Made by a program: the position numbers and the translations under genes. Below, piece by piece: positions 1 through 64,000 of a DNA stretch of 64,000 bases (position 1 is the first letter of the stretch; the number at the start of each line of letters is the position of its first letter). Under the pieces are notes generated by a model that ran no database searches, was not told the DNA's origin, and worked only from the letters and a program-made list of their open reading frames with translations. The stretch is from Bryoerythrophyllum caledonicum (Eukaryota > Streptophyta > Bryopsida > Pottiales > Pottiaceae), in assembly GCA_963971425.1 (NCBI GenBank), contig OZ020514.1, forward strand, positions 23,967,406-24,031,405. Direction: 5' to 3'.

Positions 1-959
1 TTCTTTTTTGCTATGCCAGCAAACAGACTCGAAGGCCCACCTATGTTAGGTTTCTCCACATCTTTAAGAAGGCCTCATTTAATCCTAGAACAAGGCATTA
101 TTTGTGGCCTAAATCTGTTGTTGTTGCAGATCTAAATCCATTCAAGAATCCTAGAAAGGCTATAGTTCATTATCTAACACATGGGAGACACCATACAGGA
201 CGGGTAGAGGGCATCTGTAAAGCACTAAAATTAGAATAGTTGATTCGATTCTCCGTAGATTACACGCGCCTCTTATCAACGGCTACCCTTCATATTTTGT
301 ATGACACTTTCTTATAATGAAACAGTTTAGTACTGGACTCATACTCTGATTTCATCCGGAGATATCCGGTTGCGTGTTCTATCAATTGCGAGTAATTTTT
401 GTCCGCATCTCTGTCCCATTTTTCCCTACCACATGTTTCCCAACCACACATTTGTGATGTACAGTATGTCCATTAATTCCTGTTTTCAGGACCCGGTTCT
501 TCTTCTGGTTTCCACTTTGATATTCACCTGGAGATATCCGGCTGCATGTTCCGGACTCACGTATTGTCTAAATTCAAATTTGGTCGCTCTAGCCATTTCT
601 TCCTTCATAAGTGTCATTGGTGATGCATTTAATGCTTGAAAAGTACTCGAAACTCCTCGGCTTTTACGCTTCACTCTCTTTTATGAGGCACATCTCCGGA
701 TCTTTCTTTTAGTCCTTAGTCCAGAATTCACCTCATAGTCCAGAAATAGTTGAATTGGGCACTAAGGCCTCAGCCGCTGCTAAGGCCCGTTTTAAAAGAT
801 GCAGGAATATTATCCCTACTAGGATGACCGTGGCGTAGATCGTTGGCCTTTGTAGAGCACCAGCAACATGTTCTAGTGAACCTTGTTCTAGCCAATCCAT
901 CCAACCAGGTAGTTTCTTGGAAACTCAAAATGAGAAGAACACCCAATCGACAAATCTTC
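1..959. other. No gene recognised; scattered coding-like fragments
   Basis: I find no gene here. A minus-strand open stretch at 486-674 looks coding-like (charged, with the residues MKEEMARATKFEF), but I do not recognise it and it has no support from neighbours. The rest is AT-rich sequence with stops in all frames. From about 960 the reading begins to resemble the hAT relic that follows. Confidence 0.5.
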
Positions 960-2833
960 TAAGCCTAGCACATCATTGACGCCAAGATCTGTTCGACAAC
1001 GGAGCTTCCTAGAGGCTTACCAAATAGAAAAACAAAAAGAGTTGGACAAATTATGAGCACAATTTTTTTATGAAGCAAACATTGCATTCAACGTGGTTAG
1101 ACATCCGGCCTTCATCAAGGCTACACTTGCAACGTCAAAGGCGGGTTTTGATCATACACCGCCATCATACAATGCCATGAGGACGACATACATTGAGCCT
1201 TTAAAAAAAGTGAAAGACCTTGTGGACAAGAAGACCGGCGTAGATATTGCCAAGTATGGAGCAACAATATGCTCGCACGGGTGGGACAATGTTACGCGTC
1301 GCCCTCTCATGAATATCATGCTCGTATGTCCAATGGATGATATCTTCTTGGGATTTATAGACACCACGGGTATAAAGAAATCTACGGCACATGTAGAGGA
1401 CCAATTGAAAAGTTTTATCCAAAATTTTGGACCACTAAATGTGGTCCAAGTGTGCACCGATAATGCTTCAAACATGTTGGAGGCAATGAAGAAGGTCACC
1501 GAGGAGTACTTGCACATATATATACAAGGGTGATGCGCACATATTTTGGACTCCTCTCGGAGGACCGGGGGAAGAAAGACATATTTGCAGACCTTGTCCA
1601 GAAGGCAAACGAGGTTGCATTGTATATCCGGAACCACCATGTGTCCATGGCTCTTTTTCAAAAAAAATTGCCAAAATTGTCTTATTGTGGCCGGCAGCAA
1701 CAAGGTTTGCATGCAATTACATAATGATCCATCAACTCTTGGAAGTGAAGAATGCCTTGGAGATGGTTGTGATAGACCCAACATGGATAACCTATGTATC
1801 CTCTCTTTTTTATAGGTAGAATGGGCACTGTGCCCATGCCAAGGCATCGCAGGTGCAGGCCACTATCCTGGACGAGACTTTCTGGCATTGGTGCACTAAC
1901 TTCGATTTTGTAGTGGCACCACTACTAAAGGCATTGCGGACCTTTGATAGAGAAATTCCGGCAATGGGAATGGCTTCGGTAAGCATGAACAAGCTCAATG
2001 ATCCATTCAACATGCCAGCAGAAATTGCGATTTGCATGGAAGGATCATTCCTTGCCTGTTGAGAGAAGATGACAACAGATCTTCATTATGCAAGGGCTTT
2101 ATTAAATCCTTTTCTAGCCAATAACTTGTAAGTTCAAAATGATGGTGAGGCCAAAATGGCTCTAAACAAGGTTGTTATGAAGCTCTGTATTCCACTTCGA
2201 GTGTCCTTTGAGGAAGTAATGATTGAAATCACAGAGTATAAAGAATTGCGAGGCCTATATTCACCATTAGAAGCTGAAGAGATTGAAAACTACAATCTGT
2301 TGCCTTACCAATGGTGGAATTGCATAGGCGGGCAATCATTGCCTGAAATTACGAAGCTTATACTAGCACAAACCTGCTCGGCCTCGTCATGTGAGTGTAA
2401 ATAGAGCATGTATTTGTTTGTGCATAGTAAGAGCCAAAATCGTTTGGGAGTGAAGAAAGCGGAAGATTTGGTTTACATCTACACGAATAGTCGACTGCTC
2501 CAAGAATGTGCTTGACCGGACCCAGGTTGATGATATGAGGAGAATGTGCATTTGGAGGAGTCCGATCGAGATGGGGGATTTCCTTCAAACACGGCGGACG
2601 AGGGCTTGGAATCTGATGATGGGGGTTATAACTGGATGGGTGGCGATTGGAAAGATCTTGCCGATGACATCAACCCCTTGTCTGATTATAGCCCACCTAG
2701 GGACATCTCTGCAGACAACGGGCACAATGAAGATGCACTATATGACCATTTTCACAACGTCCACGACGACCCAGTGGATCCTTTTGTGTATGATGATGTC
2801 ACTGCAGAAGCAATTCATAATATAGTAGAATAA
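960..2833 (+). pseudogene. hAT-family transposase relic (DUF659 type), copy 1
   Basis: The sequence shows a broken reading across several frames. Near 1,040-1,080 it starts with residues like FFYEANIAFNVVRHP. An open stretch at 1,093-1,533 contains the DUF659-type segment VVQVCTDNASNML. Around 1,685-1,810 come WPAATRFA-like and YIMIHQLLEVKNAL-like residues, then pieces at 1,853-2,062. A C-terminal dimerisation-like block at 2,156-2,500 has WWNCIGG and later DLVYIYTNSRLL. An acidic tail follows at 2,546-2,833. This order matches plant hAT transposases that carry DUF659. At least one stop (near 1,053) and several frameshifts make it inactive. I see no clear N-terminal BED zinc finger and no terminal repeats, so the element ends are undefined. 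Confidence 0.75.
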
Positions 2834-5800
2834 TCGGGTAAAAATTGTGAGCTAGGGTTACTCACTTTTGAGCAAAAAAATAAACCCAAAAGTTTTTTTT
2901 TGGACAAAAAAACTTGGTTTTGCCAAATTTAATGGAAAAAAAGCTTTCTATTCAGAAAATAGTATGTTTCAAGATGGATCTATGCATGATGTATCTGATT
3001 GGACAAGAAATCAAAGAAAAAATCAACATTGAGTCCTATTTTAGGAGCCTTGAAGAAATATCTCGTTTTTAGCAATAAAAGTGAAAATAAGTTTCCGATC
3101 TAGAATTTTCGATTATAATATATGAACACATTATGGCGTGAATGTGTCCCAAAACTTTTGAAGTATTTAACTTCCTAGAACTCTCAAAATAGGTATATTT
3201 GGTAAATGTCATATACTTGTGACAGGTATACTCTGATGAAAGATATACCTATATTGGCCAAACCGTAAGTCAAAACTCAACATTTTTGGAGTTCCTAGAC
3301 TTTAAATCAAGGAAATTATCACATTCCACCAATAGAATTCCAAGATTGATCCCACATTCGCACTATGCAGCAAAAGAAGGTTCGTGACTCTTTCCAAAAC
3401 CATTTGTGACACTATAAATATATCACCTTAGTGGACTTTCACCCCTGTGTCCTTCAAAAGAAAAATTTACGATCTATAGCCTTCCAAGGGCACAACTCTC
3501 AATTCATAATAGTTTGCTTGCAATCGCCGGTCAAAGTTGGTGCTTTCAATCAAAGGGGCAGCTGACCTCTCTTCACTAAAACGGCTACCTCTTCTTTGTT
3601 ACTAATCCAATGAAAACGTGTTTGGTGTCCTTGAAAAGTAGATTGCAAGATCTAATTATTTGAAAATATCTAGCAAGATATGCAAGAAAATCCGCGTGTC
3701 TTGAGAACAAATAAGAAAAAGAACCAACTTGACATGGCTTTTCCCAAGATAGAAAGAATAGGGGTAAGGAGGCACCCAAGACCTCTTATCCACCACAAGG
3801 ATGGCCCAAGGGTGGCGGCCACATCTCTACCCTTGAAACCAACAATTTCTAACTAAGAACAATGGTCCAAATTGATCCAAAGTCCTAAATCCAATTTTAA
3901 GGCTGGACCTACCTAAAACTACTAAACCGAAGCAATTTTGACAAAACCAACATCACTAATGTGTTCAAAACACATTTTTACCCTTGAACTGACTATTTAA
4001 AAGTCCAAATCCAAGTTCTAGAGCATCAAAAACCAAGTGGTTCCTTAATTTAATTGTTAATTTTGCTTGCAACTACATCTACTCTTCTTCTTCTTTCTCT
4101 TATCTTCTATTTTTTCCTCTTTTCACTATAACATAAGTGCCATACAATTTGAAGTTCCAATCTAACTTTTCTACTAACTAATTCAAACACTAAACTTCTA
4201 ACTTGAACTTCCTAAAACAAAATATTAATCCTAATTCACTAATGGGTTTCTATGTATCATTTGCTTCTCGCAAGTCTAATTTCCTACTAATAACTCTAAT
4301 TTTACCCTCCGTATCAATTAATGGCTACATGGAGTCTTTCAAATCCAAAAACTCTAATTAACACTACATGGTGCTATTAATCACAAAGCTAACAATTAAT
4401 TGCAACTAATGGGGTTGTGTCCCACTAACTAATCACTAACTAAAATAGTGGCGCTTTTAGGCACTCACAGTATTGGAGAAATTAGTTGCATAAGCCTCAT
4501 GGGGAATTATTGATGTCAATCAAAGATAATGACGATTTTCTTAATATGGTATTGAGGGTGTTGCAAAGGCCATGGAAATCTTCGTGGCAAAGAGGGTGGA
4601 TTCTACTGGGAAGCCTAAGAAGGAGGATGGCATCAAAAACGATGACAATTGACAATTATAGTTGCAATGGAAAATTGCTGCCATTTATCGAGAGTATGAA
4701 GAAGAGGGCAAGATTGTGAGGCCAAGTCACAAGTCGGAGACTCGAAGCAAGACCGGGCGGATGAGGGTTCCACTTTGGGTGAACCAATCCAATTAGACTA
4801 ATATAGAATAGGGAGGCAGTGTGTAGCTAATAGTGTGGCCACTACTTGGAAGCATATCTATCTCTCCATTGGATTTTGTAGTCTTTAGGTGTTTGATTAT
4901 GGAGGATGGTAGGAGTTTTTGTCATGAAAATGGTGAAAGTTCTTGTAGATGTGGAATACGAGTGAAATATAAAGTTTGTGCATAGATGAAACAAAAATTT
5001 ACAACTTTTGAAATCACATAGTCTTATGGAGGTTTTGTGGAATGTGATGTTACATTGTCAATTCATCTATTTATGTGGTAATGATAGCAGTTGTTTCAAG
5101 CATCATGTGCTTGCTAAACGATGAAATAAGTAGGAGGCAATGAGAGTTGAAATATCTATGGATTATGATATCGTTAAGAGATTCTTGTACCATGACTATA
5201 GATAATAAGACAACAATATGAAATTGGAGTAATATTGTAACGGATGAAGCAAACAAATATCAAATATATGCAAAGAAAGTACTTTAGAAAAAGAATAATT
5301 TGGAGATAAAAACAATTTTAATTTTTATGCATAGCTTGTATATTCTATTAACACATGTAAGAGTCCTTTTCAATTGAGAATTAGCAACCCTAAACCATCC
5401 ATAGTGTAATGGATAGGCCAACAATGACTCAAAACTTTGAAATAGTGCATCAATGAACTAGCAACAACTTAAGGCCGCCGTCATTTCCATGGAAACTTGA
5501 AGCATGAGTGAAGCATATGATATACATGCATATAGTTTAGCTACTCATTCATATGAGTAAGAAGTTCAAAATCACTATCTCCTTTGACCTCGGCTCCGCT
5601 AGATTGCGAGGAATCATCTTCATCATCCGTGATATCTTCTTTTTTGATTCTCTGTTGTTCGACATGGACTGAATGGTTTTGAACCTCTTGCAAGTCTCAA
5701 TGGCCTGAAGGGATTTCTTACCGTCGTGTCATTACAATGTGGCGACCGTGCAAATGGTTGCATGGGAACTTGTTGTTTTTTGATTGATTACGGAGGCTTT

Positions 5801-6250
5801 CTAGGTCTTATTGTACTGGGTACATCAACATCAAAAGTCTCTATTTTCATCTTTAAGGCAACGTTTGCCCGAGATCATATCTACTTTGAAAAGGAAACCA
5901 AAGCATGGGAGGATTTCAAATTGGTTCTAGTCACCTTTGTGAAAGAGTTTCCAAATAGAGACCGCAACGCACCACCATGCAAAGTGGAACATTCCTGATG
6001 GAAGGAAGTGTTTTTTCCATCAATTGTAGTGGACTTCTAGTGCCGTGGGGACTATCATCTTCTCAAGCCTTTCCTTTGAGAAGTGTGGTATCTTCCGCAA
6101 ATGATGCACTAGTTGTTTTGTTGAGATTTTTGGCAAGTCCGAGACTATGGATGTTGAATTCTACAACATCTTCCTTTAATTGCCTTTGAGTTTTATGTCC
6201 ATATAGGATTGATTCATGTGCGATTGATATATCTCCTGGTACTCTATTCT
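2834..6250. other. AT-rich filler, no gene recognised
   Basis: Mostly AT-rich sequence without a convincing gene. About 4,660-4,800 (plus strand) reads as a short charged segment (AIYREYEEEGKIVRPSHKS) that may be a relic of something unrecognised. A stretch at 3,531-3,548 resembles the TCAAAGTTGG motif of the Tc1 inverted repeats at 50.9-53.6 kb, but it is too short to call. The minus strand at about 5,580-6,250 is probably the decayed acidic C-terminal extension of the hAT relic that follows. Confidence 0.5.
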
Positions 6251-8150
6251 TCATATCATTGCCTTCACATAGACTAGTATCTTGAGTTTCTTCCAAAATT
6301 GCAATTGGTTGGCTCTCAAGGATGTTTTATCATTAACCATGCCATCTCCGCTCAAGTATTGTCTGATGGGCAGCAAATCATTGGCTTTTTCTCCAATGAT
6401 ATCATCATCGTAGAAATCGTATTGATTGCCTAAGGCATGGTGAATGCTTTTGGTACCCACTGAAAGGCCTCCTTCGATGTCATCGTCTAAGTAATCATTG
6501 ATGTGGTTAGCACCTACATTGGTAATTGAATTGTCAAAGTCTTCATACTGATCTCATTCACCGGCTTGAGGGACCTCTAAATCCAAATTCTCCGCATACC
6601 ACCTCTTCTCATCCGTCAACTTTCTATTTGCAAGCAACCTTGAATTTGTATAGACATACACCAAGTCACTTACCCTTCCACGTAATAACTCATTGAGTCT
6701 CTTGTTATGCACAAAAGAATTCCTATTCCAATTGCCTTTGCAGAAAGAAGATGACAGCGTTTGCGTTAGTATTTTGTTTGCAATTGGCGCAAGGAGTTTT
6801 TCCACAAGCATCTTCAAAATCTCACCAAGTTTACGGAGAACGCTCTTGGAGTTTGGAATCAAACATGTCATGAAATGATATTGTCGTGTGTTGAAAAGCT
6901 AAGAACTCGATAACCACATCTAGATAAGTCTGAAGTGTATAGAGATTTCTTAGCACCCGTTTATACGTGGTGATGGCATCTGGATCATCGGCAAATTCTT
7001 TGTCTTCGAGCATATAAGGATTAAATTAGGAGTGCACCGGTAGAGATTAGCTCAGTTGTGATCATCCGTTTCTGGCGGTACAAGCGATGCTCAACAATGT
7101 CCGCTAGATGGCTATCAAGATTGAATGGTTCACTACGTATTGAGTGCTTTTCCATATTGGAGAAAATGAGCAAAACCTTTCTCATACATTGTCGTTTGGC
7201 ATCAAATTCCCTCAAAGCGTATACTATAGTTGCTACCATCTCCTGAAAGTTTGTACATCGTGTCCAAAAGTATTCATCTGGATTACCTCTTTTGATGTTC
7301 CAAGATAAGGTCCGTGCTTTTTCTTTATGGTCATCACAAAGATTTGTCACATACGCCAATCAATCTCTATCAACAACACTTTGCTCTAACACTTCTTTGA
7401 CCTTTAATAAACGATCTACCATAATGAAATTGGATGCAAATCTAGTTGACCCCGTCAACAATAAGCTGAACTCTGCCTCGTGTTTATGAAACACACCAAG
7501 AAGCATTTGTCAATTTTTCACAAACCTCACCAACTACTTAGCCTTTTCCAAAGATTCTTTTATCCATGTTACCATCCCCAAATCCTCCAATAACAAGTCC
7601 ATGGCATGTGCTACACATCCTTGATTGTATCTGAGTGGATATATCTTTGTGATCAACCGTCCGTCCTTGAGCATTGTACTCGCATTGTCAGTACAAACTT
7701 GAACAATATTGTGGGAGCCAACTTGATCAATGAACTTTTCCATAATGGATGCCATATAGTTGGCAGTATTTTCATTCCCTGCGGTATCTACTGATTCCAA
7801 GAAAAGCTCTTTGACAAGAGAAATAAGCATTGCATTGCACAAAGGGCGACTTGTCTCAAAGCTCCATCCAAGACTAGAGTTCCTCCAAACTTTTGAACAC
7901 TCTCCTCCATTCTACTATTTAGATTTGCTTCCAAATCAACCTTTGTTTGTATCAACAACCTCGTTCAAATGTCATGCTAAGACGGCGGAACATACAGTTT
8001 TTGGAAAGCAACAGTCTTCATCACAGTCTTCTTGAATGCAATACTCCGTGGTGCTGCAAACTAAACATTTGACTTGTAAAAAAACCGAGCCCACATTTAC
8101 CTAGCTCATGTCGCTCCACTTTTTGAAATCCCTCGAAGAGCACGGATTGC
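6251..8150 (-). pseudogene. hAT-family transposase relic (DUF659 type), copy 2
   Basis: Read on the minus strand, fragments in order are: FFYKSN-like residues near 8,080 (compare FFYEAN in copy 1), then 7,534-7,842 with NIVQVCTDNASTML and CVAHAMDLLLEDLG, then 7,021-7,359 with RCTNFQEMVATIVYALREFD, then 6,554-6,871 with SDLVYVYTNSRLL, and an acidic tail to about 6,251. This is the same domain order as copy 1, but protein similarity is only moderate, so it is a different family member and not a recent duplicate. It is cut by several frameshifts and stops. I could not find terminal repeats. The best-supported block is 7,534-7,842. Confidence 0.72.
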
Positions 8151-8761
8151 CTCATCAATCGAGGAAGGGTGCCAACTATACTTCCATGTTTGATCGATGT
8201 GGGAAAGGTGGGGGTTGATGCCACCTTATTTAGGTGGATCCTACACATGAATCCTCACTTGTGGGCGTAGGTGTGTTATGTTCTGCAGTAGACACAATTT
8301 TCATGGTTGGGATGATACAATTTACAGAGAAATGCTCTTCGTTACGTCGAGTAGAATGACCAGCACAATTTTGGAAAAGACTATGAATACACAGTGTTAG
8401 TTTGGTAAAGATGCCAACACCATTGTTGCGCTTGCCAGAGACTTCTTTGTACCCGAGATAACTAAGCTGCCGTTCTAGACTTCTTGCAAAAATGCAAAAG
8501 CAAAGACTGCATTTATGGGAATCAATGTTACTCCTATGTATTTCTGTTATTTACCTGTACCAAGTAGACCTAGGCTTTGTAGCCATTTTGATGAGTTAAA
8601 TATCTTTGAATGAGTGAATGTGATATGTGGTATGAGAATAATAAGGTGTCATGAGATTCTAAAGACCATTCATTTTGTTTGTGCATATTATTCTTAAATC
8701 CATGTATATCTATATAGTATTGAGCATGCATCATGTGGTCATCTATTAATAATTAGTAGTC
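8151..8761. other. Spacer, no gene recognised
   Basis: AT-rich sequence between the hAT relic and the first copia copy. I see no coding signal or repeat. Similarity to the second copia copy begins at about 8,762. Confidence 0.4.
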
Positions 8762-8817
8762 GGAACCAAGCAATTGTCATGAAAGTGTCTAAGGCGGATG
8801 CGTCCAACGTGGCACAA

Positions 8818-11250
8818 TCATTAAGAAAGAGCGGTACATAGGAGCTTTGGCATCGTCGTCTTAGTCATTTGAACGTGAGAAGTGTGCATTTATTTGAAAG
8901 CATGGTAAGTGGCATGGCTCTTGGCAAAGATGAATTATCAATGTCATTTTGTGAAGGATGTGTGCAAGGCAAACAACATAGGGCACCATTTCCAAAGAAT
9001 GGAGCGACGTGTACAACAAAGCCTTTGGAGATTGTGCATTTAAATGGGTGCGATTATAAAAGGACCACTTCCATAGGTGGTGCAAGGTATTAGTGACCAT
9101 CATTGATGACTTTCGAGGAGGGTGTGGGTGTACATCTTGAAGACAAAGGGGCAATGCCTTATGAAGTTCAGAGAGCTCAAGGCCCTTGCGGAGAAGTAAT
9201 CGGAGCACAAGATCAAGGTTGTTTAGTCAGACAATTGTGGGGAGTTCATATCTAAAGGCTTTTGAAGTTTCTTGAAGAAATATGGCATTGAGTGGCACAC
9301 ATCAACACCCTACAGGCCAGAGAAAAATGGAGTTGCAAAGAATGCAACTCTACCATAGTGGAAATGGCAAGGAGTATGATCCATGCACAACGCCTAAAGC
9401 TTAAATTTTAGGGTTGAATTTTGGATGCCGAAGAAGTAGGTGTACCATCTATATCAACACCTTCACCAAGCAATGAGGACTTGGGGAACTTACAAGAGCC
9501 GCGATATCCAAGAAGAGAGCGTCGCTTGCCCGGTGGATGGTGGATGAGCCACATATTGCGTCAACATGAGTGTGTCAATGTGGCATCATTAGAAGATCCT
9601 TTAAACATGTGTGAGGCTATGCAATCTGAGGATGCGAGCAAGTGGGATTTGGCCATCCAAGAGGAGTACGACTCGCTCATGGCAAATGGCACGTGGGAAT
9701 TGGCTCCTCTTCCAAAGGATCGCAAGAGCGTTGGATGCAAGTAGGTGTTTCGTACAAAAAATGATGCTTTGGGTGGAGTGGTGCGCCACAAGGCAAGATT
9801 AGATGCCAAGGGATACTCTCAAGTTGTGGGAGTGGACTTTCTTGAGACATTTGCTCCCGTTGCCAAGTTCACCACTATTTGGTGCATTCTTGGACTTGGG
9901 GCGGCCTTAGACTTGGAGATCCACCAAATGGATGTAAAAACTGCATTCTTGAACGGTGAGTTGGAGGAGGACATTTACATGGAGCAATCGTAAGGTTTTG
10001 AAGAAGAATTTGATCATCTTGTGTGCAAGCTCAAGAAGTCATTGTATGGACTGAAGCAATCACCAAGAGCATGGTACCAATGCATTGATGCTTTCTTCAC
10101 CAAGGAAGGTTTTACAAGGAGCTAAGCGAACCATTTCTTGTGGCGAACCATTTCTTCTACATCAAGCAAATGGGTGGGTACTTGGTGATAGTCCTCATCT
10201 ATGTGGATGACTTGATCATCTTGGCTAGCCATTTGAAAAGGCTAAGTTAGCGTGGCTAAAAGGTAAGCTCAACACGGAGTTTGAGATGAGCGATCTTGGC
10301 GAGTTAAAGTATTGTCTTGGTGTGGAATTTGTGAAAGACCGCAAGGCACATACCATGACCATGAGCCCAAAGAAGTATACTGAGGAGGTGCTCAAGGGCT
10401 TCAATATAGAGAAGTGCAAGCTCATTGGTATCCCTTTTAATGTGAATGTCAAGTTGTTGAAACTATCGGAGGAAGAGTTTCAAGCCATTCAAGTTGAGAT
10501 GGAAGGCCATACAAGGGTGGAGTAGGATCCTTGATGTATGCCATGGTAGGCACACGCCTTGACCTTGCTTTTGTAGAGAGCATGGAGAGTCAAGTCAATT
10601 CATATGTAGGGCTGATCCGACACATTGGTGTGAGGTGAAGCGCATCATGCGGTACTTGCAAGGTACTATAGACCACAAATTGCGCCTTGGTGGTAAGGAC
10701 ATTTCTTTGAGAGGATATTGCGATGCGGATTGGGCCGGAGATGCAAACACGCGTCGTTTGACAACGAGGTATGTGTTTTTTGTTGGAGTTGGTGCCATCT
10801 CTTGTAATTGCAAGAGGCAACCAACCATTGCCTTATCGACAACGGAGGCGGAGTACATGGCAACAAGCCAAAGTACAAAGGAGGTCATTTGGCTTTGCAA
10901 GCCAATGAATGGTTGAGTGATTTGGTGGAGAAAATCACACTTACTTGCGCCATCCGGTCACATTATTAGGTGAAAATGGAGCATTGTCCTACAAAGTAAT
11001 GTCTTCAAAGGCAGCTGTGGAACAGAGATCATCACAGTATGTTATTGCTAAGACTTTGGCAAGTATTAAGGAAAATGTGATCTAGAAGTCACTTCATTTG
11101 GGAGAGTTGGAGAGTGGCGAGATAAGCTTGAAGTATTGTCCAACAAAAGACATGGTGGCGGATGTGTTGACAAAAGCACTTGCAATAGAGCGACATCAAA
11201 GGTTAGCAAAGGCAATGGGATTGCGAGAAGGTAACCACTCGCAAAACGGG
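8818..11250 (+). pseudogene. Copia pol relic (integrase, RT, RNase H), copy 1
   Basis: Domains in order: GAG-pre-integrase at 8,845-9,010 (LWHRRLSHLNVRS, then CEGCVQGKQHRAPFP); integrase core relic at 9,070-9,400 (IDDF, SDNCGEFISKGF, PEKNGVAK); reverse transcriptase at 9,630-10,525 ([69 protein letters not shown]); and RNase H at 10,635-10,916 (YCDADWAGD, STTEAEYMA). Stops include TAG at 9,742-9,744 and TAA at 10,123-10,125. Frameshifts lie near 10,245 and 10,510. The C-terminus at 10,907-11,087 is replaced by unrelated sequence before the element's own ending resumes (PTKDMVADVLTKAL). It cannot make an active polyprotein. Confidence 0.85.
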
Positions 11251-11252
11251 AG

Positions 11253-11497
11253 TGTAAGAGATTAGAGTTGTTCGTTGTTACTATGAAATTGTAAATAGTT
11301 GAGGTAGATTTAGAAGGAAAGTAAAGGGGAAAAAATGGAGAGAGGTGAAACAAACTTAATGTAGTCCCATATGTATCGGCAAAGGTTGTTACCAATTGAT
11401 ACTATAAGTAAAGCTCTTTGAAGAAGCGCATTGTTTGTAATACCTTGTGTGTTTCATTCACTTGTGCAATCATATCTCTACTTTTTTTGAACCTCAA
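11253..11497 (+). repeat. Copia 3' LTR, copy 1
   Basis: The LTR starts TGTAAGAGATTAGAGTTG just after a GCAAAACGGGAG purine tract and runs to about GAACCTCAATA. It matches the LTR pieces of the second element, inverted, at 58,919-59,118 and 63,741-64,000. Confidence 0.75.
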
Positions 11498-11500
11498 TAA

Positions 11501-13255
11501 TAAAAATACTTATTTTAATATATAGTTAAAAATACAAAATTATTAACTATGGAGTAACGTGCAAGTGTATGTTACAATTGGAGTGAAATGATCTGTATCT
11601 TATTGTGTATATTGTGAGTAGTTGGAAGACAATAGAAGTTCATGATGAGGTGTAAGTCATGTTATGTATGTTAGCTATGTGGTGAATGTGAGTGCTTACA
11701 ATTTGGCATAATTGGATAGTTGGTTACAAGTGGAAGTTTATTGAAGATAAGTGTCATCACTAAGGGGTGTATGAGTCGATACATACCTGATTGGAAGAAT
11801 TACGTGATAATAGAAGAGGTGAGGATCGAAAAATTAGAAGTAATTCAAACTTGTAGAGATAAAAAATGATAAAAAATTCCAAATTGTAGTGAGAACCAGT
11901 TGTCAATAATAGAAAGAAGTGTCGTTGTAGATATAGTTGGAATTATTGATGAAGCATTTATGCCAAATGCCATCAATCGAAAAATTTGCCCAGAATAAAG
12001 TCATACGATTTTCAACTACGAGGAGAAATTAAGCGAATCGCTGAGATTGAAGTACAGTACGCTGCACTATTTGGAAAGAATTGTGAAATTAGTGAGTATG
12101 AAGACCTAGCATAAAATCTCTGAGGAGATTTACATTCTATTGAAGGTAGCTCACGCTTCACCAATTTGAGCAATACTAGCACAGAAAGATTACCAATGGT
12201 TAATTAAATATGAACCCAGCTATAAGTAGACCGGAATAACAAGATAACTTGTCAACCTGGAAGCTGCGATGTATTGGCAATTGGGAGAATATTATGATAA
12301 AAAGGATCTGAATGATGAACTTGAGGATTTTAAAAAAAATATCACCAATTACTTGGTTATAAGGTTAGTCAAACTGTGAAGATATATTAAGAGAAAATGA
12401 TGTTTGAGATGCCAAATGGTGTATAGAAGGCATTGTTTCCTATTTATAAACACAAAATTTGTTCAAAAGTCCAATAGTGACACCAAAATTGATCAACCTA
12501 TAAACTCACTTCCCAAAAAATTGAATCTGAACTCATTGTATGATTCTTTAACTTGGGTCAATTAACAACTTAACAAAGATCAAAAGCACCTAAGCGCTAA
12601 TCCCGAGCTAGATGCTTGTCAATCATCACTGACTGAGCCTAGGAGTCTAGTATAGCGCGCAAGGAGGTAGCTCAAATGGGGATTGCCGTTTGTAGGGCCA
12701 ACCACCATGACTCACATTGCCATCAAATTCTCTTCTTGAAGTGGAGCTGTCACCACCTACAACACCTCTAAAGATGGCATGATCACCTTGTCATTTGATA
12801 TTCAACTTGCCAAGTGGAACACACCAAATGGTTAAAAATTTGGTGTCCAAAATTTGACACTAGCCATCGGCGGCAAAGAGTGTGCGGCATCCTCATAAGT
12901 GGGAGGAAGTGATAGGGGGGAGGTCAGAGTCGGAACATCACTAGAAATAGCCGCATTTGCAATATTGAATAATTGATAGCAGGAAGTGACTAATGTGGTC
13001 TTGTAAACCCGTGTGGCATGGACAACCACCACTACTATATATGGTGGAATAAGGTGCCATTGCCTATGCGGTTGTTTAAGCACGACACAATTGTTGTCAC
13101 AACCTTCCAGAAGTGCCATATAGGTAGACATCACAAGCTGAAATTGGGCCTTGGACCCTCACCAGAGCTCGTGTGTCTGCCACTTGCCCTAACGAGGCGA
13201 TGAAGCTCATCAGCTTCTTCAACTCCGCAAGCTCAACCTAAAGTATCTTCACCAC
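11501..13255. other. AT-rich filler, no gene recognised
   Basis: No convincing coding region on either strand. A minus-strand open stretch at 12,832-13,134 has no recognisable domain and uneven composition. I take it as chance or very old relic sequence. Confidence 0.4.
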
Positions 13256-13500
13256 ATCTGTTAGGGCAGCTGAACACTTTAATTGCTTCTCGGAGTAAAT
13301 ATCAAAGGGATTCTTGTCATTGTGGCCCGATTTGCCACTGTCAGAACATATCACATGCTTCTTCTCCAAGCCTACGATAAGGTTTGAATACCTCAATCTT
13401 TGACTTGGCCTTCACCAAACCTCCCTCCTTCCTTGGCACAGGTGAGATCCTTCTTGGTGTGGCCAACCTCTCCACATGTCGAGCACTCTTCTTCATTATA
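13256..13500 (-). pseudogene. Zinc-knuckle protein relic
   Basis: On the minus strand, 13,420-13,500 encodes CSTCGEVGHTKKDLTC. This resembles a CCHC zinc knuckle with one extra residue before the last cysteine. After a frame change, 13,200-13,380 reads KKHVICSDSGKSGHNDKNPFD and then a short LAELKKLMSF-like stretch. Zinc knuckles of this kind occur in retrotransposon gag and in some transposases. Nothing nearby allows a family assignment. The reading is interrupted by stops on both sides. Confidence 0.4.
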
Positions 13501-13704
13501 TATTAAATATATATATGCTCACAATTAAAAAATGAAATAATATTGCCCAATGAAAAAAAATAGTATTCGACGATCGGTTCAAGTGGGTAGCTTAAAGCCC
13601 GGGCCTCGGCACTAGCGCAACGGAGACTGCCACGACAACTTTCAAGTTGAATTTGAACGGTACAAACCATACATGTAGTACAAATTGTACCAAAGACAAA
13701 TTGT

Positions 13705-13775
13705 TCCCGACAATACATGGGACGTTTCCGACAATACATGGGATGTTTACGGCAATACATGGGACACAATATAGG
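13705..13775. repeat. Short tandem repeat, about three 22-bp units
   Basis: The sequence repeats CCGACAATACATGGGACGTTT with small changes three times (…GACGTTT, …GATGTTT, …GACACAA). The units lie in tandem just outside the left end of element A. Confidence 0.7.
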
Positions 13776-13929
13776 TGATAAAATCAATATATGCAAGCCT
13801 CACCAGTTAAGTAAATAGAAAGTTCATAAATTATGAAACATTGTATCCCCATCTACAAAACAAATGTGACAACAACACAAGGTATTCCACTTCGTACCAC
13901 CTAAACTCCATGCACCACAAAAATTATCC

Positions 13930-13959
13930 TATCCACCCCAATTCTTCTTGGATCTTTTA
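13930..13959 (-). pseudogene. Detached 3' end of gene X
   Basis: On the minus strand this short piece, including one TTTT target-duplication copy (AAAA on this strand), reads in frame as the end of gene X. If element A (13,960-31,930) and one TTTT copy are removed, the sequence at 31,935 and above joins to this piece as KKKSKRSKKNWGG followed by TAG at 13,930-13,932. This is an inference from reading-frame continuity. It also supports the 4-bp target duplication. Confidence 0.65.
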
Positions 13960-13988
13960 ACACCATATTCGTTATATTGGGAGATTTA
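13960..13988 (+). repeat. Left terminal inverted repeat of element A
   Basis: Begins AACACCATATTCGTTATA, continues TTGGGAGATTT, and is preceded by TTTT. It is the inverted partner of 31,902-31,930 and is also found at both ends of the MITE at 33,951-34,354. Confidence 0.9.
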
Positions 13989-14457
13989 GCGACTCCCAAA
14001 TTAACACATGTAGATCATAAGAGCTAAAGTGCACATCTAAACTCTATAATATGGAGGGATATGAGTTTCCATTAAATTGAGAGGTAATGTTTTCTACAAA
14101 AACCCCTAGAAAAATAAGTACTACGGATAACATTACATTACGAATCTAACTATAATATTGAAAAGAAGAACACATTAGTTGACACTTCTTTTATACCACA
14201 TGTGTTCATTGAATATGAATAGCTAAATATTCACACTCGATCCTACTAACCCGGATTAACACCATGCTCCAATTTAGCTAAAAGTGAGCTAAATGACGGA
14301 CAAATATCCACTTGTAAGAGAATTAGCTAAATACATTTTGATGACCCTTTTTTATTTAAAAGAATTTCAATTCTCCTTGTGGAATACACATTGGCAAAAA
14401 ATATGTATAACGAGTTTCAAATGATGGTGCTCAGAAGTGGAAAAAAAATTGCACACA

Positions 14458-14640
14458 CTACCTCTCTTCGAACTAAAGTGTCCCCATCACTTAGAGGTGC
14501 AAGGAACTCAAAAAGGCAATTCCACACACTTTAGCTCCACTTGACCTAGAGTGCGCACCATTACTAAGTACACTGAACTAAATAAGAAGAGTTGCTCACA
14601 CTTTAGCTCCACTAGAGCTAAAGTGCGACTCAACATTTAC
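14458..14640. repeat. Repeat block with CACCATCACTAAGTG and palindromic arms
   Basis: Contains ACACTTTAGCTCCACTAGAG followed by CTAAAGTGCG, a variant of the element's palindrome, alternating with GCACCATTACTAAGTACA. Related blocks lie at 20,345-20,610 and 22,178-22,285. All are inside element A. Confidence 0.65.
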
Positions 14641-14943
14641 TTTCTATCATTCACCATGAAGGCAATTACTGGTATTATTGGTTTCAAGACTAGAAGCAAT
14701 TTACCACATTCTTATTTTAAAAAGAAAATAAAACATGCTGCAAATTATCATCGATACACAAAAACAATGGAGAGAATATTTCATAGCAATCATTGGCATC
14801 ACATATTATAGTCATACAAAGTGTAAATTAATCAAATACAAATATCTATAATCTCAGCACCAATGGATCTAACCATACTACATGAAGTATTACGCATCAG
14901 AATCTAAAATCTAGGAAAAGGAAACTCCATTTATCTAAGTCTA

Positions 14944-17776
14944 TTACGATTTGGACCAGGCAAGTGCTTCCAAGGAGGCCTTGATAATTGCTACTTGTCC
15001 CTTCGGAATTTTTGTAGTTGAATCTTGCACATGACCTCCATCCCTCTTTGAAGACCTAGGTTTCCATGCTGTCAAGATTGAATCGATACTCTCCCACGTT
15101 ATGACTATCCCCTTTTCAAATGTCCAGCGAAGGTTGCAATCTGTATCCCAATCTTTAAAGAACTTCAAAACATCCCAATCACGCGATATAGGGCGGAAGA
15201 ATTGGATACGCACGGTGTTTGGCATATCCGGTTTAGAATTAGGATCTGAAACTGCTTGAGCAATCCAAAATGGGCGCTCGTCCCCATCACAAGGCCGCAA
15301 TGCAACAAAATAGCCATCAAAAAGATCACGACCAACTCTAAAAGAAGGAGGTGGACGATCGCGTCTATGGCCAACAAAAGGCTCATCTTCACGGTACTCC
15401 TCGGGAACCTCACCCTCCGTTGAGAACTCATCTTCAATGGCATGGGCAATTCGCGTCGATGGCCAAAAGCCGTCTTTCAATGATATTGGCATATCCATTG
15501 GAATTATCAAAGCATCTCTAACATCGCGCCAAAAATACGATAGCGGCTCAAAACGCGAACGGGCTTCAACAGACTCCCGCGATGATTGCTCCCAGTGATC
15601 GATGAATCCTGAAAGTCCCTTCACGACTTCATGGAGATGCCGCATCGTAGAAGGCTTCAATGCATCAGGTTCTCCGCGAGGCCATAAAGACCTCCCTTCA
15701 GAATCCTCCTTCCACAATTTGATGCCACTACCTTCTCCTCCCTTAGGAAGCCAATCCTCATCATGGCAAAGGATTTTATACTTCATTACCGGACAACCAC
15801 TTGAGTCCACATTAAACTTGAACTGATGAGCCTTCGTATGACCCTGCAAAGCTTCATCACCGTCCGCAATCATATCTCCAATGAACTTCTTAAAGTCAGG
15901 AACCTCTTAAATGAGATGTGGGATTGTGGGAACACTCTCATTTTTCATAAACGACCTCATGAGCAAAGAAATGGTTGGAAAACTCTCCTTCCTCAGTGTC
16001 ATACTCCAACGTCCAAATAATGCATCTATATCATCATGTGTATGACCAACTAGCAAAAAATTAACGTATACCTCGCGGAAGATGCGTTTTGCAACAAGGA
16101 CAGACCAAAAACAGAAAACAAATCTATTTTTGTTATCACCAACTGCATTGTCCATTTGCACGTTCAATATTGGTGGCAAAGACCTCCCTGGAACTAGGAT
16201 ATCTGGAATCTGCCCTAATGGATCCAAACACATCTTCGCACCTTGTAATACCGCCGCATACAATGGATGAGAACCAGATTCTGGAAAGAGTTGTCGGGAC
16301 GATGACTTCGGAGGCGCCTCCAGGTCACGCAATAGTTTTGCAAACGACCCGACCGTGTAATTGGCATCATGGGAGTATAAATCAAGGCCGTAATGGGTGT
16401 AACGTTGGTCCACATGACCATGGGCAAGCATGCCTGTGATTGCAAGAGGCAACTTCATAAGCCCATCTAAGTGCTTTGTTTTATGTGAAAAAACTGGGGA
16501 GGCGGTCTTTGAGTGATCCATCTTATCATACATGATGGTAAGAACCTCCTCGGGTGACGACTTTGATTGGAATCGGTTCAGGTAGTACAAGTCCCGATGT
16601 GAGAAAGCAGAATCGATGTGAACCTGCATCTTCTTTTGCCATAGCAGTGATGCTTGTGTTCTAGGTTGAGTAGGCTTCTTCTGATCCTGGTAATTATCAC
16701 AAATAGAACAACGGGCAAAGTTGTCTCCACCTTTCTTGGCATAGTACTCAGGGAAGCTCACTCGCCGAATCTTACTCAAGCTTGAGGTTGAGATTGGCGG
16801 CAATCCACAATCAACGAGATGATCATCAAGAAGCGGTATCTGATCCTTCCACTTAAAACTTGCAGGTAAGACCTTTGCCACAACCTTCTCGCCAGATGGG
16901 AGAACACGAGACTTGTGAGGCATGTGGTTCGCATGTCTATCGAGAATGGCTCCAAGAGCGACAGTAGCCACAACCGTATGACCTCTAGGCTTGCGCAAAC
17001 CGGTATTCCCGTGGTGTTGAGCGGCATGACCAGCGGCAGCGTCCTTCACATTCCGATAGAAAGTACTCGAACTTACACCCATGATTTTCATCCAGGCATG
17101 GGCACAAACGTCCAAACCCTCTAGGGTCACAACCTTCCTACCCGCAACGTTTCTATGAAACTGTCTGTGAACGTCGAGTTTGATATGATTTCTGAACTGC
17201 ACAATGGTCTCAGTGTACAAGCGAGTCTGAAGGACATTGTATTTTGTCTCTAGAGTAGTGTTGAACACAGTTTTTACTGCAACAACTATTGCTCGCAACA
17301 GCGTTAATGGAAACAAGGGTCATGAGGAATTCAACATTCCTGGACACTGTTGGACGTGTATTCCTTGAGGAATTGTCGTACGAACAGGAGCTCCCACCTA
17401 GAGGTCTCTTACGCTCAACCAACCAGACATTGTAAACGTCCCTAAGGCAATGATGGAAGAGACTCACGCCGTTTAAGAAGACTTGTTGAATAGGCCAGGA
17501 CTTAAACGAGTACCTCCACTCATCAGGAGCTTCCTCCAGAACAAAAGTACTAGACACATGTACTACAACATTAGAATCCCCAAGAGGACCAGAGGAACCT
17601 AGAAGTGCACTGGACTGGACATTGCAAACCAACCCCTCCGCAACGCGAACACCCGAACCATTGTGAAGCGAAACAATCATCCCGACCCAGCGACGGCGAG
17701 GAATAACATCAAACTCAGGAAGGTCTGGGTTCACGGGAGCGTCAACATGAACATCGTCGCCCTCCGAAGACGACAT
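14944..17776 (-). pseudogene. DUF7869-type protein, probable transposase of element A (nearly intact)
   Basis: Starting at ATG 17,774-17,776 (MSSSEGDD), the reading covers about 944 codons to TAA at 14,944. It has two visible lesions: a frameshift near 17,225-17,250 and an in-frame TAA at 15,907-15,909. Just before the frameshift is CCSKNC, a likely zinc ligand set, and further on CSICDNY. Three acidic clusters then follow: MYDKMDHSK, QMDNAVGDNKNRF and GHTHDDIDALF. These match the conserved spine of DUF7869 proteins and would suit an RNase-H-like DDE nuclease, though that role is inferred. The C-terminal ~300 residues contain FEPLSYFWRDVRDALI and RPPPSFRVGRDLFDGYFVAL, also present in element B. 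The gene is oriented away from the cargo gene, across a shared spacer. Base composition is GC-richer than its surroundings. Confidence 0.75.
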
Positions 17777-17884
17777 CCTGCATTCCAATGAGATAAATAT
17801 TAAATAACCCTGACAAATTTGATTGGGAAAATATCTTGTAGGAATAGACATCAATGAAGAAGCATAGGAAGAGGGTAATTAATC

Positions 17885-18278
17885 TCGAATCGAGGTAAGG
17901 TCTGGCGCTTAAAAATAACTATGATTCAAGTGAGTTGACATTGTAAACCAGGCAAATTTAGCTCGACTCGAGGTAAACTCATGCGGTATTTTATGACAAG
18001 TATAAAATTTCATGCGATTAGTTATATTCCGAATATGAAATTATCTCACCCTAGTCAGTGACAATTAAGCCCGATCCAGCCTAAATTAATGACTATCAGA
18101 CTCATTGTCATTTTATCTCGAGTCGAGGTAAATAGAAATAGAATATAAGGTATGATAGTTTAGCTCGACTCGAGCTAAACAGTAGATACATTATAGTATC
18201 ACAGTATGGCTCGACTCGAGCTAAACTATCTTACCTTCTTTCGAGGGACAGTTTAGCTCGACTTGAGCTAAACTGTCC
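17885..18278. repeat. Palindrome cluster upstream of the DUF7869 gene
   Basis: At least five copies of the palindrome lie within 400 bp of the probable promoter. A perfect 23-bp copy is at 18,158-18,180. A shorter perfect core is at 18,209-18,221. A 33-bp copy with one mismatch is at 18,246-18,278. Decayed ones lie near 17,885, 17,955 and 18,117. The half-site is TTTAGCTCGA with a central C. Confidence 0.85.
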
Positions 18279-18888
18279 TTCCGTGATTCTCGGCGTCTTT
18301 TTAGGGATTCATAAGGTAAAACTCTTCAGCCTGTGAATCTGACTCTTAGTGTACCACAACCCAAATCTTTCTGTCAATCGTCAAGAAACTCGCAGTGATG
18401 CTTCAAAATCACAGTAGCAACTGGAACCACCGCAATAACCCTACACACTGTCACATCCTAATTGCTAGAGACTGTGCACGGAGAATGCAAGAAGTATACA
18501 TTATGTACCTTATGAAGAAGACAACTGATGCGTTGTTGCCTGGCGCAAGCGCCCTGCTCAACCGTGCGCAACCTATAGATGTTACCCTCCTCAACCTCCG
18601 ACAGTTGTTCAACCTCCAAGCCTCTCCACAACAACCTTGCACAGCAACCAAAGTGAGAAGGAAAGAAATGAAGAAAGTTTTTGAGGATCGGCGAGGTCAC
18701 TCACAGACACACGACCGTTTCAGAATTGGCGGGAGGAAACTTCACAATTGGCGGGGGGACTTTTCCACAGCCCCTAAAAAAGTGCAAATTCGAAATCTTA
18801 GCGGGAAACAGAATCAACTATTTCCTGGCTGACTAAAATAAGGAAGAGTACATACCTCGAATCTACTCGCACATGCGAGTTATATACA

Positions 18889-19020
18889 AGGTTTTAGGGT
18901 AATGCTCAAGGTTTGGATTAGGGTTAGGTTTAGGGTTTAGGATTAGGGTTTTTAGGGTTTGGTTTTAGAGTTTAGGATTTGGTATTTAGGGTCAGGTTTA
19001 GGGTTCACGGTTTAGGGTCC
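18889..19020. repeat. Interstitial telomere-like / telo-box array
   Basis: Degenerate TTTAGGG units (TTAGGGTTAGGTTTAGGG, TTTAGGATTAGGG and others) cover about 130 bp, roughly 1.1 kb upstream of the DUF7869 start. On the gene's own strand these read AAACCCTAA, the plant telo-box. An equivalent block sits at the same relative place in element B (39,228-39,325), so it belongs to the element and is not a chromosome-end scar. Confidence 0.8.
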
Positions 19021-21720
19021 TTCGTTTATGTGTTATCTTCTAACGTCATTTCATTTCAATATAATAATACTTTGAAGATTCAAGATATTTGCCAATTCAA
19101 CTAAGGTTTAGGGAAATGTAGAGAAGATACTGAGATGACTAGAAATAAATTGTATTACAATCCAAATAGGAGTTATCTATTATGTTGAAATCAAAGACCT
19201 TAACAAACGAGTAGCATTCACCAAACAAAAAAAACATGTTATATGTGCACGTGTATTTTTAGCCAAAAAGTATGTATTCAAACATGCTTTGGACATCATT
19301 TCTTTGGGGTTTTAAAAAAGTGCATCATGTTACTATTTTGTCATCAATTTAGAATGTGCATTCTTTGGCAAGAATCCCAAGTGTCCCCATGGTCTGAATT
19401 TCAAATTGAAATTGCTTACTATCCACTTAGAGGTACTCAAAGACTTGAAATGTGCGCAAACTAATATTTGGATTAAAATATCTTATATTTGAGTTCACAT
19501 TGTATTATCATGAGTTTAGGGTGTGGCAATCTAAGCATGACATGAAAGATGGAAGAATTCTTGTCCATACACAATTTATTTCATGTTTTGACGTGAAATT
19601 AAAGACTTTGTCATTTGTAAAACAAAGAGAGTGGAACAATATTAAAAGATTTAAACAAAATATGGAGAGACCTCCTCATGACAAAAAAAGGATAATCAAA
19701 ATATAAAATATAACTAATACAAAGTGTATCACTTAGTGCATCAGGCATAATTTAATGTTCGTAATGTAAGTAATTTTGAATTTATTTATACATGCAAAAA
19801 AGGAATAATTAGTTTTTGAGCACATTCTAGTGGTCGCAAATTATATTTGAAATTCTCAAAATTTTGTAGAAGGATGATAAAAGTCATGAGGCATAATTAT
19901 TAGTAATTTATTTTCTCAATGAACGTCTTCAATTAAAGTTATGCGAGCCAAAAGAGAAACTTCTCGATTGCCGGCACGTCGAGCAACCTAAAAAACGTTT
20001 TGCTATGACACAGTATGGAATGAGATATTTTCAATACATAGAAGTAATATTAGAACGAACTATATTGTCGAAAAACATGTTATTTTTCTAGTGAAAAACA
20101 AGACTACATCCCAATTCATACATTTTCACACATTGTCACATATTATTGATTTAGGGTACCAAGAATACTTAGACTTCATATCCACTGAAGGCTAGGGGAT
20201 TATTATATTTTTTTGCTTTTTAATTTTACTATTGGAGATTTAGGTCCACATATTTTGAAAATCCTTTTAAAATTCAAAGGATTACTTTTTCACTTGTAAA
20301 ATACTTAACCATAAAGAGAAGTACGGAGTTCAAAATGATTGTTTGAAGAAGTGGAAATACACATTGCACATACATCAGCTCAGTTTTTAGCAGAGGTGTG
20401 CACCATCACTACGTGCAATGACTAAAAGGAAGGTGTGGACACACTTTAGCTCCACTGGTGCTAACATGTGCCTCATCACTAGGTGCAGTGAACTAAAAAG
20501 AAAATATGCACAGTTTAGCTCTACTAGCTCTAAATTGTGCACCATCACTAAATGGAGTAGATTAGAAAGCAAAAATGCACTATGTAGCTCCAGTATACAG
20601 AAGATAGCTTCTAGAGAAGTGGACACTAAGTAGGAATCCATACAATAATTGTAAAATGTACAATAAGTGTAGTGACAAAACTATACATCACCCAATGTCA
20701 ACTACCACTCTAAATGTCAATCCTAGTAAATAGTGGAACATAAAGTTTTTTACTTGTGGACAATTAGTTTAGGAAACCTTAATCATGGTTTGATTACATC
20801 TTGAGCATCATAGTAAAGAAGGGTTGAGTGCATGTAGAAAAACAAGAATTTGCAAGAAAGAGCTTGGGAATAATCGGACGTAGGTACGGAGCAAACAAAA
20901 AATATCAAAAATTGGACAAAGTAGAATATAAAATATGGAGGGAAAATGAAACAACAAGTAGAAAATTGGAAATATAAGAACATTCTGCTGGAAACGAAAA
21001 TGAGTAAAGAAAGGAATATTCGAAAAGGAAAAAACTTAAACATACAACAAATATAGAAATACAAGTAAAATACTCATTAGATATCCATCACATATTATGC
21101 ATTCAATGTGCAATACATATTCAGTAAATATTCATTAAGTACTTATTGAATATTCAAATACACATTAATTTTACATTAGAAATTTATGCACTATTCATTA
21201 ACTAATCATTAAGAGTGCATTAAATACTCTATAAATAATCATTAAATATACAAATATTAATTAAACTATCATAAAATATACTTTTAAAACTTCAAACATT
21301 CATTAAGTAAAATTTAAATATTCTTTAATTGTGCATAAAAGTTACAGATATACAAATATACATGAATTATCCTATAAAAAATCATAACAAAGTCATTAGT
21401 TATTGGCTAATTATATGATTACACATTAAATATTCATTAGATAATATTAAAATATATTTAAAAAATGCAAGAGATGGGAATGAGAATAGTTGTGGATAAG
21501 ACAATAAGAAATTGAGGTTGAAGATGAGGCGAAGAATAAATGCATGGCCTTCGGTAGTCAAAACATATTGAGCTTATACAATTTATCAAGTATCAAAATT
21601 GTGTGCTAGGGAAGAGTTTTGATAGAGGGCTATTACAAAATGAATTCTAGTAGGTGAACAAATGAGGGATAATATTCAGGACAATGGTGGCTAAAACTAG
21701 TTTTCAACTTGTTGACAAAT
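19021..21720. other. AT-rich spacer of element A, no gene
   Basis: Very AT-rich, with TTAAATATTCATTA-like low-complexity runs at 21,060-21,480. Open stretches are short and have no domain. A repeat block with palindromic arms lies at 20,345-20,610 (TTTAGCTCCACTGGTGCTAA and CACCATCACTAGGTGCAGTG). Confidence 0.55.
20345..20610. repeat. Repeat block with CACCATCACTA and palindromic arms
   Basis: Two to three imperfect units, each with CACACTTTAGCTCCACT-like arms and GTGCACCATCACTAAATG spacers. Related to 14,458-14,640 and 22,178-22,285. Confidence 0.65.
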
Positions 21721-21726
21721 AGTGTA

Positions 21727-22130
21727 CTAGAAAAAGAGAATCTCCACCGGGGCCGAGGGACCGGGATGCAAGAATAAACACGGTAAAGCCCACTCCGTGA
21801 GGCCTAGTCCGGTGTCTCGGTTCACTGGAGTGGCGGCGACGGTTCTTCTAAACAATAAATTTACAAATAGTACAGGGAGACCAAAATTCCCCGGGAGCAT
21901 GTGTTCAATCATGTAATTACACGAGGGAATTAAAGAAAATCAATAAACACCCCAAAAAAAATCAGCCTACTAAAGCGTTAGTGTTGGGCGCTGGCGTTCC
22001 CTCACAGTGGCCAATTCGGGGACGGTGCGGGGGGAAAAGGGTAACCTCCCTCCCTTCATCTCAAACTTGGGCACCTTCCCGCAGGCGTGGAAAATTCTCC
22101 GTCAGGGGTGGAGATGCTGTAACTACTGGA
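21727..22130. other. GC-rich island of unknown origin inside the AT-rich spacer
   Basis: A sharp change in composition: CTCCACCGGGGCCGAGGGAC, GGTGTCTCGGTTCACTGGAG, GACGGTGCGGGGGGAAAAGG. No open frame is convincing. It could be a fragment of another element, such as an LTR or non-coding RNA gene. I cannot assign it. Confidence 0.4.
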
Positions 22131-22177
22131 TTTGTACCGTTAGAGTAAAAGAAAAATGAAGTGAAAAGTAAAGAAAA

Positions 22178-22285
22178 AATTCACACTTTAGCTCTATTAG
22201 AGCTAAAGTGTGCACCATCACTAAGTGTAGGGAACTAAAAAGGAAGTATGCACACTTTAGCTCCAATATACAATTTCAAGATGTG
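22178..22285. repeat. Repeat block with CACCATCACTAAGTG and palindromic arms
   Basis: CACACTTTAGCTCTATTAGA followed by GCTAAAGTGTG forms a palindrome. GCACCATCACTAAGTGTAGG and a half palindrome (CACACTTTAGCTCC) follow. Third member of the block family in element A. Confidence 0.65.
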
Positions 22286-22859
22286 GTCTTAACATACTTA
22301 TTGTCTGTTCGATTTTCATAGTAAATAATATCAAACTCATAAAAAATCAAAACGTGAATTGAACGTAATAGAATTTTAAAATCGTAGCTTTAGAACTCTC
22401 TTAAGTGTGCTTCACCTAATAATTGGTGTAGGAGGAACTTATATACATCGATGGTAATGAATTTACTCCTTGTGTAATGCAGAAATTGAAATCGAGTCAA
22501 GTGAAAGCAAGCTGATCCACTAAAACCATGAAAGAAAACTAAACACTAAAATCCTGTTTCTAAGACTAATATATATTCGTTCACTTCCGTCCAATCCAAG
22601 TTTGTGTATTATTGAGAAAATGCTAATTTAGAAGTTTTAATTGAGATCATACGAATGAAATTGGAAATAATCACTTTTCTTTTGCTACCTGTTCGTTGCC
22701 CGAGAATATGCAAAATTGTAGTGTTAATGGCCTAGAAAAAATGTGTAGGAAATTTACGATTACAAAAATACTACACGCGCGTAATATCTTGAACTTGTTC
22801 TAGAAAGATTAAATTGGCTTCTTGAAACTCCGGGTATCAATAATGAAGGTGAATGAATT

Positions 22860-23561
22860 GTGGTGCATCCATCTGTAATACCCGAGGGTCTCACCCGAAT
22901 ATCACGAAGGGTATCCCGAGGGTATCTCGGGAGCACCACACGGCCACAGGGTTTCGACCTTCACGGCATTAGGTGCCCTCGAGAGTACCCCACAAAAACG
23001 TGGCGCTCGGCTTTTCTCTTCCCTTTTCGTTGCTGTCCAGGTTTTGTGTGTGTGTTGAGTTGTTGTTTTTTGAGTCTTGTGCATTTATGCGTTGATTCGT
23101 CGTTGCGAGTTTGCGGTTCGTGTTGCTTTCGTTATCTACAGGGTTTGTTAAGTTTGTGTATTCTGTAGCGCTGCGTTTAGGCTTTCGTGCGCAATTTACT
23201 GGAGGTTAGGGTTTCCTGCGGATAGGGTTTGTTGGACGTGCGATTTTTTGTTGTGAGAGTTCGCGTATACTGTAACGCTAGAGTTTAGGGTTGTTTGTGT
23301 GAGATTGTTTGAGTTTCTATGAGTTTGTGAGAGTTTGTGTGAGTTTCTGTGAGTTCGTGTGAGTTTCTGTGAGTTTCTGAGAGTTTCTATGAGTTTCCGA
23401 GAGTTTCTGTGAGTTTCTGTGAGTGTGAGTTTTTGTGAGTTCCTGTGAGTGTGTGTGAGTTTCTGTGAACACGTAGAGTCTAAAACGGCCCTACGCGGAG
23501 GATTGACGTGAACAAAGAACAAGATTGCAGCTATTTCATTCGAATTTCTCAGTTTCCTAAG
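22860..23561 (+). promoter_or_regulatory. Probable promoter and non-coding first exon of the rightward gene
   Basis: A CpG-rich stretch with telo-box-like TAGGGTTT motifs at about 23,207, 23,223 and 23,284 is followed by a GTGAGTTTCT tandem repeat and by a strong donor-like AAG/GTGAGT at 23,561/23,562. A matching acceptor (TTGTTGTTGCAG) ends at 23,949. The same order, TG-rich leader then donor then short exon with ATG, occurs in element B. The transcription start cannot be placed. Confidence 0.5.
23296..23466 (+). repeat. GTGAGTTTCT tandem repeat in the leader
   Basis: About fifteen imperfect 10-bp units (GTGAGTTTCT, GAGAGTTTCT, ATGAGTTTCC). Roughly ten contain GTGAGT, the consensus plant 5' splice-site hexamer, and the array lies about 100 bp upstream of the probable real donor. 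Confidence 0.75.
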
Positions 23562-23693
23562 GTGAGTGCACATATTCAGTCTTGCATTTCTTTCGATATT
23601 TGTGTAGTTTTGCTTTAGATATGATGTATTGAAACATTATGATAGCATTGCTTTTGATGTATGTGTGAGAAAATAGATGAGATTGTGTATTCA

Positions 23694-23915
23694 ATGTGCT
23701 GGTTTGAATGTGGTGGTTTGTGGTGGTTTGTGCTAGTTTAAATGTGCTGGTTTGTGCTAGTTTAGATGTGCACATTGAGGTCAATGGTGTGGTTTCAATT
23801 GCTAAATTCAATGTGCTGAATTCAATGTGTTAATTTCATTGTGCTCATTTCAAAGTGCTGATTTCATTGTGAATGATTTCAATGTGCTGGTTTCCATGTG
23901 CTACTGTGATTGATT
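23694..23915 (+). repeat. AATGTGCTGGTTT-like tandem repeats in intron 1
   Basis: Imperfect repeats of TTTGTGCTAGTTTA and TTCAATGTGCTGATTTC fill the first proposed intron (23,562-23,949). Confidence 0.65.
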
Positions 23916-24110
23916 TTGTGTGTGTGTGGGTTTGTTATTGTTGTTGCAGGACGTTTAGTTCCAGCAGAATTTGTCTGGGATTAAGGTTCATAATCAATGG
24001 CTGAAAGGTAAAATCCATGCTCTCACCCAGGAGCCCTAAACCCTACGCCTTCAATATCAAAGATCGAAAGAAGAATCTGCACAACCTCTCTCCAGCATGC
24101 TCCTTTGGCT

Positions 24111-25065
24111 ACACTTTAACTCAACTCGAGGTAAAGTGTGACCAACAAAGCACGCTGGAGAGCACACTTTAGCTCGACTCGAGCTAAAGTGTGGACAATA
24201 GTGCACAATGGACGCCCACTTACGCTTGAGTTTAGCTTAAATGTACGACTAAATACATCTTTGGTTGCGCTAAAGCCGGCTCCAGAGAAAGAAATTAAAA
24301 AAAATTGGAGGTCTTTACCGGTCAAAAATGTCATGACCTTCCAATAAAGCCAGCCCACTTTACCTCGAATCGAGCTAAAGTGTAAGACAATAAACATAAA
24401 CAACAACTCAAACACAACAACATTCGGACTCTAAACATTCCAGAAATATAGTATACCAATGATAATTATGACTTAACTCATGTCAACTTCTCTTTCACCT
24501 TTCACAAGTAGGCAAGAGCTTCAGACGTGCTCCAACCACTTGAGAACCTCGATGAGTGAGGTTCGTGAGTGATTAGAGCGGAACAAAAGCTCTTCCACAG
24601 TTCTGAAAATTGGACGAGAAGTAGCCATGAATTGAATCAAATAGTCTAGTAAAGTCGTATGAATGATCAATGTTAGTGTCAGAACCACTCAGCTATGCAT
24701 TCTATGTATAAGCACTTTAGCTCGAGTCGAGCTAAAGATGTAGCTAACGCTTGATTACAGCATTGTTACAGTCGTGTAGTTGTAGTCTAGTCTCTCAACT
24801 CATGTCTATTTTTCGTTCACCTCTCATTAATTGTGCATGAGCTTCAGTCCCGCTCCAACCACTTGAGAACCTCTAAGAGTGAGGTTCGTGAGTGATTGGA
24901 TCGGTTCGTAAGCTTTTCCACGGTTTTGGGAGTTGAACGAGAAGTAGGCATGAGTTGATTGAAAGGGTCTAAGAGAATGTTCTAATTGACTAAATTTTGT
25001 TGCAGAGTATTATTCACATACTTGTATAAAGTTACACTTTAGCTCGAGTCGAGCTAAAGTGTGAC
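24111..25065. repeat. Palindrome cluster in intron 2 of the cargo gene
   Basis: Copies of the element palindrome: 24,163-24,193 (31 bp, perfect), 24,715-24,737 (23 bp, perfect), 25,031-25,065 (35 bp, one mismatch), with decayed copies at 24,111-24,140 and 24,356-24,382. The central base is C in the first and G in the next two. All lie between donor 24,008 and acceptor 25,132. Confidence 0.85.
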
Positions 25066-26603
25066 CTTGCCATCCTAATCGGATGATCAATAGAACAATC
25101 TAATATCTTTGCTCTGTTTCGTGTTTTTGCAGATCTTAGAGGAACATGATGGTGTCTCAGCTGCAGCACTTCTTCCAGCCAAAGCCTGTCGACGTTGACG
25201 ATGACGATGGAGACGACAACAACCACTTGGATTGCTGGGAGCTGAAGGACCTATCGATGACACTGAAGTGGACGCTTCTGTGGGCGACCTATACGGATCA
25301 TTTAGTGTTTGGTTAGACCTTCGTTGGTTCTATCGTCGATCCCCAGCACATCGACTTCAAGACCAAAATTACTAATGTAGTCCACGAAGATAACGATCAC
25401 GTTAAGTTGTCGTGTGAGACGACCACTCAGTCCTTAGATCCGTATTTCTTTACTATTATAGTGAACAATAGTTCATCTCCCTTCTGTATCTAGGATTTAG
25501 TCGATTCTCTTAGGTCTTCCAAATTTGAGGAAATAGTGACTCAGGTCGAGCATGAGATCTCTCTTAAGAAATGGCAGACTAATAGCGGACAGCCGCTGAA
25601 AGCAAAGGCTACAGCTAATAAACTGCGCGTCATTCTATCTTGAATGAGTACCTTTGCCGCTCTAGATAAGGCCAAAAATATCGCAGTAAGACGCCCAATA
25701 GAACTTTCAACGGTTTTGGGGGCCGTGACCGGTAGCCAGGACATGAGTCAAGCGTCGGTACCGGTTAGAACTCCACATGCGAGAACAAGCCGAAGCACCC
25801 TGCGCAACACGCTGTCTGCTTCCCCCGCCAAGAAGTGCTCAGCTGCCAAGAAGCCGGAGACCTCTTCAAGAAAGAAGTCGAAGCTCGTATCAGAGGAGGA
25901 GTTAGCCAATTCGATGGCCTCTGCACTCTCGGAGCTCCCTAAGGCTCTCGAATACGGAGCGACAATCCACTACAACAACGTCCAACAGATTTACCAAAAA
26001 TTCTGGACGGAGTGTCAGAGCTGCTTCTTCAAAGGCGACAGAGAGATGAAGATCGAGCTTGACGTGATGAGGTTGCATAATGCACCGTCGGAGTGGACGA
26101 TCCGTGCGTTTGAACCTCGGGGCATGGAGGAATTGAAGCATTACAACCTCCAAATGCCCGACAAGACGTAGAAGCAGACTCTCTGCGTCATGCCGAAGCT
26201 CGATGCTATGCCGACGACTGTTGAGGAGCTCAGCAACTGCGACTTCTACATCATCAACGGCCAGCACAACGTTGCTGCTTCAAAAGAGATGATTAACGGC
26301 AACGTCCCAGAGGTGATGAGAAGGCACTTCTGAACATGGCAATGTTACATTGTCTGGACGCAGGATCCGGAGAAGCTGAAGAAGATTTCCGCGTATTATA
26401 ATCGCGTGAATCACTTGGTCCAGTTCAAGCCGACCTGGGCAACGAATATCCTCGGCTCCCGTGCTTTGTTGATCCAAGCTGGGAGACCAATGCCAAAGCA
26501 CTCCGCCACAAGCGTTCGCGGGTCTCACAAGTCAGGTCGGAGAACGGTAGCGGAGATTGCAAATGACAAGAGGTTTGAGGTAATATATCTTAACCAAGGT
26601 CAT

Positions 26604-26728
26604 GCACTTTAGCTCGACTCGAGCTAAAGTGCAAATTTTCTCTATATCTGTTCAGCCATATGTACAGATAAAAAATCGCCATTGTCTGCTCATGGGTTGC
26701 AAGTTAGCTCGAGTCGAGCTAACTTGCA
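26604..26728. repeat. Two perfect palindromes in intron 3 of the cargo gene
   Basis: 26,604-26,632 is a perfect 29-bp palindrome with GCAC/GTGC outer arms. 26,698-26,728 is a perfect 31-bp palindrome whose outer arms are different (TGCAAG/CTTGCA) yet fully paired. The intron runs 26,580-26,806. Confidence 0.9.
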
Positions 26729-27884
26729 GTATTTGGACCCTACTGGACTTTTTTATATTCCTGCTTTAAATGTAAACTCAAACAACCCTTTTTATGTTCT
26801 ACACAGCCATTTCTTAACGCGGTTCGTGAGCGCTTCGCAATGATCGACGTTGCGAAGAGCCAGGCGGCGCTCAAGAAAGCCGGGAAGGCGAAATTACGAA
26901 CGAGGTGAAGTCATCACCGCAAAAGATGAGACCTTCAAGCTGTGGTCGGACGCCATCTCTTCTGCGGCGCATGGCGACCTCATCAACGTAGATTCGACTT
27001 CGACGCCCTTGGCAAAGTTCAAGGACGCGAAGTCTTGGGTACCTGAGAAGGATGGGGTCCTGACGCGCGAGTTCTTCAAGTTCCTTGGCAACATGACCAA
27101 AGCCGATCACGCGAAAATGTGCAAGCACATTCTCAATCGATCAGGGCCATCTCGGAAACTGCCCTATCCTAAGGTGGTTATCAAGCTGCCGAATTCTGCG
27201 CTGGAGGATTGCTATACAGCCCGGGACTGGGTGGATCGGAGGAAGAAGAAGGAGGTCACTCGGATAGAGCTTCAACTGATCAGGCCAGAGCTAGCCTTCT
27301 TCAGCAGCACTGGAGCATACAGACGTTCAAACTGGCGGACGTTCAAGAAAAACTACAACGTCAGCAAGGCCTCAAAGCGTGCCCTCTTGGATTGGCGTCC
27401 ACCGGATTCATACTACAAGGATTCGAGGTAGACGCAGTTTCACCCTCCCCTCACCGATCTTCCAGCCTGGCTCTTCATTTGCGGCAACGAGCAGTCACAC
27501 CTTCAAGTGACAACGTTTGCTGAGGGCCCGTCCTTGTGCCATGCATACGATGTGCTGCAGTCGAAGTATCTTCCCTCCGAGAACGAGCCCCTGGGAGGAT
27601 ACGCGCCAAAGACCAACAACGCTCTCGACCCGGTTCGGCTCCACTCCTCTTCAAGAAGGAGCTTACGGTGATCCCGGCCGTAAAGAAGATCTACGCAGCA
27701 CCAAAGCATGTGTTGTACACGAAGCTGCGGAAGTACAACGAGTTGGCGTACTCCATGAATTTGAACGAACTGAGGATGGAGTTCTTCATGAAGGTCCTGG
27801 AGCTGTTCTGCAAGAGGGGGGATTCTATTGTCCAGCTGTTTGGCGGGACGAAATTACTCACTGAGAGTGTGGTAAGCATCCCTG

Positions 27885-28125
27885 CAGTTTAGCTCGAGTC
27901 GAGCTAAACTGTTGATACCCTTTCTGACTCGTGCATAGTTTCAATGAGGTCATGTTGATGTTGTTGCGTGACACTTTAGCTCGAGTCGAGCTGAAGTGTC
28001 AGCTCTTACTTGTATGATTTTCTAGAAGTCATTTACTGCGTTCGTATCCTTTGAAGTTGTAATAGCTGAGTTTTCGTACCAGCAATTGTTTGTATTAAGT
28101 TTAGCTCGACTCGACCTAAATTGAA
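27885..28125. repeat. Three palindromes in intron 4 of the cargo gene
   Basis: 27,885-27,911 (27 bp, perfect, CAG/CTG arms), 27,970-28,000 (31 bp, one mismatch that would be a G-U pair in RNA) and a decayed copy near 28,097-28,123. The intron runs 27,872-28,150. Confidence 0.85.
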
Positions 28126-29206
28126 TCTTATTCAATGCATTGGTGTGCAGATGCTGGACCTGGAGGCATTCTGCATTTCCCACGACACCGATGAGCAGGA
28201 CCTCGACGACGCCTTTGAGGTCGCCTTGACGTTGGATCGGGCCGATTTCGATATTTCTGCGTATCACGTCAACGCGGAGATCTTCCCCGAGCTTGGAGAG
28301 GCCGTTGGAAAGGGGAAAGGGAAAGCCATTGTTGACCTCGGCGATGAGGAGGAAGATGCGGAGCCGAGTGCTGTGGTTGCGTGCCCGATCTCGAGCACCG
28401 TCACTCCGGATAATGAGTCCCAGGACGATTTCGTTGACGCTACTCCAACTGAGTTTCAGAGTGCCTCTCAATCTGAAGCAAGAGACACAATCGCTTCCTC
28501 GCGACAACGACTCGACTTCCCGGAGTTGGATTCGTTGCAGATTTCCGACAGGCCTCATTCAGCTCCCACCTTGGGCGCTCCAACCGCTCGTCCCACGGCC
28601 AAGAAGAGGAAGGTCGCCAGCGCGAGCGGACGCTCTCTGTTGGCTATCGCGAGGAGCACTCAGGATGACAACATGTTGATCTCCCTTGAGAAGAAGCTCG
28701 AAGAAAAGGCCACCCAGATGAGGTTGATGGAGCAGCGGCTGGCGGAGCGCGACGAGGAGCTCAGGGATCTGCAACGGAGGCGTGACGATGAAATGAAGAG
28801 GGACCAAGATCAGAGGCATGCCGAGATGATGCTCATGATGCAGAGATTCATGTCGGCTAATTTGCCTGCTGCCGCCACAACACCGCCCGTAGTTAATGTT
28901 GCGATCCCCCAAACTCCCGCCTCACGGGACGGCGGGTCTGGGAGTCCATCTCCCGATTTGCAGCTGCCATCTCCGTCGGGTACCTCCCCCGTCTCCAGTG
29001 GGGCTCAATTGCTTCATGTTCTCCCATCCTCGTCGGCCCGCCCCTCCTCCCCTCCACATTCGCCCGATCGGGACGAATCTATCGCAAATGTCCCAGGTCG
29101 TCGTCAAGTTAGTGTAACGTAGTTGCGAGTGTATAGAGGCAGAACATTTTGTAAATATCCAATTTTGTACTCCAGTATTTTTTTGTTAATATTATAGTGC
29201 ACGTCG

Positions 29207-29237
29207 AGCACTTCAGCTCGACTCGAGCTAAACTGCT
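29207..29237. repeat. Palindrome in intron 5 of the cargo gene
   Basis: A 31-bp copy with two mismatches (AGCACTTCAGCTCGA, central C, TCGAGCTAAACTGCT) between the coiled-coil exon and the next exon. A weaker relative lies just after the gene at about 30,553-30,582. Confidence 0.75.
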
Positions 29238-29730
29238 TGACATCTGACGACTCTGACTTATATCCGTGTCCTCTGTGCGCATCCGCTGATAGGGTGAAGT
29301 TGTTGAATTTTTTCAGATCTAAGTTTCGGTGATGACGCGATTGCTCAACCAGTCATAGAAGAGGTCGTCCAAACTGCAGTCCCAGTCATAGAAGAGGTCG
29401 TCCAAGTTTCAGCCGTGCTCGCAGACGAGATCAATCATGATTCTGTTGTCCTGGAGCCACCTCTTCTTGTCCCAGAACTGCGCCCCCAATCGGATGTCGG
29501 GCACTCCGGGCCCCTTGATAGCATGCAGGGTTCGTTGGGATCGATGGGTGCCCGAGACGAAATGCTGCAGGACGATGAAGTTCTCGAGGTATTCTTCTAA
29601 CTCTTTTCAACTCCACTCTTTCCCCATCACTCCTCCTTCCATTTACCTCTTTCGTTCTACGTATTGTTGATTCGTCGTTGTTAATGAATCTGTAGTAATA
29701 TTGTTCGTTCTCCTGACGTTTCCAAACCAG

Positions 29731-30525
29731 GTCGGCGAGGCATCAATAAGTGGTGCCACTAATCTAGAAGAAATACCTAGAGTCCAATCAGATATCGAGG
29801 GCAGGTGGTTGAATATTGTGCTGGACCTCAATGGGATTCTATGAACGTGTGAGCCGTCGTGGCAGGCCAGAGGATCCAGGAACTCTATCCCGTCCATCCA
29901 CTCGGCTTCGCTGCCGGCCGAAGTAGGCCCTAAAGTAGTTCGAGTGCGCTCTGGTTGTGCTGAATTCCTTACGCAGTTGTCTAAGATTGCCACCATCACG
30001 ATCTGGAGTTTGATGATGGAATCTACAACGCGCCAGATATGTAATTATTTTTTTCAGCATAGTTCTTCGTACCCTCTCAGGGTCTTTGGTCAGGAGAGTT
30101 GCGATAGGATTCCCAAGCGTAGACTCACTAGCAGAACAATCTACATGAAGGAATCTGGCACTCAGAAGGACATCTTCTTGAAGACCTTATCGAGCCATCT
30201 CTTCAATAGGTTGGGTCGTGAGTATACTCCGGCAAATATGCTTGTCATTGACGACAGCCCGATTAAGCACATGCTCAATTTGCCGGAGAATGTCCTTCTT
30301 CATCCATCATGGTCGCACAAACATGTTGGCGCGACAGACGATTCTGTATTGTTGGAGGAATTGCTGCCATATCTCTCTGACCTTCATCAGTTTTTGCGTG
30401 GCCTAGTACAATACCGGGCCAAACATCCCTTTGGTCGGGAGATGTTTTATAATGATCAGAAGACGTGTGGTGAGTCTGCGAGTATCTGGAACGCAATCCA
30501 AGCGTCTCAGAATCTCCGCTCTTAA
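29731..30525 (+). pseudogene. FCP1/HAD phosphatase-like domain, last exon of the cargo gene
   Basis: The exon begins after an acceptor at 29,730. It encodes LNIVLDLNGIL (HAD motif I, with the first Asp present but the usual second Asp replaced by Asn, as in many plant FCP1-like proteins). A TGA at 29,842-29,844 follows at once. Then come VRVRSGCAEFLTQLSKIATI, TIWSLMMESTTRQI, MLVIDDSPIKHM (motif with the paired Asp) and LRGLVQYRAKHPFG. This order is characteristic of NLI-interacting-factor/FCP1 domains. The stop codon (TAA) is at the same place as TGA in element B, which suggests the true C-terminus. Apart from the single TGA the exon is open. Such domains dephosphorylate proteins such as the RNA polymerase II tail; activity here is doubtful. 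Confidence 0.75.
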
Positions 30526-30903
30526 TGCCGTTGGGAACGCTTAGATGCCTTTTACACTTTAGGTCGGATAGAGCTAAACTGTATCGATTGACTACAGCTT
30601 CGATTTTGTAAATTTTGTTGGACCATTTTTTGTGTATATTTTTTTATAAATGAAACTGAGATGTTTCACCGCTTTGTTGTTGTGGGGATTAGATACCTAC
30701 TGGTGATGGAATGCCGTGCTATTTTGAATGATTGGAATTTTCATCTATTGTTCTAAGGTATGTGAGTGTCGTAGTGGTTGAAATTTCTACAGGACTGTGA
30801 CTGTGGGGCGTCCGTGGATTCCTTCCTAGGCCCAGAGGAGTTCGCCCTTTCTCTTTGGAGTAAAGGGCTTTTGTTGCACTCTGCTGCAACCGCGCAATCA
30901 ACC

Positions 30904-31640
30904 ATGGATTATTCGACCATGGCAGTGGATGACGGAGTTGTTGAAAGCCCTATTGCGCGGGAGCCAATTCATGAAAGGAACAACTCACCTTCGCCGCAGT
31001 GGCCTCGTTTAGTTCCTGGGTCCCCGCCTTTAAATCCGGATAATTGTACTCCAGCAAAGCATATTCTCTACGATAGTTTAAGGGATGGTACTTCCCAACG
31101 CTCGCTTGCGGTGCGTGTTATGATGACCTCCAATTTATTGCACTATTGAGATGTTTTGGCCTAGACAATTTTGGTTTGTTGTTGAGCTACGTTGCACTAA
31201 TGTAGTTTTGGTTCATTTGAGCTTTTTTTTTGTTGGAGGTTAAATGTGCTCTGTGGATCTTTCCTTCTGCATTTTAGCTCCATTCGACCTAATGTGCGCT
31301 AGGATGGATCTCAATGATTAAATTTTCATGTGTGTTGTGTAGGAGTATTCGACCTAAAGTGTATTTCTTTGGATTGTGTGTGGGGCCTATTGTGTAGGAA
31401 CCATCCAGTAAATGTCTCCGTCCCCGAACTCTCTCAGGAAATGCTACTAGAGGCAAATGCTCTCCTTCCTCCACCCGCCGGCACTCGCTGCCCAAATCAA
31501 ACAGTGACGAGGTGCGTAGGCGGGGTTTGCAGCGTCTTCTAGAGAGTCCATTAATGCAAGAGAATGGCGCAACATGGACAAGGCAACGTCAGAGGGCTTT
31601 TTTGAAGACGCGTATAGAGGCTTATGGTGGAACTCTGTAG
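30904..31640 (+). CDS. Small spliced protein of element A, unrecognised, intact
   Basis: Two exons join in phase: 30,904-31,110 (from ATG, MDYSTMAVDD) and 31,398-31,640 (ending TAG). They give 149 residues without a stop. The intron has GT at 31,111 and a TGTAG acceptor ending at 31,397. The open frame extends upstream to an acceptor at 30,792, and that part is also conserved with element B (VDS.L and ALSL.SK), so a further 5' exon is likely and the start is uncertain. The C-terminus is basic (LLESPLMQENGATWTRQRQR) and conserved in B at 49,179-50,096. I do not recognise a domain. It lies just downstream of the FCP1-like exon and is the only protein gene in the element that appears unbroken. 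Confidence 0.5.
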
Positions 31641-31901
31641 ACCATTTGATTAGTGATAGGACGATTGTGTTTTGCCTCGGGGTGAATGAGTGTTGTTTGT
31701 GATTTTTTTCATGAAGTTTTAAATAAAGCTTGGAAAATGGTACATGCTTCTTTTATCGTTACCATTTTTTGGGACATTTGGCTAATTTGGTCCATCCATG
31801 TAATGAAATATAGTATTGTTGGTGCATTGTCGATATGCTTTGCACCTACAATTGTCTATATATATTGATACTTTAAAGATCATATATCTTCAAAATCATG
31901 G

Positions 31902-31930
31902 AAATCTCCCATTATAACGAATATGGTGTT
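31902..31930 (-). repeat. Right terminal inverted repeat of element A
   Basis: AAATCTCCCATTATAACGAA followed by TATGGTGTT, the inverted partner of the left end, and followed by the TTTT target duplication. Confidence 0.9.
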
Positions 31931-31934
31931 TTTT

Positions 31935-34848
31935 GCTTTTCTTCTTTGCTTCCTCTGCCTCCATAACTTCAGCGGCAATCTCACTTCAAGTCTTTTGTTT
32001 TGCTCGATATTTAGCATCAATCAGAGATAGAAGAGGTAGAGGTGGCGCCATCATCACTGCCCTGGACAACTCTATATGTTTTGATGCCTCAGTTTTGAAT
32101 TCTAACTCAACATCCTCTACTCTCAATTTTTTGAGGCGCTCTAATACTGCAGCTTCTTGCCTCAACTTCCAAAGTCTTTCAAACTCTGCAGCTTCTTCTC
32201 TTAACTTCTGTATACGTTCTTCAAGCTTCATTTCTACAGTACCATTCATGGACGGTTCCCCAAGGTCAAACCTCGATAGCCTCTACGACAGTAATTGTTA
32301 TCCCATCATTGCCAACACCCACATTTGTCTTGTTGCCAACATCCACCTTTGTTTTGTCGGGGGAGTCTACTTCGTCTATAGATGTAAGACCCGGATGTGA
32401 TTGTGTTTGCAATTGGTGCCTTGAAACTTGAATCATATGTTCATGACTTCCAACTACGCTATTATTTCCTAGGCTCTGTATTCCACAGCTCCCACTACAG
32501 CTAATCTCTAAACCAGCATTGTCCATGATGATTGTTTCATTTGCGCTTTGAGTCCATGTGCATACTGTGGATTGGGCCATTTGATATTGATAAATTTTTT
32601 CAGGATCTCTACTAATGTAAGACAAGGCAATTAGTTCTCTATGCCTCAAAAACTGACAATTGCATATAAATATATACAATGTACACATCATAGTAGACTC
32701 ACTTTAAACATTTTGTACAAATGATGTACACGGAACATACGTTAAATACCATATTAGTACAATTTATACTCTTCATACAAATTGTGTATATAAAACATAT
32801 GTAAACATTCAACTACCTCAAACAAGTAAAGAGCAGTAGGATAAAGAACATACCGATGTCTAGATGTGAGTTCAATATACTCAATGTCAAGTTGGCTAGG
32901 AGACTATGTTGTTTCTTCTCCAACTCTAAAGTTTCTACAAGTTGTCGAAGAGGTGTAGGCAGTTGTTCGAATCTGAAACTACAAAACCAAGACAAATGCA
33001 CTGATGTGCCACAACTTACATCTGCACATGTGCTAGCCACTCTAAACCAAAGAGCTGCGCACCATGGATGATATCAATGCCCACAAGTACTAACTACAAT
33101 GTTGTTTAAAGGGAAATGGTTGAAGCAAAGCGCACAAGGTTGCATCGATGTTGAGTTAGACTTCGATGTTGCCTTCGAATCAAATAGGGAGCAATGGGGA
33201 GTAGGTCTCATAGCAATACCAACTTCTCCTCTCTCCATATGAGTAGGAGCAACAAAGCATCAAATTGCCTCCTCAAATAAGTTTGCATAGCTAGAAGCTC
33301 TTCGTACCTTATATTACATCCCTTTAGCTCTAACACAACACCTTTCCTAATCCATCTTGGCGTCATTGAGCATCTCTCGGTACGCCTCTTCCTTCTTAGA
33401 AAGGTTTTGTTCATCTGCTCGAATTGTACATCATGCACACCATGTACATTGCGTACACAATGAATCTTTTGCATCTTGACAATTTTTTCCTCAATTCAGC
33501 GGAGGACCCCTTTTTCATGGGATACAGTATTCAACAAATCAGCTTTCTTTTGGTTGATAGAGATGTAGTCCACCGTCAGAACGTGAAGTTGGAATCCCAC
33601 TAACTTGATCAACTTAAACAGGTCTTTTAAATTCTTATCAATTTCTGGACTACACTATTGGACAGGAACCTCCTCTTCCTTCACTACGTTCAAAACTTTT
33701 GGAACTTCAAAAGTCCTAGCAGTAGGATCATGAAACAACTCATCAATCCCTTCAAGTACAAAGAGTTTATCCTCCGTTTTGCCTGTGAGTTGCTCTCAAG
33801 CCCTCAAAGATATCTTCACCTTCTTTAACCATTTTCTTCTTTGGCTTTTGTTACAGGCCGCAGCAAACTCCACCCAACTCACAAGTTTCTTCTTTTTCAA
33901 CTCCATGACAATCCCCCTAGCATATTGCTTAGCTATAACCTTGGACTTGGAACACCATATTCGTTATAATGGGAAAATTCCATAATTTTGGGAAAACATA
34001 GTTAAGGTCGAGTCGACTTAAATTGTATCCACAGATTGAGTACTTCACTGAAACTGGACAAAACAATCAATCGTTGAAATATTCAAATGGCCACAACTTA
34101 CTCAAATTTTGTTCAAATTCGGCATATGAGGTGTTTTGGAACATCTACAGAAAGATTAGATGTCAAATAACACCTCATATGCTCAATTTGGGCAAAATTT
34201 GAGTAAGTTATGGCCATTTAAATATTTTGACGATTGGTTGCTTTGTCCAATTTCAGTGAAGTACCCAATCTGTGGGTACAAGTTAGGTCGACTCGACCTA
34301 AACTGTCATTAAATTGGGAGATCGGAAATCTCCCAAAATAATGAATACGGTGTTTTGGGCAGATCTCTCAAATAAACCAAGGGAAAAACCTCATTAATGT
34401 CGGTTAAGACTTTCTGGTCCTTACAATCTCCGTAATGATAATCAACTTTCCCCTTCCTTTTCTTTGGTGGCCCAAAATCATCAGTTACCTCTTTGTCCTG
34501 GATGTCAACTAGAGGTCGCAACTTGTGTGGATTTTTTCCTTTCTTGGGGAGCCCACATTTTGTCTCAAAATCTTCTTCGGTGATGGCGCATGGAGGAAGA
34601 TGGCTCTTTAGAGACGTCAACTTCTCAACTTCCTTTTCCAAAGCACTCTTCTTCACCTTGTAATCAGTAAAGCCTTCTGCATGTGATCTAGCAAGCAGAG
34701 ATTCAAGGAGATCATCATCGTAGTCATAGTCACTTATACGTTCATCTTCTCTAGAGAAGGTCGTAGAAGGGTCATTTTCTCTGGAGAAGGTTCTGCTCTA
34801 AATCGACCAATCATCTGCTTCAAATTCGGACCCATATGCAAAATCCAT
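31935..34848 (-). pseudogene. Gene X: unrecognised multi-exon gene split by element A and a MITE
   Basis: From ATG at 34,846-34,848 (MDFAYGSEFEADDW) the minus strand reads an acidic start, ISDYDYDDDLLESLLARSHA, then KKSALEKEVEKL and GPPKKRKGKVDYHYGD. The frame enters the MITE at 34,354. If the MITE and one TTGG copy are removed, it continues as DLPKSKVIAKQYARGIVME. Later pieces are 33,208-33,474, 32,266-32,691 (SYISRDPEKIYQYQMAQS) and a coiled-coil-like 31,986-32,249 (EERIQKLREEAAEFERL), then EIAAEVMEAEEAKKKSK up to the element A boundary. The final codons are at 13,930-13,959. Introns probably lie around 32,700-33,150. Stops near 34,800 and at 31,986 show it is dead. I do not recognise the family; it may be a host gene or the gene of another element. 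Confidence 0.5.
33951..34354. mobile_element. 404-bp foldback MITE with element A termini
   Basis: Both ends match the element A inverted repeats (AACACCATATTCGTTATA and, at the right, AATGAATACGGTGTT). Flanks are TTGG at 33,947-33,950 and 34,355-34,358, a 4-bp target duplication. Nearly the whole element is one inverted repeat: about 190-bp arms (for example GGCCACAACTTACTCAAA against its complement near 34,190) with a short centre near 34,145-34,175. Each arm carries a variant of the element palindrome (TTAGGTCGA, C or G, TCGACCTAA) at about 34,003-34,025 and 34,283-34,303. Removing it restores the gene X reading frame. It is non-coding and would depend on a transposase acting on element A ends. 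Confidence 0.9.
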
Positions 34849-34887
34849 GGTTGAGGGTGCAATACAATGACAAAATTATTATAGATA

Positions 34888-35528
34888 ATTAGGGAAGATG
34901 GGTACTTTAGCACGTCGCAAATAGTACACTTTGTATTTAACAATATTTTTTGTACTAGACTTTCTTTCGTCGAGTACAATAAGCAATCTAGGTATTTTAA
35001 ACTCTATCTATTTAAACCCTAAATTTCAATAAGTTTGATACAAAACAATATGCTTGGTCAAGTAAACATGCACAGAAAAATACACAAAAACCACATAAAA
35101 GAATCATACAACATACCCTTAATCTAACTCACCTGGGAAGATTGTATAAACTCTCCCAATTCCAGTTCCAAGTGCACAAAGTTTGCTTCAAAATTAGGAA
35201 AGATAGGCAATTCAGCACGTCACAAATTCATCAGGGACGTCGAAAATAGTACAGTTTGTCTTGAACACTACGTTTTGTACTAGACTTTGGAATATCAAGT
35301 ACAACTAGCAAAGGGTTTAAAAAACTCTAGCTACCTAAACCTAAACCTATATAAGTTGGAAACAAAACCATGTGCTTTGCTAAGTAAATATACATGGGCA
35401 CATATAAGGAACCGTTCAAAGAAACATACAACAAAACCGTAAATCCAACTCACTTGCAAAGGTTGTTTTGACACGCCCAATTCAAGCTCCAAAGCGGAGC
35501 AACTCCAAGAAGGTTGCTTCAAAATTTT
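34888..35528. repeat. Diverged tandem duplication of ~310-330 bp at the 5' side of gene X
   Basis: Unit 1 (34,888-35,197) and unit 2 (35,198-35,528) share, in order, AGCACGTC.CAAAT, TTTTGTACTAGACTTT, AAAACAATATGCTTGG-like, CATACAACA and CTTCAAAATT. On the minus strand each unit ends with an open LELELG segment and a GTGAGT donor, so it looks like a duplicated exon-intron unit of gene X. Confidence 0.7.
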
Positions 35529-37189
35529 GAGAAGGTACTTAAAGAAGGATGACAACGTCATTGTGTGGATAACTTGCAAGCGACAGAAGAATTTTGCCGA
35601 CTTTCAAATTTTGGTAATTCAAGAGAGATCCTACTGAAAAGGCAACAGCTGACAACGTGGAGATGTCAGATAAATCCGAAATTGGAAGCAGAAGAAGCTC
35701 CCCCAATTTGTCCATGTAGTACAACAAGTACACACTGTATAAACTGAGTACAAAGTGTTATAGAGAGGAATATATGAGGATTCTAGAAAAACTAAGGCAA
35801 TATGGAGACCTAAATCTACGATATAGAAATTGAAGAGGGAGATTTTATTATTTTCAAAATTCATTTGTTGGCCGCTCTAGATATATAGTCCCTAAAGTCC
35901 AATTTTTTTAAAAAATGGAAAAAAAGACTTTAAACTCATGTTTTGGATCCCCAAAAGTAAAGCACATTTGTTACATTTATTATTTAATGGCTATCATTTT
36001 ATCTATACAAATAGCAAGGCGTGGTAGCCAAAGAATAAGAGATTATATATAGCTATTTAAAATGTAAAAATGATAAGTAAAAATCATCATAATGAGTACA
36101 AACATGTGAAACCTAAAACTATGACAGTACCAACGTTTTCTGTGTGTACTCATTTTAAGGGTTTCATTTTATACAATGACTATTCTGATTCCTATTCTTC
36201 AAAGTATGCAAGATGTAGGACTATACCTACAAATAATTTTCTCTAATTTGTAAAAAAATCTAGTCTAAAATTAAGTCCAAAATTGTACCTGGCCCTAAAT
36301 TTGTATTGTGACTACAAATTCGTACAACCATAGTGCGTGTTCACCCTATCGCAAACTAGTACAACAGTAGACGGGGCTACCAAAAAACCACAACTGCAAC
36401 ACGAGGGAGGTACCATAAACAAAATCCATAAATTAAAAAGTGGATCGTCTCCTTCAACAATATGAAATCAAGAATTGGAAGGATAAGTGCCACTGGGACA
36501 CGCCTATAGTGGATGGCCTCAAGTTGCAACATCTACAAAGCAAACGGGCTACAGCGTAAAACAATGACTTTTCAAAGTTTGGTCCTCCACAACCCCTAGG
36601 CTTGCCACATTCTGCCTTGCTCATACGTGCCCCAAACTTGGCGTAGGTTGTTGCAGCCAAACTGTTGCCTTGCTTCCAAGTTTGTGGGACCTTTGACCAT
36701 TCTCGATTCGTCCTTGGGCCCACCAATTATCCACCACGCACCCGTCATGTTACCCAGTTAAAGACTACGACTCTCACCATCGTTGACATAACGGTCATTG
36801 GTTCACTCTCTATGTTACCAGTGTTTACTACTTGCCGTGGCTCCACGCTTGCATTCAACCCAACAGATACTTCGTAACAAATAGGACTCCTACACCTAAC
36901 AGGAATTTAATGGGGCTCTTCACTAGTTGCCAAATTCCAAGCACCTTACAATTTTGCCTCACCTTCCTAACTGACAATTTGCCTCACGTCTCACGGTTGT
37001 CCCTACTGAGTGAATGCAAACAATGGGATCTGTAAACTTGATTGAAAAATTGTAGATGAAACTTCCAAATGAAGAATCTGTCTTCCCTTCCTTGCTTTGA
37101 TATTAAAAGAAATTTGTAGAGCTATTCTCCACCAAACCATAAGCTTGTTACTTCAAGCTAACCACTTACTCACCTTTGACCCACATTCT
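35529..37189. other. No recognised gene; one minus-strand open fragment
   Basis: Probably upstream sequence of gene X followed by filler. A 90-codon minus-strand open stretch at 36,454-36,726 (GPRTNREWSKVPQTWKQGN) looks like degraded coding sequence, but I do not recognise it. Similarity of element B to element A becomes clear only from about 37,190. Confidence 0.4.
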
Positions 37190-38019
37190 GTGACAAGCGA
37201 CTTACATCTTTCTTTGTAGCCTTTAATTTCCAAGTTATCAAGACAAAATCAATACTCTGCCACATAACGGCTATTCTAATTTCAATCGTTCACCGAAGTT
37301 TGTCATATGTATCCTAATCTTTATGAAAGTGTTCAAGATCTTGATCACTCATTATCGAACCAAATAATTAAATTTGGAATGTGTTTGGATTCTTCGGGTT
37401 TGAGTTTGGATCTGGCATTGCTTGTGGAATCTAAACAAGTTTAGGATCTCCATTGCACAGCCATAATGCAACAAATTAGTGAGCAAAAAGATCACGCCCA
37501 ACTCCAAATGATGGAGGAGGACGATTGCGCCTCTGGCCAATCATGTAGTCATTTTTGCCATACTCTTCGCAAACATCACCTTCCGCTGTGAATTCATCTT
37601 CAACCACATGAAGAATTGGAGTTGTTGGCCAAAAGCCATCTTCTAGTGATGTGAGCGCCTCCATGGGAAGAATGCACGCATCTCTTACATTGCACCAATA
37701 GAAGGATAAAGACCCTACCTAGAAATACTTGTTTAATTGGCCATAATTAAAATAGGTATTTTCATTCAGTAGAAGCTTATTCCTATACAAAAGTATTAGG
37801 TACTTGTATTACAACTTGGAAATTGCCAGAAAGACTAGACAAACCTAGAATTGCACTAGACCAAATATTACAAAGCAATCTCTCTAGAATGCGGACACCA
37901 CTATTATTGTGAAGCAAAATACTTTTTCCTTTCTAAAGGCGGCAAACGATAACATCAAACTCAAAATGATGGGGGTTCATTGGAGTGTCAACTTGAGCTT
38001 TGTCCTCTGAAGATGACAT
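37190..38019 (-). pseudogene. DUF7869-type gene relic of element B, core deleted
   Basis: The start ATG is at 38,017-38,019 (MSSSED, compare MSSSEG in element A), followed by NPHHFEFDVI (compare NPDLPEFDVI). At about 37,690-37,740 the sequence jumps to the C-terminal part: 37,476-37,664 encodes LEDGFWPTTPILHVVEDEF and RRNRPPPSFGVGRDLF. The missing portion corresponds to about 15,555-17,480 of element A, some 1.9 kb, including all three acidic clusters. The gene therefore cannot supply the inferred catalytic function. Stops and frameshifts also break what remains. Confidence 0.75.
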
Positions 38020-38129
38020 CGTGAACTACAATAAAAAATATATGATAACAATATTTGTGATCAATTCTATAGTTCCAAAGCACAAAATCATATGCATTGA
38101 GGTGAAATTGAAGTTGATACTTTACCTCA

Positions 38130-38575
38130 ATTTGAGCTGAAATGATAAACATGAATCCTAATTAACAATTGTAGTATTCATTTTGAGCTAGAAAATTTAT
38201 CTCAACTTGAGCTAAACAATAAAAAAATCCAACAAATCCAAATCGTTCAATGTGGCCTTGTAAATTTTAAAACCATGATAGATTAGTCCAAGTCGTGCTA
38301 AACTATTACAACAAAAGTAATAATCTCAGTCTAGCTTGAGTTGACCAAATCTCTCACTACAACTTCTAATGTGACCGTTTAGGTTGAGTTAAGCTAAGTT
38401 GTTACACTAGTTGTCGTTGTGACAGATAAGGTCAAGGCCTGACAATTTAGCTCAACTCGAGCAAATTGTAACATCGAAAGGAACTGTGACTACTTAGCTC
38501 AACTCAACTTAATCTATCACTATAACTTTTGTTGCTTACAATTTAGCACAACTCAAGCTATATTGTCATTCAAAA
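38130..38575. repeat. Decayed palindromes of element B
   Basis: Five or more imperfect copies, for example CAATTTAGCTCAACTCGAGC at about 38,441 and TTTAGCACAACTCAAGCTA at about 38,552. Relative to element A the CG pairs are mostly changed to CA or TG. Confidence 0.65.
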
Positions 38576-39227
38576 AATGTCGGCAACATTTTCAGGGGTT
38601 AGCTAGCTACATGGCAACAATATCAATCACCTACAACAAGTTTGATTCAACTCTACATTCTACTGAAACCATAATCCTTGCACAACTTAATTGAGAAATT
38701 CATTGTGATGCTATATAGGTGAATGAAACTACAACTTAAATTTGAAGCATTAAATCAAACATATATAAAATATAACTCAAAAATCGTGAGACTATAAGAA
38801 GTATATAGTTTGTTCCTTATTTTGTAAAGAATTGGCAAAGCTTTGCTTTGGCATGTGTCGTGCTCAATATTGCGCAACTGAACCTCCTCAAAGCGTCCTA
38901 CTAGCCACAGTCATACAGAAACCAAACCAAAGAGGGAAGAAAACAATAAACTAGGCAAGGTGCATCAAGGTCATTGACACACGCAAGACTATAAGTGCGG
39001 AGGCGACCATTTTAGAAATGGGCGGGAATGTAATTTTTGAAGGATCCCATAGAAGGATGTTTCTTGACACTGTGGGTGGAAATTCAATCTTCCACTATTT
39101 GGTGGACTTATCTGGAAAGAAGAACTCCTAGCGAAATACTCGCAGATTTGTTTAGTAATATGGTAGCTACCCTTATAGTGAAGCTAGATTAATACTCATA
39201 TTGACTCTAGCTCAAGTGTCAGGGTTA

Positions 39228-39325
39228 GGGTTAGAATAAGCTTAGGTGTAAGAATTAGAATTAGGATCTAAGGTTATGGTTTTGAATTTAGCGTCTAGGA
39301 ACCAAGGTTTAGGATTAGTCCTGTC
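39228..39325. repeat. Telomere-like block of element B
   Basis: CAGGGTTAGGGTTAGAATAA and further degenerate TTTAGG units lie about 1.2 kb upstream of the DUF7869-type start, as in element A. Confidence 0.7.
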
Positions 39326-39649
39326 AATGATTTTTCACGAAAAAACACTTGAACTTTGAATATTGGAATCATGACAATTGAGGTTTGTAAACATGTAGAC
39401 TACATGTTCAAATGATACGCATTTATTTGCATTATACCTTAAAAAAGACTTAATTTTTAAGTTTAAAGTCAAGTTGTGATAAAATTAGATGAGGATAAAT
39501 TATATATGTATTTTATAATTGCAAATTCTCAAAGGGTCTAAAATAGTGAACCTTGATATGCCCTTTAAACTCATTTTTAGGTTGATGCCGAGTGCATTAT
39601 TTCAATGTGTAGGGAGTATTTTACAATGTATATTTTTTTTCGTATTCAA

Positions 39650-39790
39650 CTTTTGGACTTGAAGTTTGGCACTCATATTGTCAGCAAAGAAATGATCTTG
39701 TGCCAAACATTTTAGAATAAATCGACAATTTTCCAACCTTTAGGACGGTGTCAAAGTTGGCAACTGTGTAGTGTAGAAACGTGTCAGGGG
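39650..39790. repeat. Fossil of a Tc1-type inverted repeat arm
   Basis: The order GACTTGAAGTTTGGCACTCA, ATGATCTTGTGCCAAACATT and ACGGTGTCAAAGTTGGCAAC matches the right inverted repeat of the Tc1 element (about 53,065-53,170 and 53,345-53,365), with many changes. It lies inside element B. Confidence 0.55.
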
Positions 39791-39799
39791 TGGACAAAT

Positions 39800-41570
39800 G
39801 AAACTTGCCAGATACTATACAATACAATTTTTTTATAGTTTTTTTTGTGCTTTGTTTAATGGCTAGTATAAATTTATACAACAATAAAATGATAAAATTA
39901 TGGAATTTAATATATTTTGATCAATGGATATTCAATCAATATTTTGTTACACCATATGATTTTAGATCTTATTCCATAGCAATAAATCGTTTTAAAAAAA
40001 ATAGTACTTTAACTATAATATTACATTATGATCTATCGACAAGAATCATGTTTTATCCGAAGCGGTTAAGACTCCACAATTACTAAAAACATATAAGTAG
40101 AAAATTTTATTATTTGAATATACAAATCTTTGAATCAAATTAATCTATACATATACATTAAAATCCCTTGAAAGTAATAATTTTCTAATCTATTAGATGA
40201 ATAGATCGATACATTAAATACTCTTTGTGATTTAATACATTCAAATTCTTAGAAAGTAATGATCCGTTAATCTAATATTCTGTTAGTAAACATTCTTTTA
40301 ATCTATGTGCTTTCACTAAATATTGAACATATTTTAGATTTCTCTGAGTTTTAAATTTTATAATTCTTTGAAGTAAAGCCAAAAAACATTATACATGTAC
40401 ATGAAGGACATTTACATTGTATGAGTTACATTGTGACAATCTCTTCATTAGAAGTTTATTAAAATTGCAAACTTGCATTTTGAAAATGATAGGTAAATTA
40501 TTTATTTTAACAAAAAGATAAATATATGCAATGTCCAAAAGTTTATCTTCTCGATGTTATGCCATGTAAAGAAATATAAAAATTTATACAAGATTTCAAG
40601 ATACACCTTTAAATGTTTATAAGAATTACATTTTCTTTTAAACAAGAGGTGGCAATGGGGGTTTAGAAACTATGTTAGAAACTAAAATATTCTTCATTGA
40701 TCAAAAATATATTTTAATTTGTTTTTCATGTCTAAGAGAAATAATGCAATGCATGTAGTACGATAAATTGTAATATTATTTTATCTATAGACATAACATT
40801 TCAAATGGCAATTTGTCTATAATTGTCAATGAACATTCTATATGTTCCAAACAATATTAAAAACTCATGTACTCTACTTGTATGGCATTGTATGTGAACA
40901 TGATCTGTTCCGATAACAAGAGGTCTTCAGATAAAAAAATGTTACTATAGAATTTTAAATAAAAAGGCTTTTGGCCTTGCTAAATTCTAATTTATGAACC
41001 ATATAGATTTTATATGTTTAAATATTAGAACCAAATAAAAATTTTAATTCAAAAATTATACGGCAAAGGAGAATCTATGTTGAATAAAGGTATGATCTCG
41101 GCTATCCTACAAGGTTTCAACCTAAGGGTATCTCCATGGGTATCAAAAGAGCAAAGTAGACATGGATCAAGCTTGATCTAGAGTCCAAGTTAAAGAGGAA
41201 AGTTTCATCTCCCATCTTTTTCTTTCACGTCTTTCTTGTTCTCTATGTGAAGGTTTAGCTTCTCTTCTATGATTTATGTACGTGTCTCTTAGGATTTCTT
41301 GTCTTCTCTATGTTGCTTCCATTTCTGTGATAATGTTTTGTCTAAAGGCGAGGTAGAGCAACTACACTGTTTGTGAGGAAAAATCATTTTGTGAGAATAT
41401 AAGAGCACCATCAGTGTTCCAGTTTGGAGTTCTTTTAAGATGGACATTCTAAAGGAGTAAAGGTGTGAACTCAGAAGAAAAAGATGCGCACAACATTGAT
41501 AATGAGGTAAATGTTTATAATTTTAAATGTTATTGTCTATGGATTTTATTTGTTGAGCGGGTTTAATTGT
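39800..41570. other. AT-rich spacer of element B, no gene
   Basis: Very AT-rich. The plus-strand open stretch at 39,805-40,086 is of low complexity and I do not accept it as a gene. It corresponds in position to the AT-rich spacer of element A. Confidence 0.5.
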
Positions 41571-41579
41571 GTTGTGAAT

Positions 41580-41870
41580 GTGTATATATGCGTGCCTGCG
41601 CTTTGTTTGTGTATGTGTGCGCTTTTAGTGTTTGTAGATGCGAGCTTTTAGTGTTTTTGTATGCGCGGACTTAGGATGTGTGTATATGTATGCATGGGGT
41701 GTGTGTGTGGGCGTGGACGGACTGTGTGTGCGTACGCGCGGGCTGTGTGTGTTTGTGCGTGTATGTGGATTTGAGTATGTGGGCAAAGGCTTAGTGTATG
41801 TATATCAAAATTGCGTGCATGTAAGCGTGCTCGCAATTATGGGCATACTGATAAATTTTGTGCCTTTGTG
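41580..41870 (+). repeat. TG-rich low-complexity leader of element B
   Basis: TGTGTGTGGGCGTGGACGGA-type sequence. By position it corresponds to the leader and first exon of the rightward gene in element A. A donor-like GAG/GTAAATG lies at about 41,507. Confidence 0.5.
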
Positions 41871-42574
41871 TCTATAACGGCACATGTATATTGATGTTTA
41901 TTTCCTATCTATGTGTTGATGTGGGTTTTCTTCCCTTTTTACTGTCGTGTATGAAGCTTCTTGTTTTTTGCGTGTGCTACTATTGGTTTTTGTCTATGTT
42001 TCTGTGTCATTGTTCTTTGTATTGTTGTTGATAATTCTTGAGTGTTTTGTTTAATTTATTTTCTTTGTTTTTCTATACGTCCTCCTAGTCATCCATTGCA
42101 TGATTTGAGAACTTTGTATTTGTTTGTGCAATTGTGGTTGTTTTATGTATTTATAATGTTGATTTTTATTTTTGATTACAATTTTTTATAATTGTTGTTT
42201 ATTTTCTTTGTATTTATTATCGTTTTCATATTTGGATGTATATTTCTATGTACTATGTTTTTATATATGTCTGTTTGTTGATTTGCATGTTTAGGTGTGA
42301 GTTTGTTTGTTACTTAGTACGTTATTTATTTTCCGTGTTTGTGTGTATTATACTCAATTGTTTCTAGAGTAGTTCAAGTTGCTTATAATATGCAATTTGG
42401 TTTTTGTTACGGGACGTATATTTACTCCTTCAAACCACTGTAGTTGTTGCTATAGTGCAAGCAGAAATGGCTAAAAGGTAAAAGATTGAACCTTGTATCG
42501 AACCTTAGACCCTGATCCTTATATCGTTATTCCATGAACAAAAACTTAAAAGCCAAACACGAATGCTGGTCCAC

Positions 42575-43370
42575 ACAATTTAGCTCAAATCAAGTTAAAT
42601 TGTAGGCAATATTACTTGTGGTGTTGCCTATAATTTAGCTCGATACAAGCTTCATTGTATGAACTAACAGCCCTTTCATCCACACTTTAGTTCGAATTGA
42701 GCAAAAGTGTGGCCAGTCCATCATTAAAACACCATATCAAAGCTACAATATTTCCCCAAACGCCCTTTACTTTTGCAATTTAGCTCAAGTCGAGCTATTG
42801 TGTTGTCAATATCCAATCTAAACAACAAACATGAGTTTGAAATCCGCTCCAACAAAAAACAATTCTCTACACTTTAGCTCATGTTGAGCTCAAGTTGAGC
42901 TAAAGTGTAGCTATAGATTCTGTTTTGTTAAAAAATTACCTTAATCTCAAGTAAAGTGAAGGGACAAAGAGACTCTAAAGCAACACTTAAGCATGGCTCA
43001 AGCTAAAGCGTCTTTCTAGCTACATCAAAAGTATTAAAATCAACATATAGTGTCTATCTTCAAGCCATTTTTTGCTGGAAATCATGCAAATGAGATTTTC
43101 AATGTAAAAATTTAAGGTGACCATAATCTATCAAAATATTTTGGGGGGTGCTATCTTCGATTTATTCTTGCTCTCTAAATGAGATTCAGTACCACCTTTC
43201 AAAACATTTGGTAGATTCTGCTTATCATGAATTTGTTGTCAATAAACAACAAATTTTACGAAGAGCGTAGCGACTAAACACTTTAGCTCGATACAAGCTA
43301 TAGTGTCTTGAGCTTAGACATTGATGTGTACGTTACGGTTTACCTCGAATCAAGTAAATTTGTTGGTATA
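42575..43370. repeat. Decayed palindromes in intron 2 of the element B cargo gene
   Basis: Imperfect copies near 42,576, 42,628, 42,682, 42,775, 42,868, 43,279 and 43,338, for example CACTTTAGCTCATGTTGAGC. Positions within the intron parallel those of element A. Confidence 0.65.
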
Positions 43371-44849
43371 GTCTTTATCTGACACAATAACCAAATTTAT
43401 GCAATGTTGATAAGAATAGGTTAGAAGGTGAGCTGATGTACTTTTCCAAGCCATTGGCCGTCAATAAAGGAGATGACAACAAGGGCATCGATTGTTTGAG
43501 CCGAAGTACCTGTCCATGATTGAATAGTGGACGCTATTGTGGGCATCACACACATATCACATGGTTCTCGGTTGCAAGTATAGTGGTGAAGTCACTAATA
43601 TCCAACATATAGATACTACTGTAAAGTCACCGACGTGACACACAAAAGCTTTGAAATTGTGAAGGTGCTGCGCGCGTCATCCAGTGATAATCCATTTATG
43701 TTAAATATACTAATTGGCACAATATAGTCTCCTTCTTACATAGTCAAATGTATTGATAGCCTGCGAGCATTAAAGTTCGATAATATTGTGAAGCTGCTTG
43801 AAACGGAGCTTGAGCAAAAAAAAATGGGAGACAATGGAGGGGCATCCACTAAAGGCAAGGGGAATTGCTCAAAGACTGCGTAAACTATTGAGTCAATTGT
43901 CTACTTTTGTTGTAGTCGAATCAACAAAAGTTGTTGCGCGTGCACATATTATTGAACTTTGAGGTGTCACACAGGGCGGAAGCCAAGAGCACAGTTAGGC
44001 TCTGGCCTCGGTACAAACATTAAGGGGCAAAGACAAGTAGAAGTAATCTATGAGCCACACTGCTCTAGTTACTTGCAAAGAAACGTGTTTTAGCAAAGAA
44101 GCTGGAAAGCTCATCAAGAAAAAAAGAGCATGCTCGTTGCTGTTGAGGACGTGGCAAACAACATGCCTTTGCACTCTCTAAGCTCCTTCAAGCGGTTGGA
44201 GTAGAAGATGTTGTAGACTACAACAATGTGCAACACAACTATGACAAGTTCTGGACAGACTGCCAAGACGCCTTTATCTTTGAAGACTCATAGAGAAGAC
44301 AAAGTAGGACGTACAAAAGTTGAAGAATGCACCACCAAAATAGACGATCCATGCATTCAAATCCATGGGAATAGAGGACTTAAAGAAATACTAAATGTGG
44401 ATGCCAAACAAGTTACAGAAACATGCACTCCGCGCCATGCCCATGACGGAATTCAAACCTTTTGACTAATTAGAAATTTGAGAGGACTGCAACTACTAGA
44501 TCATCAACTTCAGGTACAACGTTGTAGCATCAATGTTGATGATTAACGGCAACGGTACAAAACCATTTAGGAAGCGCTTTTATACGTGGAATTGTTTAGT
44601 TGTTTGGATACATGACCATGAAAAGTTGCAAAACATATTCGAGTACTTCAACCACGTAAATCACCTAGTGATGTTCAAGACGTCTTGGGCAAACAAAGTA
44701 CTCAAGTGTTGCTCCGTTTGAATAAGCCACACTAGACCTTAGCCTAAACACATTGCTACTGCCATGGAAGGCCCTCGGAAACAATGACAAAAAACCCCCA
44801 CGGAAGTCGTAAATGACAATAGTACGAGGTAAGCAAAATGAATTCATCG

Positions 44850-45030
44850 CTCACACTTAAGTTCAACTCAAGCTAAAACTACCTTAAATCTAGTTTTACA
44901 TTGTATTCAAAAGCAATTGGGCAATTCACACTTAAGCTCAAGTTGAGCTTAGGTGTGTTTCTAAAGGCATTAGCTCATGCAATTCATCTGTAAGGTACGT
45001 TTTAGCTCAAATTGAGCTAGAAAGTGTAAC
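44850..45030. repeat. Decayed palindromes in intron 3 of the element B cargo gene
   Basis: Three copies (for example CACTTAAGCTCAAGTTGAGC at about 44,930), in the intron that carries two perfect palindromes in element A. Confidence 0.7.
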
Positions 45031-48000
45031 TTTGATCTCTGTTTCATGAGATCTATGATTTAATTGACTAATCTAGGTGTCAACTCTGTATATGCAGAAT
45101 TTCATGGACGCTTTTCATGAGAGGTTTTCCATGATCAATGTCACAAAGAGTCAAGTCGAACTAACGTGAGCAAGGCTTCAAAAGCCCGGGAAAAGTTAGG
45201 CCCTCTTATTAAAAAACAAGGTGAATTTATCAACTCGTTGGACATCACTTTCAAGCTTTGGCATGATATTACCTCTGCCGCCGTCCAAAGGAACCTCATC
45301 AACGTAAAAAAAGTGGACATGCCAAAGTATAAAGAGGTAAAGGACGGGATTCTAGTAGTGGATGGGATGCTTAGCCGCAAATTCTTCAAGTTTCTCGGCA
45401 ACATGTCCAAATTTGACCACGCAAAGATGTGTAGGCACATCCTAGAATGATCTTGACCTTCGCGAATGTTGCCTAGGCCAAAGGTGACAAATAAATAAGC
45501 AATGTCTGTTGTAGAAGACTCCTACTTGTCGAAGGATAGGCCAGAACCGAAGAGAAGAAAAGAAGTTGCACCCATGGAGCTCAACATTACTCGACCTCAC
45601 TTTTGTTTGTTTGACAACGTCGGGGAATATAACAAGTCCGCTTGGAAACAATTCAAGAAGGACTTTCACGTGAGCAAGGCTTTAAAGTGTGTCTCCAAGA
45701 TTGGGGTCCAGAAGACTTGTAAGAAAATGCAATGTAGATACAGTTCTACAGTAGGAGTTGCGAGGAATTGTTGTTGTATGCAAAAGTTTTATTTAGGATC
45801 TATCTTTGAGAGCGAGACAATTTTGTCCCACCAATAGAGGCCATGCACTTTTGTGTTGATAAGGCGGAGAAGAACTTGCTCTACACATGGTCGTCCCATT
45901 CATAACAAACTTTCAACTGTAACATCAACTATCAAGCTTGAGCTTCTTGGCTTTAGGAACATTTTGGGCTTCTCTGTGAAGTCTAGGTCTACGGACTCAT
46001 GGCCGTTCTTTGAAGAGTTTATGACGTTGTTCTCCTCAACTAGTCAGCCGCTGCTGACGGACCTGGTGACATCTGTATAGACAAGACCACATCATTGCAA
46101 GTCAAAGCATTTGCATCGGTCTGGACAATGTCGGCTATGTACTCCTCTGTTCCCTTCGAGTATGTTTTTGCAAATGAGCGCCTTGGAGGTCAATCTATCA
46201 AGAGCAAGCTTGCGGCACAGCATGTCTGCATGCTCTTTCTACTCAAGAAATAGCTCTCAGTGGTCCCTGCATTCAAGAAATTGTACAAACCTCCGGAGCA
46301 TCTTGTATACAAGAAGCTCCACAATTGTAACGAGCTGGACTATGCAATGTATCCAAACGAGCTAAAGATGGAATTCTTTGTCAAGCACCGGGAAATGTTT
46401 TGCAAGCCAAGGGAGTCCATTTTCTTGACCGTTGGCTGGATGAAGTTGTTGACGGCTAGGGTAGTAAGCTAGACTACAACGAGGTTGTGGAACTTGCTTT
46501 GATGCTCAACATGGTTGATTTTGTGATGGGTGCTTATAATGCCAACGGTATTGAGTATCCACACTTGGGAGTAGAGGGACTTCAAATTAGTAAGTGACTT
46601 AAATTTGGGAGAAAAGTAGTCGGAAAAGTTAACAAAGAGGACAATGAAGATGATGGCACTACTATGGGTGCAGTTCCATTGCTCCAAGCATTAGCACCTC
46701 CAATAATAGCATGAAGTCAAGTAATGAATTTGATGACGACGCTCATAGAGAACATGAAAGCTAGGTGTATTCCAAAGTCGGTAATACCATTGATATCGTC
46801 CGATAGCACATCTCCCCCATCCTCTAGACTTATCCGATTTTAAATTGCTCTATCTTTTGGATGTCATGCCTTCTTTAGCTCTTGCCCTCGGCGAGTTATC
46901 AGGACACCCTAGGCAATAGATAAAGAAGGTTGCTAGCGCTAGAGCACGCTCTCTGCTGGCATTGGCAAGCGATGTTGACAACAAGTGAAACCTTCTTGAG
47001 CAAAAGCTTGAAGAGGAAGATAAACACCGGAGGGAGATGAAGGATCGCTTAGCTGAGCGCAGCAAATAGACCTAGTGGATGCAAACACAACAAGACAAAG
47101 AAACGAAGACAAAGCAGGCAAAGCAAGATCAAGAGATGAAGCGTGTACAGTAATAGACAGGGTCTTCGCAATCTCCTTGGACCGGCAGTGTCCGCACGAT
47201 CAATAAGCGGGGAGTTAGCCACATGGTTTGCCTCTTCGTTCCTTGTCATACTCTATGGGGCGAGCAACACCTCTTCTACCCCCACCGTCACCGCCTACCA
47301 TCTCGCCTCGTCCCTTGTCACCCACTTGCATTCCATCGGAAGGCACAAGTTAGAGTCACCGACAAGTGAACCTCCTTCAATGATCCACTAGTTTATTGTG
47401 TAGTAGTAGCAATTATATACAGGGTGAACATTATTGTAGATGTTAAATTTTTTTACAGATATTTTTCTAGAAGTATTATAGATTGTTGTGAGTGTTTTTT
47501 TGTTTGGCTACAACCAAACAATGAGATCATTTATGGCTCTCTTTTGCATCAATGTCTTTGTGGGAACATCACCTCATAGTTTTGAAGTTGAATTGTGTAG
47601 ATTTTCTCTTTCTAGTGATGAGCGGTTGCACTACAAGTCCTAGAAGTGGCTGTCCAATCTCTTGTCCTAATCCTAGAAGAGGTTGTTTGAATTTTGGTCT
47701 CAGGACTTGTAGAAGAGGTGGTCCATGTTCTTGTCTTGAAGCCACCCTATCTTCTTCTAGAGCCGCGTCCTCAATTTGACCTTGACAACGTACAAGTGTT
47801 TGATAACCTTGACAACGTACAAGTGTCATTGGAGTCAATGGGGATATGGTACAAAATTCAGCAAGACAATGAAGTTATCAAGGTATGCCTTCCTGCACAC
47901 CTTACTTCCCACTTCTCCCCAATGTTAGCGTCATGCATTCTTTGTTTTATTGAACAAAGGTTGTGTATAGAATCCATAGTAATACCATATGTCTCCTAGC

Positions 48001-49178
48001 ATTTCTATCCAAGTCTACAAGGCATCTATTTGTGGTACAAGTGATGTAGAAGAAATCTCTGAAGTCCCATCACATTTTCAAGGCAAGTAGTTGAATGTTG
48101 TGCTCAATCTCAATGGAATTCTATGCGCCAGGTTGTAAACGTGGCAGGATAGAGGATCTCAGAACATAGACTTTTCTAAGCACTTGGCTATGTAGCCCAC
48201 TGTAGTAGGCCCTAAAATTGTCTAGTTGCGGCCATGGTGCTCCAAATTTCTCACAATGTTGTCTAAGTTTGCCACAATCACAATATGGAGTTTGATATTG
48301 GCATCTACAACCTTGCAAATATGTAATATCTTTTTTCGCATTGTCCTACGTATCCTATTAGGTCACAAGAATTGCTATAGGATTCCCAAGCGTGGAATAG
48401 GTGCTAGAACAATCTATATGAAGGAACTTGGTACTCAGAAGGACATCTTCTTGAAGGACTTGTCCAACCACCTCTCTAATAGGTTGGGTGGTGAATAGAC
48501 TCCAACCAATACTCTTGTCATTAAGAATAGCCCAATTATGCACATGCTTAATTTGCCCCGAGAACAACCTTCTACTTCCAACTTGGGCATACGATCAAGA
48601 TGGTGCCAAAGAAACCTATATTCAAGTGGAGGGACTATTGCCATATCTCTTTAACTTCATTTGTTAGACGGTGGTTTAGCAAAATATTGGTCCATTCATC
48701 CCTAGGATCAAGACATGTTCTATAATGATCGGAAGACACATTGTGGTCAATACACAAATATTTTGAACGCAATTGAGGCCTTGAAGAAACTCCGTTGTTG
48801 ATGCCGTAGGAAACGCTTAGATCTATATTATAATTTAGATTGGATAGAGCTAAATTATATTATTAGACTGCAGCTTAAATTTGTGGTGATTGTTGTATCA
48901 TTTTTTGGATTGAAGTGTATATAAAAATTTGGATTACATATGTAGACGTGTTCAACCTTTTTTTTTTGCAAATTGGAATTTTACAGTTGATGAAACTTGC
49001 AATCACTTTGAATGATTTAATATTGTCCTCATGATATGTGGTTGTTACTATTGTTCAAATACTACTCGACTAACATTGTTGGGCGGTCGTGGATTCTCTA
49101 TTGAATTTAGAGGACTACGCTCTTTCTCTACAAAGTAAAGTGGTTTTATTGCACTTTGCTACAATTGCTCAGTCAACC

Positions 49179-50096
49179 ATGGATTATTTTACAATGGTGG
49201 TGGACAAGGAAGTTGTTGAAAGCCCTCTCATTTGGGAGTAACTTCTTGATAGGGTGAATTTCCTCACGCTACTCAAGCGCCATTCAATTTTCAAATCTCT
49301 ACATTTCAATCCAATAAATTGTATCATTGCAAAGTGTATTCTATATGGCGGTTTGGGGGATGCTCCTTCCTCATGCTCCCTAACAGTATGTTCATATGCA
49401 GTACCTTCTTTAATAATTGTTGTTCTATTGACTACAAGAAAACAAAGTGTTTAGCAACGTTTTGAAAAATTTCTAAGCAATGCCTAGGAGCTTGCTCTGT
49501 AGATAAAACCACGCTGTAGCTGTTGCTTCTTTGAATGGCAAGCTTCTAGACGTTGCTTAGGATTTTTTCAAAAAGTTGCTAAATACCCTGTTTTCTTGTA
49601 GTGATTCTTTGCCTGCGGTAGTTTAGATCGATGTCAAGCTTCATTGCACTCTTACAATTTAGCTTCACTCGAGCTAGTATATATTTGGCTAGAAGGTAAA
49701 AGTGCTTTGTGAATGAACTCTTAAACATTCCAGCTCCATTCCATCAAAAGTGCACATGTCTAGATCTCAATGTTATTGACTTTATGTCAGTCGTTTAAGA
49801 CTTTTCAACCTAAAGTGTATTTGTCTCGATTGTATGCAACACCTGTGTGAAAACCCTCAGCAAAACACCTCTGCCCTTACATTCTCTTAGAGAAAACTTT
49901 TGGAAAGAAATTGTCTTTTCCGGATCAAACCCGCCGCCATTTGCTCCCCAAATCAAATATAGATGAGGTGGGTAGGTGAGGGTTGTAGCATCTTCTAGAT
50001 AGTCCATTGATTCAAGAGAATGGTTCAGCGTGGACTCAACATCGTCAAAGGGCATTATTAAAGTTGCGCAAAGAGGCTCATGGAGGAACTCCCTAG
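49179..50096 (+). pseudogene. Small 3' gene relic of element B
   Basis: Begins MDYFTMVVDKEVVESPL (compare MDYSTMAVDDGVVESPI in element A). It ends, after the intron region, with LLDSPLIQENGSAWTQHRQR and AHGGTP before TAG at 50,094-50,096. Stops and a frame change break it. The CACTA MITE sits in the intron region. Conservation of both ends with element A supports the small gene as a real component of the family. Confidence 0.6.
49430..49603. mobile_element. CACTA-type MITE, 174 bp
   Basis: The right end, read inward, is CACTACAAGAAAACAGGG. The left end is GACTACAAGAAAACAAAG, with the first base changed. The subterminal parts are also inverted (TAGCAACGTTTTGAAAAA against its complement). Flanks are ATT at 49,427-49,429 and 49,604-49,606, the 3-bp duplication usual for CACTA elements. 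Confidence 0.85.
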
Positions 50097-50833
50097 ACAA
50101 ATTTAAAAATAATAGTACAACCACCTAAAACTATGAAGTAGAATGTGACGAAGATAGAAAGCACTATACACTAGCACATAGTGCACATCACGTAGTGTTG
50201 GTCACAGCCTCAGAAGTGAAGCGACTTAAACATTGTAGCATGTATTGTTAATTACTGAAACTTTGCATTAACCCCAAAATTTCAAAGAGCCCCCTAGTAA
50301 AACTCTAGAAGGTTTGGGCAAGTATCTCCTGCTTCAATTTATAACATTATAATTTGAAATTTTTACACTAGACGGACATCGCTTTGTGTGAGTTTAATTT
50401 TTTCCTTAATCCGACATTTTATGAAAAAGTTATAGGATTTTGAGGTTCAAATGGGAAGAGCGGGCACGTCAGGCAACTCCAATTTTATTTTCTTTGACAC
50501 TCTATTGAGTGTGAGATTTTTAATTCTGTATATAATTTATAATTTTGTTTTCTTTCATTTTGTGAAAAATATCTTTTGACATTAGTCGAAAAAAGCATAT
50601 CAACCCTAGTCAAACATTTTCACATATTATCGCACAATGTTGGGCAAGGTACCAAAAAACTTCTTCTTTTTCACTTAAAACTTCGAGATCATCATATTTT
50701 TTACTCTTTATTTTTTTTGCAGCATTGTGTGGTGTTGTCCTTCTTATTGACCATCTGGATTCTCATTCTAAAACATACTAAGTTTACAAAAACATATAAC
50801 GCAAAATGACAATTTTTGAACCTCTACTCCTTG
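50097..50833. other. Spacer, no gene recognised
   Basis: AT-rich sequence between element B and the Tc1-type element. No domain or repeat recognised. Confidence 0.4.
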
Positions 50834-50835
50834 TA

Positions 50836-51414
50836 CAATAGGGTGACATTTAAATTGGCCGTTTAGTAGTTCCAGGGATAGTGTCCTACACTGCTGCCAA
50901 CTTTGACACCCTCCCCAAAGCTGAGAAATTGTTATTTTACCATGAAAATTTGGGGACAGCATCATCTTTATGTTGAAAACATGCATACCGAATTTCAAGT
51001 CCAGGAGACTTATACAAAAAAACTTATGCAAGATCTACCAACATGGGATAGCTGTGAGAAAAGTGTCACACCTGCCAACTTTGACACCCTCCCAAGAATT
51101 GAGGAAATTTTTTTTGCCCATGAAATTTTTGGAGCAAAAACATTTTTATGTTGTTTGCATGTGTGGAAAATTTCAAGTCCAAAAGACCGATACAAAAAAT
51201 AATATTCCAAATCTACCAACATGTGTAGTTTTGAGAAACAAAGGGGAAAACTATTTTACTACTTCCAACTTTGACGCCCTCCTTAGGATTGAATTTTTGT
51301 TGATACATAGTGAAATTTTTGGCACAAGATCATCTCTACGCTGATAACATGTGAGATAAATTTCAAAGCCAAAAGATGTACACAAAAATGTTATTCCATA
51401 TCTACCAACGTGTA
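50836..51414 (+). repeat. Left inverted repeat of the Tc1 element
   Basis: Contains CCAACTTTGACACCCTCC-type direct repeats at 50,897, 51,075 and 51,265, spaced 178 and 190 bp. The complement of this arm is 53,015-53,598. Confidence 0.9.
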
Positions 51415-52395
51415 TGTCCTCCATTAGCGTCAATCACTGCTAGTAACCTAGAGGGCATAGAATGACATAGTTGAAGGAGCTTTGTACCATTGACTAACTT
51501 CGACTCTCTTTCAAGAACTACCTTCAATACATCTAAGCTTCTAGGGCATTGTTTGCCATGTTGCACAACATCTTTTAACATCCTCCAAACGTTCTCGATT
51601 GGATTGAGATCGGGAGAGTTTGCAGGCCAGTTGAGCTTTTCGAGAAGGTGGCTTTGTCTCCATTCTTCACATATTTTGCCCCATCTTCCATAAGCACTCC
51701 TTGTGGAATTTGACCCATGAAATGAACCAATTTGCCATCGTAAACCACTTCTATAAAATCCTTAGCAGAACGTTGACCTTTAGGCATAAAGACAAGTTCT
51801 GACTTTTGTCCTCCGGCAAATGTGCCCCAAATCATTAAAGAAGTCCTTCCACTTTTAAAAGTAGGAGCTAGACAACTTGATGAATAACGCTCGTATACAC
51901 TTCTCCAAACATGAATTTGCCGAGAATTTTTTCCAATTTCAAAAGTAGATTCATCTGTCCAAACAACACGCTCCCACTCTTTTGCACTCCATCCATGGTA
52001 CTTCTGAGCAAAAGCTAGTCGTTGAGACATGTGACGAGGTGTCAAAAAAGGTTTTTTGACTGCAATTCGACTAAAATGCCATTTTTATGTAAGACCCTTT
52101 GAATAGTACGTCTACACACTTGAGTAGGACATGCATTGGTAATCTCTGAGAGTGAAGAGCAACGATAAATTTTTGAGTAATGCACAATACTACGAACATC
52201 TCTATCACTAAGCTTTTTAGCGTGACTTCCACCGCAAGGTTTGCGCTTGTAGGTTCCATCTTCTCTAAATGTTTTTACTAACCTTATAATTGTTCTAATA
52301 GGAACTCCAATAGTAGCTGCAATTTGAACTCCTCTAAATCCTCCCTCACTCAAACCTATGATGCGAGCACGAATTTCATCTGAAATTGCCATCAT
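51402..52395 (-). pseudogene. Tc1/mariner transposase, two frameshifts
   Basis: The first open part (52,042-52,395) encodes an N-terminal helix-turn-helix region (GVQIAATIGVPIRTIIRLVK). The second (51,575-52,045) has WTDESTFEIG with the first catalytic Asp and VLMEDGAKY with the second. A frameshift near 51,655 moves the reading to LNWPANSPDLNPIENVW, which holds the catalytic Glu, and it ends at TAG 51,402-51,404, just inside the left inverted repeat. Another frameshift lies near 52,050. All three catalytic residues are still visible. The distance from second Asp to Glu is about 30 residues in this broken copy, shorter than the usual 34, so a small deletion may accompany the shift. Confidence 0.9.
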
Positions 52396-52441
52396 AAACT
52401 TATAGAGTGCGTGATGCTAGCTACAGCAGTAGAGTAGGGGT

Positions 52442-52598
52442 TAGAGCAGAGCAAGGGGGAGAGAAGGGGGCCAAGGGGCTAGAACAGAGCAAAGGGGGTT
52501 GCAGGATTGACACGTGACAATTGGCAGAGGAAGGAGAACAGGGCTGGAGCAGAGCAAGGGGGAGAGAAGGGAGCCAAGGCGCTAGAGCAGAGAGGAGA
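52442..52598. repeat. Direct repeat between transposase start and right arm
   Basis: AGAGCAAGGGGGAGAGAAGG followed by G/AGCCAAGG.GCTAGA.CAGAG occurs twice, at about 52,447 and 52,553. It lies in the short 5' region of the transposase gene and is purine-rich compared with the rest. Confidence 0.7.
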
Positions 52599-53014
52599 GA
52601 GAAGGGTCGCCAAAACACAAGCCCATATGCATACATGAAAAATCGTTTTGCTCTTAATCACTCATCATGTATGCCCAATGTGAATCAACACTCATGCATT
52701 CCACAATACAACACTCTCTGTTTTGAGGATTGTCTCATTATTCAGTCTATCACAAATCACACACACCATTCCCTTTACATAGTGTTCAATAGATATTTAG
52801 AAGAAAAAATTTGTCATGTGTCTAATGCACACTTTATGGCCAAGAGGATTCTTCTGCATGGAACACCTCTTCACTTCTTCATTTAGATATTATTGATCTT
52901 TTTGAGAAGCATTTATGTTTGGTGGCTTACTCACATGATTGAGTTCAATGAAAAAGCATGAGGTGTCAAAGATATTTTGACATTTTCAATATGACCTTCA
53001 AATTGTTTATCATA

Positions 53015-53598
53015 GTTACACATGTTGATAGATATGGAATAACTTTTTTTATGTATGTCTTTTGGCCTTGAAATTTATCCCACATGTTACCAGCGTAGAG
53101 ATGATCTTGTGCCAAAAATTTCATTACGTATCAACAAAAACTCAATCCTAAGGAGGGCGTCAAAGTTGAAAGTAGTAAATTGGTTTTCCACTTTGTTTCT
53201 CAAAACTACATATGTTGGTAGATTTGGAATATTATTTTTTGTATCGGTCTTTTGGACTTGAAATTTTCCACACATGCAAACAACATAAAAATGTTTTTGC
53301 TCCAAAAATTTCATGGGCAAAAAAAATTTCCTCAATTCTTGGGAGGGTGTCAAAGTTGGCAGGTGTGACACTTTTCTCACAGCTATCCCATGTTGGTAGA
53401 TCTTGCATAAGTTTTTTTGTATAAGTCTCCTGGACTTGAAAGTTGGTATGCATGTTTTCAACATAAAGATGATGCTGTCCCCAAATTTTCATGGTAAAAT
53501 AACAATTTCTCAGCTTTGGGGAGGGTGTCAAAGTTGGCAGCAGTGTAGGACACTATCCCTGGAACTACTAAACGGCCAATTTGAATGTCACCCTATTG
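53015..53598 (-). repeat. Right inverted repeat of the Tc1 element
   Basis: The inverse of 50,836-51,414, with the same three direct-repeat motifs (for example GGGTGTCAAAGTTGGCAG at about 53,345 and 53,524). Confidence 0.9.
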
Positions 53599-53600
53599 TA

Positions 53601-56600
53601 CACTTTTTAAAAATATGCTACATCCTTTATCTACCTCTAAAAATTGGAGAATAATGTACTAATGTCATGCTTAACATGATGGAAATGGATTTAGACCTTG
53701 TGTAGTGCAAAAATTTGACACCAAGTAAAGTCAAAGTTTGTTGATCTACTACAGGGAGGGAAAAAAATGGACCCATTTTTCTACTTCAAACACTAAAATA
53801 TTACAATCCATGCGGTCAAATTTTATGAAATTTTTGAGTAAGTTAATCAATAAGTGAAACTTGAGATCCTATGTATAAACTAGAAGAAAAAAAAAATTGT
53901 TTTGTCTTTACTATTGCACTATAACGGGCGGTTTTGAAGTGTTTTTGGAGTGAGATTGTCAAAGAAATTTAGGGGTTAAGTAATAATAGCCACATAATGA
54001 TGTTCAAGTGGATTACCATACTATCTAATTAAAATTGAATCAAGTTGACCAAAATCATAAGCATAGCTATATTTACTATCGTTTGTAACTATCAATTGGA
54101 TTTCTGCTAGAATCACTTCTACTTGTTGCAGTTTTCATGTCATAGTATATTGAGCCCATGTTCAAATGGGATATAGATGACAATTGAGTCTAACAGAAAG
54201 TAAGAGTCGACTAGATGAGAGGTCAAGTTGAAATGTAAGGTCTAATTTAAATTTAGATTTGTCTTGAATTATAGTTGTCTATAAATATTGGATGTAATGA
54301 AGTTAATTGCAAGGTGACGCTTTCTACAATAACTATGACGTGAACCAATATCAATTCGATATTGTTGAGGTTACCAACAAAATAGGAAATGTTGGAATAC
54401 TCCAGTTGAGTCGATTACAAAATGGTATCATAGTCAGAATGACAATATAGATGATTAATTATGTTTTGATCTATTCAATATGTACTTTGCAAGTAATATC
54501 AAATAGATGGTTTATATAATGGCAAAAATATTGTAGAAACCAATGTCTACTTGAAGGTGTTTTAATTGGTTAAGGTTTGATCAACCTCTATCCAATTAAG
54601 ATTATATGTAGAGGTAAAAACTACATTTAATAGAATAAATAATTGAGGTCATTGTAGTAAATTAACGTGTACAAGTCTATGAGTTGTAATCAATGCATGC
54701 TACTTGTGAAGATGATCTCAATTGGATATTGAGATAGATGTGATTAGAATTTTGTTGGAATAAAGATTCATTTGAAATATTGCATGAGCTAAGTAATCAA
54801 ATCCTAATTCCAATTATGGATCATAACTTGACACAATTATTAATAAAGATTAAAAATTAATGAACATGTTTTCATTGTAACTATCAAATTAATTATAGAT
54901 ACTACATATGGATATTATAGATTCTATCATTTTGATTGAACTAAGAGAGATACTTTTTTTTACTAATTATTTAAACAATAGTCTTTGGATTAAAATTATT
55001 ACAGAGGTACATTTGTTATTCTCATGAGGCCTTAAGCTATACATAACAATAAACAAAAAGACTCACTGCCAAGCATAACCATTAGAATTGAGATTACTTG
55101 GTATATCTTAGGTTATACAGATTTCCATAATAGAATTTATAAAAGTATTTTCAACCTTGTCAAATATGTTCAGATCTTTGAAGTTTTTCAAGACTTTCAT
55201 CTACTGAATTACTTGAGGATTTTGCAAGGTATGGTCCCTTCCTATTTCAATCTACTTAGCATCTATTTCAATAGGTAGCCATAAAAATAGATAAAAATAA
55301 ATGCTAGTGCTCTATCCATCTTTGATATCTAAGGTGCTATTGTACGCATATTTTGGATTTTTAAAACTAAAATACGAGACCAAAGATAGATGGCCAAATG
55401 CTTGTGTTGAATTCCGGTTATCTTATTTCTTTTGCTCATAAAGCAGTTGTTGTATGTGGTCATTTTCTGTAACTTGTAGGGATTTCATATTTATTGTGTT
55501 TCTTACTAGTATCTAGGTTGTTTTTTGTATGATTCAAGGTCTCCCTCAACGCTGCAAAACAACAAGCCCTTTCCATCACTTGAACAAAGAGGATTTAGAG
55601 ATAAGAATCTTCCATGTTGATAAAACTCATATTGTGTGAAAGAGGTTTTTGACGTCTACCATTTTGTCAAAATATTGTCATGTGTTGAGAAATGAAATGT
55701 TTGGATGGAAATGTGGGAGGAAAGATGTCAAAGGCAGCGTGTTAAGAAGGGTGGCAATTGAAAGTAGAAGTTGTAATGTTGTCCACCAAAATTTGAATGA
55801 TGAAGAGGACAAGTTTTTTCCATCACTCCTCGTTCTTCACTCTTGAAAGATCTTGTACTGCTATGCATGTCATTTTATTTGACTTCATTTGTATTAATCA
55901 AAGTGCGTCCTATGTATAAGTAAATGATGAGAACATGTTCATTGCGTTCCTTGTTTGCCTCTTAAATGAAACTATTGTAGTACCTCTCTCTTGAACACGT
56001 TGGTATTTGATGGTTTGAAGATGCAATTAACTAACACCTAGATGTTGCAAAATTGAGGCCCTCACTTTAAGTTAAATCATTAATTCCCATAAATATAGTT
56101 TTACAATGATTTTTGGCTGAAATAGGGTGATTAATCTCATCGAAGCATAGGATCAACAAAATAAAATGGGCAATGAATCCGGATAGAAACAAACGTCATC
56201 AAGGTGATGCTTCTCAATCACGCAGTCGCTAAACCAAAGAAAATTGCAATACATGTACGTGTCAATACTGAGAGAAGCAAAAATGTGCTACGCTAAAAGG
56301 GATAAACTTGAGCTTACCATGGTAAAATTTAAAACAAAATTTTTAGTGACATGAAGAAAAATCCTAGGATTAGATAGCCAGCTCTCCAACAAACTCTTTG
56401 TATGCACGGATTGCAGTTGTGGCAGTTATGACTAGTCGTTTGATGCTTCTATTCCATAAGATAGTTGTAATTATTTCCACTTCTTTTATAATTGTATTTG
56501 TAGAATGAAAACTTGTACATTGAAAAGTGGACTTGATTCTTTATTAACTCTATACCCCAAAAAAATTAAAAAATAATATTAATCATGTGAATTTAGAAAA

Positions 56601-58918
56601 ATCTTATAGATATACATTCTGTTTTACTATGTGTTTAAACTTTGTACATTGTGATTAAGCATATTCAATTTTGTGAAGAAGACAAAATTATTGGAAGCCA
56701 AGAAAGCAGACTTCCTATAGTCTGCTTTTTGCTAATACTATACATTTTGTTTAGTAAGATCACACTTAATAAGGAATGTGCTTAACTAAAACCCAAACCT
56801 TGAACCATGAATCATTAACAAAATTGTAAATGCTAGACCACAGTCCTTGAACCTTGATGCATTTAAGCAACAATTTACCAAAAATTAAGGAGAAATAAAA
56901 GAAGTAGAGTCCTATGATCTCAATTTCAAAAGGAGCTTACTATGAAATAGCTCTGTCCGCCAAAAGTTTTAAACGTTCGTGCCACTTTTCAACAACTTTG
57001 CATTATATGTGGTCAGGACCTGCCGATGTCCTCTCTCTCTTTCTTCCACCTTTTCAATACTTTGCAACCTCGGTGAATGTATTAATATCTACTTACCTTT
57101 AACATTTATATAAGACATTACAATAAAAATTGATTCTCTTTGCATCTTAGTGTCACGTTGTTGCGGAATAGCTATAGTTAAATTTCTTGGCAACGTAGCA
57201 ACACGCATTCACAGTAGGTGGTTGTAGGCGCATTGAAGAATAAGATTATTTTTTTCATTCATCCTATTCAGAGAATTTCTCATTCACAATCACAAATTGG
57301 AATTTTGAGGATTCATAGAGACTTCTCTCAAAAATCCAATTTAGTATAATAGTTGTAGTCAACAATGTTTGATAAAGTTGTCGAGACGAGGCGATACTTT
57401 AGCGTTGACATACATTGGCTGCTGAGTAGAGATTGAAGGGATGGAGTAATATTTAGAAGGTAATATCAAATGTTGAATTTTGATATTTTGCTCATGGCAT
57501 GATGCATGCTCTCTATTGAGATGAGTGTACCGTACGGGTATAGTACCTTAAAAAGTTTGTTAGCTGCATTTTGTGCGAGGCCTTTGCCAAATTTTCCAAA
57601 ATATTCAGCTTGAGTCTAAATATAATAGACAAACATTTGATTTGTACATTCACCTCAAGTCGAGCTAAACAAGATATATATACATATATATATATATATT
57701 CTCTACATTCAACTGAATTTGAAGATAATTGTACAAGTGGCTTCTTTGCACATTTAACTTCAGCCATGTTGAATTGGAAAGGCACGTTCTTTACATAATC
57801 AACTCAAGTTCAGTAAAATTGGACATGCTTGTATATACAAAACACTCACCTCAAATTAAGCAGAATTGATATGTTGGATCATATACATTCTATCAAAATT
57901 GTGCTGAACCTGACATGCGTGGTTGTTCTAAATTAAGCTTAGGTCAAGCTTAATGTAATTCAGCTCTAGACAAGTTGAATTGGAGTGTCATGTCCTCATA
58001 CAATTAGCTTCAATTTTATTAAATTTGACATGTGTTATCTTGATTTTATAAACAAGCTCTGATATTCTGCTCGGCTTGAGCTGATTGCAATTCAAAAAAT
58101 CATATCAGAGATTGAATATAATTTTCTATTTAGAATTAAATTTAAATTGATCATTTATACTTGGTCATTCATCTTAAATTGAGTTGATTGTCTCTATGGA
58201 ATCATTTGATACATTTAGTCTCTCTACCCTACAAATACTCCACTTCCATTTGTTTCACGAGTTTGTGATTCTCCTTAATTTTGCAGTTACAACATGCTCG
58301 CTTCATGCAAGACCTCCTTCTAGGACAAATTGGTTATCTTTGATGGCAACTTGTCTGACCATATCCCACTCGATGCTGATTTGGCGGAATTTAAAGTTTT
58401 CTTTGCAATATTTGAATCAGAATGATATTTAAAATGAAGAATATCTTTTTGTGTCACAATTACATATAGTACACTGCATAAACTTTACACAAAAGATGTT
58501 TATGGCTCAAATGCTCCATTGGATGATACACACATTGCCACTCAAGTTGCAAGGACATTTATTAAGAAAGCACCCAAAAAATTGAGATATTGCGTTAAAC
58601 CTTGGTATATTGGACATGTCTTTCATAATGGCATTGTTCTTTTCTACAACTAGATACATATAATTCTGTGATGGAATCGACTTTCTTATTAAATTAAGCA
58701 AGATTGATGAACACTACATATCACAAATGACAACCAACAACAATCAAACAAAAAACATAGACAAATATAACTATGCTCAGCACATCGTTAAGGGGAATGT
58801 GACAAATCACTAGTGTAATCAAGCATCTTCCACTCCATAATTGGATAATCAATGAGTGCCAGAGGAAATAAGAAACGCAGAGCCTTAAATACTGATAAAC
58901 CATTACTTACAAGAAAAG
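53601..58918. other. AT-rich filler, no gene recognised
   Basis: No coherent gene. The open stretch at 55,649-55,846 has no recognisable domain. A short perfect stem (AAAGCAGAC, 8-base loop, GTCTGCTTT) lies at about 56,705-56,730, but nothing indicates a function. Fossil palindromes lie at 57,640-58,110. Confidence 0.5.
57640..58110. repeat. Fossil palindromes, possible third remnant of the A/B family
   Basis: Copies such as CACCTCAAGTCGAGCTAAAC (57,651), AATTCAGCTCTAGACAAGTTGAATT-like (57,958) and GCTCGGCTTGAGCTGATTG (58,069) are spaced as in the introns of elements A and B. No protein remnant could be matched next to them. Confidence 0.45.
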
Positions 58919-59118
58919 ACAATGCTTGGAAAGAGATATAGTCTTCTTTCGAAGGCCTTTACTTATAGTACCAATTGGTAACAACCTTTGCCGATACACA
59001 TGAGACTACTATAGGTTCGTACCTCCTCTCTCCATTTTCTCCCCTTTACTTTCCCTTCTAAATCTACCTCAACTATTTACAATATCATAGTAACAACGAG
59101 CAACTCTGATAATTTACA
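58919..59118 (-). repeat. Copia 3' LTR, copy 2 (end truncated)
   Basis: In element orientation it begins TGTAAATTATCAGAGTTGCT and is cut off after TCCAAGCATTGT, compared with the 5' LTR, which continues about 60 bp further. Confidence 0.75.
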
Positions 59119-59245
59119 CTTTCACTTTGCGAGTACTTACCTTCTCGCAATTCCATTGCCTTTGCTAACCTTTGATGTCTCTCTTTTGCAAGTGCTTTCG
59201 TCAACACATCCGCCACCATGTCTTCCATTGGACAATACTTCAAGC

Positions 59246-62200
59246 TTATCTCGCCACTCTCCAACTCTCCTGAATGAAGTGATGTTGCACATCAATGTGC
59301 TTTGTGCATGAGCAGTGTGTTGAGTTCTTTGCAAGAGCTATGAACCCTTGGTTGTTGCACATGATGGTCATTGCTCCTTCTTGAACAAACCCCACATCTG
59401 CCAAGAGCTTGCGAAGCCAAATGACCTCCTTTGTACTTTGGCTTGTTGCCATGTACTCCGCCTCCGTTGTCAATAAGGCAATGGTTGGTTGCCTCTTGCA
59501 ATTACAAGAGATGGCACCAACTCCAACAAAAAACACATACCTCGTTGTCAAACGACGCGTGTTTGCATCTCCGGCCCAATCCGCATCGCAATATCCTCTC
59601 AAAGAAATGTCCTTACCACCAAGGCGCAATTTGTGGTCTATAGTACCTTGCAAGTACCGCATGATGCGCTTCACCTCACACCAATGTGTCGGATCAGCCC
59701 TACATATGAATTGACTTGACTCTCCATGCTCTCTACAAAAGCAAGGTCAAGGCGTGTGCCTACCATGGCATACATCAAGGATCCTACTCCACCCTTGTAT
59801 GGCCTTCCATCTCAACTTGAATGGCTTGAAACTCTTCCTCCGATAGTTTCAACAACTTGACATTCACATTAAAAGGGATACCAATGAGCTTGCACTTCTC
59901 TATATTGAAGCCCTTGAGCACCTCCTCAGTATACTTCTTTGGGCTCATGGTCATGGTATGTGCCTTGCGGTCTTTCACAAATTCCACACCAAGACAATAC
60001 TTTAACTCGCCAAGATCGCTCATCTCAAACTCCGTGTTGAGCTTACCTTTGAGCCACGCTAACTTAGCCTTTTCAAATGGCTAGCCAAGATGATCAAGTC
60101 ATCCACATAGATGAGGACTATCACCAAGTACCCACCCATTTGCTTGATGTAGAAGAAATGGTTCGCTTAGCTCCATGTAAAACCTTCGTTGGTGAAGAAA
60201 GCATCAATGCATTGGTACCATGCTCTTGGTGATTGCTTCAATCCATACAATGACTTCTTGAGCTTGCACATAAGATGATCAAATTCTTCTTCACAACCTT
60301 GCGATTGCTACATGTAAATGTCCTCCTCCAACTCACCGTTCAAGAATGCAATTTTTACATCCATTTGGTGGATCTCCAAGTCTAAAGCCGCCCCAAGTCC
60401 AAGAATGCACCGAATGGTGGTGAACTGGGCACGGGAGCAAACGTCTCAAGAAAGTCCACTCCCACAACTTGAGAGTACCCCTTGGCATCTAATCTTGCCT
60501 TGTGGCGCACCACTCCACCCAAAGCATCCTTCTTTGTACGAAACACCTACTTGCATCCAACGCTCTTGCGATCCTTTGGAAGAGGAGCCAATTCCCACGT
60601 GCCATTTGCCATGAGCGAGTCGTACTCCTCTTGGATGGCCTACTCCCACTTGTTCACATCTTCAAATTGCATAGCCTCACACATGTTTAAAGGATCCTCC
60701 AATGATGCCACATTGGCACGCTCTATCTCATGTTGAGACAAAATGTGGCTCTTCTACCTTTCACCAGGTAAGCAACGCTCTCTTCTTGGATACCGCGGCT
60801 CTTGTAAGTTCCCCAAGTCCTCATTGCTTGGTGAAGGTGTTGATAAAGATGCTACACCTCCATCTTCAAGATCAAATCTCTCTTCTTTCTTGGTATCGCC
60901 ATTGCAATCCTTCAATGGTGGTGGTTTGGAAGATTTGTCCACCAAGATGGGGGTCTCGCTTCTTCCACTTAGACTCATCTCCAAAACGTCAGCAATACTA
61001 GTAGTATCTTCAACAAATACTACATCACGACTCTTAATGATCTTCTTCGTCTCAATGCACATGAGCCGATATGCCTTAGAGCCCTGACTATAGCCAAGAA
61101 ACAAACACTTTGTACCTATTGCATCAAGCTTACCTCTCTTTGTATCCAGCACCATCGCATATGCAATGCATCCAAACACGCGCATAAGGCCAATGCATGG
61201 CTTCTGGCAACTCCAAGCTTCTTCGGGTGGGATGGTGACGAGAGCCCTCGTTGGACATTGATTGCAGATGTAGACCACATTGACCAATGCTTTTGCCTAA
61301 AATTCGAACTCTAGGTGTTGTGCATGGATCATACTCCTCGCCGTTTCCACTATGGTATGATATGCACGCTCTGCGATTCCATTTTCTCTGGCGTATAAGG
61401 TATTGACGTGTGCCTCTCAACGCCATGTTTCTTTAAGAAACTTTGAAAGCCTTTAGATATGAATTCTTGACCATTGTCTGACAAAAAAACCTTGATCTTG
61501 TGCTTCGATTACTTCTCCACAAGGGCCTTGAACTCCTTGAACTTCTCAACGCATTCCCCCTTTGTCTTCAAGATGTACACATCCGAATGCACAATCCGAA
61601 TGCACAATCTCCAAAGGCTTTGTTGCATGTGTCGCTATATCCTTCGGAAATGGTGCCCTATGTTGTTTGCCATGCACACATCCTTCACAAAATGACATTG
61701 ATAATTCATCTTTGCCAAGAGTCATGCCTCTTACCATGCTTTCAAGTAAATGCACACTTCTCACGTTCAAATGACCAAGACGACGATGCCAAAGCTCCAA
61801 TACACCGCTCTTTGTTGATGATTGTGCCACGTTAGCCGCATCCGCCTCAAACACTTTCATAAAAGTTGCTTGATACAAATTGCCTTCACGAGGTGCTACC
61901 ACAAGAACATCTTTGTTTGGTGCCCTCAATACACATGCATCCACATTGAATTGCACCTTCATTCCACTTGTCACAAGTTGCTCACCAAGAGCAAGTTCAT
62001 TTGCAACTGGGGCACATGAGATCGTCCTTGATTCTAAACTCTTAGAAAAATCCTTCACAAGTACATCGACAACAATAGATCCGATGCCAACGGCTTCTAC
62101 AACACTGTCATCATCCAAATGCACATTCCGTGGAGTAATTACTTCATACGTATCAAATGTCGCCTTATGAGTTGTCATGTATTTTGTGGCGCTCGAGTAC

Positions 62201-62300
62201 ATGATCCACTTACATATGGACGTGTAATGTGGTCCACCTTGAGTTACAAATACGTAGTCATCTTCCCCGTTTGCATGATTTGCGTTCTCCTTCTCCTTTG
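59246..62300 (-). pseudogene. Copia pol relic, copy 2
   Basis: Protease region near 62,190-62,215: the expected DSG catalytic motif reads YSS (WIMYSSATKYMTTH), so the active aspartate is gone. Integrase: the HHCC-like part is present (LWHRRLGHLNVRS, CEGCVHGKQHRAPFP), but the core after KPLEIVHSD is shortened and frameshifted. 60,754-61,287 carries the integrase C-terminal region (FGCIAYAMVLDTKRGKLDA, KCLFLGYSQGSKAYR). Reverse transcriptase at 59,784-60,650 includes VDDLIILAS and FEMSDLGELKYCLGVEF. RNase H at 59,246-59,674 includes YCDADWAGD and TTEAEYMA. Stops include TAG at 60,547-60,549 and TTA (TAA on the minus strand) at 60,167-60,169. Several lesions are identical to those of copy 1. Confidence 0.85.
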
Positions 62301-62306
62301 TTTGGT

Positions 62307-63070
62307 TCACGTTGTCTCGCTCCCACTTGTTTGGCTTGAAGCAACTTCGTGCAATGTGGCCTGATTCGTTGTAATTGTAACATACCTTGGGCTCGCCACG
62401 TGCTGAAAAAGAGCCTCCCCACTTGTTTTGATTTGACACCAAGGCTGCATCGTCTCCATTGGGCTCTTTCTCCTGTGCTTGGATACTCTGTGCATCAACC
62501 GCGCTGTCACAAACATAATGGTGAGCTCCTTCATTGCCAAGGTCTCCAAGGCAGTGATCAAATGTTCATATGAAGGCAACAAACTCTCAAGCAAGGTCAT
62601 GACCACATCTTAATGACCACATCTTAATCTCTCACCGATACATCCAAGCACGTGAGTTGATCCGCAAGTGCCTTCACTTTGTTGACATCATTCAATAAAT
62701 CATCTCCCTCTTGCATGTTGTCTGTGAAGAACTTGTGGCGAGTGAAAAGGATGTCGGACAAGCTCCTTGTTTCGTGGATTTTGCACAAAGTCTTCCATGC
62801 TTCCACGGGACCTTTAGAACTCTTGATGTGAGCAAGTTGGTTGTCCACCAAGTTGAGGCCAATAACGGACATGGCCTTCTTCACACGCCAATCATAGTCC
62901 TTTTTCACCTTTGGATCATCGTCTTCAGAAAGAGGCTCCTCAAAGACATCTACAATCTCCGAAAGGTCCATAGATGCCAACACCATTTCCATCTTGACCT
63001 TCCAAAGATTGAAATTCTCACCTTTGAACTTGTGAATGACTGTAGCACTCTCACTATTATATGTTGCCAT
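62307..63070 (-). pseudogene. Copia gag relic, copy 2
   Basis: Starts MATYNSESATVIHKFKGEN at 63,070 and carries the UBN2/retrotransposon gag segment (FNLWKVKMEMVLASMDL; TLCKIHETRSLSDILFTRHK). The frame ends at about 62,624 because a 14-bp unit (ATTAAGATGTGGTC) is duplicated in tandem at about 62,598-62,626. Reading resumes in another frame as TLLESLLPSYEHLITALETL. The downstream zinc knuckle in the adjacent frame (near 62,370) is CYNYNESGHIARSC, so the second cysteine is lost. Gag would normally form the particle shell and bind the RNA. Confidence 0.85.
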
Positions 63071-63186
63071 ATTTGCACTCTAACACCAACTTCTAACTTC
63101 CAATGTACACTAGTGCACCTCAATCACTCAAATGATCCCTTTTTACTATTTAGGCTCCAATGTGCACTTATGCAATAATGACACTC

Positions 63187-63380
63187 AAATTTTAGGGCTA
63201 CTCATACGGATTATGTACTACGTGTATGGGCAACGTGCTCACATAGCTGGAACAATGAAATTTCAAGGCTATTCATACGGGTTATGTACTGTGTATATGG
63301 ACGACATGCATACACACCCAGAACACTCAAATTTCAGGACTACTCATATGAAAGGTGTACTATGTGTATGAGCAAAGTCT
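63187..63380. repeat. 71-bp tandem repeat in the copia leader
   Basis: Three units starting at 63,187, 63,258 and 63,329, each with AAATTT.AGG, CTA.TCATA and a GTGTATGG-like segment. They lie between gag and the 5' LTR. Further short repeats (CTCCAAGAAACTCCTTGG twice at 63,440-63,496) follow. Confidence 0.75.
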
Positions 63381-63740
63381 AAAAGTGCGAATGTAAATAC
63401 TTACAAAGTCGACACCCTTGAATGTGCACCTCTTATGCTCCAAGAAACTCCTTGGGTCATCTATAATCACCTCCTATGCTCCAAGAAACTCCTTGGATGG
63501 ACTTCAATCACCTCCAATGCTTTCAACGGCCTTGAATCAATACTTGTACACCTCCAATGCTTTACATTGAACCTTGTGCACCTCTAATACTCTAACAACC
63601 CTGAGTCAACTCTTGTACATCTCCAATGTTCCAAATTGGATCTTGTGCTCTTGCATCATTCAAAGACTTTGAAGACCTCCTCTCTACCAATTTGCACCAT
63701 AATTCTACACACGCAACTCTCATGAGTGGGCCCATAACCT

Positions 63741-64000
63741 ATTGAGGTTCCAAAAAAATGGAGAAATGATTGCACAAGCAAACGAAGCACACAAGATATT
63801 ACAAACAATGCTTGGAGTGAGAAATGGCTTTCTATTGAAGGCCTTTACTTATAGTACCAAAGGATAACAACCTTTGCCAATACTCGTAGGACTACTTTAG
63901 GTTTGTATCACCTCTCTCCATCAACTCACCTTTACTTTCCCTTCTAAATCTACCTCAACTATTTACAATAACATTTAAACAATGAGCAACTCTCATCTCT
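63741..64000 (-). repeat. Copia 5' LTR, copy 2 (runs to the window edge)
   Basis: In element orientation it ends GAACCTCAAT and begins within a few bases beyond position 64,000, judged by comparison with the LTR at 11,253. Length is about 260 bp. Confidence 0.75.

Follow-up and report, generated by a model that had tools for sequence, protein, structure and literature searches.

The window analysed here, a stretch of 64,000 nt from the moss Bryoerythrophyllum caledonicum (GCA_963971425.1, OZ020514.1:23,967,406-24,031,405, forward strand), contains an element of 17,972 bp which is bounded by inverted ends with TTTT outside each (Table 1), as the original prediction had described. The two inverted ends (TIRs) are each 29 bp long and identical at 28 of the 29 positions, and the 18-bp end, with 0-3 mismatches, is matched four times in the window compared to 0.10 expected from shuffles. 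The prediction had further reported that the frame of a gene (gene X) becomes continuous once the element is removed. This was not borne out: the joined flanks give weak open frames (49, 184, 59, 26, 47 and 22 aa), the 184-aa frame over the joint taking 155 residues from one side alone, and have no match among the proteins collected in this analysis. A neighbouring MITE of the same family, on which the prediction was silent, is also present in the window.

Table 1. Features of the element and of the neighbouring MITE (positions in the window)
Feature	Position	Strand	Remarks
Target-site duplication TTTT, left copy	13955..13958	.	Sequence; 4-bp duplications at 17/19 opposite-end pairs
Left TIR, transposase end	13959..13987	+	Sequence; continues ...ATTTAGC
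Putative DUF7869 transposase gene, defective here	14944..17776	-	PF25273, E 3.4e-36; 75-82% identity to relatives P0005 and P0006
Six palindromic sites immediately 5' of the transposase gene	17879..18272	.	Last four 46-47 bp apart
Three scattered palindromic sites, central non-coding region	20445..22207	.	20445, 20514, 22187
Five palindromic sites 5' of the right-arm gene	24115..25058	.	24115, 24168, 24359, 24716, 25038
Right-arm gene, exon 1 (start approximate), interrupted here	25167..26579	+	DGQHR/ParB-like motif INGQHSVAAS in relatives; dN/dS (see text); 49 relatives
Probable intron 1	26580..26806	+	Palindromes at 26608 and 26703; donor GT in 8/9 and acceptor AG in 6/9 aligned copies
Exon 2	26807..27871	+	Degenerate DNA-methyltransferase-like motifs (by eye)
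Probable intron 2	27872..28150	+	Palindromes at 27888, 27975 and 28100; donor GT and acceptor AG in 9/9 aligned copies
Exon 3 (end approximate)	28151..29107	+	Coiled-coil/low-complexity by eye
NIF/CTD-phosphatase-like ORF	29845..30525	+	PF03031, E 7.3e-14 (4.6e-19 in copy E8); dN/dS 0.44
Small conserved ORF or exon	30775..31149	+	dN/dS 0.30, median of 36 copy pairs
Right TIR, right-arm-gene end	31902..31930	-	Sequence; continues ...ATTTCCA
Target-site duplication TTTT, right copy	31931..31934	.	Sequence
MITE, same family, 404 bp	33951..34354	+	TSD TTGG at 33947-33950 and 34355-34358; palindrome 51 bp inside each end

A multi-copy transposon family in the moss genome

Searching the host genome with the 18-bp end detected 688 exact copies (331+357) and none with the reversed control, indicating that other copies exist. 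Twenty-one end pairs were examined, 20 of which were picked by orientation and spacing among 100 listed of the 688 places. Like ends were joined in two pairs (E3 and L058/L059) and the other 19 consist of opposite ends; 17 of these 19 are flanked by a perfect 4-bp target-site duplication (TSD) and none by one of 5-8 bp, as compared to a mean of 0.99 and a maximum of 8 matches after 10,000 random re-pairings. The two remaining pairs are without a perfect duplication, the flanks being CGTT/TGTT for E9 and TCTG/CTCT for L050/L051. All five MITEs having both ends show a perfect 4-bp duplication; at the eight loci L022-L029, the 404-bp MITE was found with both ends in four, the other four being left uncounted.

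Ten further copies could be aligned to that of the window, with 67-98% identity in the matching segments; nine are collinear with it from end to end, apart from gaps, and E3 corresponds to the right-arm part only. A single empty site could be deduced and agrees with the proposed ends: E7 interrupts another DUF7869 gene, in which a 72-residue ungapped match spans the joint (E 2e-18) after deletion of the element plus one TSD. This is the only one of the 11 copies whose joined flanks match a collected protein. With exact ends and matching TSDs elsewhere in the genome, these elements form a multi-copy family of TIR DNA transposons in a plant, ca. 16-20 kb in length with a 4-bp target duplication, as had been predicted. 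The two pairs of like ends might point to unrelated repeats that were paired by chance or by nesting. This is refuted by the alignment of nine of the ten further copies in the same order from end to end and by the matching TSDs at most pairs, and can be given virtually no credit.

The TIR 17-mer was also detected at 21 loci in viral contigs, with a single exact match at each and no convincing partner end, and these hits were attributed to chance; none of the loci contained a relative of the proteins collected by then, and a search of viral contigs for DUF7869 peptide patterns found none.

Two divergent arms with a putative transposase gene and a probable accessory gene

The DUF7869-type gene announced by the prediction occurs on the minus strand of the left arm. 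In the window copy, it is disrupted by an in-frame TAA at 15907-15909 and by a frame change near 17240. Alignment of DUF7869 relatives revealed a D...D...D triad, with the first residue conserved as D417 (38/41) or D420 (40/41), followed by D542 (37/39) and D584 (37/37), and the dN/dS of the gene across copies is 0.37. In none of the 11 copies is the transposase frame open with all three Asp residues present: it is open in E8 but lacks the second Asp, which is also missing in E4. The predicted structure is poor (mean pLDDT 57, pTM 0.36), and the strand order in this low-confidence model may be read as RNase H-like; a search of the PDB by sequence with a transposase relative returned nothing useful. 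DUF7869 thus looks like a DDD transposase whose triad is drawn from residue conservation, and the prediction that it is the transposase is very likely correct. We infer that it acts in a cut-and-paste manner on the 29-bp ends. DUF7869, which is kept in Pfam as an unknown and unnamed family, can now be assigned to an actual family of transposons whose ends and target duplication have been measured, and other plant DUF7869 genes are therefore candidate transposases.

The two genes lie on opposite strands in 10 of the 11 copies, E3 being without a transposase. The right-arm gene is probably spliced, encodes several domains and is maintained by purifying selection. Its coding segments display a three-base periodicity, and median dN/dS values across copies are 0.21-0.23 for exons 1 and 2 and 0.37 for the whole of exon 3, the second part of which reaches 0.68; one of the two intergenic controls gave 0.65 rather than 1.01. 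The splice signals of the aligned copies (Table 1) support intron 2 better than intron 1; a third donor has GT in 7/9 copies, and the phosphatase-like ORF, a possible continuation of the gene, gave stops when spliced onto exon 3 through the acceptor tried. In the window copy, ca. 300 bp of exon 2 are deleted and its frames are broken. The transposase and right-arm genes are both broken in this copy, which could move only in trans. Another view, in which each right-arm ORF would be a gene in its own right behind a palindromic promoter, was abandoned once the splice signals indicated that the palindromes lie within probable phase-0 introns.

Exon 1 has 49 relatives elsewhere. The motif INGQHSVAAS is near invariant in 28 exon-1 sequences, and one of the 28 members of alignment A2 weakly matches the DGQHR model TIGR03187 (E 0.0085); searches by sequence against Pfam, PHROGs and the PDB did not call ParB at a sound E-value. 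In exon 2, the stretches GPPDSYY and FGGTK resemble methyltransferase motifs by eye and look degenerate, and Pfam and PHROGs returned no methyltransferase match. The original prediction had presented this gene as cargo. Divergent coding segments, one of them with a CTD-phosphatase-like NIF domain, are indeed found on the plus strand; since the right-arm gene shows purifying selection and has 49 exon-1 relatives, it looks accessory rather than a picked-up passenger. Contigs of equal sizes, 87828 and 559682 bp, were common to the DUF7869 and exon-1 matches, which suggests that both may be co-located in relatives.

Probable affiliation with Sola-type transposons

PIF/Harbinger and hAT elements generate TSDs of 3 and 8 bp, respectively, and Academ and Chapaev also have short ones of 3-4 bp. 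CACTA/EnSpm elements, which are large and carry repeated short motifs for an element-encoded protein, have a 3-bp TSD and CACTA termini, whereas the moss element has a 4-bp TSD, AACACC ends and motifs throughout its length; they were ruled out by the first two of these differences. Mutator and Tc1/Mariner TSDs are of 7-12 bp and 2 bp, respectively (PMC10741241), and both groups, together with PIF/Harbinger and hAT, were excluded by the 4-bp TSD found in 17/19 pairs and by none having 5-8 bp. Finally, the Ginger transposase is described as similar to Gypsy integrase (PMC10741241); for the three transposase ORFs of the window, Pfam at E up to 0.1 shows DUF7869 alone, at odds with Ginger.

Sola transposons are described as having a DDD transposase, a 4-bp TSD, TIRs of 11-1124 bp and a length of mostly 2-9 kb, with some above 15 kb (PMC10741241), and Sola1 is known in Physcomitrella patens (table of PMC9033089; PMC10741241). 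In Ectocarpus, a 21.5-kb Sola1, Sola1-1_Ec32, carries a divergent ParB-plus-methyltransferase gene, and it has been proposed that such proteins bind the transposon encoding them and mark it (PMC12477816). The moss element agrees with these traits in its TSD (17/19 opposite-end pairs and 5/5 MITEs), in its DDD triad as judged from residue conservation, in TIR and total length (29 bp and 17,972 bp) and in the divergent position of its large gene. We infer a giant Sola-type (Sola1-like) element, a label resting on traits because named Sola elements were compared by description, not by sequence. The statement in the original prediction that no described plant superfamily has such a layout is therefore unsupported, as size, duplication, triad and divergent arrangement match Sola, the closest published element found being Sola1-1_Ec32.

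By description, Sola1 of P. patens shares with the moss element a plant host, a DDD transposase and a 4-bp TSD (PMC9033089, PMC10741241). Sola1-1_Ec32 resembles it as a giant Sola-type element with a transposase and a large gene on the opposite strand (PMC12477816), but differs in its brown algal host; in the moss element, moreover, the putative ParB-like and methyltransferase-like domains are recognised only weakly or by eye, and further segments (coiled coil, phosphatase-like) and a documented palindrome array are present. The DUF7869 elements might instead form a superfamily of their own, sharing only TSD length and size with Sola, in keeping with the Pfam status of DUF7869, with this term not being found in the literature searched and with no solved structure matching by sequence. 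Yet a 4-bp TSD, a DDD transposase, a length above 15 kb and a relative in Physcomitrium patens (A9U683, 57% identity) all coincide with Sola, and the accessory gene occupies the same divergent position as that reported for Sola1-1_Ec32, making a separate superfamily improbable.

A palindrome array and its possible role

A palindrome of 27 bp, CASTTTAGCTCGASTCGAGCTAAASTG, occurs in 25-36 copies in each of ten element copies. Strict palindromes number 9-23 per copy versus 0-3 in ten Markov sequences, and dyad partners covary at some positions among the 321 looser sites collected from 10 copies. They are located outside the main coding exons, also in probable introns, with none of 35 centres falling in the five coding segments of E8, the copy used for this check, and their rows are densest upstream of both genes. 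The intronic location stays a reading because the acceptor of intron 1 is lost in 3/9 copies. Among the 29 exon-1 relatives that could be tested for read-through, 24 have the motif behind the first splice donor, in three reading frames, against 10 of 4800 shuffled tails. In the five MITEs, one variant is found 51 bp inside each end.

The palindromes are proposed as candidate binding sites for an element-encoded protein. Taken jointly, a giant Sola-type (Sola1-like) transposon, a DUF7869 transposase and palindromes bound by such a protein make up a reading that we regard as quite probable. The transposase would cut and paste the element via its 29-bp ends. With less certainty, the palindromes would be bound by a dimer, either of the transposase itself or of the right-arm protein with its DGQHR/ParB-like and methyltransferase-like parts; such binding might allow the element to recognise itself, to pack itself or to mark itself epigenetically, and might control both of its genes through the dense upstream rows.

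ParB-parS partition systems and phage ParB-methyltransferases, which are prokaryotic, combine a ParB-type protein with several palindromic sites on one replicon. The moss element likewise has several palindromic sites, homology being limited to the DGQHR-type motif. A parS-like system in a eukaryotic transposon, in which a ParB/DGQHR-type protein with a methyltransferase-like fold is loaded on the 25-36 palindromes in promoters and introns and marks 18 kb as self, the site-protein pair being kept across widely diverged elements, is put forward tentatively and with more doubt than confidence. The fused fold may have lost catalysis. If true, self-marking could regulate transcription, help to resist host silencing or aid synapsis of distant ends.

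Two other explanations appear somewhat less plausible still. In the first case, the palindromes would be bound by the transposase, like the subterminal repeats of other plant DNA transposons, with the right-arm protein doing something else; MITEs that keep only the ends do hold the variant near each end, and six sites precede the transposase gene in the window copy. Large elements, by contrast, have sites over their whole length, with the highest density in front of genes and within probable introns, not at the ends, so that this is unlikely. In the second case, which we rate similarly low, the palindromes would be preserved because they form hairpins or cruciforms (as RNA hairpins, precursors of small RNAs or replication structures) or be made symmetric by template-switch mutation, and would not be protein sites. 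Dyad partners indeed covary at some variable positions (observed versus shuffled, 0.65 versus 0.34 at position 11, 0.57 versus 0.27 at position 15, 0.57 versus 0.42 at position 14 and 0.73 versus 0.56 at position 2), but most inner positions are conserved as sequence, with pairing no better than shuffled, a pattern expected of a recognised site.

The strings "palindrom" and "subterminal" are absent from the main text, as available, of the Ectocarpus Sola1 paper (PMC12477816), and the array, recurrent behind the first splice donor of relatives, is apparently new. Kept in place across divergent elements, the palindrome offers a concrete candidate target for the ParB-like accessory proteins of giant Sola elements, and makes the published idea of self-marking directly testable.

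Ends, copy number and target duplication

The window element spans 17,972 bp and, as originally predicted, is bounded by 29-bp inverted ends, which differ at one position and are both adjoined by TTTT. An 18-bp part of these ends, searched with at most 3 mismatches, gave 4 matches in the window vs 0.10 expected, two of which are the ends of a single MITE, a short element of the same family. In the host genome (437,360,962 bases in 894 contigs), exact 18-bp ends numbered 331 forward and 357 reverse vs 0 across the same genome for the pattern read backwards, which bears out a multi-copy family.

Twenty-one end pairs were examined, namely the window copy, 10 copies fetched whole and 10 represented by their ends alone, the 20 fetched pairs having been picked by orientation and spacing among 100 listed places on a single contig. 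After exclusion of E3 and L058/L059, in each of which two copies of the same end are joined, identical 4 bp were found on both sides in 17 of the 19 opposite-end pairs, and identity over 5-8 bp in none of the 19. Random re-pairing of the flanks (10,000 runs) gave a mean of 0.99 and a maximum of 8 matching pairs vs 17 observed. Exceptions were the large copy E9 (CGTT/TGTT) and the pair L050/L051 (TCTG/CTCT). The 17 duplications share no common word and are A/T-rich (base counts: A 25, T 32, C 8, G 3), and perfect ones also flank all five MITEs, that of the window and those at four of 8 loci from the pattern search where a 404-bp MITE had both ends; the duplication proposed for the window copy is found at other copies too. 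The large copy E7 is inserted within another DUF7869 gene, and joining its flanks with one 4-bp repeat dropped restored an ungapped 72-residue match spanning the joint (44% identity, E 2e-18). This sole inferable empty site is consistent with the proposed ends; the joined flanks of the other ten copies had no match among the comparison proteins of this analysis.

The ORFs of E3 (L034+L035) are mirrored between its two halves and the flanks of L058/L059 are also mirror images; both pairs of like ends may represent an inverted duplication or an assembly fold-back. Five end pairs located ca. 28-37 kb apart (L060-L069) may be elements carrying nested insertions, since they have perfect 4-bp duplications.

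Coding content of the two arms

The minus-strand gene of the left arm matches DUF7869 (E 3.4e-36), and a protein search detected 288 relatives among 8000 candidates scored. Among the best 120 of the 288, which are those listed, the closest has 82% identity, and the one relative with a named source is from the moss Physcomitrium patens (57%), pointing to a moss as the probable host. In 41 aligned sequences, a CxxC...H...H cluster precedes the conserved Asp residues D420 (40/41), D542 (37/39) and D584 (37/37). In a weak AlphaFold2 model (mean pLDDT 56.9, pTM 0.36), residues 411-415, 536-542 and 568-574 form strands and a helix starts at 581; we would read this succession as RNase H-like. The window copy of this gene has one stop and one frame change; the frame is open in copy E8 (1039 codons) but the second Asp is missing, as it is in copy E4. 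Between ten copies, the median dN/dS was 0.37 (range 0.21-1.10).

The divergent, plus-strand gene of the right arm displays three-base periodicity in nine aligned copies, with splice-like joins of exons 1, 2 and 3 that are all in phase 0. Of the nine copies, 8 have GT at donor 1 and 6 have AG at acceptor 1; all nine retain donor 2 and acceptor 2, and 7 retain donor 3. Median dN/dS values over 36 pairs were 0.21, 0.21 and 0.37 for exons 1, 2 and 3 (0.27 and 0.68 for the first and second parts of exon 3), and 0.44 for a phosphatase-like ORF (PF03031). Two small ORFs close to the right end had medians of 0.30 and 0.48, and two intergenic controls 1.01 and 0.65. Exon 1 has 49 relatives in which the stretch INGQHSVAAS is near-invariant; it resembles the DGQHR/ParB type, for which the sole library support was TIGR03187 (E 0.0085, 1/28 members). 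By eye, exon 2 contains GPPDSYY and FGGTK stretches that, though degenerate, are reminiscent of amino-methyltransferase motifs IV and I, motif IV followed by I being the beta-class order of these enzymes; Pfam and PHROGs searches of this exon gave no match. One exon-1 relative, P0155, is filed in an uncultured Leptolyngbya metagenome assembly and is possibly plant DNA within a cyanobacterial bin.

A conserved palindrome array

Each of 11 copies contains 9-23 strict palindromes (any sequence, arms of 11, one mismatch) vs 0-3 in ten Markov sequences; of the window flanks, the left has 2 over 13.9 kb and the right 6 over 32 kb. A family-motif scan (at most 6 mismatches, ten copies, E3 excluded) yielded 321 sites, 25-36 per copy, with the consensus CA[CG]TTTAGCTCGA[CG]TCGAGCTAAA[GC]TG and covariation of dyad partners at positions 2, 11, 14 and 15. 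The palindromes occur in rows upstream of both genes and also within both probable introns. In E8, none of the 35 centres falls within the five defined coding segments, which cover 39.5% of this copy (p 2e-8, a value that assumes independent sites, an assumption that fails because they are clustered); one centre (18035) lies inside a small ORF (17990-18334) not counted as an exon. In the window, family-motif sites occur at 1.39 per kb in the element vs 0.54 per kb across all flanking DNA; the 13.96 kb left of the element contain none, and most of the flanking ones lie between 38 and 45 kb, next to a DUF7869 relic. All five MITEs have a palindrome variant 51 bp inside each end.

Past the first donor, the translated palindrome is present in 24 of the 29 exon-1 relatives (from 49) that are testable by our rule of at least 8 residues beyond the donor; it was not found in P0138, P0151, P0158, P0167 and P0169. 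It is read in frame 0 in 8 relatives, frame 1 in 12 and frame 2 in 5 (one relative has two), and its translation in all three frames indicates that the DNA itself is conserved. Shuffled tails of the 24 gave such a translation in 10 of 4800 cases, the motif list having been drawn up after the tails were inspected and several relatives being near copies of one another.

Classification, proposed mechanism and an older relic

The original prediction knew of no described plant superfamily with this layout, a view that the fit to Sola traits does not support: according to PMC10741241, Sola elements have a DDD triad and a 4-bp duplication, some exceed 15 kb, and they occur in Physcomitrella; a table of PMC9033089 has an entry for "Physcomitrella Sola1". 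By these traits, the window element fits the giant Sola1 kind of PMC12477816. The element of that paper, Sola1-1_Ec32 from the brown alga Ectocarpus, measures 21.5 kb and has, divergent from its transposase, a large gene for a ParB-like plus DNA-methyltransferase protein, a type of protein suggested there to bind and mark the transposon that encodes it. In the main text of PMC12477816, the palindrome array does not appear under "palindrom" or "subterminal"; it may already be published elsewhere, the subscription literature being mostly outside our search.

The ends, the target duplication, two genes under selection and the conserved palindromes are established. The DUF7869 protein would cut at the 29-bp ends and use a stagger of 4 bp on insertion. 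The palindromes would be recognised by a protein of the element itself, conceivably the transposase or the right-arm product alike, and such recognition would control or mark the element.

Features located in the window
Feature	Position	Strand	Details
DUF659 ORF	1057-1533	+	
Short tandem repeat	13700-13765		CGACAATACATGGGA-like unit (by eye), left of element
Inverted end, left	13959-13987		
Inverted end, right	31902-31930		
MITE	33951-34354		404 bp, TTGG on either flank
DUF7869 relic	37200-38055	-	pieces 37-53% identical to three relatives
Palindrome-like sites by relic	38121-38562 and 42579-45021		diverged, CTCAACTTGAG type
copia-type LTR retrotransposon fragments	60754-63079	-	gag, pre-integrase and SH3-like domains

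The diverged palindromes of the relic lie upstream of its DUF7869 pieces, which is the layout of the younger copies, and by sequence likeness the relic and its neighbouring sites appear to be the remnant of an older, related element. The DUF659 domain, found in a separate ORF of the window, occurs in hAT-like transposons.
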